In this document: in pieces, positions 1 through 64,000 of the stretch
Position numbering within the stretch: the first letter of the stretch is position 1
How the letters are laid out: each line of letters begins with the position of its first letter
The notes under the pieces: model-generated
Database searches by the model: none
What the model was told of the DNA's origin: nothing
What the model saw: only the letters and a program-made list of their open reading frames with translations
Assembly: GCF_000519265.1 (NCBI RefSeq)
Contig: NZ_KI912608.1
Span: 1 to 64,000, forward strand
Source of the DNA: Desulfonatronum lacustre DSM 10312
GTDB taxonomy: Bacteria > Desulfobacterota > Desulfovibrionia > Desulfovibrionales > Desulfonatronaceae
Direction: 5' to 3'
Length of the DNA stretch: 64,000 nucleotides
Program-made: the position numbers and the translations under genes

Positions 1-95
1 TCGCCCCCATCGCCATGGAACTTGGCGTGCGCTTCGCCATCCGCGAAGGCGGCCGGACCGTCGGCGCCGGCGTCATCTCCGAAATCGTCGAATAG
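1..95 (+). CDS. tuf: Elongation factor Tu, C-terminal end (partial)
   Basis: Frame 3 from the window edge reads a 30-residue tail ending in TAG at 93-95. It contains [18 protein letters not shown] and finishes ISEIVE, the highly conserved C-terminus of domain 3 of EF-Tu, the GTPase that carries aminoacyl-tRNA to the ribosome. It stands directly ahead of rpsJ, the classical position of tuf in the str-S10 arrangement. Only the end is visible, so nothing can be said about the start or copy number. Confidence 0.93.
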
Positions 96-98
96 GGT

Positions 99-413
99 AT
101 GACTATGAACAGCGACCGCATCAGGATTAAACTCAAGGCCTTTGACTACAGAATTTTGGACAAGGCCGTGGCCGAGATCGTCGACACGGCGCGGAATACC
201 GGAGCCGGACTTGCCGGGCCGATTCCCATTCCGACCAATATCCATAAGTACACCGTGAACAGGTCCGTGCACGTGGATAAGAAGTCTCGGGAACAGTTCG
301 AGGTCCGGGTTCACAAACGTCTCCTGGACATTCTGGAACCGACGCAACAAACCGTGGACGCCTTGGGAAAACTCAATCTTCCCGCCGGCGTCGACGTGGA
401 AATCAAGTTATAA
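99..413 (+). CDS. rpsJ: 30S ribosomal protein S10
   Basis: This 104-residue protein of the 30S head also serves as NusE in transcription antitermination. The motif [17 protein letters not shown] near the N-terminus and [16 protein letters not shown] in the middle identify S10, and the length is normal. ATG at 99 follows the tuf stop by three bases; ATG at 105 is an alternative with better spacing to AGGG at 94-97. It is the first gene of the S10 operon, co-oriented with everything to 14155. Confidence 0.96.
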
Positions 414-425
414 CGGGGGCAAGTC

Positions 426-1061
426 ATGTCGAATACACTGGGAATCCTTGGCCGAAAGCTGGGAATGAGCCGAATTTTCGGGAGCGACGGAATGGTCATC
501 CCGGTAACGGTGATCCAGGCCGGGCCGTGCCCCATCGTCCAGGTCAAGGAACGCGCGAAGGACGGATACTCCGCTTTGCAGGTCGGCTTCGAAGAGTCCC
601 GGCCCAATAAGTTGAACAAGCCGCTGAAGGGCCATTTGGACAAGGCCGGAAGCGGGTATTATCGGCATCTGCGTGAATTTCGTCTCGAATCCGTCGAAGG
701 GTACGAAATCGGACAGGCTCTTGGGCTGGAGATCTTCACGCCTGGTGAAAAGGTCAAGATCACCGGCAACTCCAAGGGAAAGGGCTTTGCCGGCGTTGTG
801 AAGCGCTGGGGGTTTCGCGGTGGATCAGCGTCTCACGGCGCTGAAAAAATCCATCGTAACGCGGGCTCCATTGGGTGCAACACCAAGCCCGGACGCGTCA
901 TCAAGGGAAAGAAAATGGCCGGTCACATGGGAGACCGAAAGACTTCATACAAGAATGTCGAGGTCGTGGCCGTCCGTGCGGGTGACAATTTGCTGCTGGT
1001 CAAAGGGCAGATCCCCGGGCCGAAGAACGGGCTTGTGATTGTCAGAAAGCAACAGGCGTAA
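426..1061 (+). CDS. rplC: 50S ribosomal protein L3
   Basis: This 211-residue L3, one of the earliest proteins in 50S assembly, lies near the peptidyl transferase centre. The N-terminal [12 protein letters not shown], the central [16 protein letters not shown] and the [27 protein letters not shown] loop are family signatures. That loop holds the Gln/Asn position methylated by PrmB in some bacteria. A purine-rich GGGGGCAAG precedes the ATG. It sits 12 bp behind rpsJ in the standard S10 operon order. Confidence 0.96.
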
Positions 1062-1080
1062 AGAAGAAAAGGTGGATGAA

Positions 1081-1701
1081 ATGGCTGTGGTCGATATTTT
1101 TAATCAGCAGCGACAGGTTGTGGGTGAATTGACGCTGGATCCCGAGGTTTTCGAGGTTGAAGCGCGCCCAGAGATTCTCCATTTGGTTGTACGGTCGCAT
1201 TTGGCCGCGAAGCGCTCTGGAACCGTTGGCGTAAAGACCAGGTCCACTATTCGCGGCGGCGGGAAAAAGCCTTGGCGGCAAAAGGGAACGGGCAGAGCTC
1301 GGGCTGGCTCGAATCGCTCGCCTCTGTGGCGTTCCGGTGCGGTCACCCATGGCCCCACGGCCAGAGATTACTCTTTCAAGGTTAATAAAAAGGTTCAAAA
1401 GCTGGCCATGCGCATGGCGCTTTCCGCTCGCCTGGCCGACAAGAATCTGACCGTGGTGGACGGCATAGGACTTGAAGAGGTTAAAACCAAGACGTTTAAT
1501 CAGTTCGTGCAACTGTTCGACATGCCGAAGGTCTTGATTGTTCTTTCGGAAGTGGATAACAAGCTTACGCTTTCGTCCCGGAACATTCCCGGGGTGTCCG
1601 TACGAACCGCCGACGGCGTCAACGTCTATGAAGTGTTGCGTCATCCGCGGCTGATGGTCTCCGCCGCTGCCATCGAATCACTTCAGAAAAGGTTGAAATA
1701 A
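1081..1701 (+). CDS. rplD: 50S ribosomal protein L4
   Basis: L4 binds 23S rRNA and lines the exit tunnel with its extended loop; in enterobacteria it also autoregulates the S10 operon. The ATG at 1081 gives MAVVDIFNQQ and 206 residues, close to the family length, with AGGTGG just upstream. An in-frame ATG at 1039 inside rplC is unlikely. The tunnel loop is recognisable as TRSTIRGGGKKPWRQKGTGRARAG. Whether L4 autoregulation operates here cannot be seen. Confidence 0.95.
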   Translation: MAVVDIFNQQRQVVGELTLDPEVFEVEARPEILHLVVRSHLAAKRSGTVGVKTRSTIRGGGKKPWRQKGTGRARAGSNRSPLWRSGAVTHGPTARDYSFKVNKKVQKLAMRMALSARLADKNLTVVDGIGLEEVKTKTFNQFVQLFDMPKVLIVLSEVDNKLTLSSRNIPGVSVRTADGVNVYEVLRHPRLMVSAAAIESLQKRLK

Positions 1702-1703
1702 CC

Positions 1704-1994
1704 ATGAACTACACGCAAATTTTGCTTCGACCGCATGTCTCCGAAAAGGCGACGCTGATCAAAAGCGCGGCCAACCAGGTGGTCTTTCAGGTCCATCCTT
1801 CCGCCAACAAGATTGAAGTCAAGAAAGCGGTGCAGGACGCCTTTGACGTGAAGGTCAGCAAGGTCAACATCGCACGGAAAAAGACGCTCACCCAACGCAA
1901 GGCCAATCGTCGACTCGCTCGCGATACCGGTTTCCGGAAAGCTTATGTGACCCTTGCCGAAGGCGAAAAAATCGATTTCTTTGAAGGGGTCTAA
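1704..1994 (+). CDS. rplW: 50S ribosomal protein L23
   Basis: L23 (96 residues) sits at the tunnel exit and docks trigger factor and SRP. The N-terminus MNYTQILLRPHVSEKA and the VHPSANKIEVKKAVQ segment are typical, and the length is standard. The ATG follows the rplD stop by two bases, implying translational coupling within the S10 operon. Confidence 0.95.
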   Translation: MNYTQILLRPHVSEKATLIKSAANQVVFQVHPSANKIEVKKAVQDAFDVKVSKVNIARKKTLTQRKANRRLARDTGFRKAYVTLAEGEKIDFFEGV

Positions 1995-1997
1995 CCA

Positions 1998-2828
1998 ATG
2001 TCTATACGTAAGCTCAAACCGACTTCTCCCGGGACACGGTTTCAATCCGTATCGGAGTTCGCCGAGATCAATCGTGGCAAGCCTGAAAAGTCGTTGACCA
2101 AGGGACGCGCCAAAAAAAGCGGACGAAACAACCTTGGGCGGATTACTTCCCGCCGGAGAGGCTCCGGTCACAAGAGGCGTTTTCGGGTCATCGATTTCAA
2201 ACGAGATAAATTTGATGTTCAGGCCAAAGTGGCCTTCATTGAGTACGACCCGAACCGCAGTGCCCGCATTGCCTTGCTGCATTACGCCGATGGCGAGAAG
2301 CGGTATATTTTGGCCCCTGACGGCGTCAAGGTCGGAGATACCATCGTCGCCGGAAACAAGGCGGATATTTTTCCGGGCAACGCCATGTACTTGTCGAGAA
2401 TTCCCGTGGGAACGATCATCCATAACGTGGAGATGACGCCCGGCAAGGGCGGTCAGCTTTGCCGCAGCGCCGGGACCTACGCGCAACTCGTGGCCAAGGA
2501 AGAAAAGTATGCCTTGCTGCGGCTTCCTTCCGGTGAAGTGCGTAAAATTTTGGCAACCTGTCGAGCGACCGTTGGGCAGGTCGGCAACACGGACCACGAA
2601 CAGGTTTCCATTGGAAAGGCTGGACGAAATCGCTGGCTCGGCCGTCGTCCCAAGGTTCGCGGCGTGGCCATGAACCCGGTGGACCATCCTCTTGGCGGCG
2701 GTGAAGGCAAGAGTTCCGGTGGCCGGCATCCCTGTACGCCATGGGGGAAACCGACCAAGGGCTATAAGACCCGCAATCGCCGGAAGCCCTCTTCGAAGCT
2801 CATCGTCAAACGTCGCGGCCAGAAATAG
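1998..2828 (+). CDS. rplB: 50S ribosomal protein L2
   Basis: L2 (276 residues) is a primary 23S rRNA binder needed for subunit joining and peptidyl transferase activity. The SH3-like core and the C-terminal [23 protein letters not shown] segment are present, including the conserved His of the [10 protein letters not shown] motif. The [20 protein letters not shown] tail is normal. The gene starts 3 bp after rplW, in conserved order. Confidence 0.96.
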
Positions 2829-2839
2829 GAGTCACGGAT

Positions 2840-3127
<288 letters not shown>

Positions 3128-3145
3128 TTCTGGAGGCTTGTGATC

Positions 3146-3478
3146 ATGGAAGCGAAATCTGTCGCGCGGTTCGTGCGCATCTCCTCACAGAAGGCTCGGC
3201 TGGTGGCCGCCAATGTTCGGGGAAAGAATGTCGAGGAAGCGCGGAAAATTTTGAAGTTCACTCCGAAAAAGGCCGCCGCCGTATTGGACAAGGTATTGCA
3301 TTCCGCCATTGCCAACGCGGAACAGCTCGGCGGTGTGGACGTAGATACGTTGTTCGTTAAAAACATCATTATCAATGATGGTCCTTCATGGAAACGTATT
3401 CGCCCACGGGCCATGGGACGCGCCTATCGGGTCCTGAAGCGGACAAGTCATATCACTGTCATTGTTGAGGAAGCGTAG
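3146..3478 (+). CDS. rplV: 50S ribosomal protein L22
   Basis: L22 (110 residues from this start) forms part of the exit tunnel constriction; its loop is a common site of macrolide resistance changes. VRISSQKARLVAANVRGK and GPSWKRIRPRAMGRA are diagnostic. ATG at 3146 is preferred because GGAGG (3132-3136) then lies nine bases upstream; GTG at 3140 would be too close. Confidence 0.94.
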   Translation: MEAKSVARFVRISSQKARLVAANVRGKNVEEARKILKFTPKKAAAVLDKVLHSAIANAEQLGGVDVDTLFVKNIIINDGPSWKRIRPRAMGRAYRVLKRTSHITVIVEEA

Positions 3479-3490
3479 GAGGATAAAGAA

Positions 3491-4129
3491 TTGGGCCAGA
3501 AGACGCATCCCATTGGGTTCCGGCTTGGGTACACCAAGAATTGGCAGTCCAGGTGGTTTAGTAAAAAGGATTACGCAGCGTTTGTGCATGAAGATCGCCT
3601 GATACGTAATTTTTTGAAAAAGACCTTGTACCACGCCGGTATTTCCAAAATTGAAATTGAAAGAGCCGCCAGTAAGATCAGGCTGATCCTCTTTACCGCG
3701 CGACCCGGTATCGTAATTGGACGCAAGGGCGTTGAAATCGAGAACTTGCGGGCAACCTTGAAGAAAAAGTTCCAAAAGGATTTCGCTCTGGAAGTCATTG
3801 AAATCCGTCGACCGGAGACCGATGCTCAATTGGTCGCGGAAAACGTCGCGTTGCAGCTGGAGCGCAGGGTGGCTTTTCGTCGTGCCATGAAGCGGACCGT
3901 CGGGTTGGCGAGAAAGTTCGGCGCGGAAGGGATCAAGATCAATGTCGCCGGACGACTGGGCGGCGCTGAAATCGCCCGGAGCGAATGGAATCGTGACGGA
4001 CGCGTTCCGTTGCACACCTTGCGGGCCGATATTGATTATGGGCAAGCCATTGCAAAGACCACGTACGGCGTGATCGGCGTGAAGGTTTGGATTTTTAAAG
4101 GCGAGATTCTCGATGAGGTGATTCAGTAA
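3491..4129 (+). CDS. rpsC: 30S ribosomal protein S3
   Basis: S3 (212 residues) lines the mRNA entry channel and has helicase activity together with S4 and S5. The start is TTG at 3491 ([13 protein letters not shown]), preceded by AGGAGGATAAAG. A KH domain with [12 protein letters not shown] is evident near residues 75-90, followed by [31 protein letters not shown]. The stop TAA shares its last base with the rplP ATG, so the two genes are translationally coupled. Confidence 0.95.
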
Positions 4130-4539
4130 TGTTGAGTCCCAAAAAAGTTAAATTCCGAAAGCAACAAAAGAACCGCATCAAGGGTTCGGCCCTCCGCGGC
4201 AGTTTGGTGGTTTTCGGCGACATCGGGCTGAAGGCTTTGGAGCCCGGGAAGTTGACCAACCAACAGATTGAGTCTGCTCGTATTGCCATGATGCGGCACA
4301 TCAAGCGTGGCGGAAAAGTCTGGATTCGGGTTTTTCCCGACAAACCCATTACCGCCAAGCCCGCTGAAACCCGCCAGGGGAAGGGAAAAGGCGCTCCTGT
4401 CGGCTGGTGCGCGCCGGTCCGGCGAGGTCGGGTTTTGTACGAAATCAAAGGGGTCAGCCTGGAGCTTGCTTCCGAGGCCCTGCGTCGGGCTTCCTATAAG
4501 CTGCCCATCAAGACCAGTATCGTGTTGCGGGAGGCCTAA
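4129..4539 (+). CDS. rplP: 50S ribosomal protein L16
   Basis: L16 (136 residues) helps position A-site tRNA and joins late in 50S assembly. [15 protein letters not shown] at the start, [21 protein letters not shown], and the C-terminal [17 protein letters not shown] are typical. Its ATG overlaps the rpsC stop by one base. Confidence 0.96.
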
Positions 4540-4542
4540 GTC

Positions 4543-4743
4543 ATGAAATCTAAAGAACTGCGCGAACTCTCCAGCACGGAACTCAACGAAAAGCTTCTTG
4601 AATTTCGCAAGGAACTGTTCAACCTGCGCTTTCAGCATAAAACGGCTCAGTTGGAGAACACGCAGCGGCTGCCTTATGTACGAAGGACCGTGGCCCGAAT
4701 ACTGACGGTATTGTCTGAGCAAAACGCTGGAGCAAAATCATGA
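4543..4743 (+). CDS. rpmC: 50S ribosomal protein L29
   Basis: L29 is a small two-helix protein at the tunnel exit. This one has 66 residues and contains ELRELSSTELNEKLLEFRKELFNLRFQ and the conserved VRRTVARILTVL helix. The stop overlaps the rpsQ ATG by four bases (ATGA), implying coupled translation. Confidence 0.94.
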   Translation: MKSKELRELSSTELNEKLLEFRKELFNLRFQHKTAQLENTQRLPYVRRTVARILTVLSEQNAGAKS

Positions 4744-5006
4744 ATGCTGAGTTGAAACAGAAGACCAAACGCACGGAAGTCGGTGTCGTTCTCAGCAACA
4801 AGGCTGAGAAAACCATCGTCGTCTCGGTGAACAAGCTGGAAAAACATCCTTTGTTCAAGAAGTACATCCGAAGACGGAAAAAAATGATGGCGCATGATGA
4901 CCTTAATCAGTGCAACATCGGTGACACCGTCGAAATTATTGAAAGCCGACCCTTGAGCAAGCGCAAGTGCTGGCAACTCAAACAAGTACTGCAAAAGGCT
5001 GTCTAA
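4740..5006 (+). CDS. rpsQ: 30S ribosomal protein S17
   Basis: S17 (88 residues) is a primary 16S rRNA binder with an OB fold. The motif GVVLSNKAEKTIVVSVNKLEKHPLFKKYIRRRKKMMAHD and GDTVEIIESRPLSKRKCWQL are characteristic. It follows rpmC with a four-base overlap and precedes rplN by nine bases. Confidence 0.95.
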   Translation: MNAELKQKTKRTEVGVVLSNKAEKTIVVSVNKLEKHPLFKKYIRRRKKMMAHDDLNQCNIGDTVEIIESRPLSKRKCWQLKQVLQKAV

Positions 5007-5015
5007 GAGGCTATT

Positions 5016-5384
5016 ATGATCCAGGTTCAATCTTTACTCGACGTCGCCGACAACTCTGGTGCCAAGAAGGTGTTTTGCGTCAAGGTGCTCGGCGGGAGTC
5101 ACCGCAGATACGCATCCATCGGCGATATTATCGTCGTTTCCGTCAAGGAAGCCATGCCGCACTCCAAGGTCAAGAAGGGCGAGGTGATGCGTGCCGTCAT
5201 CGTCCGGACCAAAAAGGAAGTCAATCGGCCGGACGGATCCTTCATCCGGTTCGACAACAACTCAGCCGTACTTCTGAACAAGCAGAACGAGCCCGTGGGG
5301 ACACGTATTTTCGGCCCGGTCGCTCGGGAGTTGCGATCCAAGAATTTCATGAAAATCGTTTCCTTGGCTCCAGAAGTACTGTAG
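5016..5384 (+). CDS. rplN: 50S ribosomal protein L14
   Basis: L14 (122 residues) forms an intersubunit bridge and is the docking site of silencing factor Rsf[20 protein letters not shown] and the later [27 protein letters not shown] are invariant-like signatures. Length is exactly the family norm. First gene of the spc portion of the cluster. Confidence 0.96.
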
Positions 5385-5393
5385 GTAAGTATC

Positions 5394-5717
5394 ATGAAAA
5401 ATCGAAAGATCCATAAAAACGACAAGGTCATGATCATGGTTGGAAAGGAAAAGGGAAAGATCGGCAAGGTCTTGAAACTTTTTCCTAAAACGGAACGTGT
5501 CCTCGTTGAGGGTGTAAATAAGGTCAAGCGGCATTCCAAGGGCAATCCCTACAAAGGGGAGGCCGGCGGGATCCAGGAAAAGGAAAATCCTTTGCACTTG
5601 TCCAATGTGACGCTGGTTTGTGATAATTGCGCCAAACCCACCAGGGTTGGGTACAAGATCATCGACACGGACAAAAAAGTGCGTTTTTGTAAAAAGTGTA
5701 ACGAAATTATTGCGTAA
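5394..5717 (+). CDS. rplX: 50S ribosomal protein L24, zinc-ribbon form
   Basis: L24 initiates 50S assembly. This 107-residue copy has the N-terminal KOW motif ([19 protein letters not shown], residues 8-26). It also has two CxxC pairs (C76/C79 and C99/C102) around the KPTRVGYK segment, which could form a zinc ribbon not found in the E. coli protein. The ATG follows the rplN stop by nine bases. Confidence 0.94.
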
Positions 5718-5725
5718 GGTGCGTC

Positions 5726-6265
5726 ATGTCTAGGCTGCAGGAAATATACAAGAGCAAGGTCGCCCCGGAACTGATGAAGGATTTCGGGTACTCCTCTCCG
5801 ATGGAGATTCCTAAAATCCAAAGCATCAGCCTGAACATCGGCCTTGGTGAGGCTTCTCAGAACAACAAGCTGATCGAAGACGCCGTTTTGGAGCTGACCC
5901 AAATTGCCGGGCAGAAGGCCGTCGTCACCAGGGCGAAAAAGTCCATCGCGGCCTACAAGCTGCGCGAAGGAATGCCGGTCGGTTGCCGCGTCACCCTGCG
6001 TCGGGAGCGCATGTGGGACTTTTTGGATAAGTTGGTGTCCTTCTCCTTGCCTCGTGTCCGTGACTTTCGCGGCATTCCGGATCGCGGCTTCGATGGCCGA
6101 GGCAACTTCACCATGGGCATCAAGGAACATACCATATTTCCCGAGATCAACATGGATCGCGTCGACCGGGTTAAGGGTATGAACATCACCATCGTGACCA
6201 CTGCTTCCACCGACAAGGAAGGCAAGGCCCTTCTGCAGTTGTTGGGCATGCCATTTAAAAAATAA
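5726..6265 (+). CDS. rplE: 50S ribosomal protein L5
   Basis: L5 (179 residues) binds 5S rRNA and contacts the P-site tRNA. Recognisable segments are [53 protein letters not shown] and [17 protein letters not shown]. Length is normal for the family and the position after rplX is conserved. Confidence 0.96.
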
Positions 6266-6280
6266 CGCAAGGAGGATGCT

Positions 6281-6466
6281 TTGGCTCGCACCGCTCTTAA
6301 AATCAAGGCCGCAAGAAAACCAAAATTTTCAACTCGCGCCTATAATCGCTGCCCCTTGTGCGGCCGGTCTCGTGCTTTTTTACGGCATTTTGGTATTTGT
6401 CGCATCTGCTTTCGCAATATGTCCCTGGCAGGAGAATTGCCCGGGGTAAGAAAATCCAGTTGGTAA
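6281..6466 (+). CDS. rpsN: 30S ribosomal protein S14, zinc-binding type Z
   Basis: This 61-residue S14 of the short type Z lies in the 30S head. Four cysteines, C24xxC27 and C40xxC43, form a zinc knuckle ([20 protein letters not shown]). The start is TTG at 6281 with AAGGAGG ten bases upstream. The zinc-requiring form suits a genome with the Zur-ZnuACB system found downstream in this window. Confidence 0.95.
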
Positions 6467-6479
6467 ACGAGGTCTGCCC

Positions 6480-6863
6480 ATGTTGCTTAATGATCCCATA
6501 GCGGACATGCTTACGCGAATTCGGAACGCCCAAAAGGCTCTGCACAAAGATGTCCACTTCCCCGCGTCTCGGATGACGGAGTCCATTGCCGCTATCCTCA
6601 AAGATCATGGTTTTGTTTCAGATGTAGCTCGAGAGGAGCGCAATATCCGCGTCGTCCTGAAATATCTCTCTTCCAAGGGTGCTATTTCCGGATCTCGACG
6701 GCTGAGCAAGCCCGGTCTTCGAATTTACGTCGGAGCGAAGGAAATACCCGCCGTTCAGAACGGTCTCGGCATCGCCATCCTTTCCACGCCCAAAGGCGTC
6801 TTGGAAGGGCGAGCCGCAAGTGCCGAGAATGTCGGCGGTGAACTCCTCTGTGAAGTTTGGTAA
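6480..6863 (+). CDS. rpsH: 30S ribosomal protein S8
   Basis: S8 (127 residues) is a central-domain 16S rRNA binder and, in E. coli, the translational repressor of the spc operon. DPIADMLTRIRNAQKA at the N-terminus and the C-terminal STPKGVLEGRAASAENVGGELLCEVW, a family-specific loop, identify it. Autoregulation here would be inference only. Confidence 0.96.
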   Translation: MLLNDPIADMLTRIRNAQKALHKDVHFPASRMTESIAAILKDHGFVSDVAREERNIRVVLKYLSSKGAISGSRRLSKPGLRIYVGAKEIPAVQNGLGIAILSTPKGVLEGRAASAENVGGELLCEVW

Positions 6864-6875
6864 GGAGAAGCGATA

Positions 6876-7412
6876 ATGTCACGCATTGGTAAGAATCCGG
6901 TTCCGGTGCCCAAGGGCGTCGAGGTCCGTGTCCACAAGGACGTGATCGAAATCAAGGGGCCCAAGGGGGAGCTGAAAACTCCAACCCACGCCAAGATTTC
7001 GTATGAGTTGAAGGACGATGCCGTACATCTGTCTCGGGTAGACGATTCTCGGTCCGCCCGGGAACAGTTCGGTCTGCGGCGGACCCTCCTGGCGAATTCC
7101 GTTCAGGGAGTGACCGAAGGCTTTCAAAAAATTCTCGAGGTTATCGGCGTCGGGTATAAAGTCGCTGTTGATGGCTCAAAAATCACCCTGAACGTCGGTT
7201 TTTCTCATCCAGTCGAGTACAGCCTGCCGCAAGGCATGTCCGCCAAGGTCGAGGGAAATAAGCTGACCTTGCAGGGAATCGACAAAGAGCAGGTCGGCGA
7301 AGTTGCCGCGCAAATTCGTCGCTTCCGCCCGCCTGAGCCGTTCAAAGGCAAGGGAATCAAGTACGCGGATGAAGTGATTCGGCGTAAGGCTGGCAAAACA
7401 GGTAAAAAGTAG
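6876..7412 (+). CDS. rplF: 50S ribosomal protein L6
   Basis: L6 (178 residues) lies near the factor-binding site of the 50S subunit. MSRIGKNPVPVPKGVEV at the N-terminus, GVTEGFQKILEVIGVGYKV at the centre and RRFRPPEPFKGKGIKYADEVIRRKAGKTGKK at the C-terminus are typical of the duplicated L6 fold. AAGGAG precedes the ATG. Confidence 0.96.
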   Translation: MSRIGKNPVPVPKGVEVRVHKDVIEIKGPKGELKTPTHAKISYELKDDAVHLSRVDDSRSAREQFGLRRTLLANSVQGVTEGFQKILEVIGVGYKVAVDGSKITLNVGFSHPVEYSLPQGMSAKVEGNKLTLQGIDKEQVGEVAAQIRRFRPPEPFKGKGIKYADEVIRRKAGKTGKK

Positions 7413-7421
7413 GATTAGTTC

Positions 7422-7781
7422 ATGAAATACACTAAAAATCAAGCCAGGATGCGTCGTAGGCAGCGCATTCGGAAAAAAATTAGTGGTAATGCCCTGTGTC
7501 CTCGCTTGGTGGTCTTTCGTTCCAATGCATACATTTATGCGCAATTGGTCGATGACGCCAACGGCCATACCCTTGCTTCATCTTCATCCTTCAATCTGTC
7601 GAAGGACGGCGGCGTAAGCGGTTTCACGCGGGACGCAGCCATGCAGGTCGGGAAGGACCTGGCGAGCAAGGCCAAGGAAAAGGATATCCACCAAGCCGTA
7701 TTTGATCGCGGCGGCTACATCTATCACGGGAAGATCAAGGCTCTTGCCGATGGCGCTCGTGAGGGCGGACTTAAATTTTAA
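7422..7781 (+). CDS. rplR: 50S ribosomal protein L18
   Basis: L18 (119 residues) binds 5S rRNA together with L5. The motifs [29 protein letters not shown] and [25 protein letters not shown] are diagnostic. The stop TAA overlaps an in-frame ATG used by no obvious start of rpsE; rpsE most likely begins 12 bases later. Confidence 0.95.
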
Positions 7782-7792
7782 TGGGGACCTTC

Positions 7793-8281
7793 ATGGAACA
7801 GACGCAGTTAGGGTTCATTGAGAAAATCGTGTATCTGAATCGCGTGGCCAAAGTGGTCAAAGGTGGTCGTCGATTCAGCTTTAGTGCTCTTGTCGTCGTC
7901 GGCAACGGCAAGGATTCCGTTGGATACGGCCTCGGCAAGGCCAACGAGGTCCCTGAGGCGATTCGCAAAGCCACGGAAAGAGCGCGGAAGACCATGCAAA
8001 AAATCAATCTTGTCGATGGAACCGTTCCGTACAAGGTTGAAGGACAATACGGCGCCGGACGCGTGGTTTTAAAGCCCGCCTCCAAGGGAACGGGAATCAT
8101 AGCCGGTGGCCCGGTTCGAGCCGTCATGGAAGCCGTCGGCGTGAGCGATATTTTGACGAAAGCCATTGGGACCAACAACCCGCATAACGTGTTGAAGGCC
8201 ACCGTGCAGGGCCTTGTCTCCCTCCGTTCCGCGGAACAGGTGAGCGCCTTGCGCGGACAGAACGTCAGCCTTGCCCGTTAG
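7793..8281 (+). CDS. rpsE: 30S ribosomal protein S5
   Basis: S5 (162 residues) is an accuracy protein of the 30S subunit. [43 protein letters not shown] is a signature stretch. ATG at 7793 is preferred over ATG at 7781 because GGGGA lies six bases upstream. After it come 83 bp without a gene, where most bacteria have rpmD. Confidence 0.94.
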
Positions 8282-8364
8282 GGCGGTTTTCTACGATACC
8301 GTCTCCATCTTCAAGCACGTAAACGCGCGGGGAAATTCTTACGCGCGGCCCCTGGAAGGACACT

Positions 8365-8835
8365 ATGCAATTACATGATCTCTATCCGTTTTATGAAGAG
8401 CGCAAAAACAGAAAGCGTGTCGGACGAGGGTCCGGCAGCGGCTGGGGATGCACTTCCGGCAAGGGAAATAAGGGACAAAAATCCCGCAGCGGGGGAACCA
8501 AGGCGCCCGGTTTTGAAGGCGGTCAGATGCCTCTTCAACGGCGACTCCCCAAGGGCGGATTCAAGAATCCCTTTCGAACGGAATACGCCGTCGTCAATTT
8601 GGATCGGTTGTTGGAATTCTTTCCGCAAGCCGAGCATATTTCCCTGGAAGCCATTTATGCCGCTGGATTCGGCAAGCGCGGACTGCCGATCAAGGTTCTG
8701 GCTAGAGGGGATATCTCCACCGCCGTTCAGGTAGAGGCGCATCGATTCAGTAAACAGGCCATAGAGAAGATTTCCAAAGCCGGTGGCCAAGCCGTTGCCA
8801 TGGAAGGCGAACAGAGTGCAGCAAACAACCAGTAA
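8365..8835 (+). CDS. rplO: 50S ribosomal protein L15
   Basis: L15 (156 residues) is a late-assembling 50S protein. The N-terminal Gly-rich tract GRGSGSGWGCTSGKGNKGQKSRSGG and the GGQMPLQRRLPKGGFKNPFR motif are hallmarks. GGAAGG lies upstream of the ATG. The C-terminus overlaps the likely start of secY by about 20 bases in another frame. Confidence 0.95.
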   Translation: MQLHDLYPFYEERKNRKRVGRGSGSGWGCTSGKGNKGQKSRSGGTKAPGFEGGQMPLQRRLPKGGFKNPFRTEYAVVNLDRLLEFFPQAEHISLEAIYAAGFGKRGLPIKVLARGDISTAVQVEAHRFSKQAIEKISKAGGQAVAMEGEQSAANNQ

Positions 8836-10123
8836 ATCCGGTGGTCTGGCGGAATTAAAACGCAAGATCCTGTTTACGTTTTTGCTCTTGGCGACATGCC
8901 GGATCGGGGTGCATATTCCCGTTCCCGGGGTCGATTCCAGGGCCATGGCGGATTTCTTCGCCAGCATGCAGGGAACACTGTTCGGAATGTTCGACATGTT
9001 CGCCGGCGGCGGGCTGAGCAATCTGTCCATTTTTGCCTTGGGCATTATGCCCTATATCTCTGCATCGATCATCATCCAGCTGTTGACGGTGGTCAGTCCG
9101 GAGTTAAAGCGCCTCAAAGAAGAGGGGGCTTCCGGGCGGAAGAAGATAACGCAGTACACCCGGTATGGAACGGTAATGATCGCCGCTGTTCAAGGCTTGG
9201 GCATCGCTATCGGGATCGAGAACATGACCAGCCCCGGCGGGGCTGCGGTGGTCATGGACCCAGGCTGGGCCTTCCGCCTGACCACGATCATCACCATGGT
9301 GTCCGGGACCGTCCTGTTGATGTGGATTGGTGAACAAATCACCGAATACGGCATCGGCAATGGAATTTCATTGATCATTTTCGCCGGTATCGTCGCCCAG
9401 TTGCCGGGGGCGATCATCAATACCTTTCGGTTGATGAGCGCGGGCCAGATTTCGTTGTTCGTCGCTCTGCTCCTGGCTTTGCTTGTCGCCGGCGTATTGA
9501 TCTTCATCGTTTTCATGGAGCGAGGACAACGCAGGATACCCATCCAGTACGCCAAGCGGATGCTTGGCCGAAAAATGTACGGCGGACAGACGACGCATTT
9601 GCCGTTGAAGATCAATACCGCTGGAGTCATTCCCCCGATTTTCGCGTCCTCCATGTTGATGTTTCCGGCAACTTTGGCTTCTTTTTCTCAGTCCGAGATT
9701 TTGAATAGAGTTTCGATGATGTTTGATCCCGCGACGATTCTTTACAATACTGTGTTTGTCGCGTTGATTATTTTCTTTTGTTATTTTTATACGGCTATTA
9801 TTTTTGATCCCAAGGATATCGCCGAAAATATTCGTAAACAAGGCGGCTTCATTCCTGGTATTCGTCCCGGTTTGAAAACACGAGAATACATCGACACCGT
9901 TCTTAGTCGGATAACCCTTTGGGGGTCGTTGTACATTTCTGCCATCTGCGTTTTGCCGATGTTGCTCATTTCACAGTTTAACGTTCCTTTTTATTTTGGC
10001 GGCACAGGCGTGCTGATCGCGGTGGTCGTCGCCATGGACACCATGAGCAAGGTCGATTCGTATCTCATTACCCATCAGTACGAAGGACTGATGCAGAAAA
10101 CACGGATTAAAGGCAGGCGGTAG
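8816..10123 (+). CDS. secY: Preprotein translocase subunit SecY
   Basis: SecY is the pore subunit of the Sec channel in the inner membrane. About ten hydrophobic segments are visible over 435 residues, with RIGVHIPVPGVDSRAM, the plug-region FDMFAGGGLSNLSIFALGIMPYISASIIIQLL and the cytoplasmic loop RRIPIQYAKRM. GTG at 8816 is chosen: it is preceded by GGAAGG and gives MQQTTSKSGGLAELKRK, a normal N-terminus. An in-frame ATG at 8783 lies deep in rplO. Confidence 0.94.
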   Translation: MQQTTSKSGGLAELKRKILFTFLLLATCRIGVHIPVPGVDSRAMADFFASMQGTLFGMFDMFAGGGLSNLSIFALGIMPYISASIIIQLLTVVSPELKRLKEEGASGRKKITQYTRYGTVMIAAVQGLGIAIGIENMTSPGGAAVVMDPGWAFRLTTIITMVSGTVLLMWIGEQITEYGIGNGISLIIFAGIVAQLPGAIINTFRLMSAGQISLFVALLLALLVAGVLIFIVFMERGQRRIPIQYAKRMLGRKMYGGQTTHLPLKINTAGVIPPIFASSMLMFPATLASFSQSEILNRVSMMFDPATILYNTVFVALIIFFCYFYTAIIFDPKDIAENIRKQGGFIPGIRPGLKTREYIDTVLSRITLWGSLYISAICVLPMLLISQFNVPFYFGGTGVLIAVVVAMDTMSKVDSYLITHQYEGLMQKTRIKGRR

Positions 10124-10125
10124 GT

Positions 10126-10920
10126 GTGAAGAAGTATCTGGGCATCTATTTGAAAAATGAGAAAGAGATCAACATCCTCCGCGAGGCGAATCGGATCGTT
10201 TCCATTATTCTGGATGCATTGCAGGAAAGCGTCAGACCCGGCATCAAAACCATCGATCTTGAGGATATTGCCCTGACGTGGTGCTCACGGTTCAATGTGA
10301 AGCCGGCTTTCAAGGGGTATCGTGGTTTCCCATACGCAATATGTTGCTCGGTCAATGAACAAGTTGTTCACGGCTTTCCCTCTGATCGGATACTTCAGGA
10401 AGGCGACATCGTCAGCATCGACTTTGGAGTCATATACCAAGGATTTTATGGGGACTCCGCTCGGACGTTTCCCGTGGGCGCGATTTCAAACAGCACCCAG
10501 ACGTTACTTGATGTTACTCGTGACGCACTGGATATCGGAATACAGTCGGCCGTCGTCGGTAATCAGCTCTATGACATATCTCGCGCTATTCAACGGTATG
10601 TCGAAGACCAAGGTTGTTCGGTGGTCAAGCGATTCGTGGGACACGGCATCGGTAGAAGCCTGCACGAAAAGCCTGAGATTCCAAACTTTATTCCGCAACG
10701 ATATTCCGACATACCGCTGAAGACCGGCATGGTTCTGGCTATTGAGCCCATGGTCACGGCGGGCAAGGACGAGGTTGAGATCCTTTCCGATCGTTGGACG
10801 GCTGTGACTAAAGACAATAGCCTCGCGGCTCATTTTGAACATACCATCGCCTTGACTTCCAATGGTCCTGAAATATTGAGCAGGAGTTACGCGGAATATG
10901 GTCAAGGAAGAAGCCAATAA
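10126..10920 (+). CDS. map: Methionine aminopeptidase, type I
   Basis: Removes the initiator methionine from nascent proteins using two divalent metals. The five ligands of type I enzymes are all seen in context: SIDFGVIYQGFYGDSART (two Asp), GHGIGRSLHE (His), LAIEPM (Glu) and FEHTI (Glu). It has 264 residues. GTG start, two bases after the secY stop, in the usual secY-map order. infA, which sits between map and rpmJ in many genomes, is not present in the 93 bp that follow. Confidence 0.94.
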   Translation: MKKYLGIYLKNEKEINILREANRIVSIILDALQESVRPGIKTIDLEDIALTWCSRFNVKPAFKGYRGFPYAICCSVNEQVVHGFPSDRILQEGDIVSIDFGVIYQGFYGDSARTFPVGAISNSTQTLLDVTRDALDIGIQSAVVGNQLYDISRAIQRYVEDQGCSVVKRFVGHGIGRSLHEKPEIPNFIPQRYSDIPLKTGMVLAIEPMVTAGKDEVEILSDRWTAVTKDNSLAAHFEHTIALTSNGPEILSRSYAEYGQGRSQ

Positions 10921-11013
10921 AAGAGATGGCATGAAGGTTCGAGTGGAAATGTCTTCGTACGATCTCAAATGAGGTCGGATCACTTATCGATTGAATAACC
11001 GTTGGAGTACCAA

Positions 11014-11127
11014 ATGAAAGTCAAACCGTCCGTGAAGAAAGTTTGCGACAAGTGTCAAATCATTCGCCGCAATGGAATTTTACGGGTTATTTGCGAAAAC
11101 CCCCGTCACAAGCAACGTCAAGGATAA
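11014..11127 (+). CDS. rpmJ: 50S ribosomal protein L36, zinc-binding
   Basis: A 37-residue protein starting [14 protein letters not shown] and ending NPRHKQRQG. The C11xxC14, C27 and H32 arrangement is the zinc-binding (C+) form of L36, the smallest 50S protein. GGAG lies eight bases upstream of the ATG. It sits between map and rpsM exactly as expected at the alpha operon boundary. Confidence 0.93.
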
Positions 11128-11139
11128 TGGAGGAACACC

Positions 11140-11511
11140 GTGGCACGAATCGCTGGGGTTGATTTGCCCAAGAACAAGCGAATGGATATCGCTCTGACCT
11201 ACATCTACGGAATTGGTCGAGCTACTGCTTTAAAAGTCCTGGATGCGACGAGCATCGCTTGGACGAAAAAGACCGACGACTTGAACGCGGACGAGATCAA
11301 CGACATTCGTAAGGAAATTGAATCCACCTATAAAGTAGAGGGTGATCTGCGTCGTGACGTGACCAGCAACATTAAACGCCTGATGGACATTGGTTGCTAC
11401 AGAGGTTTGCGGCACCGCAAAGGCTTGCCGGTACGTGGTCAGAGCACTCACGCCAACGCTCGAACGCGCAAGGGACCGAGACGGTCCATCGTCGGGAAGC
11501 GGAAAAAGTAG
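11140..11511 (+). CDS. rpsM: 30S ribosomal protein S13
   Basis: S13 (123 residues) lies at the top of the 30S head and contacts P-site t[33 protein letters not shown] and the C-terminal [27 protein letters not shown] are family signatures. GTG start with GGAGG nine bases upstream. First gene of the alpha operon portion. Confidence 0.96.
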
Positions 11512-11579
11512 CCGACGATTTTAAGGGCTGTTGAACAATATTCAATCAGGAACATACAGGGACAGGAGCAAGAGAAGAT

Positions 11580-11972
11580 ATGGCAAGACCTGCTCGAAAA
11601 GCCGGCAAACGGAAAGAGAAGAAGAACATTCCAGTAGGAGTCGCTCACATCCAGGCCAGCTTTAACAACACCATCATTTCCTTTACAGACCAGAAGGGAA
11701 ACGTCGTCAGTTGGGCCAGTTCCGGAATGGCCGGCTTTAAAGGATCACGTAAAAGCACCCCCTTCGCGGCGCAATTGGCCGCGGAATCCGCCGCGCGCAA
11801 GGCGCAGGAACAAGGAATGCGTACCGTCGGCGTTCTGGTCAAGGGACCGGGGTCCGGCCGTGAAGCCGCCATGCGGGCCATTAACAAGGTCGGCTTTCAG
11901 GTGACCTATATCCGTGACATCACGCCGATTCCGCACAATGGTTGCCGTCCGCCCAAACGCAGAAGAGTCTAA
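11580..11972 (+). CDS. rpsK: 30S ribosomal protein S11
   Basis: S11 (130 residues) contacts the mRNA exit and E-site region of the platform. Conserved segments are [45 protein letters not shown] and the C-terminal [18 protein letters not shown]. The ATG is preceded by a purine-rich AGGAGCAAGAGAAG. Confidence 0.96.
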
Positions 11973-11997
11973 TTCAGGAGAGGGGAGGTAGGAGATT

Positions 11998-12624
11998 TTG
12001 GCCAGATATACTGAAGCAAAATGCCGATTGTGCCGCCGGGAAGGCGCAAAGCTTTTTTTAAAAGGTGATCGCTGTTTCACCGACAAATGTGCTTACGAGC
12101 GGCGTTCATACGCACCCGGAGAGCATGGCCGCGCACGCAAGAAATTCAGCGACTATGCGTTGCAGTTGCGGGAGAAGCAGAAGTTGCGCCGAACTTTCGG
12201 AGTTCTCGAGCGTCCGTTCCGAAATTATTTTTCCAAAGCCGACAAGCAGCGAGGCGTGACCGGCACCAACTTGTTGGTATTGTTGGAAACACGCTTGGAC
12301 AACGTGATTTATCGCATGGGGTATGCCAACTCTCGCGACCAAGCCCGACAGTTGATCCGCCATGGTCATTTCACACTGAACGGCCATAAAGTGAACATCC
12401 CCTCCTTACGGATGCGCATTGGAGACGAGATCGTGGTCAAGGAGTCGAGTCGAAAGATTCCCGTGATTCTGGAAGCCCAGCAAGTCATCGCCCGACGCGG
12501 AACTCCCGCTTGGTTGGAAGTCGATGGTGCTCAGCACAAAGGCAAACTTGTCTCTGTTCCGACTCGCGAAGATATATCTTTTCAGATCAACGAACAGCTC
12601 ATCGTTGAGCTGTATTCAAAATAA
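11998..12624 (+). CDS. rpsD: 30S ribosomal protein S4, zinc-binding form
   Basis: S4 (208 residues) nucleates 16S rRNA folding. The N-terminus [16 protein letters not shown] has C9, C12, C26 and C31, the zinc-coordinating (C+) variant. The S4 RNA-binding domain follows ([37 protein letters not shown], roughly residues 98-135). TTG start at 11998 with GGAGGTAGGAG upstream. Confidence 0.95.
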
Positions 12625-12642
12625 TCTTTGCAGGTGCATAGA

Positions 12643-13695
12643 ATGTTCATTCGTAAAGGCGACAAGCTCCTCAACACCCGCAATTGGACGGAATTGGTCA
12701 AGCCCGACCAGCTTGTCAAAGACAAGCGCTCCTCCAATACCTACGGCAAGTTTATCTGCGAGCCGTTGGAACGCGGATTTGGGACAACCATTGGCAACGC
12801 CCTGCGTCGCGTCCTGCTGTCGTCCATGCAGGGGGCGGCCATCGTCGCCGTACGCATCGAGGGCGTCCAGCACGAGTTTTCGACAATTCCAGGAGTTCTG
12901 GAGGATGTCACGGATATTGTGCTCAACCTGAAGCAAGTCCGATTGGCCATGACCACCGACGAGCCGCAACGTCTTCAGCTCACGGCGAACTCGAAAGGTG
13001 CCGTCACCGCCGTCGCCATCCAGGAGAATCAGCGGGTTAAGGTTTACAATACGGATCAGCTCATTGCCACGTTGACGGAGGACATCGATTTTCGCTTGGA
13101 ACTGGAAGTCCGGATGGGCAAAGGATATCTCCCTGCGGAAATGCATGAAGGGGTGGACGAAGAGATCGGGTTGATCGCCTTGGACGCGAATTTTTCTCCC
13201 ATACTCAAAGCCGCCTATTCCGTGGAGCAAGCGCGAGTCGGCCAGATGACCAACTATGACAAGTTGGTCATGGAAGTCTGGACCGACGGGTCGTTGCGTC
13301 CCGATGACGCCATTGCCTACTCCGCCAAGATACTTAAAGATCAACTCTCCGTGTTCATCGCCTTTGACGACAGCGAGGATGAACAGGGAACAACGGACGC
13401 CGCGGACCAAAACATCGATCCGCTTTTGTTCAAGTCCATTGAGGACCTTGAACTATCCGTAAGGGCAACCAACTGCCTGAAGAGCGCCGGGATTTCCATC
13501 TTCGGGGAATTGGTTCAAAAGACGGAAAACGAAATTTTGGAAACGCGGAATTTCGGTCGCAAGTCGCTGGAGGAAATTCGGCGCGTGGTCAATAAAATGG
13601 GCTTTGATTTTGGGACCGACGTTCCCAACTTCGAAGAGAAATATCAGGAATGGCTGAAGAAGGAAGATACTCATGAGACACAGGAAGAGCGGTAG
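12643..13695 (+). CDS. rpoA: RNA polymerase alpha subunit
   Basis: Alpha dimer scaffolds RNA polymerase; its C-terminal domain contacts UP elements and activators. The N-terminal domain shows [33 protein letters not shown] and [28 protein letters not shown]. The C-terminal domain shows [23 protein letters not shown] and [17 protein letters not shown] at 12643 ([21 protein letters not shown]) fits the Desulfovibrio-type N-terminus, with 350 residues. It ends 23 bases inside rplQ. Confidence 0.95.
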
Positions 13696-14155
13696 AAAGT
13701 TCAACCGGACCCCGGCTCACCGAAAGGCCATGTTTCGGAACATGGCCAGCGCGTTGATCCAGCATGGCCGTATTCAAACCACGGAAGCCAAGGCCAAGGA
13801 ACTCCGCGGCGTGGTCGAAAAACTCGTGACCAAGGCAAAACGCAATGACCTGCATTCCAGACGGCTTGTGTACAAGGTATTGGGCGATCATGCGTTGGTT
13901 AAACGCTTGTTCGACGAGGTTGCTCCCTTGTATAGGGATGTTCCCGGCGGATATACACGCGTATTGAAGCTTGGGGCTCCACGCCCGGGAGATTGCGCGC
14001 CTTTGGCTTTTATCGAATTTACGAAGCATCAGGCCGTGACTGGGCAAGCTGAACAGGGAGTAGCCCCCGCGACCACTGCTCCGCAAAGCGCGGCTCCACT
14101 CAGTCCTGCGTCCGAGGAAGCCTCTCCGGCTTCTCGGGAAAAGTCCGCTGAGTGA
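13673..14155 (+). CDS. rplQ: 50S ribosomal protein L17
   Basis: L17 surrounds the tunnel exit on the 50S surface. [45 protein letters not shown] is typical. At 160 residues it is longer than the ~127 of E. coli, because of an Ala/Ser/Pro-rich tail of about 40 residues ([20 protein letters not shown] region), probably disordered. The start overlaps the end of rpoA by 23 bases. Last gene of the cluster; the terminator follows 18 bp later. Confidence 0.94.
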
Positions 14156-14173
14156 ACCGTCGAGATGCATGAT

Positions 14174-14204
14174 AAAGGCAGAGCAATTGCTCTGCCTTTT
14201 TTTT
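14174..14204 (+). terminator. Rho-independent terminator of the ribosomal cluster
   Basis: A perfect 11-bp stem (AAAGGCAGAGC paired with GCTCTGCCTTT) with loop AATT is followed by a continuous T run to 14204. It lies 18 bp after the rplQ stop and closes the whole co-oriented gene run. Confidence 0.93.
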
Positions 14205-14239
14205 GATTTGGTTGATAGTTAAAAGCTATTGTTTGGATC

Positions 14240-15244
14240 GTGAATATGGATATGCGTCAACTGCGAGCCTTTGCCAAGGTCTATGAACGCAGGAGCTTTT
14301 CCCGGGCGGCGGAAGATATGGCTTTGTCCCAACCAACCATCAGCGCGCATGTGGCCTCGTTGGAACAGTCCATCCAGGTTTCGCTGTTTGATCGCTTGGG
14401 GCGCAGTATTTTACCGACCCAGGCCGCTGATATTCTCTATAGACACTGCGCGTCCATCTTCGCCTCCCTGGACCGAGCCGAGTCCGAAATTCGTCTGCTG
14501 TCCAACGACGTATCCGGCGAGTTGAAGCTGGGAGGAAGCACTATTCCCGCAAACTACTTGTTCCCCGAATTGCTCAGCCGTTTTTTGCGAAGATATCCCA
14601 ATGTGCGCATCTCGCTGGCCGAAGGCGATTCCTTGGATATCCTGGACTTGATTTCACGGGGCAAGCTTTGTGTCGGCGTGGTCGGCGCCAAGGACGAATC
14701 GTCGGAACTGGAATTTCAGGCCCTGGTGGACGACTCGCTTGTGGTCTTGGCGGCGCCAAGTTTTTTATCCGGACGTCGTCCACCCTTCAGCGTTGAATCC
14801 ATTGTTAAAATGCCTTGGGTGGCGCGCCAACCCGGATCCGGTACGCGACTTGCCGTGGAGCAGGCTCTGGAAAAAGCAGGATGTCCGCCCAAGGAACTAA
14901 ACGTGGTGAGCGTCGTGGACGGCACGGAAGCCTTGTTGCGTTTCGTGCGTTGCGGCATGGGAATTTCCGTCAGCTCCCGTCTGGCCGCTCGGGAATACCT
15001 TCAACGCGGAGAATTGACCGTCGTCAGTATTCCGGAACTGCACTTCGAGCGCAGTTTTTTCGTTGTCCACCATCCCTTGCGCCACCAGTTTCCGGTCGTA
15101 CGGTATTTTTTGAAATTCGTCACCGAAGCAGCCGAAACGTTGGAACAACCCGAGGCGAGCCAGCATCAGGCCGAAGGGAACGTGTTCGACTTGGTGCGCC
15201 GATCCGGTGGCCACTTTGGTTCACTCCATCATCAACAAGGGTGA
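14240..15244 (+). CDS. LysR-family regulator, selenium-metabolism type
   Basis: A 334-residue LysR-type regulator. The N-terminal winged helix contains LRAFAKVYERRSFSRAAEDMALSQPTISAHVASLEQ (about residues 8-43), followed by a periplasmic-binding-like effector domain. It ends four bases before selD, so the two are almost certainly co-transcribed. That matches a known group of LysR proteins linked to selenium genes; the target and effector cannot be read from sequence. GTG at 14240 and ATG at 14246 and 14252 are all possible starts. The last ~25 residues (GGHFGSLHHQQG) look unconserved. Confidence 0.82.
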   Translation: MNMDMRQLRAFAKVYERRSFSRAAEDMALSQPTISAHVASLEQSIQVSLFDRLGRSILPTQAADILYRHCASIFASLDRAESEIRLLSNDVSGELKLGGSTIPANYLFPELLSRFLRRYPNVRISLAEGDSLDILDLISRGKLCVGVVGAKDESSELEFQALVDDSLVVLAAPSFLSGRRPPFSVESIVKMPWVARQPGSGTRLAVEQALEKAGCPPKELNVVSVVDGTEALLRFVRCGMGISVSSRLAAREYLQRGELTVVSIPELHFERSFFVVHHPLRHQFPVVRYFLKFVTEAAETLEQPEASQHQAEGNVFDLVRRSGGHFGSLHHQQG

Positions 15245-15248
15245 GATT

Positions 15249-16304
15249 ATGATCAATCTTGATGCATGCGCTCTGGTCCGCGGCGTCAGTGCCGCCGGTT
15301 GAGCCTCTAAAATATCTCCAGGGGACCTGGAGAGCGTTTTGAAAGACCTCGCCATTCGTTCGGACGAGCGCGTACTTTCAGGAACGGCACATGCCGAGGA
15401 CGCGGCGATACTGCGTTTTCCGCCGAACATGGCGCTGGTTCAGACCGTTGATTTCTTCACGCCCATTGTCAACAATCCTTATTGGTTCGGGCAAATAGCC
15501 GCGGCAAACTCCCTTTCGGACGTCTATGCCATGGGCGGGACCCCGTGGTGCGCCATGAACATCGTCTGTTTTCCGATCAAAAAGCTTTCCAAGGATATCC
15601 TTAAGGAAATTCTGCGCGGCGGATTGGACAAGATTCAAGAAGCCGGCGCGGTGTTGGCCGGCGGTCACAGCGTCGAAGATCAGGAGGTCAAATACGGTTT
15701 GGCGGTCACCGGCTTCGTCGCTCCGGAAGGCTTCGCGACCAATGGCGGTTTGCGTCCCGGCGATCAGCTGATCCTGACCAAGCCGTTGGGCTCCGGCGTC
15801 TTGGCCACGGGACTGAAGGCCGAATTGCCCGGCGCGGAAGAGCTGGAAAAGCTTTTGTACCACTGGGCCGGGCGACTGAACCGAATTGGTGGGGAAGTCA
15901 TTGCCAAGCTGGGATTAAAAGGCGCCACGGACGTGACCGGATTCGGCCTGGGCGGTCACCTGCTGGAAATGGCCAATGCCTCGGATGTGCGGATTATCCT
16001 GGAAGCCGAAAGCGTCCCGGTTCTGGATCAGGCCATGGAACTGATCGCCATGGGCATGCTCCCGGCCGGGAGTTTCGCCAACAAAACGCATTGCGCCCGG
16101 CAGGTGGAAATCAAGCCCGACGTGGATGCTCTGCGCGCGGACTTGATTTTCGACGCTCAAACTTCTGGGGGCTTGGTGCTAGGGGTTGCCGAGGAGCAAG
16201 TGGCCGAGGCCCAAAGGATGCTCCAAGAGGGTGGGGATCTGAGCGAAGTCATCGGGCGGGTCGTTCGGCATCAGCCCGGGGAGCCACGCCTGGAGATCGT
16301 GTAG
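15249..16304 (+). CDS. selD: Selenide, water dikinase (SelD), a selenoprotein
   Basis: Makes selenophosphate from selenide and ATP, the selenium donor for Sec-tRNA. The real start is ATG at 15249. The frame runs through an in-frame TGA at 15300-15302 (codon 18) that aligns with catalytic Cys17 of E. coli SelD (GVSAAG-U-ASKISPGDL), giving 351 residues. A gene finder would begin at TTG 15339 and lose the active site. Later motifs include DAAILRFPPNMALVQTVDFF, YAMGGTPWCAMN, LAGGHSVEDQE, GATDVTGFGLGGHLLEMA and DAQTSGGL. A SECIS-like hairpin follows the TGA. The gene follows a LysR gene by four bases. Confidence 0.93.
15315..15333 (+). promoter_or_regulatory. Bacterial SECIS hairpin of selD
   Basis: TCTCCAGG, loop GGA, CCTGGAGA: a perfect 8-bp stem beginning 12 bases after the in-frame TGA (15300-15302). 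Spacing and a G-rich apical loop fit bacterial SECIS elements bound by SelB. It lies within coding sequence, as required in bacteria. Confidence 0.85.
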
Positions 16305-16354
16305 TTGCACGGCCCCGGGAGCGACGAATCAAACGCCGTTCGTTCCGCCCGGGT

Positions 16355-16747
16355 TCAGGGATGCGCGTCTGTCAGCCCTCCACGACAGTCCTTGCAGCGT
16401 CCGAACAGGAACACTTCGTGGTCCTCCAATTCAAACCCTTCCGGAACCATGCGGTGCAGGTCGGCGGGACATTCGTGGACTTCGAAGACGCGGGAACAGA
16501 CACGGCACTGAAAAAAATGGTGGTGCGAACGATGCGCGTCTTCGTATCTTGGGATTTCACCCGGAATGCCGATTTGTAAGATTGCGCCCTGTTCCAGCAT
16601 GTCTCGAACGGTTCGATAGACCGTGGCAATGCCCAAGCCTGGCGAGTAGTCTAAGGCCGCCCGGTGAATCTCGGGGATGGTCAGCGGTCCCATGGCTTTG
16701 CCAAGGGCCGATTGAATGCCTTGGCGTTGTTGCGTTTTTCGTTTCAT
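16355..16747 (-). CDS. zur: Fur-family repressor, probably zinc-responsive (Zur)
   Basis: A 130-residue Fur-family protein with a winged helix (TIPEIHRAALDYSPGLGIATVYRTVRDMLEQGAI), the metal-site region HRSHHHFFQC, and two Cys pairs (CRVC and CKDC) forming the structural zinc site. It is divergent from znuACB with 218 bp between the starts, and an inverted repeat lies between them. Zur is inferred from this context; Fur or PerR cannot be excluded from sequence alone. An AGG lies nine bases upstream of the ATG. Confidence 0.82.
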   Translation of the reverse strand: MKRKTQQRQGIQSALGKAMGPLTIPEIHRAALDYSPGLGIATVYRTVRDMLEQGAILQIGIPGEIPRYEDAHRSHHHFFQCRVCSRVFEVHECPADLHRMVPEGFELEDHEVFLFGRCKDCRGGLTDAHP

Positions 16748-16882
16748 TGTCGGCCTTTTTGCGGTCGCTTCCGCTCGGGGCGTTTTTGTCGTGGTCGCCC
16801 TCTCCTCTCTCTTTCTCCTTCACCATTAGCCCGGAAGGCTATCAATTGACTCTCAACAAAGCCTGTTGCTTGCCATTGGTTT

Positions 16883-16908
16883 GATGATATCGCAAGATCA
16901 ATATCATC
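16883..16908. promoter_or_regulatory. Candidate Zur operator
   Basis: GATGATAT (16883-16890) and ATATCATC (16901-16908) form a perfect 8-bp inverted repeat with a 10-bp spacer. Imperfect extension outward is seen (TTT before, AAA after). It lies between the divergent Fur-family gene and znuA, 58 bp before the znuA start. AT-rich dyads of this kind are typical of Fur-family operators. Confidence 0.55.
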
Positions 16909-16965
16909 GAAAGGTAAAGAGGATAGGCTTACCGTATTGCGTACCGTAACCGGGAGGATGTGAAT

Positions 16966-17988
16966 ATGCGCAATTGGAGTTTAAGGTTGGGGATTGCTTT
17001 GATCGCGTTCTTGTTCGTGACGCTGGGCGCGGAATCGGTTCGGGCACAGCCTTTTGAGGTGTTCGTGAGCATTGCGCCGCAAAAGTACTTCGTGGAACGC
17101 GTCGGCGGACGGTTCGTGAATGTGTCCGTCATGGTCCCGCCGGGAGCCAGCCCGCATGTTTACGAGCCGAATCCGGCCCAGATGCGGACCTTGGCCCAGG
17201 CCAAGATATATTTTGCCCTGGGGGTGGAATTCGAGAAAAATCTTTTGCCTAAGATAGCCGCGCTTAACCCTGAACTGCAGCTCCTGCACACGGATGCGGG
17301 CATCGATAAACTCTCCATGATCCCCCACCATCAGCACCGTGATTACGGGCACGACCAGGGAAAGAACCACGATCACGGACCCGAAGATGCTAACGGAAAG
17401 AGCCACGGCCATGATCATGGGCATGGGCATGGCCAGGGGCATGAACACGCTCACAACCATGGTCATGGCCAAGACCGCGGCAACGACCACCAGCATCACG
17501 GCGGACTGGACACCCATATCTGGCTTTCACCGGACTTGGTCCGCATCCAGGCGCGGCACATCCTCGAGGCCTTGACGGCCCTCGACGGTGCTCATGCTCC
17601 GGTATATGAAGCCAACTTCAAGGCGTTCATGGCCGACCTGGACGCCCTGGACGCGGACATCCGCCATACCTTGGCTGGAAAGCAGGAGGCGGCGTTCATG
17701 GTTTTTCATCCCGCCTGGGGATACTTTGCCCGCCATTACGGGCTGGAGCAGATCCCGGTGGAGCTGGAGGGCAAGGAACCCAAAGCCCAGGACCTACAGC
17801 TACTGATTCAGCGGGCCAAGGCAGAGGGGATTCGCGTTGTCTTCGTCTCCCCGCAGTTCTCCACCCGTAGCGCGGAAACCATTGCCTCGGCCATCGAAGG
17901 CCAGACCATCGCCATCAACCCGTTGGCCGAAAACTGGATGGAGAACATGCGCACCGTGGCCGAAAAGTTCAAGCAAGCGATGCAGTAA
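16966..17988 (+). CDS. znuA: Zinc ABC transporter substrate-binding protein ZnuA
   Basis: Periplasmic zinc-binding lipocalin-unrelated cluster A-I solute receptor feeding ZnuBC. ATG at 16966 has GGGAGG eight bases upstream and opens with a signal peptide (SLRLGIALIAFLFVTLGAESVRA). Metal-site His residues are seen in GASPHVYEPN, HIWLSPD and FHPAWGYFARHYGL. A long His/Asp/Gly-rich loop spans about residues 120-180 (HGHDHGHGHG and similar), the hallmark of zinc rather than manganese receptors. 340 residues; first gene of znuACB. Confidence 0.93.
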   Translation: MRNWSLRLGIALIAFLFVTLGAESVRAQPFEVFVSIAPQKYFVERVGGRFVNVSVMVPPGASPHVYEPNPAQMRTLAQAKIYFALGVEFEKNLLPKIAALNPELQLLHTDAGIDKLSMIPHHQHRDYGHDQGKNHDHGPEDANGKSHGHDHGHGHGQGHEHAHNHGHGQDRGNDHQHHGGLDTHIWLSPDLVRIQARHILEALTALDGAHAPVYEANFKAFMADLDALDADIRHTLAGKQEAAFMVFHPAWGYFARHYGLEQIPVELEGKEPKAQDLQLLIQRAKAEGIRVVFVSPQFSTRSAETIASAIEGQTIAINPLAENWMENMRTVAEKFKQAMQ

Positions 17989-17999
17989 CGGAGTTTTCC

Positions 18000-18764
18000 A
18001 TGTCCTCCCCAGTCGTGCATGCCCAGGGCGTGTGTTGCGCCTATGACGGACATCCCGTCCTGGAAGACGTGGAATTGCGTGTGCGCCAGGGAGACTTTTT
18101 GGCCGTGTTGGGGCCCAACGGCGGAGGCAAGACCACGCTGCTCAAAGTCTTGCTGGGCATCCTGAGGCCACACAAGGGCGTCGTCTCCGTGCTTGATGCG
18201 GCCCCTGGGAAAATGTCCCGCAAGGTGGGGTACGTTCCGCAGCACACCAATGTTCACACCCAGTTCCCCGTTACGGTTGAAGATGTGGTGCTGCTTGGTC
18301 GTCTGCCTCACCGTACCTTTTGGCGCGGTTTCGACGCTGCAGACCGGGGGGCGGCGCGCCAAGCCCTGGAGCGGGTGGGCATGTGGGATTTGCGTGGTCG
18401 GCGCATCGGCCGGCTTTCCGGCGGTCAGCGGCAACGTGTCTTTATCGCCAGGGCGCTGGCCAACGCACCGGAATTGCTCTTCCTGGACGAACCCACGGCC
18501 AGCGTGGACCGGGACTTTCAGACCGCGCTCTACGATTTGCTCAAGGAATTGAACGTCTCCATGACCATCATCGTGGTCAGCCACGACCTCTCCATTCTCT
18601 CCAGTTACGCCACGTCCGTGGCCTGCGTGAACAAGACGCTGTATTACCACGACCGGGCCGAGTTCACCCAGACCATGCTTGAATCCGTCTATCACTGCCC
18701 CGTGGAGCTGGTGACCCACGGGCCGGTGCCCCACCGGGTGCTCAGGGAACATCGCTGCTCATGA
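18000..18764 (+). CDS. znuC: Zinc ABC transporter ATP-binding protein ZnuC
   Basis: A 254-residue cytoplasmic ATPase. Walker A is GPNGGGKTTLLK, the signature is RLSGGQRQRVFIARAL, Walker B is LLFLDEPTASVD, and the H-loop is VSHD. It lies 11 bp after znuA and overlaps znuB by four bases (ATGA), so it belongs to the same operon. The C-terminal His-containing tail (HCPVELVTHGPVPHRVLREHRCS) is common in zinc-type ATPases. Confidence 0.93.
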   Translation: MSSPVVHAQGVCCAYDGHPVLEDVELRVRQGDFLAVLGPNGGGKTTLLKVLLGILRPHKGVVSVLDAAPGKMSRKVGYVPQHTNVHTQFPVTVEDVVLLGRLPHRTFWRGFDAADRGAARQALERVGMWDLRGRRIGRLSGGQRQRVFIARALANAPELLFLDEPTASVDRDFQTALYDLLKELNVSMTIIVVSHDLSILSSYATSVACVNKTLYYHDRAEFTQTMLESVYHCPVELVTHGPVPHRVLREHRCS

Positions 18765-19573
18765 CGCCGGATTTTTTCCAGTACGAGTTCATGCGCAACG
18801 CCTTGACGGCCTGTTTGCTGATCAGCGTCTGTTGCGGGGTGATGGGGGCCCTGGTGGTGGTTAATCGTTTGGTTTTTCTTTCCGGCGGGATCGCCCACGC
18901 CTCCTATGGCGGGGTGGGGGCGGCAATCTATCTGGGCGCTTCGCCGTATCTCGGGGCCGCGTTGTGCGCATTGCTGGCTTCCCTGGTCATGGGCGGGGTC
19001 AGCCTGGGCGCGAAACATCGCAGCGACTCCACCATCGGCGTGATCTGGGCCGTGGGTATGGCCGCGGGGATCATCCTGGTGGACATGACCCCCGGGTACA
19101 ACGTGGATTTGATGAGTTACCTGTTCGGGAGCATTCTGTTGGTGCCCGATACCAACCTGTGGCTGATGGCCGCGTTGAATTTGGTGGTGCTGGGCTGGGC
19201 GCGGCTTTTCTATCACGACCTGCTGGCCATGTCCTACGACGAGGAACACGCCCGGGTCATGGGCGTCCCGGTACGCGGCTTGTATTTCAGCCTTCTGGCC
19301 CTGGCCGCGTTGACCGTGGTCACGGTCATCCAGGCCGTGGGCCTGATCCTGGTCATCGCGCTGTTGACCATTCCGGCCGTGATGGCGGAAGGGTTCGCAA
19401 GGTCACTGGGAACCATGATGGTTTGGTCCGTGCTGCTGAGCACAGTGTTCTGCGTGAGCGGATTGCTTCTGGCCTACTACCTGAATCTGACCGCCGGCGC
19501 GGCCATCGTCATGGTGGCGGCCGGTGGGTTCTTCATATCTCGTTTTTTTGGAAAAATGAGAGGAACAACTTAA
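18761..19573 (+). CDS. znuB: Zinc ABC transporter permease ZnuB
   Basis: A 270-residue inner-membrane permease of the ABC-3 family with about eight hydrophobic segments, including FLSGGIAHASYGGVGAAIYLG and the cytoplasmic coupling region DEEHARVMGVPVRGLYF. Its ATG overlaps the znuC stop. It is the last host gene before the heptamer repeat and the transposon. Confidence 0.92.
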   Translation: MTPDFFQYEFMRNALTACLLISVCCGVMGALVVVNRLVFLSGGIAHASYGGVGAAIYLGASPYLGAALCALLASLVMGGVSLGAKHRSDSTIGVIWAVGMAAGIILVDMTPGYNVDLMSYLFGSILLVPDTNLWLMAALNLVVLGWARLFYHDLLAMSYDEEHARVMGVPVRGLYFSLLALAALTVVTVIQAVGLILVIALLTIPAVMAEGFARSLGTMMVWSVLLSTVFCVSGLLLAYYLNLTAGAAIVMVAAGGFFISRFFGKMRGTT

Positions 19574-19603
19574 AACCATTGACACGCTCCTCAATAAAAT
19601 ATC

Positions 19604-19691
19604 CCCTCAGCCCTCAGCCCTCAGCCCTCAGCCCTCAGCCCTCAGCCCTCAGCCCTCAGCCCTCAGCCCTCAGCCCTCAGCCCTCAGCCCT
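19604..19691. repeat. Heptamer tandem repeat, left half
   Basis: Twelve perfect copies of CCCTCAG (19604-19687) plus CCCT. The matching tract at 57262-57290 continues it on the far side of the transposon, so before insertion one array of about 15 units separated znuB from glmS. The array starts 30 bp after the znuB stop and has no coding capacity. Confidence 0.95.
19687..19691. repeat. Target site duplication, left copy (GCCCT)
   Basis: GCCCT here and at 57262-57266 directly flank the transposon termini, the 5-bp duplication expected of Tn7. Because the target is itself a heptamer repeat, the match has less weight than usual, but the register is exact. Confidence 0.82.
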
Positions 19692-19840
19692 TGTGGGAGG
19701 AAAATAAAGTTGGTAACTTTTGTCGCTGGGAAGTAAGCAAATACGGGCAGTGAAATTTCTGAAAAAAAATAAAGTTGGTAACAAATCGCTTACTCTCACT
19801 GTCAGACTGCCAAATTTTGTAAAATAAAGTTGGTAACTTT
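19692..19840. repeat. Left transposon end with three TnsB-type sites
   Basis: Three direct copies of AAAATAAAGTTGGTAAC lie at 19701-19717, about 19767-19783 and 19821-19837. The first begins nine bases inside the terminus. Three spaced sites at the left end is the Tn7 arrangement. They point the same way and are inverted relative to the right-end sites. Confidence 0.92.
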
Positions 19841-20428
19841 TGTAATTGATTTGACTATCAGCTACCGCTTGTAGTGTGGTAGCAAACCAAAATTGTCAAT
19901 GCCTTGTGCTGTGACCGACCTTTTTTTTGCCCGTGTCCCGTTATCCTGCTCCCAGCAGATCACCCCAAAGCAACCTTCGCCTTGCACTCAGCTGATATCT
20001 TGCCCTCTTCTCTCATGTTATGAACTCCATGTAGATTGTCCAGTTAGACCACAGACCACTGTACTAAAAAAAAACATAACCATGCTCGGCAAATCATTAA
20101 ATAATTAATGATTTGCCTTCTGTGGCCAAGGCTGTTCATTTAACTCATTCCCCCCTTGTGCATTGGCGTATAAGACGTCAAGCAAAATAGAATGCATTCC
20201 GGCACTTGCAAAAGGTATCGTCCTGAGCTACGGCAATTGTCAAAATAAACTTCTTTGATAGGCTAGGATGCCGTTTTCTTGTTGCATTATGCTATTCCGA
20301 TGAAATGACCAGCTATCCTTGCAAAGTAGGGAAAGTATTTGGGCGATGTGGATATATCAGGAAAGTCTAATTACAAATTAAACAATATCAATCTTGAATT
20401 GAAACGTTAATGATTTGGAGGTGATTTG
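19841..20428. other. Left-end noncoding stretch
   Basis: About 590 bp between the last left-end TnsB site and the first cargo gene. Short open frames here have no recognisable product or good ribosome site. It contains the perfect palindrome at 20088-20117 and becomes AT-rich toward 20400. No gene is supported. Confidence 0.7.
20088..20117. repeat. Perfect 13-bp-arm palindrome
   Basis: GGCAAATCATTAA, spacer ATAA, TTAATGATTTGCC. The arms match without error. There is no T run directly after it on either strand, so it is not a standard terminator. It could be a regulator site, a fossil recombination site or a bidirectional stem. Confidence 0.75.
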
Positions 20429-21436
20429 ATGTCGCAGATAGATGAAACGAAGAAAGCATTTGAGAGGATGCAAAATTTTGATGTCTCATTATTGCCAAGA
20501 AGTGGTGATTTGGGCCAAGAGCTGTCTTTTTCTGCTGCAGTCGAACCAGCCAAAAGATTAATAGAATTGTACTCAAGAATAAGTCTTTCTGCATTGGATG
20601 ATTTTCCTGAATCTGAACTTAATGGTTTAGAAAACCACGCAAACGCTGATTACAATCATTTTAAAAATATAATTGACTTTAAGGTTCAAGGAACACCAAA
20701 CCCAGATCAAGTTAGAGACCAATACGTAAAAGCCATTGAAAATAGGTATGCACCAAGCTTCCAAAAACTAAAAGATATAATATCGTATTCTGCTTGTAGA
20801 ACAACAGATTTTAGACTCATAGAGCATGAAGCACGTGGCGTTTTTCAGAAAATTGAAGATAAATCTGAAGAAGTAACCCGACAGCTAGAACAATCAAAAG
20901 AGCAGGCTGAGAGTATTCTTGAAGAAATACGTAAAGTTGCTGCTGAACAAGGTGTATCTCAACAAGCAATATATTTTAAAGAAGAGCATGTTTTTCATGA
21001 CAATGAAGCAAAAAAATGGTTGAAATATACTCTAATAATGGCTTGTATTTTAGCTGGTATCTCACTTTTGTTTGTACTTGCAAGTAAATGGGATTGGCTT
21101 TCCCCCAAGGATAATTACGAGGCTCTCCAACTTATAGCGAGCAAAGTTTTTATTTATGCAACTTTATCCTATCTACTCTACTTAGCTGGTAAGAATTTTC
21201 TAAGTCACAAACATAATGCAGTTCTTAATAAGCATAGACAAAATGCGCTTATGACTTTTAAGGCAATCAGTGATGCTGGAAACACTCAAGAATGTAAAGA
21301 AATAATTTTGGCTCAAGCATCTTATTGCATGTTTAACCCTCAAGAGACTGGATATATAAAAGTAGTTTCCGGTGATGGGAGAATGAAGACGTTCTTGGAG
21401 TCAATACCTAAGACTACAGTTAAAATAGACAGCTAG
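20429..21436 (+). CDS. Unknown coiled-coil membrane protein
   Basis: Not recognised. 335 residues from ATG 20429, which has TTGGAGGTGA five bases upstream. The first ~190 residues are hydrophilic and helical, with a likely coiled coil around residues 135-180 (QKIEDKSEEVTRQLEQSKEQ). Two hydrophobic segments follow (YTLIMACILAGISLLFVLAS and VFIYATLSYLLYLAG), then a cytoplasmic-looking tail of about 85 residues. Base composition is AT-rich, like other cargo. It stands 91 bp ahead of the Wadjet-like operon in the same direction, so it may be an accessory or an unrelated cargo gene. Confidence 0.8.
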   Translation: MSQIDETKKAFERMQNFDVSLLPRSGDLGQELSFSAAVEPAKRLIELYSRISLSALDDFPESELNGLENHANADYNHFKNIIDFKVQGTPNPDQVRDQYVKAIENRYAPSFQKLKDIISYSACRTTDFRLIEHEARGVFQKIEDKSEEVTRQLEQSKEQAESILEEIRKVAAEQGVSQQAIYFKEEHVFHDNEAKKWLKYTLIMACILAGISLLFVLASKWDWLSPKDNYEALQLIASKVFIYATLSYLLYLAGKNFLSHKHNAVLNKHRQNALMTFKAISDAGNTQECKEIILAQASYCMFNPQETGYIKVVSGDGRMKTFLESIPKTTVKIDS

Positions 21437-21527
21437 CAGATATTAAATTTAATATTATCTTTGATTACTAAGACGATCGAGACTGTAGATTCATATCTTT
21501 GCTGAGATTTAAGTAAAGAGAAAAATC

Positions 21528-22979
21528 TTGGATTATGCCATGACAAATTTTCTGCCCATTATAACCCGTCAACAACAAAATGCATTACTTATAAGACCGA
21601 TCATCGAGATTGAGGTGGAAAAACGCCTCCTATTCGGGGGGCTAGGGATTGATCCCGACATGATTGATACACAGTATCTCGTACTTCAACTCATAGACTA
21701 TATAGCTGAACGCAACGCTACCGATGAAGGAGCAAGGCGTGATGATATATACGAGACCTGCGGCCAAATGGTACTAGACATGGCACCTAATGCCACTGAA
21801 GACGAAGTGAGGTTGATTCTTCGCAAGGTTTTGGATCGTTTAATTAATGCTCCAAACAAGCGATCAAAGTTCATCTTTAACTACTTTGATGGCGAAGAGA
21901 GGAAATTCCGGGAGCACTCGTTCTGGCTTGTGGAATTCAAACAAAATCACGTCCATGAGCCATACGCCTATTATGTGACCGTGGAGGCGATGACCCTCTT
22001 TGCATCCATGCTCAGCGTGAACCTCATGCTACAGCAGGAGGCCCATGATGCCATGATCTCCCGTCTCCTTGAAAAGGGTCGCATCGAGGAGTCTGTCGTT
22101 ATGGCCCAGAGCGCGAGACAGATTTCCAGGGATATGAGTTTTTTGCTACGCCAAAAGGTTCTGCTTATTCAGCGAAACCCCCGGTATGAACAGTGGATTG
22201 ACGAGGTGTCGCCTTCAATCACCGAGGCACGTCAGCACATCTCGGGGCGTTTGGAAGAGGAGGGTGCGATTTTACGGCAGATAGCATTCATTATGGAGAC
22301 TTCTGAAGGGGAAAAATTGGAACGATTGGTGCAATTGAATGAGATCGTCCAGGAGTGCCGCAACAGGCACAATGACCTCTACATCAAAGTACTACAAACT
22401 TTGGAGAGTTATTTGGAGCACCAACTTACTGCCTTGCACACGATTAAGCCCTCGACTCTGCCTGATTTGGAAACTCAAATCTTACCGGAACTCATGACTC
22501 GACCTCTTGCGGATCTCCTCCGGATGTCGAAAGAGAAGAGCTATGTGTTTTCCGCAGTGGAGTCTCCCAAAATCCTTGACCTTTTGACATTGTTTGAAGC
22601 ATTGCTAGAGGCCCAGAGACGTGAACAGGGTCGACCTGTCGAGGACGAGCAGTGGGAGCAGATAGATGTGGAGGCCCTTTTTCGTGATCGTTTCACCATG
22701 GAGCGACAAAAGTTCATCCATGACAAGGTGGTGCAGATTCTGCGATCAAGCGGGAAGGTGAGCATCCTAGATATTCTCACAATGATGGAAAATGACAAGA
22801 AATTTGAAGATGATGACCTGCTGTGCGCCATTTTTAAGATGGATTGTGCCTTTTCAGATCCGGAAATCTTTAAAGGCTTGGCGAGCCTAAATGGCGACTT
22901 CGCACATAGAGTAGCCTCGGGCAGCAACTTGTTGTTGGATCTTCGTCAAGATACGGAGGATAGAATAGGTGGAGTATGA
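21528..22979 (+). CDS. jetA: Wadjet-like protein JetA (kleisin-type subunit)
   Basis: A 483-residue soluble, mostly helical protein, first of four genes in the order of the Wadjet anti-plasmid system. In that family JetA is the kleisin (MukF/MksF-like) that links the SMC heads. The assignment rests mainly on its place before a KITE-like, an SMC-like and a TOPRIM-like gene. N-terminal winged-helix-like sequence (GIDPDMIDTQYLVLQLIDYIAERNA) and long helical segments agree. TTG at 21528 or ATG at 21540 could be the start; neither has a strong ribosome site. It overlaps jetB by 11 bases. I cannot assign the Wadjet subtype. Confidence 0.78.
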   Translation: MDYAMTNFLPIITRQQQNALLIRPIIEIEVEKRLLFGGLGIDPDMIDTQYLVLQLIDYIAERNATDEGARRDDIYETCGQMVLDMAPNATEDEVRLILRKVLDRLINAPNKRSKFIFNYFDGEERKFREHSFWLVEFKQNHVHEPYAYYVTVEAMTLFASMLSVNLMLQQEAHDAMISRLLEKGRIEESVVMAQSARQISRDMSFLLRQKVLLIQRNPRYEQWIDEVSPSITEARQHISGRLEEEGAILRQIAFIMETSEGEKLERLVQLNEIVQECRNRHNDLYIKVLQTLESYLEHQLTALHTIKPSTLPDLETQILPELMTRPLADLLRMSKEKSYVFSAVESPKILDLLTLFEALLEAQRREQGRPVEDEQWEQIDVEALFRDRFTMERQKFIHDKVVQILRSSGKVSILDILTMMENDKKFEDDDLLCAIFKMDCAFSDPEIFKGLASLNGDFAHRVASGSNLLLDLRQDTEDRIGGV

Positions 22980-23691
22980 CCCCACTGCGGGCAATGCGGC
23001 CCGCCTTATTCACAAGGCTCTCGCCCCCCGGCCTAATCCCCACAGGGATGATGTTTACCGAGGGTTGCTCAAACTTTATGCTGAAAACACCGATTTCCAA
23101 CTTCTCGTAAACAATATCGCCTACGGTTTTGAACTCAAGGTCCTTTACGGAACATCTTATGGTCTTGTACTTGGGGCGATGAGCAAGGACAGCAGATGCT
23201 CTGTACGTCTGACGGAAATTAACAATTACTTTAGCGAAGTAGATAAGGCAGCGCTGGTCATCTGCTTCGCGGTCGTGACTATGGCCTTTTTCCCTACAGC
23301 CCATGATTTGGAAGACCCCGATTTTACTCCCAAGCCACACTTACTTGACGACATTTTGTTTCACCTCAAGGGATTCATCGATCGGTTCGCAAACAAGGAA
23401 AAAAGTGACCCAGAGTCGGTTGATAAAATAATGAAACCTGGATGGCGGTTTCTCGCGGAACTCCCTGACGGAGAACCCGATAGCAAAAGTGGCTCCAAGT
23501 TCACCAAAAGCGGACTACTTCAGATCGTGGCGCGATTTCTTCGAAACTATGGGTTCCTCGAAGTGGATGAAGAAGATGGATTGGTCATCTACAACGCAAC
23601 ACAACGTTACAAGATTCACGCCAGGGAACTTCTTTTTAGCGAAATATTTCTGTGGATTTTGGATAATTCGGTAGAACAATCTAACCATTAG
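22969..23691 (+). CDS. jetB: Wadjet-like protein JetB (KITE-type subunit, DUF4194-like)
   Basis: 240 residues, corresponding in position and size to JetB, a MukE/MksE-like KITE protein that binds the kleisin. GTG at 22969 lies inside the end of jetA, with GGAGG nine bases upstream. Segments such as FKLYAENTDFQLLVNNIAYGFELKVLYG are not known to me as a motif; a winged-helix-like region lies near the end (SGLLQIVARFLRNYGFLEVDEEDGLVIYN). Function is inferred from the four-gene context. Confidence 0.75.
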   Translation: MEYDPTAGNAARLIHKALAPRPNPHRDDVYRGLLKLYAENTDFQLLVNNIAYGFELKVLYGTSYGLVLGAMSKDSRCSVRLTEINNYFSEVDKAALVICFAVVTMAFFPTAHDLEDPDFTPKPHLLDDILFHLKGFIDRFANKEKSDPESVDKIMKPGWRFLAELPDGEPDSKSGSKFTKSGLLQIVARFLRNYGFLEVDEEDGLVIYNATQRYKIHARELLFSEIFLWILDNSVEQSNH

Positions 23692-23724
23692 CTAGCCGGA
23701 AGATGGATAAAAGGCGAAAGAATT

Positions 23725-26700
23725 GTGAAACATCTGCTACGCTATTATTTACACAACGTCGGCGTCTCCAATGCTTGGTTCAACGATCTGCTCGTGGAAT
23801 GCTGCAACGAAACTTCAGAGAAGCCCCAGGACACGGTGATTGTTGCCGACAACCAGACTGGCAAGACAACAACCTTGTCGTTGCTCTTTACGGTACTTCA
23901 GCCGAACGAGCAGAGGTTCATTCAGGCATCTTCTCAGGATTCGAATCGTAAGTTCGCAGATTATTTTGATTCTACCTATTTGCGCCCTGGAATCATGGTT
24001 CTGGAATTTGATTCCGGAGCAACCAACGCCCGAGGGATTATTCCCGGTTTAGCTTTTGCCACAAAACATTTCCTAGTTGGACAAGTGGTGGTGATGGATG
24101 CACAGGGAGGGTATCAACGAAGATATTTCTCCATTCGTTGCCTGCGCGGCGTAACACTCAAGGCACTTATCCACGGGGATGAGCCATGTAAAGGTCTAGC
24201 ATTAAACGCTTTGGCATCATTATCCCACTTCAAAGAGTGGGTAGTAGAAATGCGGCAACGGTTCAGGGGCAGACGTGATGATCCAAACGCTGAATGTGAC
24301 TTCGAGATTTTCGACGCGCAAGGAGTCTGGATCAGACACCTGTGCGATTCATTCGGAATTGATCCAGAACTTGTAAACGTGCAGGTCCAGATGAACCTGC
24401 GTGAGGCTGGCATCAAGGATGCCGAAATGTTCAAATATAAAGATGAACGGGATTTCCTACGCAAGTTCATGAAGTTCTGCCTTAACGAGGGCGAGTCAGA
24501 TAAAGTGGTCGAATCAGTGCGGCAGGGCTTGGAGCGAATTAAAGAAATTCCCCGGTATGAGAAGATGCTCTTTGCGCTTGAGGCCATCCAGCTTAAGTTT
24601 CAGCCATTCAAAGAAGCTTCCGAACGCTTAGTCCAGGCCCAGGCTGCACTAGCTCAGGAGCAAAGCAAGGGGCTGGGGCTCAAGCGTGCTGCCGAACTGG
24701 AACGTGATTTGGCTCTTGTGGCCCAGAGTCAACACGAAGGAAATCTTCTGCGTGTAAAGGAGGATTGGGTGAAGGCCAATCAGGAGCTCGTCCAGACCCA
24801 GAATCAAATACGCGGCATCGAAGACTTTCAGCGTGGAGTCCAGCACCGCATATTTACAGAACAGTATGAGCAGGAGCGCAATAACTTAATGTTATTGAAG
24901 CGCCGCCATAACCTCCTTATGGCCCGAGAGGTGTTGAATAGCCTGGATACATTGCGGGCGCAGACTAAAAATTATCTCGAGTTGTTGAACCAAGAACAAG
25001 CAAGCATTGCAGATCTAGCTGAAGGAGTCATGGTCGCCGGTAGGGATTGTAAGGTTGCCATAACAAACAATGTTTATGAAATAAAGAGCGAAATCAGTAA
25101 ATTGGATGATGAGATCAAGAAGCTTGATTTAGAGGTGCGCGGATTTGCAACACAACGGAAGAAAGCAGGTCGCGAGTTATCCGATACGGTCTCTCTGGCC
25201 TCAAGTCTTGATCAGAAGCTGGAAAATGGGAAGTCCGAACGGGAGCACCTTGTCAAGAAGAATGTGCTGCTGGCGGACGAATCAGCGGCGGCTGGACTCA
25301 CACGTCTGAGGGTGCAGCGGCAGGCCCTTGACGCGGACGTGGCGGCTCTGGATGAACATGTCTCGGAGCTTCGCAAGGAGATTGCGAGGCTGGACAAAGA
25401 GATTGAGAACGCTAATCCACGGCTGGAGAAGCTTGGCGGGAACATTTTGGAGATCCAGAAACGTCTTGACAAAGAGGAGTCAACTGCGAAGCATCTGCGC
25501 GAATTGTGTCGGGAACTGGGACTTGCGGATACCACAGAAATCGACCTGAACTCGCCACTCATCAGGTCTGGCCTTGAGGAGCGGAGGTGTAAGACCGGTG
25601 AGTCCTTTGCCCGGTTGCACATTGAGAAGGAGGCGCTGGCAAAAGACAAACGATGCATCGAGAGCTTCCATGTCCGAGGGGTGGACCACGACGTGACAGC
25701 GGTCGTGGAGCAAATCCGTGCCCGCGGTGGAGACGCCATGCCATATAGTTTGTGGCTGGCTAAGCAGTATCCTGATGAACCTGCCCAGGCCAGAAATCTT
25801 TTTCTTTCAGATCCTGCCCGGTTTTCGGGAGTGCTGGTGCATACTAGTAAAAAATTTAATAAATTACGTGAAGATACAACCTTTTCTGAATCTTTGCCAT
25901 TAACACGGACAGTGACTGTCTCGCTCCCCAGTCTCGAAGACAGGTCTACGCTTGAGGATCAGTTCGTGCTTGGGCCTGATGGGGATGCACTCTATAATGA
26001 ACGTGCGGCGCAATTGCTTCTGCACGCGCTGGACGGCCAGGTGGCCGAGCTCGACCAGAATATCTCACAACTGGAAGGACAGCGGAATCGTTTTGATAGG
26101 CTACAGGCCGCGCTTGAAGCATGGAGCCAAGAGTTCGGAGATGGCAGGCTGAAGTACACTAGGGACTCCCTGGATCGGTTGAAAGAGGAAAAGGCCACGT
26201 TTCACCAGCGGTTGGCTGGTATAAAAAACAATATTATCGAAAAGAAGGATCTCCTTCATCAAAAGGAAGAAACAAAACGCGAGTTCATAGGGGAAGTTAA
26301 CTCAATCCTTTCGCTCCAAGATAGTGTCGAGCGCTACAAGAGAGAGCATGAAGATCATCGAGCTAAGTATGAGGAGAAACTGATTGAAGCAAACCACAAA
26401 ATCAAACAGTTAGAGCGAGAGCAGGAAGAACTGGATAAAGCCAGCGAGAAGGCTATCGCAATAAGCAAGCGGCTGGAGCAGGATAAATTGCCCCTTACGG
26501 CACGTCGCGGAAGCTTGTCCCAACAAATGCAGCAAATACATATGTCGCATGAGTTGATCCCTGGACAAGTTGTTGCCGAGTCCATCGAAGAGCTTATGGC
26601 AATTTATGAAAATCGATACACGCATTACCAAGCTGCGGCATCTGGAAAAGTCGTCCAGTACCAGGATTTGTTGAGGGCTTTAGAAAAACAGGTTCAAGAA

Positions 26701-28137
26701 AAAGAACAAACATTGAAGACGAAGTATGCCGATCTAGCGGAAGAAGAGATACGTGCGGTTCAAAGCGTGGACTTGACAGCCGACCTTTCACGGCTTTCTC
26801 CAAAACTTGAAGACCTGGAGCTCCAAGTTAATTATTTGTCCAAACAACGAGACAAGTTAGAAAATGAGAGGCAAAACTGGCGCAAGATTTGGAAGAAACA
26901 AAAGGAAGAGTACTGGCCTCCCGAGGACATGGACGAAACCAAAGCGACTACTGGATGTGTTGTCGCTCTATTGCAAGCTACTCAGCACCAGGAAAAGGAT
27001 ATTAACCATACATTGATTGCTCTTGCCGCAACCCGTTGTGAAATAGAGAAAGCACTTCAGGAATCTAAAGACCGGCATAATACCTTTGTGGTCGCTGTTC
27101 GCAGCCTTGAGATCATGGAACATCCCGAACTTGCTCCTGAACCTATTACGGGAACGCTTGAAACTGCTCAACTTGACGCAATAGTTGAAGCTGCAGTGAA
27201 AGGAAAAGTTGCTGCAGAACGAGAAGTAAACAAAGCACAAAATAAAGCTTTCTCCAGTCACAAGGAATTTCGTAATATTCTCGATGACGAGCAGGTCAGA
27301 AAATACGCACAGCACGAATGCGCGATCATAGCCGCCAATGGCGTTGAGCATTTTGACTCCTTCTGCGAACAGTCCGTGAATGTCTCCCAGCACCTTGCCA
27401 ATAGGATTCGGGCTGTGGACCAGATGATCCAGGATAAGGAAAGCGACATAGAGATTTGTGCTAAAGCCCTGCAAAAGCTGGTCGAAGACGGCATCCGACT
27501 TTTAAAGCGCGCCATGGGCATTACTATTCCTGGAGGTGTTGAACGCATCGGTGGGCAACCGATTCTCACTTTAAGGCAGGTTGCACTCGACCTGCAGGCT
27601 CCATTGTTTGATCTCATGAAAGAGCGCCTACGCCAGATGGTCAGGGACGGGGATTCTCCTGAGAACGGGCAAGCTATGGTGGCTAATACTCTCTGGCACA
27701 TCACGGCAGAACGAAGCAGAAGTCTACAGATCAAACTGCTCAAGCCGGAACCCACGCTTGATGGCTACAGCCTCGTGCCAGTTGGTAAGTTAGCATTATC
27801 AGGGGCCGAGGGGATCACTGTAGCCATGATGCTCTACTTGGTATCGGCCCGTCTTCGCGCTGAGGCCCACGGACGTCAAGTTGGGAGTTGCGGCGTCCTG
27901 CTCATGGACAACCCTTTTGGTGAGGCCAACAAGCCTTGGCTCGTGAAGATCCAACGTGCCTTGGCCCAGGCTATGGACATCCAGCTTATATATTTCAGCG
28001 GTGTCAAAGACCCAAATACTCTATATACGTTTTCGCGTCATATTCATATGCGTCAATCCGGTCGACTTGAGCGGACCACAGGGCGACAGTGTGTAGAGGC
28101 AATTCGTTTGCAGGTACATGAAGATGCTGGAACATAA
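23725..28137 (+). CDS. jetC: Wadjet-like SMC ATPase JetC
   Basis: A 1470-residue SMC/MukB-like ATPase. Walker A is ADNQTGKTTT (residues 41-50), with Asp where Gly is usual at the first position. Long coiled-coil arms fill roughly residues 280-1250. The C-terminal head carries the signature LALSGAEG (about 1357) and Walker B CGVLLMDNPFGEAN (about 1394), with Asn after the Asp as in many SbcC/JetC heads. In Wadjet the dimeric SMC motor extrudes plasmid DNA loops. GTG start; its stop overlaps jetD by 20 bases. Confidence 0.88.
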   Translation: MKHLLRYYLHNVGVSNAWFNDLLVECCNETSEKPQDTVIVADNQTGKTTTLSLLFTVLQPNEQRFIQASSQDSNRKFADYFDSTYLRPGIMVLEFDSGATNARGIIPGLAFATKHFLVGQVVVMDAQGGYQRRYFSIRCLRGVTLKALIHGDEPCKGLALNALASLSHFKEWVVEMRQRFRGRRDDPNAECDFEIFDAQGVWIRHLCDSFGIDPELVNVQVQMNLREAGIKDAEMFKYKDERDFLRKFMKFCLNEGESDKVVESVRQGLERIKEIPRYEKMLFALEAIQLKFQPFKEASERLVQAQAALAQEQSKGLGLKRAAELERDLALVAQSQHEGNLLRVKEDWVKANQELVQTQNQIRGIEDFQRGVQHRIFTEQYEQERNNLMLLKRRHNLLMAREVLNSLDTLRAQTKNYLELLNQEQASIADLAEGVMVAGRDCKVAITNNVYEIKSEISKLDDEIKKLDLEVRGFATQRKKAGRELSDTVSLASSLDQKLENGKSEREHLVKKNVLLADESAAAGLTRLRVQRQALDADVAALDEHVSELRKEIARLDKEIENANPRLEKLGGNILEIQKRLDKEESTAKHLRELCRELGLADTTEIDLNSPLIRSGLEERRCKTGESFARLHIEKEALAKDKRCIESFHVRGVDHDVTAVVEQIRARGGDAMPYSLWLAKQYPDEPAQARNLFLSDPARFSGVLVHTSKKFNKLREDTTFSESLPLTRTVTVSLPSLEDRSTLEDQFVLGPDGDALYNERAAQLLLHALDGQVAELDQNISQLEGQRNRFDRLQAALEAWSQEFGDGRLKYTRDSLDRLKEEKATFHQRLAGIKNNIIEKKDLLHQKEETKREFIGEVNSILSLQDSVERYKREHEDHRAKYEEKLIEANHKIKQLEREQEELDKASEKAIAISKRLEQDKLPLTARRGSLSQQMQQIHMSHELIPGQVVAESIEELMAIYENRYTHYQAAASGKVVQYQDLLRALEKQVQEKEQTLKTKYADLAEEEIRAVQSVDLTADLSRLSPKLEDLELQVNYLSKQRDKLENERQNWRKIWKKQKEEYWPPEDMDETKATTGCVVALLQATQHQEKDINHTLIALAATRCEIEKALQESKDRHNTFVVAVRSLEIMEHPELAPEPITGTLETAQLDAIVEAAVKGKVAAEREVNKAQNKAFSSHKEFRNILDDEQVRKYAQHECAIIAANGVEHFDSFCEQSVNVSQHLANRIRAVDQMIQDKESDIEICAKALQKLVEDGIRLLKRAMGITIPGGVERIGGQPILTLRQVALDLQAPLFDLMKERLRQMVRDGDSPENGQAMVANTLWHITAERSRSLQIKLLKPEPTLDGYSLVPVGKLALSGAEGITVAMMLYLVSARLRAEAHGRQVGSCGVLLMDNPFGEANKPWLVKIQRALAQAMDIQLIYFSGVKDPNTLYTFSRHIHMRQSGRLERTTGRQCVEAIRLQVHEDAGT

Positions 28138-29185
28138 GAGTCAACTCTTTTTAAGCACATTACAGGCCCATCCACGAGCAAGAGTTCCCTATCAAACAGT
28201 AGTTGAGGCCTTTCTCAATGCCTATCCGGAATATGATGAGCTTGACCGTAATGTTCATCACGACGTGATGGATGAACTGGAGGCAATGGCACAGAAAGGA
28301 CTCATTGGCTTCCCGAAGAACCGCAAGAACTGGAATATTCAGACGACGCCCCACCGACCAGATTGGATTAAAGCCATGGCCGTAGCAAATGGTGGCTCTG
28401 AAGAAGGCAGTGAAAAATGCGTGGCTTGGTGCCCAGAATTGGCAGATATTCAGGGCATGTTGAATGCTTCTCAGCGTGAAGCGTTACAACGCATCAACGA
28501 GTTTCTTATAGCACGACGGGGTCAGTTCGAACCTGTGCCATTTCGGGAGCGTGCACTTGAAATATTCGGGGACGAACACTATTTCGATAACAAACACAAT
28601 ATAAGAAATGGGGCTATATTTGGGGGGCGTCTTCCTCTTTCAATAATCGGTGCACTTGATATAGGTGATCCTCTGCCTTTTGAACGTCCACCTGATTATC
28701 TTGGAGCGAAGGGAAGACCGGTGCTTGTGGTGGAGAACCAACATTCTTACTGGAGTTTGAGTCGCGCTAATGCTCGATATGGTTGGTTTGCTGCTGTGGC
28801 TTATGCTGCTGGCAAAGCGATATTCAAAAGAATCACAATGCTTGATCAAATTGGGGAACTAGTAGGTAGTACAACCTATCGATATCTTGGAGATATAGAT
28901 CCAGCCGGGATCGAATTTCCGGCCAAGGTGGATGAGAAACGTCGTGCAAACGGACTCCCTCAGCTAAAACCAGCGGTTGCTGCCTATCAGTGGCTTCTAG
29001 ATCATGGCAAGAGATTGGACTTGAAGGGAAAAAAAGAAGGGTTCGAACCCTATTTTCAGTGGTTTGATTGTGCGCCAGTTATAGTGCCAAGGTTGCTTAT
29101 ACTATTTTCATCTGGCCAACGAATAGCCCAAGAAAGCCTTGGTTATGAAACGTTGTTAAATGAAGGCAGTACCCTATTTTCATAA
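28118..29185 (+). CDS. jetD: Wadjet-like TOPRIM nuclease JetD
   Basis: 355 residues with the two-part layout of JetD: an N-terminal DUF3322-like arm and a C-terminal TOPRIM-like (DUF2220) nuclease domain. TOPRIM acidic residues are visible as VLVVENQHS (E206) and YLGDIDPAGIEF (D259, D261). JetD cleaves the DNA that the JetABC motor has trapped, destroying circular plasmids. The start lies within the end of jetC, so the four jet genes form one coupled operon. The gene ends 87 bp before the convergent umuC. Confidence 0.88.
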   Translation: MKMLEHKSQLFLSTLQAHPRARVPYQTVVEAFLNAYPEYDELDRNVHHDVMDELEAMAQKGLIGFPKNRKNWNIQTTPHRPDWIKAMAVANGGSEEGSEKCVAWCPELADIQGMLNASQREALQRINEFLIARRGQFEPVPFRERALEIFGDEHYFDNKHNIRNGAIFGGRLPLSIIGALDIGDPLPFERPPDYLGAKGRPVLVVENQHSYWSLSRANARYGWFAAVAYAAGKAIFKRITMLDQIGELVGSTTYRYLGDIDPAGIEFPAKVDEKRRANGLPQLKPAVAAYQWLLDHGKRLDLKGKKEGFEPYFQWFDCAPVIVPRLLILFSSGQRIAQESLGYETLLNEGSTLFS

Positions 29186-29271
29186 AATGCTGGCATATGA
29201 GGGATCTCAAAATTGTACAATGCATTTTCATCTACGTGAGAATCTGTCACCTCACAATTCGGGATGAGATT

Positions 29272-30555
29272 TCAAAAAACCCTCGGCAACTCTCGCCAGT
29301 CCGATGTGTACCGTGGGCTCAAATGCGCCTGCCGCATCACCCAGCGCTGGCCCGTTCCTTCCGCGGCCACGCGCATGGTCATGGCTCCCCATTTGGCGTT
29401 GACCCGATCCATGGTGTCCATCAGAGCCTTGCTCCGCGCCCGTTCTTCCTGTGACGGCTCGAACAGGTTCAGCCTGCGGCCCTGTTCTTTTTCGATTCCG
29501 AATACCATCACCCCGGCCTTGCGGTACTCGTAGCCGGGCTTGAAAATCTGCTCCAGGACTCTCCGGACAGCCCTGATCAGGGCTGGCGTGTGGCTTGATG
29601 GCACGGCCAGGGAGACGGTGGCCGCGTTGCTGTATTGCGGTCTGTCCAGGCGGAAGCGGTCCGTGAGCACGAAGACCTGAAGCTGCCCGGCCAAGCACTT
29701 CTGGCCGCGAAGCCGCTCGCCCACCCTGGCCGCATATCCGGAAACAATTTGCTCAAGCTGCTCCTTGTCCGTGACCGCCTTGGCAAAAGTGCGCGAACAG
29801 ACGACGCTCTTGGGCGTGGCTACGGTCTGATCCAACGGGATACACGGGATGCCCTGAAGCTCCAGCAGGGTGTGCATCCCGTTCACGGTCATCCGCTTCT
29901 TCACCCAATCCTTGTCCAGCTTGCTGAATTGCAAGGCGTTGCGAATGCCGAACTCGCGAAGTTTCTTGCTGTATCGTCGCCCGATGCCCCAAACGTCCTC
30001 GATTTCAATCCCGGCCAGAATCCGGTCCTGATCCGGATAATCCGCAAAGCTGAAGGCCCCTCCGTGCTCCAGGTTCTTCTTTGCCACACGGTTGGCCACC
30101 TTGGCCAAAGTCTTGGTCGGGCCGATGCCGATGGATACCGGGATGCCGGTCCATTGCAGGACCGTGGCCCTGATCTTGCGGGCGAGGTCCAGGGGATGGC
30201 CGTGCATCCGGTCCAGACGCAGAAACGCCTCGTCGATGGAATAGATTTCCATGTCCGGGGTGAACCGGGAAACCGTGTCCATCACACGCCGGGACATGTC
30301 ACCGTACAGGGCGAAGTTGGATGAAAAAACGTGGACTCCGTGCTTTCTGAACAACGGCTGGAACTTGAACGCCGGTGAGCCCATGGGGATGTCCAGGGCC
30401 TTGGCCTCGTTGGACCGGGCAATCACGCAGCCGTCGTTGTTAGAGAGAACCACGATGGGTTTGCCCCGCAGCTTGGGGTTGAACGCCCGTTCGCAGGAAG
30501 CGTAGAAATTGTTACAGTCCATCAGGGCGAAAATCGTCGAGGGTGGCATGGTCAA
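29272..30555 (-). CDS. umuC: Y-family DNA polymerase V catalytic subunit UmuC
   Basis: 427 residues, full length. The Y-family palm is intact: MDCNNFYASCERAFNP with the first metal Asp, and SIDEAFLRLD with the catalytic Asp-Glu. The little-finger domain and C-terminal DUF4113-like region (SPRYTSDWRELPRVF) follow. It performs error-prone translesion synthesis with UmuD'. TTG at 30555 overlaps the stop of the SRAP gene by four bases; ATG at 30549 is also possible. Third gene of a umuD-SRAP-umuC operon in the transposon. Confidence 0.93.
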   Translation of the reverse strand: MTMPPSTIFALMDCNNFYASCERAFNPKLRGKPIVVLSNNDGCVIARSNEAKALDIPMGSPAFKFQPLFRKHGVHVFSSNFALYGDMSRRVMDTVSRFTPDMEIYSIDEAFLRLDRMHGHPLDLARKIRATVLQWTGIPVSIGIGPTKTLAKVANRVAKKNLEHGGAFSFADYPDQDRILAGIEIEDVWGIGRRYSKKLREFGIRNALQFSKLDKDWVKKRMTVNGMHTLLELQGIPCIPLDQTVATPKSVVCSRTFAKAVTDKEQLEQIVSGYAARVGERLRGQKCLAGQLQVFVLTDRFRLDRPQYSNAATVSLAVPSSHTPALIRAVRRVLEQIFKPGYEYRKAGVMVFGIEKEQGRRLNLFEPSQEERARSKALMDTMDRVNAKWGAMTMRVAAEGTGQRWVMRQAHLSPRYTSDWRELPRVF

Positions 30556-31238
30556 CCTTGAGTAGCGTCAGTTAGCAGGACCGGGACGATGCATTCCGGA
30601 TCGTTGTTCTTGGCGTTGTTGATCCTGGCGCTGACCGGCTGCATCAGAGTGGGCATGCCGGTGAAGGGCTGAAGCAGGGTGTCAATCTGCTCCCGAGAAC
30701 TCTCCAGCGCGAGCCATGTTGGATATTCCTCGGGCCTGATAACCACCGGCATCCGGTCATGGATGAGCGCCACCGCCTCGTTGGAATTGGTGGTCAGGAT
30801 GGCGCAGGAGTCGATGACCTCGCCCGTCATTGGATTCTTCCAGGATTCCCAGATTCCGGCCATGGAGAATAGTTCCAGGTTCTCGAAGCCAATCAAGTAT
30901 GGCTGCTTTTTGGTTCCGGACTTCTTCCACTCCAGGAACCCGTTGGCCGGGATCAGGCACCGCCTGTGCCGGATAGCGGAACGAAAACTGGATTTATCCC
31001 AAGCCGTCTCGGACCGGGCATTGATGCTCTTCGGCGCTTTTGTCAGGTCGCGAGTCCAGGAAGGGATCAGGCCCCATCTCAGGCGAGCAAGGCTCCGGCC
31101 TGAAGATCCCTGGCGCAGCACCATGATTTCCTGCCCCGGCGCTATGTTGTAGCTCTGCTGGATGGATTTCCCGGGTCCAGGAAGTCCGTAGTGCTCGGGG
31201 ATGGCCAGGGTGATCCAGAGGACAAAACGTCCGCACAT
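30552..31238 (-). CDS. SRAP-domain protein (YedK/HMCES family)
   Basis: 228 residues. The catalytic Cys2 directly after the initiator Met (MCGRFV) forms a covalent thiazolidine with abasic sites in single-stranded DNA. Other active-site elements are seen: SINARSETAW (Asn-Ala-Arg), LIPANGFLEW (Glu) and ALIHDRMPVVI (His). SRAP proteins protect abasic sites from cleavage and from error-prone bypass. Its position between umuD and umuC, with a 4-base overlap to umuC, links abasic-site shielding to translesion synthesis. Confidence 0.93.
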   Translation of the reverse strand: MCGRFVLWITLAIPEHYGLPGPGKSIQQSYNIAPGQEIMVLRQGSSGRSLARLRWGLIPSWTRDLTKAPKSINARSETAWDKSSFRSAIRHRRCLIPANGFLEWKKSGTKKQPYLIGFENLELFSMAGIWESWKNPMTGEVIDSCAILTTNSNEAVALIHDRMPVVIRPEEYPTWLALESSREQIDTLLQPFTGMPTLMQPVSARINNAKNNDPECIVPVLLTDATQG

Positions 31239-31264
31239 TGTGGCAGGCCTCTCTTCCGGTGGTG

Positions 31265-31723
31265 TCAGGGCATCTTGCGGATCACGCTCGTCACCACGCC
31301 CCAGACTTCGCAGTCCATCTCGGGCGTGAGTTCGATCTCCGGAAAGTCGTCATTGGCCGGAACCAGAAAGGCGTGCCCATTGCGCCGTTTTAACGTCTTG
31401 ACCGTGAATTCACCGTAGACAATGGCGATTACAATCTTGCCGTCCGCGGCCTCGACGGACTTGTCCACGACCAGCACGTCCCCGTCATGGATGCCCACCC
31501 CCTGCATGGAATCGCCAGACGCCCGGACCAAATACGTGGCAGCCGGGTTCTTGACCAGGTACTCGTTCAGGTCCAGGCGCTTCTCCAAAAAATCATCAGC
31601 AGGTGAGGGAAAGCCCGCTGTCACGGGCGACAGGAACAGCGGCAGTTCAACATCCAGACGCTTGGTGACGCCAGAAATCAGGGCCAAGTCCTTAGATAAG
31701 GGAGTCTCTTGAATTTGGTTCAT
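31265..31723 (-). CDS. umuD: UmuD, RecA-cleaved subunit of polymerase V
   Basis: 152 residues of the LexA/UmuD S24 peptidase family. The cleavage site is in VTAGFPSPADDF (Ala-Gly). The catalytic Ser is in ASGDSMQGVGI and the Lys in TVKTLKRRNG. Self-cleavage stimulated by RecA filaments yields UmuD', which activates UmuC. It heads the umuD-SRAP-umuC operon. A short palindrome covers its start codon and could be an operator. Confidence 0.93.
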   Translation of the reverse strand: MNQIQETPLSKDLALISGVTKRLDVELPLFLSPVTAGFPSPADDFLEKRLDLNEYLVKNPAATYLVRASGDSMQGVGIHDGDVLVVDKSVEAADGKIVIAIVYGEFTVKTLKRRNGHAFLVPANDDFPEIELTPEMDCEVWGVVTSVIRKMP

Positions 31724-31731
31724 TGAACAAA
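31714..31731. promoter_or_regulatory. Palindrome over the umuD start codon
   Basis: TTTGGTTCATTGAACAAA contains the perfect dyad GTTCA-T-TGAAC (31718-31728), spanning the umuD ATG (31721-31723). It could bind LexA or an element-encoded repressor. It does not match the E. coli LexA box, so its role is a guess. Confidence 0.35.
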
Positions 31732-32550
31732 CTTCACGCTGGTTTGCATGGCGAAATTCTAGCGATCCGCGAGTGGTGAGGCAATGGCCTCGCAGTCCAG
31801 GATGTTTTCAGGTGTCTCGCTGGTGCTTTTTCCACTCTCCGTGCCCGTTCTTGATTGTCAGGGCCAGCTGGACAGGTACATGGTAGAGCAAAGTTTCGCA
31901 AAGAGCTCAAGTTGCCAGGTGCTTCACGCTACGCCCTATGCGGTGCACTTCCAGAACACCAAGTATCGCTATCTCGTAGTACTTCAAGCGCTTGGCCAGC
32001 CCTGGAAGGTCTACACGAGTTCCGCTCACCATATCTTCAAAAATTTCTCACAATCCGGCCTTGGCCAAGACTTCCTGTTGCAAATTCAAGTTTTGATCTG
32101 TAGTAAATACACGACTTTGGATGTGGAATTGCATAACGGTCTGACTTATTGCAATCCTTGTGGAGCCCTCGCCGGTGGCATCCCCGTCCGTCACCCAAAT
32201 GAAGCACCAGAAAGCCAAGCCCATCAAGGCATGGCCTAAGCCATCCCCGTAGGGGTCTGCCTTGATGGGCTTGAGCTCGTATCTCCAAGGGGCGAAACTA
32301 GTCTCCGTCACTACATGATTTTGTGGTCAATTCCATTCCATGATCGAGGAACCCGGGCATTTATCACTTGAATTCAGCATGCTGGCGCAGTCCAGCCCCA
32401 AGTCTCATAGCGTATTTTCCAGTCATCGCAGAACATGGTATGGGGTGATAATAAAAAAATAAGCACAATAAGCCGATGGAGGATATATTCTAGATTCTCC
32501 CAAATAGTGCTTAATTTCATCGTTATCCAACAAAAGTTGATAGGTTATAT
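31724..32550. other. Region without a convincing gene
   Basis: About 830 bp between umuD and the AT-rich cyclase gene. Open frames on the plus (31784-32239) and minus (32048-32311) strands overlap each other, lack a good ribosome site and match nothing I recognise. Base composition changes sharply near 32430, from host-like to very AT-rich, marking a junction between cargo modules. The structured inverted repeat at 32217-32272 lies here. Confidence 0.6.
32217..32272. repeat. Three-way-junction-like inverted repeat
   Basis: Outer arms AAGCCCATCAAGGCA (32217-32231) and TGCCTTGATGGGCTT (32258-32272) are perfectly complementary over 15 bp. Between them lie two smaller hairpins, TGGC-CTAA-GCCA and CCCC-GTA-GGGG. 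Transcribed, this would fold into a compact three-way junction. No T run follows, so it is not a simple terminator. It may be a structured RNA, or a fossil end or recombination site. Confidence 0.7.
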
Positions 32551-33771
32551 ATGATTGAAGAGCTAGTTGATTATCTTTGTAAATTATTTCCAGGTACAAA
32601 TTTAGATTTGAAAACTAACAAACGAAGTAATGAAGAAAATGGAGTTTACATAGGTAAAGGTAATAAGAGCCTTGAGATCATTCACGATAAAAAACTATAT
32701 AGAATTATAAGACCTGAAAACTTCTCAAAAATAGAAGAAAAGTGCGTAAAAAAAGCTTTACTGAAAATTTATTCATTCGAGAATAAAGATATTAATCCTT
32801 TAATGAAAAAAGTAATAATAGAAAATTTTCTGGACAGTATTATATTAGAAGAATTTATAGGGTTTAATCAAAAGTTTGATGATATTAATAAATACTCTGA
32901 CCAATTATTTGATGAGATATTAAATTCAATATATTTTTGGAGGAATAAAACTTACGAGGGAAATAAAATATCAATAGGGATTATAATTACACCAGAAAAA
33001 AACGACTCCGAGATAAGTATATTTGATACTATTAGAAGTGATTATTTCGCTCCAATCACTGACGGAATGAATAGTTTTATAAGGATAGATATGTATGGAA
33101 AAATAATTGGATATGAACAGTTTGATCAGTTCTATGATAATACACTATTACCTTATAGATTCAGCACTATAAAAGAATTAAGGAAAGAAAAAGTTATAAT
33201 ATTAACACGAATGGGAGATATACTTTTAATTTCTGATGGTAGTTTAAGATATTCAAAGAAAAGTAGGCAATGGATACAATATCATGCTGAAAAAATCATC
33301 ATGAGGTTAACAGCAAGGGCTAATATTAAGGATAATCAACTAAAATATGCTATTTATCAGACTGGTTTAGATGTTTCATTTGCAAAAACTGGTTGTGTTA
33401 TAGGAGTAATAAATGATGCAAATATAAATTTTAATGAAAATTTAATAGATAGCGAAATGATAAAAGACAGTAGATATATCAAAAAAGTAGAAATTTTAAA
33501 TAAACTATCTAACAAAAAAAGATTTCAAGATTTGAGAAGATTATTGAGAAAGGAAATGGCAGGCATTGATGGTTGTTTTGCTATTGATAATGAAGGAAAT
33601 ATTATTAGCATAGGTGCAATATTAAAAATAGGGGGAGGAAGTTTAGGTGGCGGGCGTACAGCTGCCGCTGTTGCGATTTCTAAATATGGGATTGGTATCA
33701 AAGTATCAGAAGATGGATACATACAACTATTTAGAGATGGCCATAAAGAAGAAGCGTTTAGAATTGAATAA
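32551..33771 (+). CDS. Protein with a divergent diadenylate cyclase (DisA_N-like) domain
   Basis: 406 residues, strikingly AT-rich. The C-terminal part (about 283-400) follows the DisA_N layout: KTGCVIGVINDA, then LRKEMAGIDGCFAIDNEGNIISIGAIL with the Asp-Gly pair at D340, then LGGGRTAAAVAISKYGIGIKVSEDGYIQLFRDG. The canonical GTRHRAA motif that binds ATP phosphates appears here as GGGRTAA, so activity or product may differ. The first 280 residues could be a sensor domain like those fused to diadenylate cyclases in predicted conflict systems; I do not recognise them. It stands alone on the plus strand, convergent with the three-gene operon at 34066-36797. Confidence 0.75.
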   Translation: MIEELVDYLCKLFPGTNLDLKTNKRSNEENGVYIGKGNKSLEIIHDKKLYRIIRPENFSKIEEKCVKKALLKIYSFENKDINPLMKKVIIENFLDSIILEEFIGFNQKFDDINKYSDQLFDEILNSIYFWRNKTYEGNKISIGIIITPEKNDSEISIFDTIRSDYFAPITDGMNSFIRIDMYGKIIGYEQFDQFYDNTLLPYRFSTIKELRKEKVIILTRMGDILLISDGSLRYSKKSRQWIQYHAEKIIMRLTARANIKDNQLKYAIYQTGLDVSFAKTGCVIGVINDANINFNENLIDSEMIKDSRYIKKVEILNKLSNKKRFQDLRRLLRKEMAGIDGCFAIDNEGNIISIGAILKIGGGSLGGGRTAAAVAISKYGIGIKVSEDGYIQLFRDGHKEEAFRIE

Positions 33772-34065
33772 ATTTATGGTATATCACTTGAGTTCAAAAC
33801 ATTAGTCGAATAATCTTTGATTTTTAACTAGATGTGCGGATTTGGCTTTGCAATCTGCAAACAATACTAGCTGATATAATTCAGCATTCTTGAATAGCGA
33901 GCCGCACAAGGCCCATAGAATTGTGTAAAGTAACCCTCTATTTTAAATGTTTTTTCATGATTGCCACCTACAGAAATGGCGATCCAAATTTGCTTTATTA
34001 CTACATATCGAAAGTACACAACTGGGCAAGACGGCATGATAAAAATTGTGAAACTTCAGTAGATT
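33772..34065. other. Convergent intergenic region
   Basis: 294 bp between the 3' ends of the cyclase-like gene and the three-gene operon. I see no gene and no clear hairpin plus T run. Confidence 0.6.
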
Positions 34066-34743
34066 TTATTCCTTAAAAATATCTTCTCGACGTGAAGCAA
34101 TTTTATCTAATATTACTTCATAGCTAGGGTGAGAAATTGCGACAGTTCCATTCTCATGAATTTCTCCGCGAATAGGCATTCCCAAAAACAGTGCCGTAAA
34201 GCATAATTTGCTAGGAATTTGAGGTAAATTAATATTGATGCATTTGATTGCTTCTTGAACATCTTTTGAACTAGCTAGAGACATCGTGCACTTCAAACTA
34301 TCCGAAATATTAAATTGATTGTACGATATCTTTACTGTCATGAATTTTTCAAACAACGTGTTAAGCATATTTGTTGTAGATATGATGTTTAATTTGCAAT
34401 CGCTGACTGTAAACTGAAGTTTAGTTTTCGATAATAAATATGTTATAATGGTTGATGCTCGCCTTGATGGATTTATTATTAGGATTATATGGTTACTATA
34501 TATAATAAATGAAGTGCTAAAAAAAGTATATCGATCAAGTTCAATTATTCCATTTACAGGATCGTCGATCTTCTCTGTGTATATAATTTTTTCATAATAA
34601 GTAGCTTTTATTTTTTTTTTTGAGTAATCATTTATCTTGATTCCGCGAAATTCTTCATTTGTATATCGCGCGCTATCCAACATTTTCTGTAGGTCTTCCC
34701 AGTTTGATGCGAATGAATAAGGAAATAGCTTAGCTCTTATCAT
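34066..34743 (-). CDS. Unknown protein, third gene of the uncharacterised operon
   Basis: 225 residues, not recognised. AT-rich; contains alternating beta-like segments (YTFFSTSFIIYSNHIILIINPSR) and no clear signal peptide, membrane span or catalytic motif. The ATG lies 14 bases inside the end of the preceding gene, so synthesis is coupled to it. Its constant company with the two genes upstream suggests a complex, but this is inference. Confidence 0.72.
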   Translation of the reverse strand: MIRAKLFPYSFASNWEDLQKMLDSARYTNEEFRGIKINDYSKKKIKATYYEKIIYTEKIDDPVNGIIELDRYTFFSTSFIIYSNHIILIINPSRRASTIITYLLSKTKLQFTVSDCKLNIISTTNMLNTLFEKFMTVKISYNQFNISDSLKCTMSLASSKDVQEAIKCININLPQIPSKLCFTALFLGMPIRGEIHENGTVAISHPSYEVILDKIASRREDIFKE

Positions 34744-35830
34744 TTGTTACTTCCTGTTTTGAAAATCTAGCAGCTTCTTCTAATTTGGACTTATAAGAAA
34801 TTTTTTCTGGTTCAGATAATTTTTTCCTTGTTGTGCTAAAGGTAGAGTTTTCTTTTTTAAAAGTATATGCACCTTTTACCGCATATTGAAACCCCTTGCA
34901 ATCTTGGGGATCAGAAAATCCAGCTTCAAATTCGACAAGCTGGTTAGGTACACATGCTATGTCTAAAGACTTCCATGTTAAGTTCGAAATGAAGAAACCT
35001 TTATCAACAAAATCTATGTATTCTTTTTGGCTCAGTAAGGCTTTTCCCTTGATTGCTACTTCTCTTATAAATCCAGCTAATTCTGGAGTTGGAAGAACCT
35101 CTTCACCGTTGTCTGATTCATGTTCCTCATCGATAGGGGCTCCACCAAACCGTGAAATTTTTACTCCTGAAACATCATCTAGCTGTAGGTCTGCAATACT
35201 ATTGATTAGAGCAAAGAAGAAGTCGTTTCTTTTTTTTCCATCTGCTACATTCGCTAACTCTATCTCATCAACATCAAGATTTTCATTTTCTGCCCTTTCT
35301 ATTTCTTGAATTATCTTTTGTATTAATTCTTTGCATTTTTCGTTTGCAGCTGTCCTAATATTAGTTTCTATAATATTGTGTGTAAACTCAATTCTATCCT
35401 TTCTGATAACCTCTTGAAGCATAGTAGCTTTGCCATAATCTATATCTTTATATTCATATTCAATTATCAATGTCGGAGAATTTGGATTAGTCAAAATATT
35501 AATTTTTTCTCCAATATTAGCTAGCTGTGTAGACAAAGCTTCAACTGAATTATGTATCTGGTCATAAGTTAGAGCTTTTTTGATCTGTTTTGTTGTAATT
35601 TTTTCTCTTCGATAGTCCTGTTCAATAATTTCGTACAAATTTACTATATCGTCATGATCAAATGGCAATTGCGAAACATAGTTCGCTAATTTTTGTCTTT
35701 CTTCATTTTGCGATACTAAGATATACTTTTGCTTTGCCATGTCTATCAAGCCATGAGCACCGATTTTGCGACCCTTTGCCATCAATGTATCAAAAATATC
35801 AATAGACGTGACATGAAATTTCCTACTCAT
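34730..35830 (-). CDS. Unknown protein, second gene of the uncharacterised operon
   Basis: 366 residues, not recognised. A helical N-terminal half with probable coiled-coil stretches (about 165-185, KCKELIQKIIQEIERAENEN), an acidic linker (about 230-245, EEHESDNGEE) and a C-terminal region of mixed character (FEAGFSDPQDCKGFQYAVKG). The tail is Lys/Glu-rich. Overlaps the first gene by eight bases and the third by 14. No transmembrane segment. Function unknown. Confidence 0.74.
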   Translation of the reverse strand: MSRKFHVTSIDIFDTLMAKGRKIGAHGLIDMAKQKYILVSQNEERQKLANYVSQLPFDHDDIVNLYEIIEQDYRREKITTKQIKKALTYDQIHNSVEALSTQLANIGEKINILTNPNSPTLIIEYEYKDIDYGKATMLQEVIRKDRIEFTHNIIETNIRTAANEKCKELIQKIIQEIERAENENLDVDEIELANVADGKKRNDFFFALINSIADLQLDDVSGVKISRFGGAPIDEEHESDNGEEVLPTPELAGFIREVAIKGKALLSQKEYIDFVDKGFFISNLTWKSLDIACVPNQLVEFEAGFSDPQDCKGFQYAVKGAYTFKKENSTFSTTRKKLSEPEKISYKSKLEEAARFSKQEVTNDKS

Positions 35831-36797
35831 TTCTTAAACCTATTTCCTTGCTAAAAAAATGAGGGACAACTCTGTTGATATGCTCATAATTTATTAGAGG
35901 ATTAAGTTTCTTTGCGAAATTTTCATCAACTGTTTGTTCATATATCTTCAAAGCTTTTTGAAAGTTGTTTCTTGTCGTTTCCTTAGAAAATGGGATGAAA
36001 ATTCGAACTTTATTAACACTCTGCAGGCAATTGTATTTTCTTAGATAATCAAATAAATGCTGAAAATTTTCAAACTCATTTTCTTTGTCTTCCATATACA
36101 CGTCAAGACCTCCAATTGTGTTTGTTTCTTTTGGCTCAGAATATCTATAAATGTGGAAAGAACCACCTATCTGTTCAATCGTAAGCGGAAGTCTTGCTGG
36201 ATCGTGATATATATTCCGTATTGGTTGTTCAGGATAAAAAAAACCGCAGAATTCTTCATCAGGAAGGTCCTTCTTGCCGCGCAGCCGTTCAATATTTGAA
36301 CATATATTTGCAAGATAACATATTTTCTTAGGTCCAATTACGGAAATAACATTACCCTTATCGATTACTATCTTTTCAGTAGCCTTTTTGAATAGTTCAA
36401 AAAAATCACTATCATACTGATTGTCATTATTAAAAATAAATAGCATACCTTTTATATTAATTGGATCGCTCGTATGTACATAATTTTTGTTCCAGTCTAT
36501 GCTTTTACGGGCGCATGTAAGTGATTCGTTGAGATTCTCTATAGCTTTTTTTAGTTCTAGTGGTTTTATTGAATTTTTTGAATAGCTTTTTAAATCACAT
36601 AATATATGAGTTATTTTATCTTCATACGGCTCTGCATATGCGAACACAACATCAGCAGGATGTGTCTTCCGATTATGTGATTGTTCGACACAAGAGAAAT
36701 TTTCATTGCGTGGACCATAAATAGACCAACCAAAATGAGTTGTTATCTCTTTGCTTATTATTTCAGCCATGGATGATATATTCACTGTTTCCGCCAT
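35823..36797 (-). CDS. Unknown protein with PD-(D/E)xK-like motif, first gene of the operon
   Basis: 324 residues. The N-terminal 75 residues look like a restriction-endonuclease-type fold: Glu residues at 12/17, then HPADVVFAY with D49, then HILCDLKSY with D68 and K70. The D49-x18-D68-x-K70 spacing fits PD-(D/E)xK nucleases. The rest is not recognised (AIENLNESLTCARK, VISVIGPKKICYLANICSN and others). Heads a three-gene AT-rich operon. The nuclease assignment is from motif spacing only and needs structural confirmation. Confidence 0.7.
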   Translation of the reverse strand: MAETVNISSMAEIISKEITTHFGWSIYGPRNENFSCVEQSHNRKTHPADVVFAYAEPYEDKITHILCDLKSYSKNSIKPLELKKAIENLNESLTCARKSIDWNKNYVHTSDPINIKGMLFIFNNDNQYDSDFFELFKKATEKIVIDKGNVISVIGPKKICYLANICSNIERLRGKKDLPDEEFCGFFYPEQPIRNIYHDPARLPLTIEQIGGSFHIYRYSEPKETNTIGGLDVYMEDKENEFENFQHLFDYLRKYNCLQSVNKVRIFIPFSKETTRNNFQKALKIYEQTVDENFAKKLNPLINYEHINRVVPHFFSKEIGLRNE

Positions 36798-37520
36798 GTT
36801 ATGTTTCCTTCGAAAAAGTTATTTGTGCTTTTGTTTGGCTTGTGCTCTTTTTTCTGTTCATAAAAAATAAATAGCGTAATTATTTTAAGTTGACAATAGC
36901 ACGCTTAATCTAATGCGTATAGCAGGCTTTGAATGAATGATGTCCCTGCAAAAAATCAGCGCCAATTATGCAGACAGCCCCCAGTGTTGCCCCTGTAGGG
37001 GGATTCTTTTACCGTTTTCATCGAGTGTGAAGTCAATGACTCCAAGGCCATCCGGTGCTTGCCCCGTGGGCGGACAAACCAAGTTGACTTCGTGTTTTTG
37101 AGTTCCTGGTGATTGTCATCAATATCGTAACGTTGACAGCCAACATGCATTATGAAGATTCCATAAAAAAGTTATCCTAGAAGGGGTATGCATAATCAGC
37201 CTTTCTTAGCAATAGGTGAGAATATCAGAATCAACCCTCCATCGCTAGGAACCCCTCTCACAAACTCCAACACAGAACATCACCAATTCCACCAGAGCTC
37301 TTATTCCCGCTATTTGCTCGCAATGCTCTCTACAACCATCCCGAAGACTTCCCGGATGCGCTCGACTCAATGGAAATTTTGCCTGAAAATATGGCAAAAC
37401 CAGGGTCTCGCTTGTCGTTGCACCAAGCCTTAACAGCCGCCGGCTCTGGTCGACCGAAAGAGCCCAGGGCCTCGGCCTACCTTGGGCAACGAAAAAACAT
37501 AGAACCAGCTACTCTCAGGC
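36798..37520. pseudogene. Gene remnants between cargo modules
   Basis: No intact gene in about 720 bp. On the minus strand near 36980-37110 two frames each look protein-like: WFVRPRGKHRMALE in one, continuing in a shifted frame as GVIDFTLDENGKRIPLQGQH and ending WGLSA-stop. That fits a frameshifted C-terminal fragment. On the plus strand, 37290-37500 reads LFARNALYNHPEDFPDALDS and onward without a start, another possible fragment. Composition is closer to host than to the AT-rich operon. Products are unknown. Confidence 0.4.
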
Positions 37521-40481
37521 TCAATAATACTGCACGATATACCCATACGCCTTGTCGAACAGGTCCTGATCCTTGATCTTGTATTTCACGTAGATCACTT
37601 TGCGCAGGGCTTTTTGGACTTCTCTTTCACCGGCTTTGGTGTGCTGCCAGCCGGGGAAGCGGACGAGGCGGACGATTTCGTCGATGTCGGCCACGATGCG
37701 TTCAACCATCACTGGAGTGTTGCCGCCTTTCACTTCCATGAACAGGTCCGTCAGGGCGGCCTTGGCTTTTGACTGCTCATCAACAGGGTCCACCTGTTTT
37801 TCGGCCTGGACGACCTCTCTGGCCAGAGTCAGCAGTTCCTTCAGGAAGTCGATGCTGTGCAGCAGGCCCTGTTCATGGCGTTCCTTCAGCTTTTCCAGGC
37901 GTTCTCCCAGGGCGACGAATGACGGATTGTTCTTGTGTTTGCGCAGCCGGGCGATGAGCTTGATTTCGATTTCCTTGGATTTCTTCCCTGGATCATCGAC
38001 ATTGAGAAGACTTTCAAGCACTTCGGCGTCCATGACCAGGGTGTCCAGGTCATCACGCACGGTTTCCAAATGGACATTCTGGTGGACCAGTTCGATGGTC
38101 TTGGCTCCAAGTGCGTGCCAGAGCAGCTTGCCATTGCCGCTGGGCGGCTTCACGGACTCGTATACCTGGGACAGCCATTTGTAGTCGGTTTCGTAGGGGC
38201 CGAGGCAAGGGTCAGGGGAGAGAGCTTCCCAGACACGGGAGAGCACCGAGTATTGGGCCGCGAAAAGGTCCCGTGTTTCGTTGTTCGGCAGGCAATCCTG
38301 GGCAGCGATTAGGCCTTCGTAGCCGCCCACGGAGCGATCCACGCCGGGAAAGAAGGCCAGGCATTTCACGAAAAGGCCGGGAAGCTCCTTTTTGAGTTCA
38401 TCCAGGTTGGTGATGACCTTCTGGACCGCCTTTTCGTCAAAATCCAGGGCCGTGGCCACGTCGTCGAAGATGCCGAGGTAGTCGACGATCAGGCCATGGG
38501 TTTTGCCGGGGAAGATTCGATTGGTCCGGCAGATGGCCTGCAACAGGCTGTGGTCCTTCATCAGCTTGTCCAGGTACATCACCTGCAGAATGGGTGCGTC
38601 AAAGCCGGTCAGCAATTTGGATGTGACGATCAGGAACTTGAGCGGATCGTTGGGGTCCCGGAATCGGTCGAGCAGCTTTTCTTCTTCGTCCTTGGACAGC
38701 TTCCATTCGGAGAACCCTTCGGATTTGCCGCCCTTGGCATGCATGACGATGGCGCTGGCTTCCGGCCCGACCAGTTCGTCCAGAACCTTCTTGTAGAAAA
38801 CGCAGCATTCCCGGTCGAAGGTGACCACCTGGGCCTTGAATCCATTCGGCTCCACCTTCTCCTGGAAATGTTTGACGATGTGCCGGCAGATCGCGTTCAC
38901 GCGGGCGGGCGCTTTTATCAGCATGGCCATTTTCGCGGACCGCTTGGCCAACTCGTCCCGGTCCTCGTCGTTCAGGCTGTCGGTCAGTTGAGCATAGGCC
39001 TCGTCAATGGCCTCCTTGTTGATGTGCAGTTTCACGTCCACTGCTTCGAAATGCAGCGGCAAGGTGGACTTGTCACGGATAGAGTCCTGGAAGGAATAGC
39101 GGCTCATGTAGCCGTGTTCGTCCTCGTCCGCGCCAAAGGCCCAGAACGTGTTGTGGTCGCGCTTGTTGATCGGCGTACCGGTCAGGCCGAACAAGAACGC
39201 ATTGGGCAGGGCGTTGCGCATCTTTCGGCCCAAATCGCCTTCCTGGGTGCGGTGGGCTTCATCCACCATCACGATGATGTTTGACCTTTCGTTCAGGCGG
39301 TCATCAGCTTCCGCGAACTTGTAGATGGTCGTGATGATGATTTTGCGGGTATCCGAGGCCAGCAGCCGTTGCAGATCTTCCCGGTTCTCGGTCCCGGTCA
39401 TGTTCGGGATGTCCGCGGCATTGAACGTGGCGGTAATCTGGGTGTCCAGATCGATTCGGTCCACCACGATCATCACCGTGGGGTTGCCCAGCTTGCGATG
39501 CATGCGCAGTTTCTGCGCCGCGAAGACCATCAGCAGGGACTTGCCCGAGCCCTGGAAGTGCCAGATCAAGCCCTTTTTCGGATAGCCGTTGACCACGCGG
39601 GCGACGATCAGATTGGCGGCCTCATATTGCTGATAGCGGCAGATGATCTTGATGCGCCGGTGTTTCTTGTCCGTGGCAAACAGGGTGAAGTTTTGCAGGA
39701 TGTCCAGCAGAATATGAGGCCGGAGCATGGAGCGAATGGATCGTTGCACATCGGCCAGGGTGCCTTCGGATTTGTCGTCAAGGTCATGCCATGGCCCCCA
39801 GATATCAATGGGCATGCGGACCGAGCCGTAACGGAAGCACTTGCCCTCGGTGGCAAAGGAAAAGACGTTGGGCACGAACATTTGTGGTACGTTTCGCTCG
39901 TAGCCGTTATGGATGTCACTGGCCGCGTCCACCCAGGTCACGGCAGGACGCACCGGCGTCTTGGCCTCGCCGATGACCAGAGGAATTCCATTGACCAACA
40001 ACAGAATATCAAAGCGCCGCCCGCCGTCTCTCGTAGGGTAGACCCATTGGCTCGTCACCACGTAATCGTTATTGCTCAGGTCTTCGAAGTCGATCAGACG
40101 CACCGGCGTGTGTTCGCCGCGTTCGCCAAAGGGCATGGATTTCTCACCCCGCAGCCACTCGGCGAACAGCTCATTGGCCCGCACCAGCCCTTCGCTCTGC
40201 ACCGACAGCGGAATGGTCCGCAGGCGATAAAGCACCTCGTCGGCACGCTCGGGCTGGGCCTTGATTTCCGGGTTCAGGCGGATGAGGGCATCACGCACCA
40301 TCGATTCCACCAGCACATCGGAGTGCTGGCGGGGCAGGTCCTCGGAGGACACGAAGCGCCAGCCTTTGACCTTGCCGCCGTAACTGGCAAGTTCTTCGGT
40401 CAGCATATTCGAAGTGACGCCGCCGCAGAGCGTGTCGAGAACCATCTGCTCGACAGTGTTTTCTTCGTTAAAATTTGCCAT
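37521..40481 (-). CDS. hsdR: Type I restriction enzyme R subunit HsdR
   Basis: 986 residues. The N-terminal PD-(D/E)xK nuclease is visible as RRFDILLLVNGIPLVIGEAKT (D158, E172, K174). The SF2 translocase follows with Walker A HFQGSGKS (308-315), DEAH at 407-410 and SAT-like and arginine-finger motifs (AICRTNR). HsdR pumps DNA toward the complex and cuts at collision. It is the last gene of a seven-gene minus-strand operon. The stop lies in the host-like-composition stretch near 37520. Confidence 0.95.
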   Translation of the reverse strand: MANFNEENTVEQMVLDTLCGGVTSNMLTEELASYGGKVKGWRFVSSEDLPRQHSDVLVESMVRDALIRLNPEIKAQPERADEVLYRLRTIPLSVQSEGLVRANELFAEWLRGEKSMPFGERGEHTPVRLIDFEDLSNNDYVVTSQWVYPTRDGGRRFDILLLVNGIPLVIGEAKTPVRPAVTWVDAASDIHNGYERNVPQMFVPNVFSFATEGKCFRYGSVRMPIDIWGPWHDLDDKSEGTLADVQRSIRSMLRPHILLDILQNFTLFATDKKHRRIKIICRYQQYEAANLIVARVVNGYPKKGLIWHFQGSGKSLLMVFAAQKLRMHRKLGNPTVMIVVDRIDLDTQITATFNAADIPNMTGTENREDLQRLLASDTRKIIITTIYKFAEADDRLNERSNIIVMVDEAHRTQEGDLGRKMRNALPNAFLFGLTGTPINKRDHNTFWAFGADEDEHGYMSRYSFQDSIRDKSTLPLHFEAVDVKLHINKEAIDEAYAQLTDSLNDEDRDELAKRSAKMAMLIKAPARVNAICRHIVKHFQEKVEPNGFKAQVVTFDRECCVFYKKVLDELVGPEASAIVMHAKGGKSEGFSEWKLSKDEEEKLLDRFRDPNDPLKFLIVTSKLLTGFDAPILQVMYLDKLMKDHSLLQAICRTNRIFPGKTHGLIVDYLGIFDDVATALDFDEKAVQKVITNLDELKKELPGLFVKCLAFFPGVDRSVGGYEGLIAAQDCLPNNETRDLFAAQYSVLSRVWEALSPDPCLGPYETDYKWLSQVYESVKPPSGNGKLLWHALGAKTIELVHQNVHLETVRDDLDTLVMDAEVLESLLNVDDPGKKSKEIEIKLIARLRKHKNNPSFVALGERLEKLKERHEQGLLHSIDFLKELLTLAREVVQAEKQVDPVDEQSKAKAALTDLFMEVKGGNTPVMVERIVADIDEIVRLVRFPGWQHTKAGEREVQKALRKVIYVKYKIKDQDLFDKAYGYIVQYY

Positions 40482-40486
40482 TCAGC

Positions 40487-43063
40487 TCAACCTCTCGCCA
40501 ATGAGGAAAGCTTCCTGCTTTTGAACCGAGAAAGAATATCGTCAGTCCCTAACCTAGCTTCTATAATCCTATTTGCTGCAAATTCTCGCCATTCTATGAC
40601 TCCTGGTGCTTGGAAAGCATCCCACAAAGAACGTATAGTCTTCAAACAATCCTCAGCAAATTTTTTGAAATCTTCGACGCTGATGAAATAGACATTTTCG
40701 GTATGCGGATTTGCGGCGTAATGCAATTTGTCAGTTGTCGAACACAATACGACAGAAAAAACTACACCAGGGTGCTCTTCGGCAAGCGTTTCGGGATGCG
40801 CCTTCGCTTGCAGAGTTTTAGCCTTAGAAACGAGCGGATTGTCGCCGGTTGCGGTGTAGTCCTCAAAGACAACACCTTGTCGCCCAAAGATCCACCAAGG
40901 ATCCGGATCACCGGATCGCTCAGTGTTGCCCGATTCAAAGCCCAGTAAGCGACCGAGTTTAACCTGTGCTTCTTCGAACGGTTTCGATTCCGAACTTGAA
41001 AGACCCTCCCTGATAGCCTGAAAATATTTTTCAATTTTTGCGCTGCCGGACTTTCCAAACCGCTCGAGAACCCCTTCAATACGCTCAATGCGTTCTCCGT
41101 AGATGACTTCGACAGGTACTTCCTGTGATTGATTGGAGATCAGTTTTTGAATCTGTTTAAGCCATGGCAACGCGTTGGCGCATGAAAAGGCTGCTGAAAA
41201 ATGCTCTTGAGCTACCTGTGTTTGTTTCGCTTGGTAGGCGGCTGAACCTGCAAGGTAATTCCAAAGAGCAGAATATCCCTTCAGTTCAGGTCCTCCTGCA
41301 ATATTGGCAAGCACATCTTTTGCCGAAGAGAGAGCACTATCAAAATCACCAGCCCAAAGGGCATCGTTAAATTTAACTTCATGAACAACCGATTTTCCTA
41401 GCGGATTTGCGGAAGGTATGGGCGATTGAGCCAGTTTATCTCTTGTCTCCAATATATGGTTATCGGCCGTTTTCCACTCTGGTCCATGGGCAATGAATAT
41501 ATCGATATTTTCTCCAAATGCAGTTGGATCATCGACATTTGACTGATCAACACCAAAATTGACTTCGGCCTGAAGCTCTGGATGCAATGTATCTCTCTTT
41601 TCCGGCATATGGAAATATTGATGCACCTTGTCGCCGATAATAACTACGAGTGAATAGTCCGTTGATGAGCGTGTACACCTTCCTACAGCTTGTGTAATCC
41701 TGGTGCGGATGCGGACCTGAAAAAGAATTGAAGAGCCTAATCGATTAGTGATGAAGCGTTCTTGAAGGTTTGTTGATTGAGGGAGGCCATAGATAATCAA
41801 GTATCTGCATTCGTCACCGATCAGATCGATTCCATCATACCTATTCGCCAGAACGGCTATTGCGGAACTTGTCTGAGTGAAGGACTTCTTAGAAGCTTCT
41901 AATTGTGCGGCGTCAAAGAGCGTATGCCTTTTCGTCGTCGGGAGTGACATAATGACTTCTTTGACTTTGTCGACGTCGCGGTTACTTGGGGTGAGGACGA
42001 GTGCTCTGTCAAATTTCGTAACCCAGGAAATCGCGTGATCCAATGAAGTCGCTTCATCCAATTTCCGCATAGGGAACACGAAAAAACGTCGGCCTATTCC
42101 TTGCTTATCCCAGCCCTCTGGAGCAGGTATCCGTTCGATAATTTTACGGCCGAAAATTCTTTCTAAGTCTCCACCTTCGCCTAGAGTTGCCGACATGTAG
42201 ATGCGCTGTCGAGCACTCTGAAATGGCGAGAAGCTCTTCGTAGGGGCTATAAGAGGGCGAATGAGAATTGAGTTGAGGGTGTAATAGATATGGCATGCGT
42301 GAAGACGATCTCTGATCATACGCCATCGATAACAGTAGTCCTCTAAGCTTTCACTATCTCTGCAAGCATTGTCCATGAAAACTGTCAGCGATGTCATACA
42401 ATTAAGTAAATAAGGAGTCGGGACTTTATTGACAAATAATGTGTCAAAAGAATCATCAGTCCACTGATCATAAAGGAGTTGATCACTCTCTGTTGTGTAA
42501 GGTGCGATTGTTTTCCATAGTGCATCGAATATTTTTTTATCCTGATAGCGCCGAATTTCCAAAGACCAGAAACTTGACACATAATTTTCAGCAGCATGCG
42601 CATCGTCAAAAATTAATGTGTGAACCTCGTTGAAAAACGTATTTGTATTGAATAGAGCACTATAGGTGGCAACGCCAATTGATTCGCAATTGTTGAAAGC
42701 CGTTTTATTCGCCTCCGTATAGTGGTGTTTCGATCCAGAAAAATCAAGAGCGTTGATGCCATATTTTTCACAGGACTGCTCGACAACCTGATGGACAAGC
42801 TGTTTGGTTGGGCAAAGTATTATGCATCGCTCACGTTTTGTTCTTCTGCGCCACTCTGCGATTAGAAGACCAACTAATGTTTTACCGCTGCCGGTGGGCA
42901 ATTCAAGTGCAATATCTCGTTTATCAATATGATCCATGTATTTACGAAGCATGTCTGCTTGCTGCGCAAGAAGTCCTTCGACAGTACGATCTCGCAGATC
43001 ACGGAACAACGTTTCAGGGTCTTTGATCGAAACAGAAGATTTTTGCTGGATTTTAAAAGCCAT
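40487..43063 (-). CDS. SF2 helicase of DinG/XPD-like type in the restriction operon
   Basis: 858 residues from ATG 43063, which has GGAGG eight bases upstream; a longer frame to 43168 is less likely. Helicase motifs: I ELPTGSGKT (about 56-62), II DDAH (153-156, Asp in place of the usual Glu), III-like YMSATLGEGGDLE, VI TQAVGRCTRSS. I do not see the four-Cys cluster of iron-sulfur XPD/DinG proteins. It lies between hsdS and hsdR, five bases before hsdR. An extra helicase is not part of the standard R2M2S complex; it may be an accessory factor. Confidence 0.85.
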   Translation of the reverse strand: MAFKIQQKSSVSIKDPETLFRDLRDRTVEGLLAQQADMLRKYMDHIDKRDIALELPTGSGKTLVGLLIAEWRRRTKRERCIILCPTKQLVHQVVEQSCEKYGINALDFSGSKHHYTEANKTAFNNCESIGVATYSALFNTNTFFNEVHTLIFDDAHAAENYVSSFWSLEIRRYQDKKIFDALWKTIAPYTTESDQLLYDQWTDDSFDTLFVNKVPTPYLLNCMTSLTVFMDNACRDSESLEDYCYRWRMIRDRLHACHIYYTLNSILIRPLIAPTKSFSPFQSARQRIYMSATLGEGGDLERIFGRKIIERIPAPEGWDKQGIGRRFFVFPMRKLDEATSLDHAISWVTKFDRALVLTPSNRDVDKVKEVIMSLPTTKRHTLFDAAQLEASKKSFTQTSSAIAVLANRYDGIDLIGDECRYLIIYGLPQSTNLQERFITNRLGSSILFQVRIRTRITQAVGRCTRSSTDYSLVVIIGDKVHQYFHMPEKRDTLHPELQAEVNFGVDQSNVDDPTAFGENIDIFIAHGPEWKTADNHILETRDKLAQSPIPSANPLGKSVVHEVKFNDALWAGDFDSALSSAKDVLANIAGGPELKGYSALWNYLAGSAAYQAKQTQVAQEHFSAAFSCANALPWLKQIQKLISNQSQEVPVEVIYGERIERIEGVLERFGKSGSAKIEKYFQAIREGLSSSESKPFEEAQVKLGRLLGFESGNTERSGDPDPWWIFGRQGVVFEDYTATGDNPLVSKAKTLQAKAHPETLAEEHPGVVFSVVLCSTTDKLHYAANPHTENVYFISVEDFKKFAEDCLKTIRSLWDAFQAPGVIEWREFAANRIIEARLGTDDILSRFKSRKLSSLARG

Positions 43064-43188
43064 ACGGTAAGCCTCCTGGATTCCTGTTGCACATAGAGCC
43101 GTGACTGACTGGCGAGATATTCGAGAACCAGTCGAAGTAACTCTGTCATAGAAAGTATCGAGAATCACCTGTTCGGGTGTTTTCTTCG

Positions 43189-44355
43189 TTAAACATGGGC
43201 GGTTCCAATCGTTTCATTACTGAACAGCGAGAGCATTCTTTTGGTCTTCGAAACGTGATTTGCTATTGCCCCTATATACCTCTTTTGATCATTGAATTCT
43301 GAAACAATCTTTTTCTGGATATAAATGTTTGGAACAGGGAATCTGAATTCAGCAAGGGTCTTCCTATTGATCTTTTTCATGCTGTTACTGGTGCCTGAAG
43401 CAGTCTTCATCATGTGACGTCTACCCCGATTGGAAAGAAGCACCAATTCGAGATAAGCAGGAAACGCTTTCTGTGTATTTACTGGCAACCGCATCATAGT
43501 ATCAGGGAAGGAAACATCCGCACGATCTTCGTCAAAAATTCCTGCAAAACCAACTAAATCGACAGTATTCGAACGTGAAATGAGTAAATCACCTTTATAT
43601 AGGGTAGCTCTACTCATTTTGTTTGTTTTTGTGACAGGTTTTAGATTTCCTCGGACATACCCGTTTGCGGAAAGGGCTGCTAACGACAATACCCAGTGGC
43701 CAGTTTCATCGGATGATGGAGGAGCTGAGCAGCCGCTCTCTGGGCTGCCGGAAAGGACTTCTGGTAGCGACATTTCAGGACAATTCAGAGTTTCTAGAGT
43801 GTGCTCAAAGCGAAATTGAGAAACAGTGTGAATGTTGTTAAGGGCCTCTTGATAGGCCGATGCCGCCTCATCAGCCGCCCACAGGATTTCAGCAATGCGC
43901 TTCTGTTCATCAAGCGGCGGGAGCGGGAACTCCTCCACTTGCAACGTTTTCCAGTTTATCGTTGGCGAGAGCGAGCCCACTGATATTTCAATGGCCCGTT
44001 TCATGAACACGTCGGACTGCAGAAAGAACGGCAGAAAGTCTGGCAGAATCATCGTGGGGATTGCCCGGATAACCATGGCGTGGGCCGAGCAGATTCCATC
44101 AAACTCAGCCACGGCGAGTTTGCGCTGATAAGCCCGGCGGCGACCGAAAATCACGTCGCCCTTTTTGAAGGTTAGCTTCTGCCCGGTAACATCGGACGGA
44201 TGACCCCATTGGCGCAGATGAATCGTGCTGGGATCAAGATGTTCTAATCCGACATAAACGTCGGTCTTCGCATCTGCCGGGTCCACCCGCACCGCAACGT
44301 TCTGGGCGATGTCGCCGAACTTGACCATGCGCCAGCCGGGTTTCAATTCATTCAT
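43189..44355 (-). CDS. hsdS: Type I restriction specificity subunit HsdS
   Basis: 388 residues from ATG 44355, which overlaps the preceding stop by four bases. Two target-recognition domains are each followed by a conserved helical repeat: EFPLPPLDEQKRIAEIL near residue 155 and FRFPVPNIYIQKKIVSEF near 345. The whole HsdS layout is present, so two-part asymmetric DNA recognition is expected. One HsdS serves two different HsdM proteins encoded upstream. Confidence 0.93.
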   Translation of the reverse strand: MNELKPGWRMVKFGDIAQNVAVRVDPADAKTDVYVGLEHLDPSTIHLRQWGHPSDVTGQKLTFKKGDVIFGRRRAYQRKLAVAEFDGICSAHAMVIRAIPTMILPDFLPFFLQSDVFMKRAIEISVGSLSPTINWKTLQVEEFPLPPLDEQKRIAEILWAADEAASAYQEALNNIHTVSQFRFEHTLETLNCPEMSLPEVLSGSPESGCSAPPSSDETGHWVLSLAALSANGYVRGNLKPVTKTNKMSRATLYKGDLLISRSNTVDLVGFAGIFDEDRADVSFPDTMMRLPVNTQKAFPAYLELVLLSNRGRRHMMKTASGTSNSMKKINRKTLAEFRFPVPNIYIQKKIVSEFNDQKRYIGAIANHVSKTKRMLSLFSNETIGTAHV

Positions 44356-45173
44356 GCGCCACCCCCATGCCGATGCTCCTGATGCGGAACTTTGACGCAT
44401 TGATCGAGCTTTCTGTGCAGCATGGAAATCAGGGTGAGGTAATCAGCGGCGTCGGTCTCTCCCTGCCACAGGATTTTGGGGCCATGTGCCAGTGGGTTAC
44501 GAATCGCCGCTGAACATCCCTTCAGAAGCTGTGCAAATCCTTTATGTTCCGACTTTTCGGTTTCAGTCTGAAGGGTGTTGAAGGCAAGAGATGGCTTTTC
44601 AACCGAGAAAACCCTGTCAATCAGATTCGTACCATCGGCTTCAATTCCGGAAAGATCACGGATTCTCTGAAACAATCCTTTGCAGGCCTCAAACACTGCA
44701 TGGAAGTAGTTTTCCTGCATAAGTTCTGGTTGGCAGTATTTGTAGACTTCAGGATGAGTGTTGCGGGGGGCCAACTTTTTTCGAACACCCTGTGCTCGTG
44801 CCTCTGCTTCATCCAGGGTTCTGGCTTGAGTTGTATGTCTGAATTGGCCGTCCTTGCCGTATTCGAGGCCGTGCAGAATTAAAACAGCGTTCAGTTCGCT
44901 GCGATGGTGTTCGAAATCATCTCGTTTTCCAACGAAGCGTGTTGGGACAAGGTAGGATCTGATGAAAGCAAGAATCTGATTGGCGCTTTTTGTCGTTACC
45001 TGGCTTTTCAGAAATATCGAATTAATGCGCCGCCACTTGGTGGATACGCCAGAGTCATCAAGTAGACGGTTTGTCTGGAGATAACGACTGATGTCTGTTC
45101 CTGATCCGGCCTCTCCTAGCACTTTGGCAATGGCCTCAACTGTACCCGGATCAAAAGGAGGGTGTGCACTCAT
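44352..45173 (-). CDS. TIGR02391-like HEPN-type protein
   Basis: 273 residues resembling the TIGR02391 (Ymh) family, often found in restriction and abortive infection loci. A C-terminal HEPN-like signature is visible: AAIRNPLAHGP with Arg-x4-His. HEPN proteins are frequently RNases. It overlaps hsdS by four bases and the DUF1016 gene upstream by four, so it is translated as part of the restriction operon. The role in this operon is unknown; a suicide RNase or an assembly factor is conceivable. Confidence 0.78.
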   Translation of the reverse strand: MSAHPPFDPGTVEAIAKVLGEAGSGTDISRYLQTNRLLDDSGVSTKWRRINSIFLKSQVTTKSANQILAFIRSYLVPTRFVGKRDDFEHHRSELNAVLILHGLEYGKDGQFRHTTQARTLDEAEARAQGVRKKLAPRNTHPEVYKYCQPELMQENYFHAVFEACKGLFQRIRDLSGIEADGTNLIDRVFSVEKPSLAFNTLQTETEKSEHKGFAQLLKGCSAAIRNPLAHGPKILWQGETDAADYLTLISMLHRKLDQCVKVPHQEHRHGGGA

Positions 45174-46204
45174 TCTTCAATCCCCTCAAGCAAGGCAGCG
45201 ATCTCTTCCGGCTGGGGCAGTTGTCCCCTCAATTCCTTGGGCAGCGTCTTGGTGATTTCATAGGTTGCCACGCCGATGGGTTTGCGGGCGTCGTGCAGGG
45301 CATATTCAACTATGGTGCGGCTCTTTTCCTTGCAGAGAATGATGCCAATAGAGGGATTCTCGTCCTCTTGGCGTACCTGCCGATCCAGCGCGGTCAGGTA
45401 AAACTGCATCTTTCCGACGAACTCCGGCCTGAATTTGCCGATTTTCAGCTCAATGGCCACCAGACAACGCAACCGGCGGTGGAACAGCAGCAGGTCGAGG
45501 AAGAACTCTTCGCCATCGACCTCCAACCGGTACTGGCTGCCCATGAAAGCGAACATGCCGCCCATGGCCCGCAGGAAGTCTTCGATCCTGGCGATCAGCG
45601 CCCGTTCCAGCTCCCGCTCGCTGTGCTTCTCGCCCAGCTCCAGAAAATCGAAGGTGTATTCGTCCTTCACCGCCAATTTGGCCTGAGCCCGCAACTCCGG
45701 CGTCAGCGCCTGGTCGAAACTGGTCTGCCCGAGCAGAGATTTTTCGTAGCTTTGGTTGTCGATCTGGTGAATGAGGACGTTCTTGGACCAGCCGAACTTT
45801 CGGGTCATGCGGATATAGAATTCTCGTTCAAGAGGGTCCTTGCAGCGCTCCAGGATGGCCAAGTTGTGGCTCCAGCCGATTTCTCGCACCAGTGGTGCGA
45901 GTTTTTCCAGACCAGCGTACGCCTCGAAAAAAGCCTTCATTCGCCAGAGGTTGGAGGCCGAAAAGCCGCCCACACCGGGAAACTCCGTCCGCAGATCGGC
46001 GGCGAGCTGTTCCACCACCGCCTTGCCCCAGCCTTCAACATCCTGCCGCTCCACGATCATCCGTCCGATATCCCAGTACAGCCCGATCAGCTCGGTATTG
46101 ACAGCTTTCAGCGCGGCGTACTGCGCCGACCGGATGCGCTCTTTCACCTCGGCGAGGAGGTGCGTGTAGCCCGGGCTTGGATTGTTTTTGTTCAGTTCGC
46201 TCAT
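45170..46204 (-). CDS. DUF1016/YhcG-type PD-(D/E)xK protein
   Basis: 344 residues from ATG 46204, with GGAG six bases upstream. An in-frame extension to 46507 lies within hsdM and is probably not used. The N-terminal DUF1016_N region (LLAEVKERIRSAQYAALKAVNTELIGLYWDIGRMIVERQ) is followed by a C-terminal nuclease-like domain: FFLDLLLFHRRLRCLVAIELKIGKF, an Asp...Glu-x-Lys core. YhcG-type proteins recur in type I restriction loci. It overlaps the next gene by four bases. Confidence 0.9.
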   Translation of the reverse strand: MSELNKNNPSPGYTHLLAEVKERIRSAQYAALKAVNTELIGLYWDIGRMIVERQDVEGWGKAVVEQLAADLRTEFPGVGGFSASNLWRMKAFFEAYAGLEKLAPLVREIGWSHNLAILERCKDPLEREFYIRMTRKFGWSKNVLIHQIDNQSYEKSLLGQTSFDQALTPELRAQAKLAVKDEYTFDFLELGEKHSERELERALIARIEDFLRAMGGMFAFMGSQYRLEVDGEEFFLDLLLFHRRLRCLVAIELKIGKFRPEFVGKMQFYLTALDRQVRQEDENPSIGIILCKEKSRTIVEYALHDARKPIGVATYEITKTLPKELRGQLPQPEEIAALLEGIEE

Positions 46205-46253
46205 TCTTTTCTCCGCTTTCATGATCGTGGCCCTTTTCCACCGGAGGCCCCTA

Positions 46254-47912
46254 TCAATTCCCGACGTCAGGAAATTGATCCGTGTGTTGCCCAAGCATCT
46301 CGAAAAGGCCATGCATCGACTCCCGCAAAGCCAGCGAGCTTTTCTGCCAGTTTGCAATGGCGTGTTTGAGGTTGACCGTTTCGGCTGCCCCATTGCCATT
46401 GCCATTGCCATTGCCATTGCCGTTCCCGTTGTCCGCTCGAACGTAGAGCGGGATGCTGAGACTGCTGCCTTTCTCCCGGATTTCGTCATTGGCAACCACG
46501 CGGGCAAAGCCGTCCTCGTCGCCGAAGGCCCGGTAGGCGGAGACTATGCGTTGAATGTGGTCGTCAGTAAGGAAGCTCTGTGCCCGCTCGCGGGTCACCT
46601 CGTTCACGGCATTGATGAAGAGCACCTTGTTCCTGCGATCCTTGGGCTTGTTCATCCGGCAGATGACGATGCATGCTTCCATGGGCGAGTTGTAGAAGAG
46701 GTTCGGACCGAGGCCGAGCACGCATTCCACTACGTCATGAACGACCAGCTTTTCGCGCATCGCAGATTCTTCATTACGAAAGAGGACGCCGTGCGGGAAG
46801 AGAATCGCGCAGCGACCGATCTTGGCCTTCATGCTCTTGATGATGTGCTGCCAGAAGGCATAGTCGGCCCGGCCCTGAGGCGGGGTGCCGTAGATGTTGC
46901 GGCCCCAAGGGTCGGCGGACCAGGCGGCGCGGTCCCATTGCTTGATGGAATACGGCGGATTGGCAAGGACCACGTCGAACTGCATCAGCCGGTCGCCCTC
47001 GACAAAGGCGGGATTGGTCAAGGTATCGCCCCGGACGATGCGGAAGTCCTCGATGCCGTGCAGGAACAGGTTCATCCGGCCTATGGCTGAAGTGAGCAGG
47101 TTGCGTTCCTGGCCGAAGAGACGCAGATTTCGCCATTCCTTGTTTTGCCGTTTCAGCTGGGCGACGGAGGAGAGCAGCATGCCCGCCGAACCGCAGGTGG
47201 GGTCATAGATCGACTCGCCTGGTTTGGGCTCGAGCATCTCGGTCATCAGATGGACCACGGTGCGGTTGGTGTAGAATTCCGCGGCGGTGTGACCGGAGTC
47301 GTCGGCGAATTTCTTGATCAGAAACTCATAGCCCACGCCAAGTTCATCCTCCGGGCAGTTGGCCAGGGACAGAGTCTGGGTGCTGAAGTGCTCGACCAGC
47401 TCGCGGAGCATGTGATCCGGCAGCCGGTCCTTGTTGGTCCACTGGGCATCGCCGAAGACGCCGTAAAGGGTGTCCGGATTGCCCCGCTCGATCTCTCGCA
47501 GGGCGTCTTGAATCACCGTCCCCACGTTTGCGACCTTCGTCCGGGTGGTCTTCCAGTGGGCTTCCTCCGGAATTTGAAACCGATGCTGCTCGGGCAGAGC
47601 GGCATATTCCAGATCACCGCCGGATTCCTCCAAAGCGTCAGCGAGTTCTTCATCATAGACGTCGCAAAGGCGCTTGTAGAAGAGCAGCGGGAAGATAAAC
47701 TGCTTGTAATCCCCGGCATCGATGTAGCCACGCAGCAGAGTGGCAGCGCCCCAAAGGTAGGATTCAAGTTGGGATTGGGCGATGTGCTTGGTCGTCATAT
47801 CACCCAACTTCTTTTTGAGGACAGTCCTGGCTTTTTCTGCGGCTTCACGTGTAAAGATTTTGTTATTCGCACCGTAATCTTTCGGCCAAGATCCCTGTTT
47901 TTTGACCGTCAT
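46254..47912 (-). CDS. hsdM: Type I DNA methyltransferase HsdM, copy 1
   Basis: 552 residues. Helical HsdM_N domain (YLWGAATLLRGYIDAGDYKQFIFPLLFYKRLCDVYDEE), SAM-binding motif I DPTCGSAG (237-244) and catalytic NPPY (318-321), an N6-adenine methylase. A seven-unit Asn-Gly linker (residues 495-508), encoded by a hexamer repeat, separates the catalytic core from the C-terminal helix that should contact HsdS. Its ATG overlaps the stop of copy 2 by four bases. Confidence 0.94.
   Translation of the reverse strand: MTVKKQGSWPKDYGANNKIFTREAAEKARTVLKKKLGDMTTKHIAQSQLESYLWGAATLLRGYIDAGDYKQFIFPLLFYKRLCDVYDEELADALEESGGDLEYAALPEQHRFQIPEEAHWKTTRTKVANVGTVIQDALREIERGNPDTLYGVFGDAQWTNKDRLPDHMLRELVEHFSTQTLSLANCPEDELGVGYEFLIKKFADDSGHTAAEFYTNRTVVHLMTEMLEPKPGESIYDPTCGSAGMLLSSVAQLKRQNKEWRNLRLFGQERNLLTSAIGRMNLFLHGIEDFRIVRGDTLTNPAFVEGDRLMQFDVVLANPPYSIKQWDRAAWSADPWGRNIYGTPPQGRADYAFWQHIIKSMKAKIGRCAILFPHGVLFRNEESAMREKLVVHDVVECVLGLGPNLFYNSPMEACIVICRMNKPKDRRNKVLFINAVNEVTRERAQSFLTDDHIQRIVSAYRAFGDEDGFARVVANDEIREKGSSLSIPLYVRADNGNGNGNGNGNGNGAAETVNLKHAIANWQKSSLALRESMHGLFEMLGQHTDQFPDVGN
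46392..46421. repeat. Hexamer repeat inside hsdM copy 1
   Basis: Five perfect copies of ATTGCC on the plus strand, followed by two degenerate units, encode an Asn-Gly run in the minus-strand gene. Gain or loss of units keeps the reading frame and alters linker length. Confidence 0.9.
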
Positions 47913-49426
47913 AACAAACCTTCCCTATTGAGTAGGGACTTCAGTCTATCTTCGGCCGCATACGCCGCCACCAATGATTCCTTGAGGTTGGAAATAGCCT
48001 GTTCGACGGTCATGTTTTCTTCCTCGATGACCGGTTCCACATAGCGCGGGATGTTCAGATTGAAATCGTTTTCCCGGATTTCATCCAGGCCGACCACTCG
48101 ACATGCGCCCTCGACATCCTGGTAATCCTGATACCACCTCAGAATCTTGTCCACGTGTTCGGGCAGAAGTTCGTTCTGCGCACGACCGGTCTTGAACTCT
48201 TTCGAGGCATCGATGAAAAACACCTTCCGTCGATGTTCCTTGGACTTGGTGTTCCGAAAAACCAATACGCACGGCGCAAGGCCGGTGCCGTAAAAGATGT
48301 TCTGGCCAAGTCCGATCACTGCTTCCAGGATGTCCATTTCCAGCAACTTGCGTCTGATTATGCCTTCCTTGGACATCCGGAACAGCACGCCATGGGGAAG
48401 CACCACGGCCATGCGACCGGTTTTGTCGGCCATGGACTTGATCATGTGCTGCACCCAGGCGAAGTCACCCGATTTGGCAGGAGGAAGGCCGGCGAAGTTT
48501 CGGCCATAGGGATCGTTGACCCAGACGTCGTCACCCCACTTTTCCAGGGAGAAGGGGGGATTAGCGATCACGCAATCAAACGTCGCCAGGCTGTCGCCTA
48601 GGTAAAAGGCAGGCTGTCTCAGGGTGTCGCCGCGTTCAATGTGAAAATCCTCGGCACCATGGAGAAAAAGGTTCATTCGGGCAATGGAGGACGTGGTCAG
48701 GTTTTTTTCCTGGCCATAGAGCTTGCCCAGCATGAGATTCTCGTCGCCTCCATGATCCTTGACGTAGTGCAAGGCCTCCAGAAGCATGCCCCCGGTCCCG
48801 CAGGCCGGATCATAAATGCTGTCACCGGCCTTGGGTGCAAGGATGCGAACCATCAGAGCGACCACGGAACGCGGCGTGTAGAACTCCCCGGCCTTTTTGT
48901 TCGTGAGGTCGGCGAATTTTTTGATCAGATATTCATAGGCTTGACCGAGGACGTCAGCTTTGCAGTAACCATTGCCCAAGTTCAATGTTGAGAAATGCTC
49001 GATCAGATCCTTGAGCAATCCGTCGGAGAGGCGGTCCTTATTGGTCCACTGGGCGTCGCCGAAGATGCCGTGCAAGGTGTCCGGATTGGCCTGTTCGATG
49101 CACCGCATGGCTTTTTGCAGCGCATGGCCGATATTGGCGCTCTTGGCTCGAATATCCCGCCAGTGGCAGTTTTCTGGAATCTGGAAGCGATGATTCTCCG
49201 GAAACTGCGCAAACTCAACGTCACCGTTGGACTCTTCCAGAGCAACGGCATATTCTTCGTCATAGACATCGGAAATTCGTTTGAAGAACAGCAGCGGGAA
49301 GATGTAGGTCTTGAAGTCGGCAGCGTCGACGGGACCACGGAGGATGTTGGCGGATTCCCAGAGATGTCCGGATAGGGTCCCGATATCCAGATCGACTGAA
49401 TTGTTATTTCCGTTCCTCCTGCTCAT
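47909..49426 (-). CDS. hsdM: Type I DNA methyltransferase HsdM, copy 2
   Basis: 505 residues. Same architecture as copy 1 but clearly diverged: HsdM_N domain, motif I DPACGTGG (206-213) and NPPF (289-292). It is the first gene of the restriction operon. The two copies share the order of motifs and segments such as FGDAQWTNKDRL, so they are paralogues, not a split gene. A heterodimeric M1M2S methylase is possible. Confidence 0.94.
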   Translation of the reverse strand: MSRRNGNNNSVDLDIGTLSGHLWESANILRGPVDAADFKTYIFPLLFFKRISDVYDEEYAVALEESNGDVEFAQFPENHRFQIPENCHWRDIRAKSANIGHALQKAMRCIEQANPDTLHGIFGDAQWTNKDRLSDGLLKDLIEHFSTLNLGNGYCKADVLGQAYEYLIKKFADLTNKKAGEFYTPRSVVALMVRILAPKAGDSIYDPACGTGGMLLEALHYVKDHGGDENLMLGKLYGQEKNLTTSSIARMNLFLHGAEDFHIERGDTLRQPAFYLGDSLATFDCVIANPPFSLEKWGDDVWVNDPYGRNFAGLPPAKSGDFAWVQHMIKSMADKTGRMAVVLPHGVLFRMSKEGIIRRKLLEMDILEAVIGLGQNIFYGTGLAPCVLVFRNTKSKEHRRKVFFIDASKEFKTGRAQNELLPEHVDKILRWYQDYQDVEGACRVVGLDEIRENDFNLNIPRYVEPVIEEENMTVEQAISNLKESLVAAYAAEDRLKSLLNREGLL

Positions 49427-49528
49427 TCAACTTGATCCTGTCTGGTTTTGTCAGCGCGGTAGCATGTTCACGTCATCTATCATCTTACAATGATTGCTCG
49501 AACGTATTAGCAGGCAAACATTAAAAAA

Positions 49529-51112
49529 TTACATCTCCAAATATAGACGTTTTGCCCAACCATGAATAGAATCCTGGTCCAATGAAGGTTTTTTTGACGA
49601 TGTCTTAGGATGGGATATGCGTTTGTAGTTACTTCCAAACATTTGATTAAGAAATGATGTAGGCCATACTAAAGAGTTCTTCAATAAATTAAGTTCTAGT
49701 TCATCAATGAGTATGTTCCAGTTTGTAATTGAATTGATATTTTTTAAGAGCAATGTTGATAAACATTGTTTACTATCTGATGTGTCAACTTCAATTAGAG
49801 CGTATACTAAATTATTTTTCTTTACGAAATAAACGGCAAGACAGCGGGGATTGCCATCGTCAAGCAAGTGTTTAGAGCATCTTTTAATTTTTCGAATTTT
49901 CTTAATTTTTTTAAAAACATGTGTGCAGTTGGGCATCTTTAACAGCAGGGAAATCATTAACATAAATAATTTAAATTTATTGACATATAGGTGAGTATCG
50001 TCGCTCATATCTTCCAGCCCGTCATAATCAGCCGAGCGTAGCGTTCCCAGAATACTCCCTTCATCCGTGCTAACTTCTTCTATCCATGCTTTGGATGTGG
50101 TGTTTGTGGTATCTACATTTCTACAGCCAGCGGACCGCTTTTTTCCGACAGCAATCCGCGTGGTTTTAATAGGTTTCGTAAATGAAATAGATACAAGAGG
50201 AGTATTAATACGTTTTACAGATGTATCAGAAAAAGGCTCTTGATGATCATCAATTAGAGATTCATTGTCTGGTGGCAGTGGTGTAGATGCAATACGACCG
50301 TTTCCAGATTCACTCTCTGAAAATTTTGGATCATGAAACTCAACAAATCTAGGATAATTACAATTTATATTTAATATTTTGTGAATTTCAGTAATGAGAA
50401 ATTTTTTTGAGTTTTTATCGTAACGGCCACGAAAAGTAAGCTTAGCATTTTCAAGGTTTGGCGGGTCGAACTGAAAATTCCACCTGCGGTATTTATCATT
50501 CTCATAACCGTTGAGAAGTTGATATTTATAAATACTTTCGAATGATCGCCGTGCATCATCGTCTGTTAATATCCATGCCAAATGACGTCTGAGATTATGA
50601 TCTTCTCTGACGTATTGTGGTAATGAGCAGCACGGCAAAATAGTCACCGTGGCCTCGCTCGTACCATCAAATCGCTGAACTTCAAAATCTTGACTTAATC
50701 CTTGATGAATTAATGATAGTCTTGTCAAATACGCGTTATGATAAAATAGTACTCGAGCGAGTTCAAGCTGTGGCAAATAATACTCATAATAATCATCTTT
50801 AAAAATAAAGCACAATTGCTTTTTATCTTGATATGGGATTGTCGGGATACAACTGGAATTGATTCGGTCCGTTCGCCAATCGTGAAATTTATTGACCAGC
50901 AGTTTTCTTTCAAAACCGGCAGGATTGTGTTCTGCAGTCGGATTCAAAACTCTAAGTCTTGCAAGTGCTGGAATTTGAGAGATTCCAAAAAAATCAGTAG
51001 GTTGCTGAGGATTTAAGCCAACATTTATCTTCCAATTTGAGTTTGTTGTATCACGGAAAAGTGAACCAATGCTTGTAATTGTACTGTCTTGTTGTACATT
51101 TTTGAATTTCAT
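49529..51112 (-). CDS. tnsE: Tn7-like target selector TnsE
   Basis: 527 residues similar along its length to Tn7 TnsE: the N-terminal ITSIGSLFRDTTNSNWKINV, YLPQLELARVLF, NFQFDPP and the C-terminal LLEVD-like ALIEVDTSDSKQCLSTLLLKNI and KNSLVWPTSFLNQMFGSNYKRISHP. TnsE directs transposition to replicating lagging-strand DNA and conjugal plasmids by binding the sliding clamp and recessed 3' ends. Unusually AT-rich. It lies one base after tnsD, in Tn7 order. Confidence 0.92.
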   Translation of the reverse strand: MKFKNVQQDSTITSIGSLFRDTTNSNWKINVGLNPQQPTDFFGISQIPALARLRVLNPTAEHNPAGFERKLLVNKFHDWRTDRINSSCIPTIPYQDKKQLCFIFKDDYYEYYLPQLELARVLFYHNAYLTRLSLIHQGLSQDFEVQRFDGTSEATVTILPCCSLPQYVREDHNLRRHLAWILTDDDARRSFESIYKYQLLNGYENDKYRRWNFQFDPPNLENAKLTFRGRYDKNSKKFLITEIHKILNINCNYPRFVEFHDPKFSESESGNGRIASTPLPPDNESLIDDHQEPFSDTSVKRINTPLVSISFTKPIKTTRIAVGKKRSAGCRNVDTTNTTSKAWIEEVSTDEGSILGTLRSADYDGLEDMSDDTHLYVNKFKLFMLMISLLLKMPNCTHVFKKIKKIRKIKRCSKHLLDDGNPRCLAVYFVKKNNLVYALIEVDTSDSKQCLSTLLLKNINSITNWNILIDELELNLLKNSLVWPTSFLNQMFGSNYKRISHPKTSSKKPSLDQDSIHGWAKRLYLEM

Positions 51113-51113
51113 T

Positions 51114-52628
51114 TCATTGTACCAAACTATTTATATATTTTAGCGTAGCCCTTTTCATTCTCTCTTCGCTCAGTTTCGAAATTCTTAGTAAGCGCCACCT
51201 TGATGGTGAATCATAACTCTGACGTAACTCTTCTAATGCATTTCGTAGTCTTCGAATCTGATAATCTTCAACGCTTTCGGCTTGAGCATCGAGAAATGCC
51301 TTTGAAAGAGGCATACGGTTGAGATTCTTTTCGTATGTCGTGGAAAACCCAACCATCTTTTGAAAATACGCTTTAGAACGTCTAGGCCCATCTGTGTTGT
51401 CCTTCAGTAAGACATCCACTTGATGAAGAGCTTGTAAAAATACTTGATCTCTTTCACTCCAATTCACTTTGCACTTTGATGTAAGGTTTGAGCGGTCATA
51501 AGCATGAGATGCATTAAAATCAAGTAACCAATTTGAGTGTTTCCGATAAAGTCTGGCGTAAAGGGCTGGGGCAATTTTTCTTGCCCTTGTGGGAGGATGG
51601 CATGACAAAAGCCGTTGCCAACTTTCTTGGTCTGGACTAAGATCAAAGTTACTGATTTTATTGATCTCAACTGGTGGTTTCCGCTTATTGGCAGGATACT
51701 GCTGAACTTGATCGAGAACACTGTCGATACGCCATGATTCGCCGATTATTGCTTGATTCACCACGATATGTTGAAGATAGCTGAAACATTTTCTGTGTTT
51801 ACGAAATATTGATCGCACCCAATCCTCTTCATCATCGTCTGACTCAGCGGGCGTAAGATTATATCTTGCCAGCCATTCAGTTGGCCAGAACCGAAGCACT
51901 TTTTCTTTAACAGCATGATGGTTTATGTGTCCGGTCCCACGATTAAGCCCATGTTGAAAAGCCAAGTCCTGATAATAAGCCGTCCATTGCTCATGAGATG
52001 AGGATGGTCGAGCGGGACGTTCAAGTAATTGCCGTACTTGGGTTGATATCCGTGTCGTTATGGATGCGCAAGGAATTTGCGGAACTTGAGGACAATATTC
52101 TGGTGCTGCAGCAATGAACCTATGACGTTCGGCATTTGATCGGGATAATTGCGTGTTGATCAAATATCCGTGTTTTGAACATGATTCTATCCCAGGAACT
52201 TGCCAATCTCGTATCCAATAATATTCACCATGTTCATTCTTTTGTGCCAAAAGGCAGAGTGGACAATAGCAAATATATCGAGGAACTTTAATTCGGGACG
52301 CCGTAACTCCTAATGCCAAATGTACTGCCCCTTGAGATTTTCCACGCATCCACTCCAGGCATCGCTTACGGCGTTCTTCAGGTACAAAAGGTGCGTAAAT
52401 AGGAAAAAGGGTGTGGTTGTATATTATTCCTTCGGCACTGTATTTTGTTGGTAGTAATCGAGATACTGCTGAAAGATGATTGGGTAAATCAATTGTGGCA
52501 ATGATTCCACGCGACTGAAATATTTCATCCAGCAGCTCTTTTGGACTTGTTATACCTTGTCGAATACCAGCTCTGGCAATGGTGCTGTAAATTAGCTCAT
52601 CTGGATATGGTAAGGGGAAATTCAACAC
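51114..52628 (-). CDS. tnsD: Tn7-like target selector TnsD (TniQ family)
   Basis: 504 residues from GTG 52628, giving MLNFPLPYPDELIYSTIARAG, which matches the Tn7 TnsD start; a TTG at 52652 would overlap tnsC. The TniQ zinc site is complete: C122xxC125 (YCPLC) and C150xxH153 (CSKH). C-terminal SVEDYQIRRLRNALEEL and RWRLLRISKLSEER are TnsD features. TnsD binds the end of glmS and recruits TnsC, which matches the observed insertion next to glmS. Confidence 0.94.
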   Translation of the reverse strand: MLNFPLPYPDELIYSTIARAGIRQGITSPKELLDEIFQSRGIIATIDLPNHLSAVSRLLPTKYSAEGIIYNHTLFPIYAPFVPEERRKRCLEWMRGKSQGAVHLALGVTASRIKVPRYICYCPLCLLAQKNEHGEYYWIRDWQVPGIESCSKHGYLINTQLSRSNAERHRFIAAAPEYCPQVPQIPCASITTRISTQVRQLLERPARPSSSHEQWTAYYQDLAFQHGLNRGTGHINHHAVKEKVLRFWPTEWLARYNLTPAESDDDEEDWVRSIFRKHRKCFSYLQHIVVNQAIIGESWRIDSVLDQVQQYPANKRKPPVEINKISNFDLSPDQESWQRLLSCHPPTRARKIAPALYARLYRKHSNWLLDFNASHAYDRSNLTSKCKVNWSERDQVFLQALHQVDVLLKDNTDGPRRSKAYFQKMVGFSTTYEKNLNRMPLSKAFLDAQAESVEDYQIRRLRNALEELRQSYDSPSRWRLLRISKLSEERMKRATLKYINSLVQ

Positions 52629-52630
52629 TT

Positions 52631-53374
52631 CTAAGCCATGGAACGCAGCCAATTTTCAGTGTCAAAAAGCAAGCGTTCACGATTTAAGCAATCCTGGAAT
52701 TTATCTTCAGTATCAGCCTGAGACCGCAGAAAGCGTAGATCTCGTGAATCCAAAGTATGCCAGTCTTTCATCTTAATTATTTTGGCCTTTGGCTTCGGCG
52801 TCACTTCCTTATTATTACCACTCTGGCTCCATTCGATAACCAGCATCATCCAATCTTTCATGCACAAACCAGGGTGTTCATTTAGTGCCCTGTTTATTAG
52901 AGGCTCGAGTAAGCCTGAATCAAAACCCATGTCAACAAGCATATTATGTAATCTAATCGCTATGCTATTTCCTTGATACTTGGGGACGGAGTTAATTTTG
53001 TCCTGCTTAGATTGTAAAAGATTGCTAAGTTCCAAAATTTTTATATCCACATCAGGAATTGTCAGATCTGAAAAGCGCGTGATTTTCGATATATCCCCTG
53101 AGCGCAAAGCATCAATCATAGGATGGATAGGTTTCAGTTCGTCATGATATACTTTCTGCATTAATTCAGGGGTAATCCGTTCGATTCCAGTTACTATTGC
53201 ACGTATCTGTGACAGAACAAACAATTTAATGACTATGTCCATGATTCCCTGAGAAAGATCATACCATGTTTCACGGAGATCATTAGTAATGTCGGTTGCC
53301 TTGGTAAGCCACTGGTACTTCCACAAACAGTTGGTGAAGGCTCCCCATTCTGTTTTAGACACATTCTCATCCGA
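52631..53374 (-). pseudogene. tnsC: TnsC C-terminal part, after the in-frame stop
   Basis: The reading frame continues directly from the TAA at 53375-53377 as SDEN and then, from GTG 53362, 243 residues that align with the C-terminal region of Tn7 TnsC (TEWGAFTNCLWKYQWL, DLSQGIMDIVIKLFVLSQIRA, ERITPELMQKVYHDELKPIHPMIDALRSG). That region carries the TnsA/TnsB-contacting tail. It might be made separately by re-initiation: GGATGAG precedes the GTG by five bases. Confidence 0.85.
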
Positions 53375-54280
53375 TTAAGGTTTACTCAGCGGCTCCCATA
53401 AAATTGCTCCAAATCCTGCTCCTCGGCGTGCCGATCGTAAATCCATTTCGAAAATTGGCCTCGCCTTGGGAGTACCAACCATCACAATCGGAACAGAAAT
53501 CTCGTTCACCAGTGTGACAAAAAAATTGAGCATGCGCTCTGCGCCACCCGAGTTCTTGACATTTAAATGCTGAATTTCATCAATAACCAACAAACCAATC
53601 GCATGTGTGTTTGCAATTTGCGCCATTAATGCGATAAGTGTTTCAACACTGTGTCTTTTTTGTACAAATCGGCGGACATAATTTGTGGCCATGATCAAAT
53701 CAATTTCTCTGAAAAAGTTATGACACAAGCTTTTCAGTGAACCGTCATGGGGACAGTCTATCTTGAGAAAAACAACTTGTATAAAATTATAGTTCTCATG
53801 ATAGATCATTTGTGGATATGTGCCGAGAATACGATTCAGGGAAATTGTTTTTCCCGATCCAGAACAACCAATAAAAACCATGCTTTTCGCGGTGGACTGA
53901 ATATGTTCAAACCGAAAAACTCCGAGATCTCCTTGCTGTATACGTTCGTACCCATTCTGAATGTGGGAATTCAATAGGCCAGTAGCGAGATTCCGTCCGA
54001 CATAACCTTGACGTATCATAACTGAGAGTTTGGATTCCAGATGGACATGACGAGATAATGGCTGGAAGAAGCCATCCAATAATTGAGATATTACATGGAT
54101 TCGTGTTTGTCCGGCGAGGTAAATGTCTGTCGGATTAAATTTTATATTGCTGGACAATCCTATTTTCAGTTTTTGCAGGTCTAAAATGGGAGGCAACGCT
54201 TCGATAAACGGGTTTCCTTTAAACCTATCAACTCCAGTATTTTGATAAACTGCTTTAACCATCCTTTCTGGTAGCGTCAT
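53375..54280 (-). CDS. tnsC: TnsC AAA+ regulator, N-terminal part ending at a premature stop
   Basis: 301 residues. Walker A GCSGSGKT (138-145), Walker B LLVIDE (230-235), and conserved LRSARRGAGFGAILWEPL just before the stop. TnsC normally has about 555 residues, passing target information from TnsD or TnsE to TnsAB. Here TAA ends the protein after LSKP, while the same frame goes on for 248 codons. The fragment keeps the AAA+ core and the region that contacts TnsD, but lacks the part that contacts TnsA. The ATG overlaps the tnsB stop by four bases. Confidence 0.88.
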   Translation of the reverse strand: MTLPERMVKAVYQNTGVDRFKGNPFIEALPPILDLQKLKIGLSSNIKFNPTDIYLAGQTRIHVISQLLDGFFQPLSRHVHLESKLSVMIRQGYVGRNLATGLLNSHIQNGYERIQQGDLGVFRFEHIQSTAKSMVFIGCSGSGKTISLNRILGTYPQMIYHENYNFIQVVFLKIDCPHDGSLKSLCHNFFREIDLIMATNYVRRFVQKRHSVETLIALMAQIANTHAIGLLVIDEIQHLNVKNSGGAERMLNFFVTLVNEISVPIVMVGTPKARPIFEMDLRSARRGAGFGAILWEPLSKP

Positions 54281-56352
54281 TCTTTGTCTCCAAAAAGATC
54301 ATCGATGAAGCTAGGATATGCATAATCTTCAGGTTCTTGATGTAAATTGGTAACAGTGGCTTTGGATTTTGGCTCGGGTTTGTTTTCCGTCGATAAGCGC
54401 TGCTGCCGCTCAATATCGCGTGCTTCACGCCGGTTGTTGCCAATGTCAGTCAGCGCTTTCCTTTTAGTTGGCCCCAGATGGGAAGGGCGTAACTTCTCTG
54501 CGTTTTTAATTGTTTCCTGGATAGAGTTTTCCAGATCCTTTTTGCTATGTTGTTCAAGCATTTTCGCAGCGCCTGTTGATTTTTTGATTTGCTGCTTGCT
54601 TTCCCATAGTTCCCACATGGATCGCCCCCTATATTCTCTTGAGCGATCGGTCAAATAGCATTCCCAATAATCGGGTTTTCCTTTGTCAGGAAATAGATAA
54701 ATATGTTCCGCAATCCCTGGATCGTAAGCAGCCACGAATGGACCTGGCCTTTGTTGCCTTGTTCTGTGTAACCAGCCTGAAGCTATGAGTTCTTTGCAGG
54801 TGTAAAAAGCACCAAAACATCGGATACCTAGATCTGAAAGTGTTACTTTTTCGCGGGGAAGTAGTGCAATTTTTAAATCAGTCTCAGAGGCATTCTTAAG
54901 ACGACCGCTACGATTTTGGATTCCCCATTGCCAAATGCGAATCGGGACAGCTGGAAGATCGGTAGGCATATCAGATTCGCGATCATACTTAGTCAGAACG
55001 GAGTAAAGGTTTCGATGCAGGATCGACCCAACGATAATTTTTGTGAAATCCTGCATTGTTAATGCCGCATCTAGTCGATAATCTTTTCCGCCTTGTTTTT
55101 TTATGGTTGTTCCTGTGACAACCCCGGGGGCATATGGCTTGAAATCGGCTTGTATCGTGCAAAAGTACCTCTCTACTATGCCTTTGGCATCACCACGATA
55201 TGGAGAAGCAGTCTCAATTCTCACTCCAAATGCCTGTTCAAGATATTCTATCTGATGGCCAAGTAGTTCGCCGCGATCTGCAAGAATTGCCTCTGGTAAA
55301 CCAATTGAAGGCCATTCTTCGGATTCAATGTCATACCCAAATCTTTTACAGATTTTGGTCTTATCCGTCATTGCATTGATTAAGGCCAACATGGCTGTTG
55401 CGTAGGATGGATTCTCAAGTCCGACATAAAATCCAGTTATCATCCTGCTGAAAACATCAACAACAACGTACAAAGTTGGTCGTCCGATGATTCTTTGCCT
55501 GTCTGAGGATAATAAATATATATCTGCGATGGTAGCATCAATTTCATATCGCGCACCTGGCCCATGAGTGTTGACGGTTGCTGTGCTCAATAAAGGTCTA
55601 ATATCTTTATTATACTTTATCCTGTTTGCCCTTAGGCGGATACGATCTGGCCGATTATATTCTCGTTCGTAAAAATATCGCAGTTGTCCAATTGTGGGAT
55701 AATCCTCTTTTGGAATGTTAGGATTGATGGATTCATAGATGCTCAAGAAACGACGGTGAGCATAGGCTATAGGCTTTTTTTTCTCTGTGAGGTAATAACG
55801 ATCAAGAACGATACGGAATAAGCGCTCGATGTCGGCATCAACTATGGACCCTTCCCCAGGGGTGGTGCTTCTAGGGCGTCCCAGTTTTTTTTCAGAGTTG
55901 GAACGTCTTTTCCCCTTACCTCCTGAATTATCGTAATCCGGAAGTAGGGCGTTGGGAGTTGACCCACGTTGCCAATACTGGCGGAGATAAGAATATATTG
56001 TTTTTTTGGCTATTCCACTTTGGTCACTAGCCTGTTGAACCAATGCTCCTCTACCAGTCCTATTAAAAATATTAGGATTTTGTATCAGGCTTTCAATGAC
56101 CGACAAGCGCTTGTCCCGTACCTGCTGAGAAATGGAACCTTGCTCTGGCAGTTGAGTAACAAGATGTTTATAGGGATCATCCACGTTTCTCATGCATTCT
56201 GAAAGGATTGCAGCCTCAACCTCCGATGCTGATATGTATTCTGGAAAAGAATGAATTGAATCAATATTAATCAATACATGTCCATCATTAGTGATGTTCA
56301 GAACCCGATGTCGTGTTTCTCCGTAAGTGATTACATCATTGATTCGCAGCAT
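54277..56352 (-). CDS. tnsB: Tn7-like transposase TnsB
   Basis: 691 residues, a DDE recombinase that binds the end repeats and joins 3' ends to the target. The catalytic triad aligns with Tn7: D272 (YEIDATIAD), D359 (ILADRGE) and E394 (GIVERYF). Helix-turn-helix-like regions lie near residues 100-130. The C-terminal ~100 residues are charged and end YPSFIDDLFGDKE, probably the tail that contacts TnsC. Overlaps tnsA by 17 bases and tnsC by four. Confidence 0.95.
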   Translation of the reverse strand: MLRINDVITYGETRHRVLNITNDGHVLINIDSIHSFPEYISASEVEAAILSECMRNVDDPYKHLVTQLPEQGSISQQVRDKRLSVIESLIQNPNIFNRTGRGALVQQASDQSGIAKKTIYSYLRQYWQRGSTPNALLPDYDNSGGKGKRRSNSEKKLGRPRSTTPGEGSIVDADIERLFRIVLDRYYLTEKKKPIAYAHRRFLSIYESINPNIPKEDYPTIGQLRYFYEREYNRPDRIRLRANRIKYNKDIRPLLSTATVNTHGPGARYEIDATIADIYLLSSDRQRIIGRPTLYVVVDVFSRMITGFYVGLENPSYATAMLALINAMTDKTKICKRFGYDIESEEWPSIGLPEAILADRGELLGHQIEYLEQAFGVRIETASPYRGDAKGIVERYFCTIQADFKPYAPGVVTGTTIKKQGGKDYRLDAALTMQDFTKIIVGSILHRNLYSVLTKYDRESDMPTDLPAVPIRIWQWGIQNRSGRLKNASETDLKIALLPREKVTLSDLGIRCFGAFYTCKELIASGWLHRTRQQRPGPFVAAYDPGIAEHIYLFPDKGKPDYWECYLTDRSREYRGRSMWELWESKQQIKKSTGAAKMLEQHSKKDLENSIQETIKNAEKLRPSHLGPTKRKALTDIGNNRREARDIERQQRLSTENKPEPKSKATVTNLHQEPEDYAYPSFIDDLFGDKE

Positions 56353-57154
56353 AACGATCCCGTAAATATAGGAAGTCTGATGATGCTTTCAAATCTCCAA
56401 CAACCAAAGATGTCCAAGGATTTGCAATATCGAACAGAAAAACCCTCAAAGCCATAAGCGAGCGAATCTTTTGCAAAGATTCACCGGGTTCAAGCGAATA
56501 TGCTTGATCCAGCATCATTGCAGCCTGAGTAATTTTTTTTGCTGGTTCTGCAAGGAAGAAATTCAAGTATAGAGGTGCTATATTGAGCAGATCCTCAATT
56601 CCTTCAAGCTTAACTTGGGAGGGGTAAAGCCAGGCTATATTTTTTGCTACGGTGTTTGGTATTTGTCTTTCTGTCAACAAGTGCCAAGGAACGTTATGCT
56701 TTTTCCAATATTGCCGCTCAATTTCAAGTTTTTCAATGACTCTGGGATTATAAAGATCAGATGATGTCTTTACTTGTATCGCCATTCTTGGAAGGTCTGG
56801 CTTGCTGGTATCAACAAGAAAATCCGTCGACATCACCTGATCTTTACCCCGCACTCCAGGGTGACGAATGCAAGCTTTTCTTGCGATCTCCAATGTGTCG
56901 TCAAGTGAGAGGGGGAATTGCTCCCGGATATCCGTCACGACTGGATTCCAGTCAAACAAAAAAAAGGCTTTTAGCTCAAGGTCAGAGAGCAGATGATGGG
57001 TTCGTTGTGCCTGGATTCCCCAAACACGATGGGACCTGCCTAAGGAAGGCAGGTCCCTTATCGTCAGCCAAGGCTGATAATCTTTGCCGGTGCCTTCTCC
57101 ACGTCCCTGCTTTATCCACTTGGAGGAATGGGAATCGAGATTGATGATGGTCAT
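56336..57154 (-). CDS. tnsA: Tn7-like endonuclease TnsA
   Basis: 272 residues. The restriction-enzyme-like active site is intact: E60 (SDLELKAFFLFD), D111 (MSTDFLVD) and Q127-V-K129, equivalent to E63, D114 and K132 of Tn7. TnsA cuts the 5' strands so that the element moves by cut-and-paste. It is the first tns gene, 42 bp inside the right-end TnsB sites, so occupancy of those sites should repress the operon, as in Tn7. Confidence 0.95.
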   Translation of the reverse strand: MTIINLDSHSSKWIKQGRGEGTGKDYQPWLTIRDLPSLGRSHRVWGIQAQRTHHLLSDLELKAFFLFDWNPVVTDIREQFPLSLDDTLEIARKACIRHPGVRGKDQVMSTDFLVDTSKPDLPRMAIQVKTSSDLYNPRVIEKLEIERQYWKKHNVPWHLLTERQIPNTVAKNIAWLYPSQVKLEGIEDLLNIAPLYLNFFLAEPAKKITQAAMMLDQAYSLEPGESLQKIRSLMALRVFLFDIANPWTSLVVGDLKASSDFLYLRDRYAANQ

Positions 57155-57195
57155 GCTCCGAACCTTTTGAAATCATGATTTGATACCGGAGCGAA

Positions 57196-57261
57196 GTTAC
57201 CAACTTTATTTTAAAGTTACAATCTTTATTTTTAAGTTACCAACTTTATTTTACTCCCACA
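57196..57261. repeat. Right transposon end with three packed TnsB-type sites
   Basis: GTTACCAACTTTATTTT occurs at 57196-57212 and 57236-57252, with a variant missing one base at 57216-57233. Spacing is 20 bp, so the sites abut. The terminus is CTCCCACA at 57254-57261. Dense sites at the right and spaced sites at the left is the Tn7 asymmetry. Tn7 itself has four right-end sites; only three are evident here. Confidence 0.92.
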
Positions 57262-57266
57262 GCCCT
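57262..57266. repeat. Target site duplication, right copy (GCCCT)
   Basis: Matches the five bases before the left terminus. The site lies 21-25 bp beyond the glmS stop codon, the normal Tn7 attachment position. Confidence 0.82.
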
Positions 57267-57290
57267 CAGCCCTCAGCCCTCAGCCCTCAC
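57262..57290. repeat. Heptamer tandem repeat, right half
   Basis: Three CCCTCAG units and a final CCCTCAC continue the array of 19604-19691. The last unit covers the glmS stop codon (57287-57289), so the repeat begins exactly at the gene end. Confidence 0.93.
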
Positions 57291-59110
57291 TCCACCGTCA
57301 CGCTTTTGGCCAAATTGCGGGGTTGGTCCACGTCCTTGCCCAGGTAGACGGCCATTTCGTAAGCGAACAACTGCAAGGCCGGCAGGGCCAGAAAGGTGTT
57401 CAGCGGGCCGTAAACCTGAGGGATCTCCCAGGAGTGGTCCACGGTCAGATCGAATCCGGACTGGCACAAGGCGATGACCCGACCGTTGCGGGCCTGGACT
57501 TCAACCAGATTGGAAACGACCTTGGGCAGCAAGGCGTCATTCAAGGCCAGGGCAAAGGTGGGGAATTCCGGCTCGATCAGGGCGATGGGGCCGTGCTTCA
57601 TTTCTCCGGCCGCATAGCCTTCGGCGTGGATGTAGGAGATTTCCTTGAGTTTCAAGGCGCCTTCCAAGGCCAGCGGGTAGGCCGGGCCCCGGCCGAGGTA
57701 GAAAAAGCTGTGCGCCGTGCTGTATTCCGGGGCCAGTTCCTGGGCCTTGCCGCGCAGGCGAGGCAGTTCGGCTTCCAAAACTTGGGGCAGGCCGAGCAGC
57801 CCGGTGATGATCGAGGTCTCCACTTCCCGAGCCAGTGTTCCCTTGCGTCGGCCCCAGTACAGGGCCAGCAGGGTCAACAGGACGAGCTGGCTGCACATGG
57901 CCTTGGTGGAGGCCACGCTGATTTCCGGCCCGGCCTGGGTGTAAATCACGCTGTCCGCCTCCCGGGCTACACTGGATCCCACCACGTTGCACAGTCCGAG
58001 CACGGGCACCCCGTGCTCCTTGGCCAGACGCATTCCGGCCAGGGTATCCGCGGTTTCTCCGGACTGACTGATGGCCAGGACGAGATCGTCCGGCATGAAA
58101 AGCGGGTTGCGATATCGGAATTCCGAGGCGATTTCCACGCGAACCGGAATTTTCGCCCACGACTCCAGCAAGTGTTGGCCCCACAGCCCGGCATGATAGG
58201 ACGTGCCGCAGGCCACGATCTGGATCTGGCCCGGGACGGGTATGGCCTCCAGCTCCGGCAGGGTCACGGACAAGGCTTTGGCGTCCACGCGTCCGGCCAG
58301 GCAATTGGCGATCACCGCGGGCTGCTCGAAGATTTCCTTGAGCATGAAGTGACGGTAGCCGCCTTTTTGCGCGGCCTGAAAATCCCAGGTGATGTGGTGG
58401 ACCTTCTTTTCCAGGGGTGCCAGAGTGGCGGCATCAAAGACCTGCCAGGAAAAAGGCTCCAACTCCACCAGTTCGCCGTCCTCCAGAAAGACGACGTCCC
58501 GTGTATAGCCCAGAAACGCCGGGATGTCCGAGGCCACGAAGTTTTCTCCCACGCCCACGCCCAGCAACAGCGGGCTGGATTTGCGGGCCGCCCAGATTTT
58601 GTTCGGCTCATCCAGGTTGAGAAAGGCTGCGGCATAGGTGCCTTCAACTTGAGCTAGAGCCTTGCTGAACGCCTCGCGTAGAGTGACGTCGGAGGTCCAG
58701 AGCTCGGCGATAAGCTGAACCAGCACTTCGGAGTCCGTATCCGAGAAAAACGTACGTCCTTTGTCTTTGAGCATTTTTCGAAGCGACTGGTAGTTCTCGA
58801 TGATCCCGTTGTGCACCAGGGCCAGGCGGCCTCCCGGGTCGCGATGGGGATGGGCGTTGCGTTCCACGGGCAGGCCGTGGGTCGCCCAGCGGGTATGGCC
58901 CAGGGCCGTGGTGGCGTGAAACATGTCCTGGCCGTTGAGACGGGTTTCCAGCTCGCACAGCTTGCCCTCGGCCCGAATGACGTGCAACTCGTCGTGCTGC
59001 GCAAAGGTTACGCCCGCGGAATCGTAGCCGCGGTACTCCAGACGCTTCAGTCCTTCCACGATGATGGGCACGGCCGGTCTGTGCCCCGCATAACCGATGA
59101 TTCCGCACAT
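57287..59110 (-). CDS. glmS: Glucosamine-6-phosphate synthase
   Basis: 607 residues. Makes glucosamine-6-phosphate from fructose-6-phosphate and glutamine, the entry to cell-wall amino sugars. The N-terminal amidotransferase starts MCGIIGYAG with nucleophile Cys2 (after Met removal, Cys1). Two SIS domains follow, with VACGTSYHAG, SQSGETADTLAGMRLAK and the C-terminal DQPRNLAKSVTVE. The last codons form attTn7, recognised by TnsD. The gene is intact because insertion was 25 bp past the stop. Confidence 0.97.
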   Translation of the reverse strand: MCGIIGYAGHRPAVPIIVEGLKRLEYRGYDSAGVTFAQHDELHVIRAEGKLCELETRLNGQDMFHATTALGHTRWATHGLPVERNAHPHRDPGGRLALVHNGIIENYQSLRKMLKDKGRTFFSDTDSEVLVQLIAELWTSDVTLREAFSKALAQVEGTYAAAFLNLDEPNKIWAARKSSPLLLGVGVGENFVASDIPAFLGYTRDVVFLEDGELVELEPFSWQVFDAATLAPLEKKVHHITWDFQAAQKGGYRHFMLKEIFEQPAVIANCLAGRVDAKALSVTLPELEAIPVPGQIQIVACGTSYHAGLWGQHLLESWAKIPVRVEIASEFRYRNPLFMPDDLVLAISQSGETADTLAGMRLAKEHGVPVLGLCNVVGSSVAREADSVIYTQAGPEISVASTKAMCSQLVLLTLLALYWGRRKGTLAREVETSIITGLLGLPQVLEAELPRLRGKAQELAPEYSTAHSFFYLGRGPAYPLALEGALKLKEISYIHAEGYAAGEMKHGPIALIEPEFPTFALALNDALLPKVVSNLVEVQARNGRVIALCQSGFDLTVDHSWEIPQVYGPLNTFLALPALQLFAYEMAVYLGKDVDQPRNLAKSVTVE

Positions 59111-59483
59111 GGTTGATGGTCCTCGCGACGTTTGCTGGTGAAGGGAGACGATTCGACCCTGGGACGTTCTACCAAAACGCGTTTTGAAAGCGGTTTCTTC
59201 TTAGCCTCTGAACCATGAAAAGTCATCCGGAAACAGATACGAGGGACCGGGACTCGTCCTGATTCGTGCGGCCTCTTCGCGGTCTTGCTCCCGGCATCGG
59301 GGTCATGTAGGTATGGGCTGTTCGGCGATGTGGCTCTGACCCATGGTCGTCGGACTGGCCCCGCACAATATCGCCGCTGATCATTTCCTGCCGGTTGTTT
59401 CAGAGCTATCAGAAGTACTTTTCAGACCTCGCATAGGCGGTACATCGAAATAAGGCACTTCGTCGGAACGGAGGGAAGACCGC
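59111..59483. promoter_or_regulatory. Divergent promoter region, glmS and yitT-like gene
   Basis: 373 bp between divergent starts; no gene seen. It contains the perfect palindrome described separately. GGAGG at 59470 serves the plus-strand gene. No riboswitch fold is evident. Confidence 0.6.
59173..59186. promoter_or_regulatory. Palindromic candidate operator before glmS
   Basis: CAAAACGCGTTTTG is a perfect 14-bp palindrome, 63 bp upstream of the glmS start. A second imperfect dyad, GAAAGCGGTTTC, lies next to it. The central CG is reminiscent of LacI-family operators, but no regulator can be named. Confidence 0.4.
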
Positions 59484-60359
59484 ATGGCCGGCAATTGGGC
59501 GGAGCAGTTCCGCGTTACGACATATTCCATCTCCTGGAACCTGCTGTTGATCACGATGGGGGCCTTGATCCTCGCCTTCGGAGCCAAGGCCATCGTCGTT
59601 CCTCAGGAATTCATCAGCGGCGGCGTGACCGGGGTCGGCTTGATTCTGAGTTACGTGGTCGGAATTTTCCCGCCCGGTGTTTGGCTGCTGATCCTGAACA
59701 TCCCTATTTTCATTCTCGGCTGGATCTGCGTCAGCAGGCGGTTTTTCTTCTACAGCCTGTACGGCATGCTGCTGCTCAGCCTGGGGCTTGATACCATCCC
59801 ATGGACCCTGATCATTGAGGACACCCTGCTGGCCGCTCTGACGGCCGGAGCCATTATGGGAGCCGGGTCGGGCATCGCCTTGCGGTCCTTGGGATCCCTG
59901 GGCGGGCTGGACGTTATCTCGGTCTTCTTGAGCCAGCGTTTTAATCTCGGGATCGGGAAATTTTCCTTCGGCTTCAACATGGTCCTGTTTTTCGGGAGTC
60001 TGTTCTTCATCGGTCTGGAGCAGATGCTGTACTCGGTGTTTCTGGTTTTCGTCCACGCCATGGTTATGGACTACTTCCTGGGCATGTTCAACCAGCGCAA
60101 AATGGTGCTCGTGGTCTCGGAAAAGCCCGACGAACTGGCCAAGGCCATCTTGAGCACCATCAACCGGGGCTCGACCTTTCTTTACGGTCGCGGCGCCTAC
60201 ACCGGTAAACGCAAGAAAATTCTGTTGACCGTGGTCACCAGCTTACAGCTCAAGCGTCTGGAAGAAGTCATCTTCACCATCGATCCCAAGGCCTTCACCA
60301 TCGAGGAAAATACCCTGAACGTCATCGGCCAGGGTTTTTCCCGGCGCAAGGTCTACTGA
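59484..60359 (+). CDS. YitT-family membrane protein (DUF161/DUF2179)
   Basis: 291 residues. Five or so hydrophobic segments in the first 200 residues form the YitT membrane region (ALILAFGAKAIVVPQEFISGGVTGVGLI and GSGIALRSLGSLGGLDVISVFLSQRF). A soluble C-terminal DUF2179 domain follows (NRGSTFLYGRGAYTGKRKKILLTVVTSLQLKRLEEVIFTIDPKAF). ATG has GGAGGG ahead. The family is widespread, with no settled transport substrate. It lies 150 bp before cooS but upstream of the CooA site, so it is probably a separate unit. Confidence 0.88.
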   Translation: MAGNWAEQFRVTTYSISWNLLLITMGALILAFGAKAIVVPQEFISGGVTGVGLILSYVVGIFPPGVWLLILNIPIFILGWICVSRRFFFYSLYGMLLLSLGLDTIPWTLIIEDTLLAALTAGAIMGAGSGIALRSLGSLGGLDVISVFLSQRFNLGIGKFSFGFNMVLFFGSLFFIGLEQMLYSVFLVFVHAMVMDYFLGMFNQRKMVLVVSEKPDELAKAILSTINRGSTFLYGRGAYTGKRKKILLTVVTSLQLKRLEEVIFTIDPKAFTIEENTLNVIGQGFSRRKVY

Positions 60360-60416
60360 GCATGACCCTCGTGCGCGAAGATATTATGAAAACAGAGCTC
60401 ATGGAGGGCAATCTGT

Positions 60417-60432
60417 TGTCGGCCAGCCGACA
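60417..60432. promoter_or_regulatory. CooA-type binding site
   Basis: TGTCGGCCAGCCGACA, a perfect palindrome fitting the CO-sensor CooA consensus TGTC-R-N6-Y-GACA. It lies 78 bp upstream of the cooS start. CooA is a CRP-family haem protein that activates transcription when CO binds. cooA itself is not in the window. Confidence 0.8.
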
Positions 60433-60509
60433 GACGCACTCAGGTTTTGGTGCTATGGCTTCTTGAAAAATTCTTCCCGCATCCGTCACCCACAACAAAG
60501 GAGAGCGCC

Positions 60510-62399
60510 ATGGCAGAGAAGCTACCCCGAAGAGCAGAGGACCTTTCCATTTGGCCGGACGCCCAAAAAATGATCGAGAAGGCCAGACGCGACAACGTGG
60601 AAACCGTCTGGGACAGGCTGGCGGAGCAGCGGCCGGCCTGCACGTTCTGTAAGCAGGGTCTGAGTTGTTCCAAATGTGTCATGGGACCGTGCCGGATCAC
60701 CCCGGGCAAGGGCAAACGGGAGCGCGGCGTGTGCGGAGCGGATGCGGACTTGACCGTGGCCCGAAACTTCGGCCGGTTCGTGGCCGCGGGAGCGGCCTCG
60801 CATTCGGACCACGGACGGGACCTGGTGGAGACGCTGTTGGCCGTCGGCCAGGGCAAAACATCGGACTACGGCATCCGCGACCCGGAAAAACTGCGTCGCA
60901 TCGCGGCTGAGGTGGGCGTGACCGTTCAGGGCAAAAGCGACAAGGAGATCGCTCGGGCCCTGGCCGAAACGTTCATTGAGGACTTCGGCTTTGCCACGCC
61001 CTCGGTCTCCTTTGTCGCCCGCGTCCCTGGAAAGCGTCGGGAGTTATGGGAAAAACTGGGTATCACCCCCCGGGGGATCGACCGGGACGTGGTGGAAATG
61101 ATGCACCGCACGCATATGGGCGTGGACAGCGACGCGGTGAGCCTGTGCCTGCATTCGGCCCGGGTGGCTCTTGGAGACGGCTGGGGCGGCTCCATGATCG
61201 CCACGGAGCTGTCGGACATCCTTTTCGGTACCCCTACTCCCAGGAAGGCCCAGGTCAACCTGGGCGTGCTCAAGGCGGATCAGGTCAACGTGGTGGTCCA
61301 CGGCCACAGCCCCATCGTCTCGGAAATGATCCTGGCCGCGGCCCGGGATCCAGAATTGATCCGGAAGGCCAAGTCGTCCGGAGCGTCCGGGATCAACGTG
61401 GCCGGCCTGTGCTGTACGGGCAACGAAGTGCTGATGCGCCAGGGCATTCCCATGGCCGGCAACCATCTGATGACCGAACTGGCTCTGGTCACGGGCGCGG
61501 TGGACTGCATCGTCGTGGACTACCAGTGCATCATGCCTTCCCTGGTGACCATCGCCGGCTGCTACCAGACCCGGTTTATCTCCACCTCGGACAAGGCCAA
61601 ATTCACCGGGGCCGAACATGTGGAGTTCAACTACGCCAACGCCCGGCAAAAGGCCGTGCAGGTGGTGGAGGCGGCCATTGAGGCGTTCACCAAGCGCGAC
61701 CCCGGCCGCGTGGATATCCCCGCCGAGCCGGTGGAATTGATGACCGGCTTTTCCAACGAGGCCATTCTCGGTGCGTTGGGAGGCACTCCCGGCCCGCTCC
61801 TGGAAGCGATCAAGGCCGGACAGATCCGGGGAGCCGTGGGCATCGTGGGCTGCAACAACCCCAGGCTGAAGCACGATCACGTCCATACAGAGCTGTGCAA
61901 GGAGTTGATCAGGCGCGACATCCTGGTGCTGATCACCGGCTGCGCCACCGTGGCCATGGGCAAGGCCGGGCTGATGGTGCCCGAGGCCGCGGACAGAGCC
62001 GGAGAGGGTCTGAAGGCCGTGTGCACGTCCCTGGGCATTCCGCCGGTTCTGCATGTGGGCAGTTGCGTGGACAATTCGCGGATCATTCATCTCTGCGCCA
62101 TGCTGGCCGACGCCCTGGGCACGGACATCAGTGACCTGCCCGTGGCGGCCAGCGCCCCGGAATGGTACTCCGAAAAGGCCGCGGCCATCGGCCTCTACGC
62201 CGTGGCCAGCGGGATATACACCCACCTGGGCCTGCCGCCGCATATCACCGGCAGCGAAACCGTGACCAATCTGGCTTTGAGCGGCCTGGAAGGCGTGGTC
62301 GGGGCCTGCTTCGGCGTGGAGGCCGATCCGCACAAGGCGGCGGAGGCCATTGACGCGCGGATTTCGGCCAAGCGGCAGAGCCTGGGGTTGACGCCGTAA
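60510..62399 (+). CDS. cooS: Carbon monoxide dehydrogenase catalytic subunit CooS
   Basis: 629 residues from ATG 60510, with AAAGGAG upstream. Oxidises CO to CO2 at a Ni-Fe-S C-cluster in an anaerobic homodimer. The B/D cluster cysteines open the protein: C44, C47, C53, C56 and C61 (ACTFCKQGLSCSKCVMGPCR). C-cluster-related motifs include VVVHGHSP (His), GLCCTGNE, VDYQCIMP, GIVGCNNPR, ITGCATVA and HVGSCVDNSR. First gene of a cooS-cooC unit behind the CooA site. Confidence 0.95.
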   Translation: MAEKLPRRAEDLSIWPDAQKMIEKARRDNVETVWDRLAEQRPACTFCKQGLSCSKCVMGPCRITPGKGKRERGVCGADADLTVARNFGRFVAAGAASHSDHGRDLVETLLAVGQGKTSDYGIRDPEKLRRIAAEVGVTVQGKSDKEIARALAETFIEDFGFATPSVSFVARVPGKRRELWEKLGITPRGIDRDVVEMMHRTHMGVDSDAVSLCLHSARVALGDGWGGSMIATELSDILFGTPTPRKAQVNLGVLKADQVNVVVHGHSPIVSEMILAAARDPELIRKAKSSGASGINVAGLCCTGNEVLMRQGIPMAGNHLMTELALVTGAVDCIVVDYQCIMPSLVTIAGCYQTRFISTSDKAKFTGAEHVEFNYANARQKAVQVVEAAIEAFTKRDPGRVDIPAEPVELMTGFSNEAILGALGGTPGPLLEAIKAGQIRGAVGIVGCNNPRLKHDHVHTELCKELIRRDILVLITGCATVAMGKAGLMVPEAADRAGEGLKAVCTSLGIPPVLHVGSCVDNSRIIHLCAMLADALGTDISDLPVAASAPEWYSEKAAAIGLYAVASGIYTHLGLPPHITGSETVTNLALSGLEGVVGACFGVEADPHKAAEAIDARISAKRQSLGLTP

Positions 62400-62458
62400 G
62401 TTGAACCTTCTCGGGGGATGGACGCCCGTCCCCCACATCATCCCCATGGGAGCGAAGC

Positions 62459-63235
62459 ATGAAAATCGCGGTCGCCGGCAAGGGCGGGGTGGGCAAGACC
62501 ACCATCGCGACTTGGCTGGGAGACTTTCTGGCCAGAAGCGGTCATGACGTCTATTTGGTGGACGCGGACACCGCCCTGTCCTTGGGCCAGGCCTCGGGCC
62601 TGGAGCGGGAAAGCCTGCCCAAGCCGCTGGTGTTGCGCACCGATCTGGTGGCGGAACGCATCGGCTCCGGCTTCATGCACCTGAACCCGGACGTGGGGGA
62701 TTTGTCCGGTGATTTGGCCGTGGAATTGCCCGTGGAATTGGCTGATTCCGGTCGCGACGGCGCGGGGCGCAAGCGACTGCTGGTCATGGGGACCGTGACC
62801 GGCGCGGGAGGCGGTTGCGCCTGCGGAGCCAATTCCCTGCTCAAGGCCCTGCTGGCCCATTTGGTGCTGGAAGCTCGGGAATGGGTGGTCGTGGACCTGG
62901 AGGCCGGAGTGGAGCATCTGGGCCGGGGCACGGTTGCGGCCGTGGATGGACTGGTGGTGGTCAGCGAACCGTCTCGCCGCGGGCTGGACACGGCCGCGGA
63001 AATCGCCCGACTGGCCCTGGGCCTGGGGCTCAAGCGCCAAGCTCTGGTGCTCAACCGTCACCAGGAGCGGGACGAATTGCCGGACATTGCCGGGCTGCCG
63101 CCTCTGGCCGCGTCCATCCCCGTCCTGCCGAGCCTCACGGCCCGGCAACTGACCTCCGGAAGCGTTCTGGGCCTGGAAGAACGCTCATCTCTCGTCGACC
63201 CTCTGTGTCGGAAGATTCTCGCCGCGTTGCGGTAG
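62459..63235 (+). CDS. cooC: CO dehydrogenase nickel-insertion ATPase CooC
   Basis: 258 residues of the MinD/ParA-like P-loop family. The deviant Walker A is GKGGVGKTT (residues 8-16), with VDADTALSLGQ as the switch region. A CxC metal motif (GGCACGAN, about residue 120) binds metal at the dimer interface. CooC uses ATP to load nickel into CooS. 59 bp downstream of cooS, same strand. Confidence 0.94.
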   Translation: MKIAVAGKGGVGKTTIATWLGDFLARSGHDVYLVDADTALSLGQASGLERESLPKPLVLRTDLVAERIGSGFMHLNPDVGDLSGDLAVELPVELADSGRDGAGRKRLLVMGTVTGAGGGCACGANSLLKALLAHLVLEAREWVVVDLEAGVEHLGRGTVAAVDGLVVVSEPSRRGLDTAAEIARLALGLGLKRQALVLNRHQERDELPDIAGLPPLAASIPVLPSLTARQLTSGSVLGLEERSSLVDPLCRKILAALR

Positions 63236-63383
63236 AATGTTCACGGGCGTGTAGTCCCGCGGGAGATGGTGTGCGCGGGATCGGCACTACTCCAGGGTCG
63301 GTGCTGTACTATGAATTCTCTTCGGGGATACAACGACGCACCAGCTCTGGGCAATGGGTTTGCCGGTCAAAAAGGAGGACGAT

Positions 63384-64000
63384 ATGGCCACCGACAGGCG
63401 ACATGCGATGCGGGGCGGGCGTTTGCCGAGAGGGCGCGGGAGATTGGTCAGGCCGACCGTGGCCCTGCTGACGGACTTCGGGCTGGATGATCCGTATGTC
63501 GGGCAGATGAAGGGCGTTTTGGCGGGCCTCGCGCCCGAGGCCTCGGTCGTGGACGTCAGCCACCAGGTCCGGCCCTTTGACGTCATGCAGGGGGCCTTTT
63601 ACCTGGCGGCCAGTTGGCGGTTTTTTCCGGAAGGCAGCGTGCTGGTGGGCGTGGTGGACCCAGGGGTGGGGACCGAGCGTCGTCTGGTGATCGGAAAACG
63701 GGAAGGCCGTTTTTTCCTGGGGCCGGACAACGGCCTGCTGGCCCTGGTTTTCGGGCCTGAGCCCAAGAGGCTGGCTGGGGAGGAGCCCGGAGAGCGGGCC
63801 TGGGAACTGACCATGCCGTCCGCTTCGGGGGCGCGTTCCAATACCTTTCACGGTCGGGACATCCTGGCCCCGGCCGCGGCCCGGCTGGCCCTGGGCGTTG
63901 ATCCGCGGCGACTGGGACGACCGTTGGATACGGAGACGTTGCAGCGTCCGGCCTGGGCCTTGCCGGAGCAGCGGGGCCGGGAGATCACGGCCCATGTCCT
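63384..64000 (+). CDS. SAM hydroxide adenosyltransferase (DUF62), partial
   Basis: Open frame from ATG 63384 (AGGAGG seven bases upstream) running off the window after 205 codons. The sequence VALLTDFGLDDPYVGQMKG, then VVDVSHQVRPFDVMQGAFYL, VVDPGVGTERRLVIGK, GPDNGLLALVF and TFHGRDILAPAAARLALG marks the duf62 family, which hydrolyses SAM to adenosine and methionine and is related to the fluorinases. The first 20 residues are Arg-rich and unconserved; a later start is possible. Confidence 0.92.
   Translation, partial: MATDRRHAMRGGRLPRGRGRLVRPTVALLTDFGLDDPYVGQMKGVLAGLAPEASVVDVSHQVRPFDVMQGAFYLAASWRFFPEGSVLVGVVDPGVGTERRLVIGKREGRFFLGPDNGLLALVFGPEPKRLAGEEPGERAWELTMPSASGARSNTFHGRDILAPAAARLALGVDPRRLGRPLDTETLQRPAWALPEQRGREITAHV

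Follow-up and report, generated by a model that had tools for sequence, protein, structure and literature searches.

A single premature stop codon interrupts tnsC in a Tn7-type element that is otherwise intact

We found that the tnsC gene of a Tn7-type element behind glmS in Desulfonatronum lacustre DSM 10312 is interrupted by one in-frame TAA. It is very probable that this is a recent nonsense mutation in an otherwise intact element, which has left the truncated product non-functional and the element fixed in place. The element lies in the window, by which we mean the whole 64,000-nucleotide stretch that was analysed. Under this explanation, the mutation would have arisen at a codon that most of the relatives read use for serine, translation would stop once the alpha/beta core of the AAA+ domain has been made, giving a product of 301 residues that retains Walker A and Walker B but has neither the helical AAA+ part nor the TnsA-binding tail. 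A TnsC truncated in this manner would be expected to form no working ATPase ring, to bind TnsD poorly and to recruit no TnsAB, so that the element would stay where it is behind glmS together with the defence genes it carries; movement would presumably require TnsC supplied from elsewhere. The first-pass annotation had offered two options, namely a freshly disabled element or a split or read-through TnsC. The former is favoured here, as none of the relatives examined has the stop and the remaining core genes are unbroken, and for the latter no positive support was found beyond the undecayed downstream half of the gene.

The Tn7-type element and its cargo

We characterized the element in which the interrupted gene is found, with the coordinates of its features collected in Table 1. 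It was noted that the element resembles Tn7 in several respects. The genes tnsA, tnsB, tnsC, tnsD and tnsE lie in order beside one end, the TnsB and TnsC sequences are near the solved Tn7 proteins, and tnsA, tnsB, tnsD and tnsE are all open with recognisable domains. The CCCH-type motif of TnsD and the expected TnsA motifs were present by pattern, although the identities given to the TnsA, TnsB and TnsD motifs are those that we assume. Both ends were found, with inverted TGTGGG termini and three TnsB-type AAATAAAGTTGGTAAC-like repeats each, which are presumably bound by TnsB by analogy with Tn7. The insertion lies about 25 bp past glmS and is accompanied by a 5-bp duplication; the duplicated GCCCT sits in a heptamer array, so its recurrence there could also arise by chance. 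The earlier description of a complete Tn7-like element thus agrees with the open tnsA, tnsB, tnsD and tnsE genes, their domains and the two ends. Judged by sequence, the element is of Tn7 type with a broken tnsC and is not a working Tn7.

Table 1. Features of the Tn7-type element and its target gene (window coordinates).
Feature	Coordinates	Strand	Description
Whole element	19692..57261	.	37,570 bp; TGTGGG ends; GCCCT at both flanks
Left end	19692..19841	+	Three TnsB-site-like repeats (AAATAAAGTTGGTAAC at 19702, 19767, 19822)
tnsE	49529..51112	-	527 aa; PF18623
tnsD	51114..52652	-	512 aa; TTG start overlaps tnsC end; PF15978, PF06527
tnsC 3' part	52631..53374	-	247 codons + stop; PF11426; ORF listed from GTG 53362
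Premature TAA, codon 302	53375..53377	-	Sense codon in 10/10 relatives read there
tnsC 5' part	53375..54280	-	301 codons + TAA; N-terminal region + AAA+ alpha/beta core; AAA_22, TniB
tnsB	54277..56352	-	691 aa; Tn7 TnsB 7pik, E 3.9e-202; DDE-type motifs by pattern
tnsA	56336..57154	-	272 aa; PF08722, PF08721
Right end	57190..57261	-	Three TnsB-site-like repeats, 20-bp spacing (57251, 57231, 57211)
glmS	57287..59110	-	3' end = attTn7 target; 25 bp from stop to element

Apart from the stop in tnsC, the element differs from Tn7 in its cargo. Tn7 carries resistance genes, whereas a defence cargo takes their place here, with type I restriction-modification and Wadjet-type Jet genes. Using PADLOC, we found matches to JetA, JetC and JetD of the Wadjet system and to a type I restriction enzyme. 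The cargo also includes two HsdM, one HsdS and one YhcG-family nuclease. The Wadjet-type operon spans 21528-29185, and the ORF at the place of JetB within it (22969-23691) had no PADLOC match at E 0.001. Two further cargo proteins matched PADLOC models, one of 366 aa (34730-35830; Hp2, E 5.8e-31) and one of 893 aa (40487-43168; PDC-S28, E 5.5e-114).

A CCCTCAG heptamer array was also noted around the element, with 12 copies on the left (19604-19687) and 3 on the right (57263-57283). A search of the genome for three exact copies in a row (21 bases) found no further occurrence, and insertion of the element into this array therefore seems likely.

The interrupted tnsC frame

The tnsC gene is read on the minus strand from an ATG at 54280 through 301 codons to the TAA at 53377..53375 (codon 302), which is followed by 247 same-frame sense codons and the terminal stop at 52633-52631. 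This is the only in-frame TAA, as the first-pass annotation had claimed with the same coordinates, and the gene accordingly encodes no full-length TnsC AAA+ regulator. Both frames had also been said to match Tn7 TnsC, and this was borne out by PDB sequence matches: residues 8-299 of the upstream part aligned with residues 6-297 of the Tn7 TnsC chain (8glu, E 4e-116; 7mbw, E 1.5e-115), and the downstream part aligned with residues 306-489 (E 5e-42). The TnsA-binding domain PF11426 was detected by Pfam at the end of the downstream part, and the upstream part contains GCSGSGKT and LLVIDE, which we take to be the Walker A and Walker B motifs. The TAA lies two codons past the stretch that aligns with the Tn7 residues FWDPIQ, in keeping with the earlier placement of the stop in the FWDPIQQTQ linker. 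The GTG noted in the first pass is likewise present at 53362, separated from the TAA by 12 bases (4 sense codons) and preceded by a GGATGAG that ends 3 bases upstream. One earlier detail required correction, as Tn7 TnsC had been given about 549 residues and is reported to have 555 aa (PMC2918618, excerpt).

Comparison with related TnsC copies

A single sequence provides no chance test for the significance of one stop, and the control is the comparison with relatives. The check for the same stop in related elements, proposed with the first annotation, was made, and none of the ten loci read at codon 302 outside the source genome had a stop there, with serine present in seven and alanine in three. 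A sibling element at the same glmS site of another genome of the genus (G002; L013-L015) encodes an intact 549-aa TnsC with a sense codon at this position, and its identity to the two parts of the window tnsC is 88% and 87%. It was noted that a single substitution separates the stop from the sibling's serine codon.

The initial set of nine TnsC loci contained seven with a 551-aa TnsC, one cut by a contig start (L009) and one with a deletion and a frameshift (L010); three of the loci (L002, L003 and L005) are near-identical and not independent. A search of the class (348 genomes, own included; matches at E 1e-60 or better) recovered TnsC frames of at least 539 aa in 18 of the 19 rows from other genomes, and a draw from the phylum (395 genomes, own included; same threshold) added one row with a frame of 555 aa. 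Full-length open frames were thus found in 26 of the 29 other TnsC copies, the exceptions being L009, L010 and L031, and 18 of the 26 (17 from the class search and 1 from the phylum draw) were judged by open-frame length alone. A plasmid search returned 87 matching records, one of which aligned across more than 99% of the query with 68.9% identity, and no relative was found in a search of viral contigs. The break is not conserved among the relatives examined, as it would be in a functional split or recoded gene, and on this comparison a split TnsC was rejected as a trait of the lineage. As in a pseudogene, the orthologues are intact and the disabling lesion is confined to this copy.

With its 326-aa frame, one copy, L031, resembled another case of truncation in this linker. 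This reading was rejected, as the frame is interrupted after EWIAFTNE by an insertion that was called transposase-like by eye, and the C-terminal TnsC part was not found in the 13 kb around the locus. L031 and L010, with its internal deletion and frameshift, are similar to the window element in having lost tnsC within otherwise Tn7-like loci, and differ from it in the kind of lesion, neither having the TAA at that codon. Because these two copies carry lesions other than the TAA, loss of tnsC would seem to occur now and then by different routes, with the TAA seen here only. It was also observed that the L031/L034 region (G293 C1:3714000-3727000) contains a second similar ORF of 284 aa approximately 4.3 kb from the tnsC insertion, and that a further Tn7-like locus of that genome (L035) encodes a TnsC of 554 aa.

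Selection on the downstream half

We examined the part of the gene past the stop for signs of decay. Compared with the sibling, the downstream half had a dN/dS of 0.105, with 4 amino-acid changes on the window branch versus 6 on the sibling branch and 23 more that were ambiguous, and no further stop or frameshift was found in it. Relaxed selection, as expected of a pseudogene, was looked for past the stop and not found, and a rough Poisson upper bound limits the time without constraint to 5-10% of the branch. The undecayed downstream half counts against a long-dead gene, whereas a very young lesion would leave just such a pattern. The lack of decay implies that the stop is recent, that it is a sequencing error or that the downstream half is still used. 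Among these, a recent stop is the most likely and continued use is unlikely.

The best-surviving alternative to a recent mutation is that the TAA is an error of base calling or assembly, or a variant of a single clone, and that the gene is intact in the organism. This would account for a stop that differs from the sibling's serine codon by one substitution, for the full purifying constraint on the downstream half and for the absence of any other broken core gene, but the genome is a single contig that is 99.69% complete and the neighbouring genes are open. Substitution errors are moreover rarer than indel errors in finished genomes, which we counted against this reading. We consider such an error improbable and take the base to be real.

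Expected fate of the truncated protein

The consequences of the stop were assessed from published work on Tn7 TnsC. In two-hybrid assays of TnsC with TnsD, fragments 1-480 and 1-384 gave values of 1.0, fragments 1-332 and 1-293 gave 0.20, and fragment 1-280 gave 0.014, with empty vectors at 0.075 (PMC2918618, excerpt). In the text of that paper the result for 1-332 is described as lost interaction, while a footnote and the text place the TnsD interaction within TnsC 1-293; the paper also reports that TnsA is bound by the 50 C-terminal residues of TnsC. Because fragments 1-332 and 1-293 give only 0.20, the 301-residue product is, by analogy, probably weak in its contact with TnsD and would fail at target capture. 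Some contact with TnsD may be kept, since the footnote places the interaction within residues 1-293. The first-pass annotation had held that a split protein would uncouple target capture from transposase recruitment. That view is too simple, as the product would be impaired at the contact with TnsD besides being without the part that follows the core and without the TnsA-binding tail. We infer that the protein is dead.

Short TnsC proteins of about 330 aa are known from CRISPR-associated Tn7-like elements, and the truncated product is similar to them in being without the long C-terminal extension. However, in the CRISPR-associated proteins the alpha/beta core is still followed by a helical bundle. 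For a type I-F transposon, the TnsB hook is placed at the junction of the core and this C-terminal bundle (PMC13228271, preprint excerpt). The 301-residue product appears to end before the equivalent of that bundle. In the related IstB, sensor II is carried by the C-terminal helices (PMC11208146, excerpt). Taken with these papers, the sequence matches suggest that the stop probably falls inside the AAA+ module and not merely between two independent domains. Modelling a full-length relative with AlphaFold2 gave a structure of low confidence (mean pLDDT 41.5), and the domain statement is based on Pfam, the PDB sequence matches and the cited papers.

A different outcome would be that the truncated TnsC is kept as a product, with weak TnsD contact, like that of fragment 1-293 in the two-hybrid assays, and no TnsAB recruitment, and so locks the island in place and interferes with other Tn7 elements that arrive at attTn7, or else acts as part of a two-piece TnsC. 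We regard this as highly unlikely.

Restart and read-through

Because the first-pass annotation had suggested re-initiation just past the stop, the sequence before the GTG at 53362 was compared with other starts. Its Shine-Dalgarno (SD) energy was -3.3, versus -6.4 at the tnsC start, -2.9 at the tnsE start and 0.7 at the TTG of tnsD. The same SD-like stretch, with the same energy of -3.3, was found inside the intact gene of the sibling. When stops were placed hypothetically in the tns genes, 204 of 2430 positions (approximately 8%) had an in-frame start within 10 codons and an SD sequence at least as strong. The stretch, common to the intact sibling and matched by chance at this rate, is probably ordinary coding sequence, and as a restart site it does not stand out from the background.

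A two-piece TnsC, in which a C-terminal polypeptide restarted at this GTG acts in trans with the 301-residue part, would make use of a same-frame ORF of 243 codons with GGATGAG 3 bases before its start, and would explain why the C-terminal part is undecayed. It has against it the presence of the same stretch in the intact sibling gene, an SD energy weaker than that of the tnsC start (a weakness that is not exclusive on its own, given the values for tnsE and tnsD), a split that probably falls within the AAA+ module and the absence of any other split among the 29 further TnsC copies. Among the papers listed in literature searches, none dealt with a split TnsC as judged from the titles and the first part of the abstracts. 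We consider this arrangement very unlikely.

Read-through of the stop to yield enough full-length TnsC for low-level mobility is equally far-fetched: a single stop in an otherwise constrained frame would suit it, but no UAA-reading tRNA (tta anticodon) was present among the 45 tRNA genes found, in a list that is incomplete and without Ile-GAT and Ala-TGC, TAA terminates 13 of the 36 window ORFs picked as genes, and in E. coli termination at TAA is efficient when the next base is T. Nor was a second TnsC found in the genome, in which the searches recovered one TnsC and one TnsB.

The lesion is thus probably an ordinary and recent nonsense mutation, with little that is new in it, and most likely not a new kind of two-piece protein. 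A new mechanism would arise only if the truncated or the downstream product were made and used. The value of the case, a modest one, is in a delimited defence island in which one stop cuts tnsC, whereas both ends are present and the genes for the transposase and the target selectors are open. This element and its intact sibling of the same genus and site lend themselves to a paired study of the way in which islands of this kind come to be fixed.

The sibling element and the glmS site in the genus

We surveyed the glmS site in the seven other genomes of the genus. In three of them (G003, G004 and G006), glmS adjoins the left-flank gene with no element between, and G002 contains the sibling element at this site. 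The flank gene fell outside the stretch fetched for G005 and G007, and the G001 contig terminates close to glmS. At the empty site of G003, the corresponding intergenic space was observed to hold a heptamer array of another sequence (ACTGAAT).

The sibling shares the site and the tnsA-E order with the window element and differs in its intact TnsC and, by eye, in the ORFs that adjoin tnsE. It was noted that its putative left end (L015, approximately 15770-15800) has no TGTGGG by the first TnsB-type repeat, while the right end does, and this difference may alter the sibling's own mobility. Among the core genes, tnsB had 29 amino-acid changes on the window branch versus 13 on the sibling branch, with no such excess in tnsA, tnsC or tnsD and a weaker one in tnsE (39 versus 26). 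The tnsE genes (49529-51112 in the window versus L013 11612-13195) had a dN of 0.47 between these same-genus elements, compared to 0.06-0.15 for tnsA-D, and this divergence looks as if tnsE had been exchanged.
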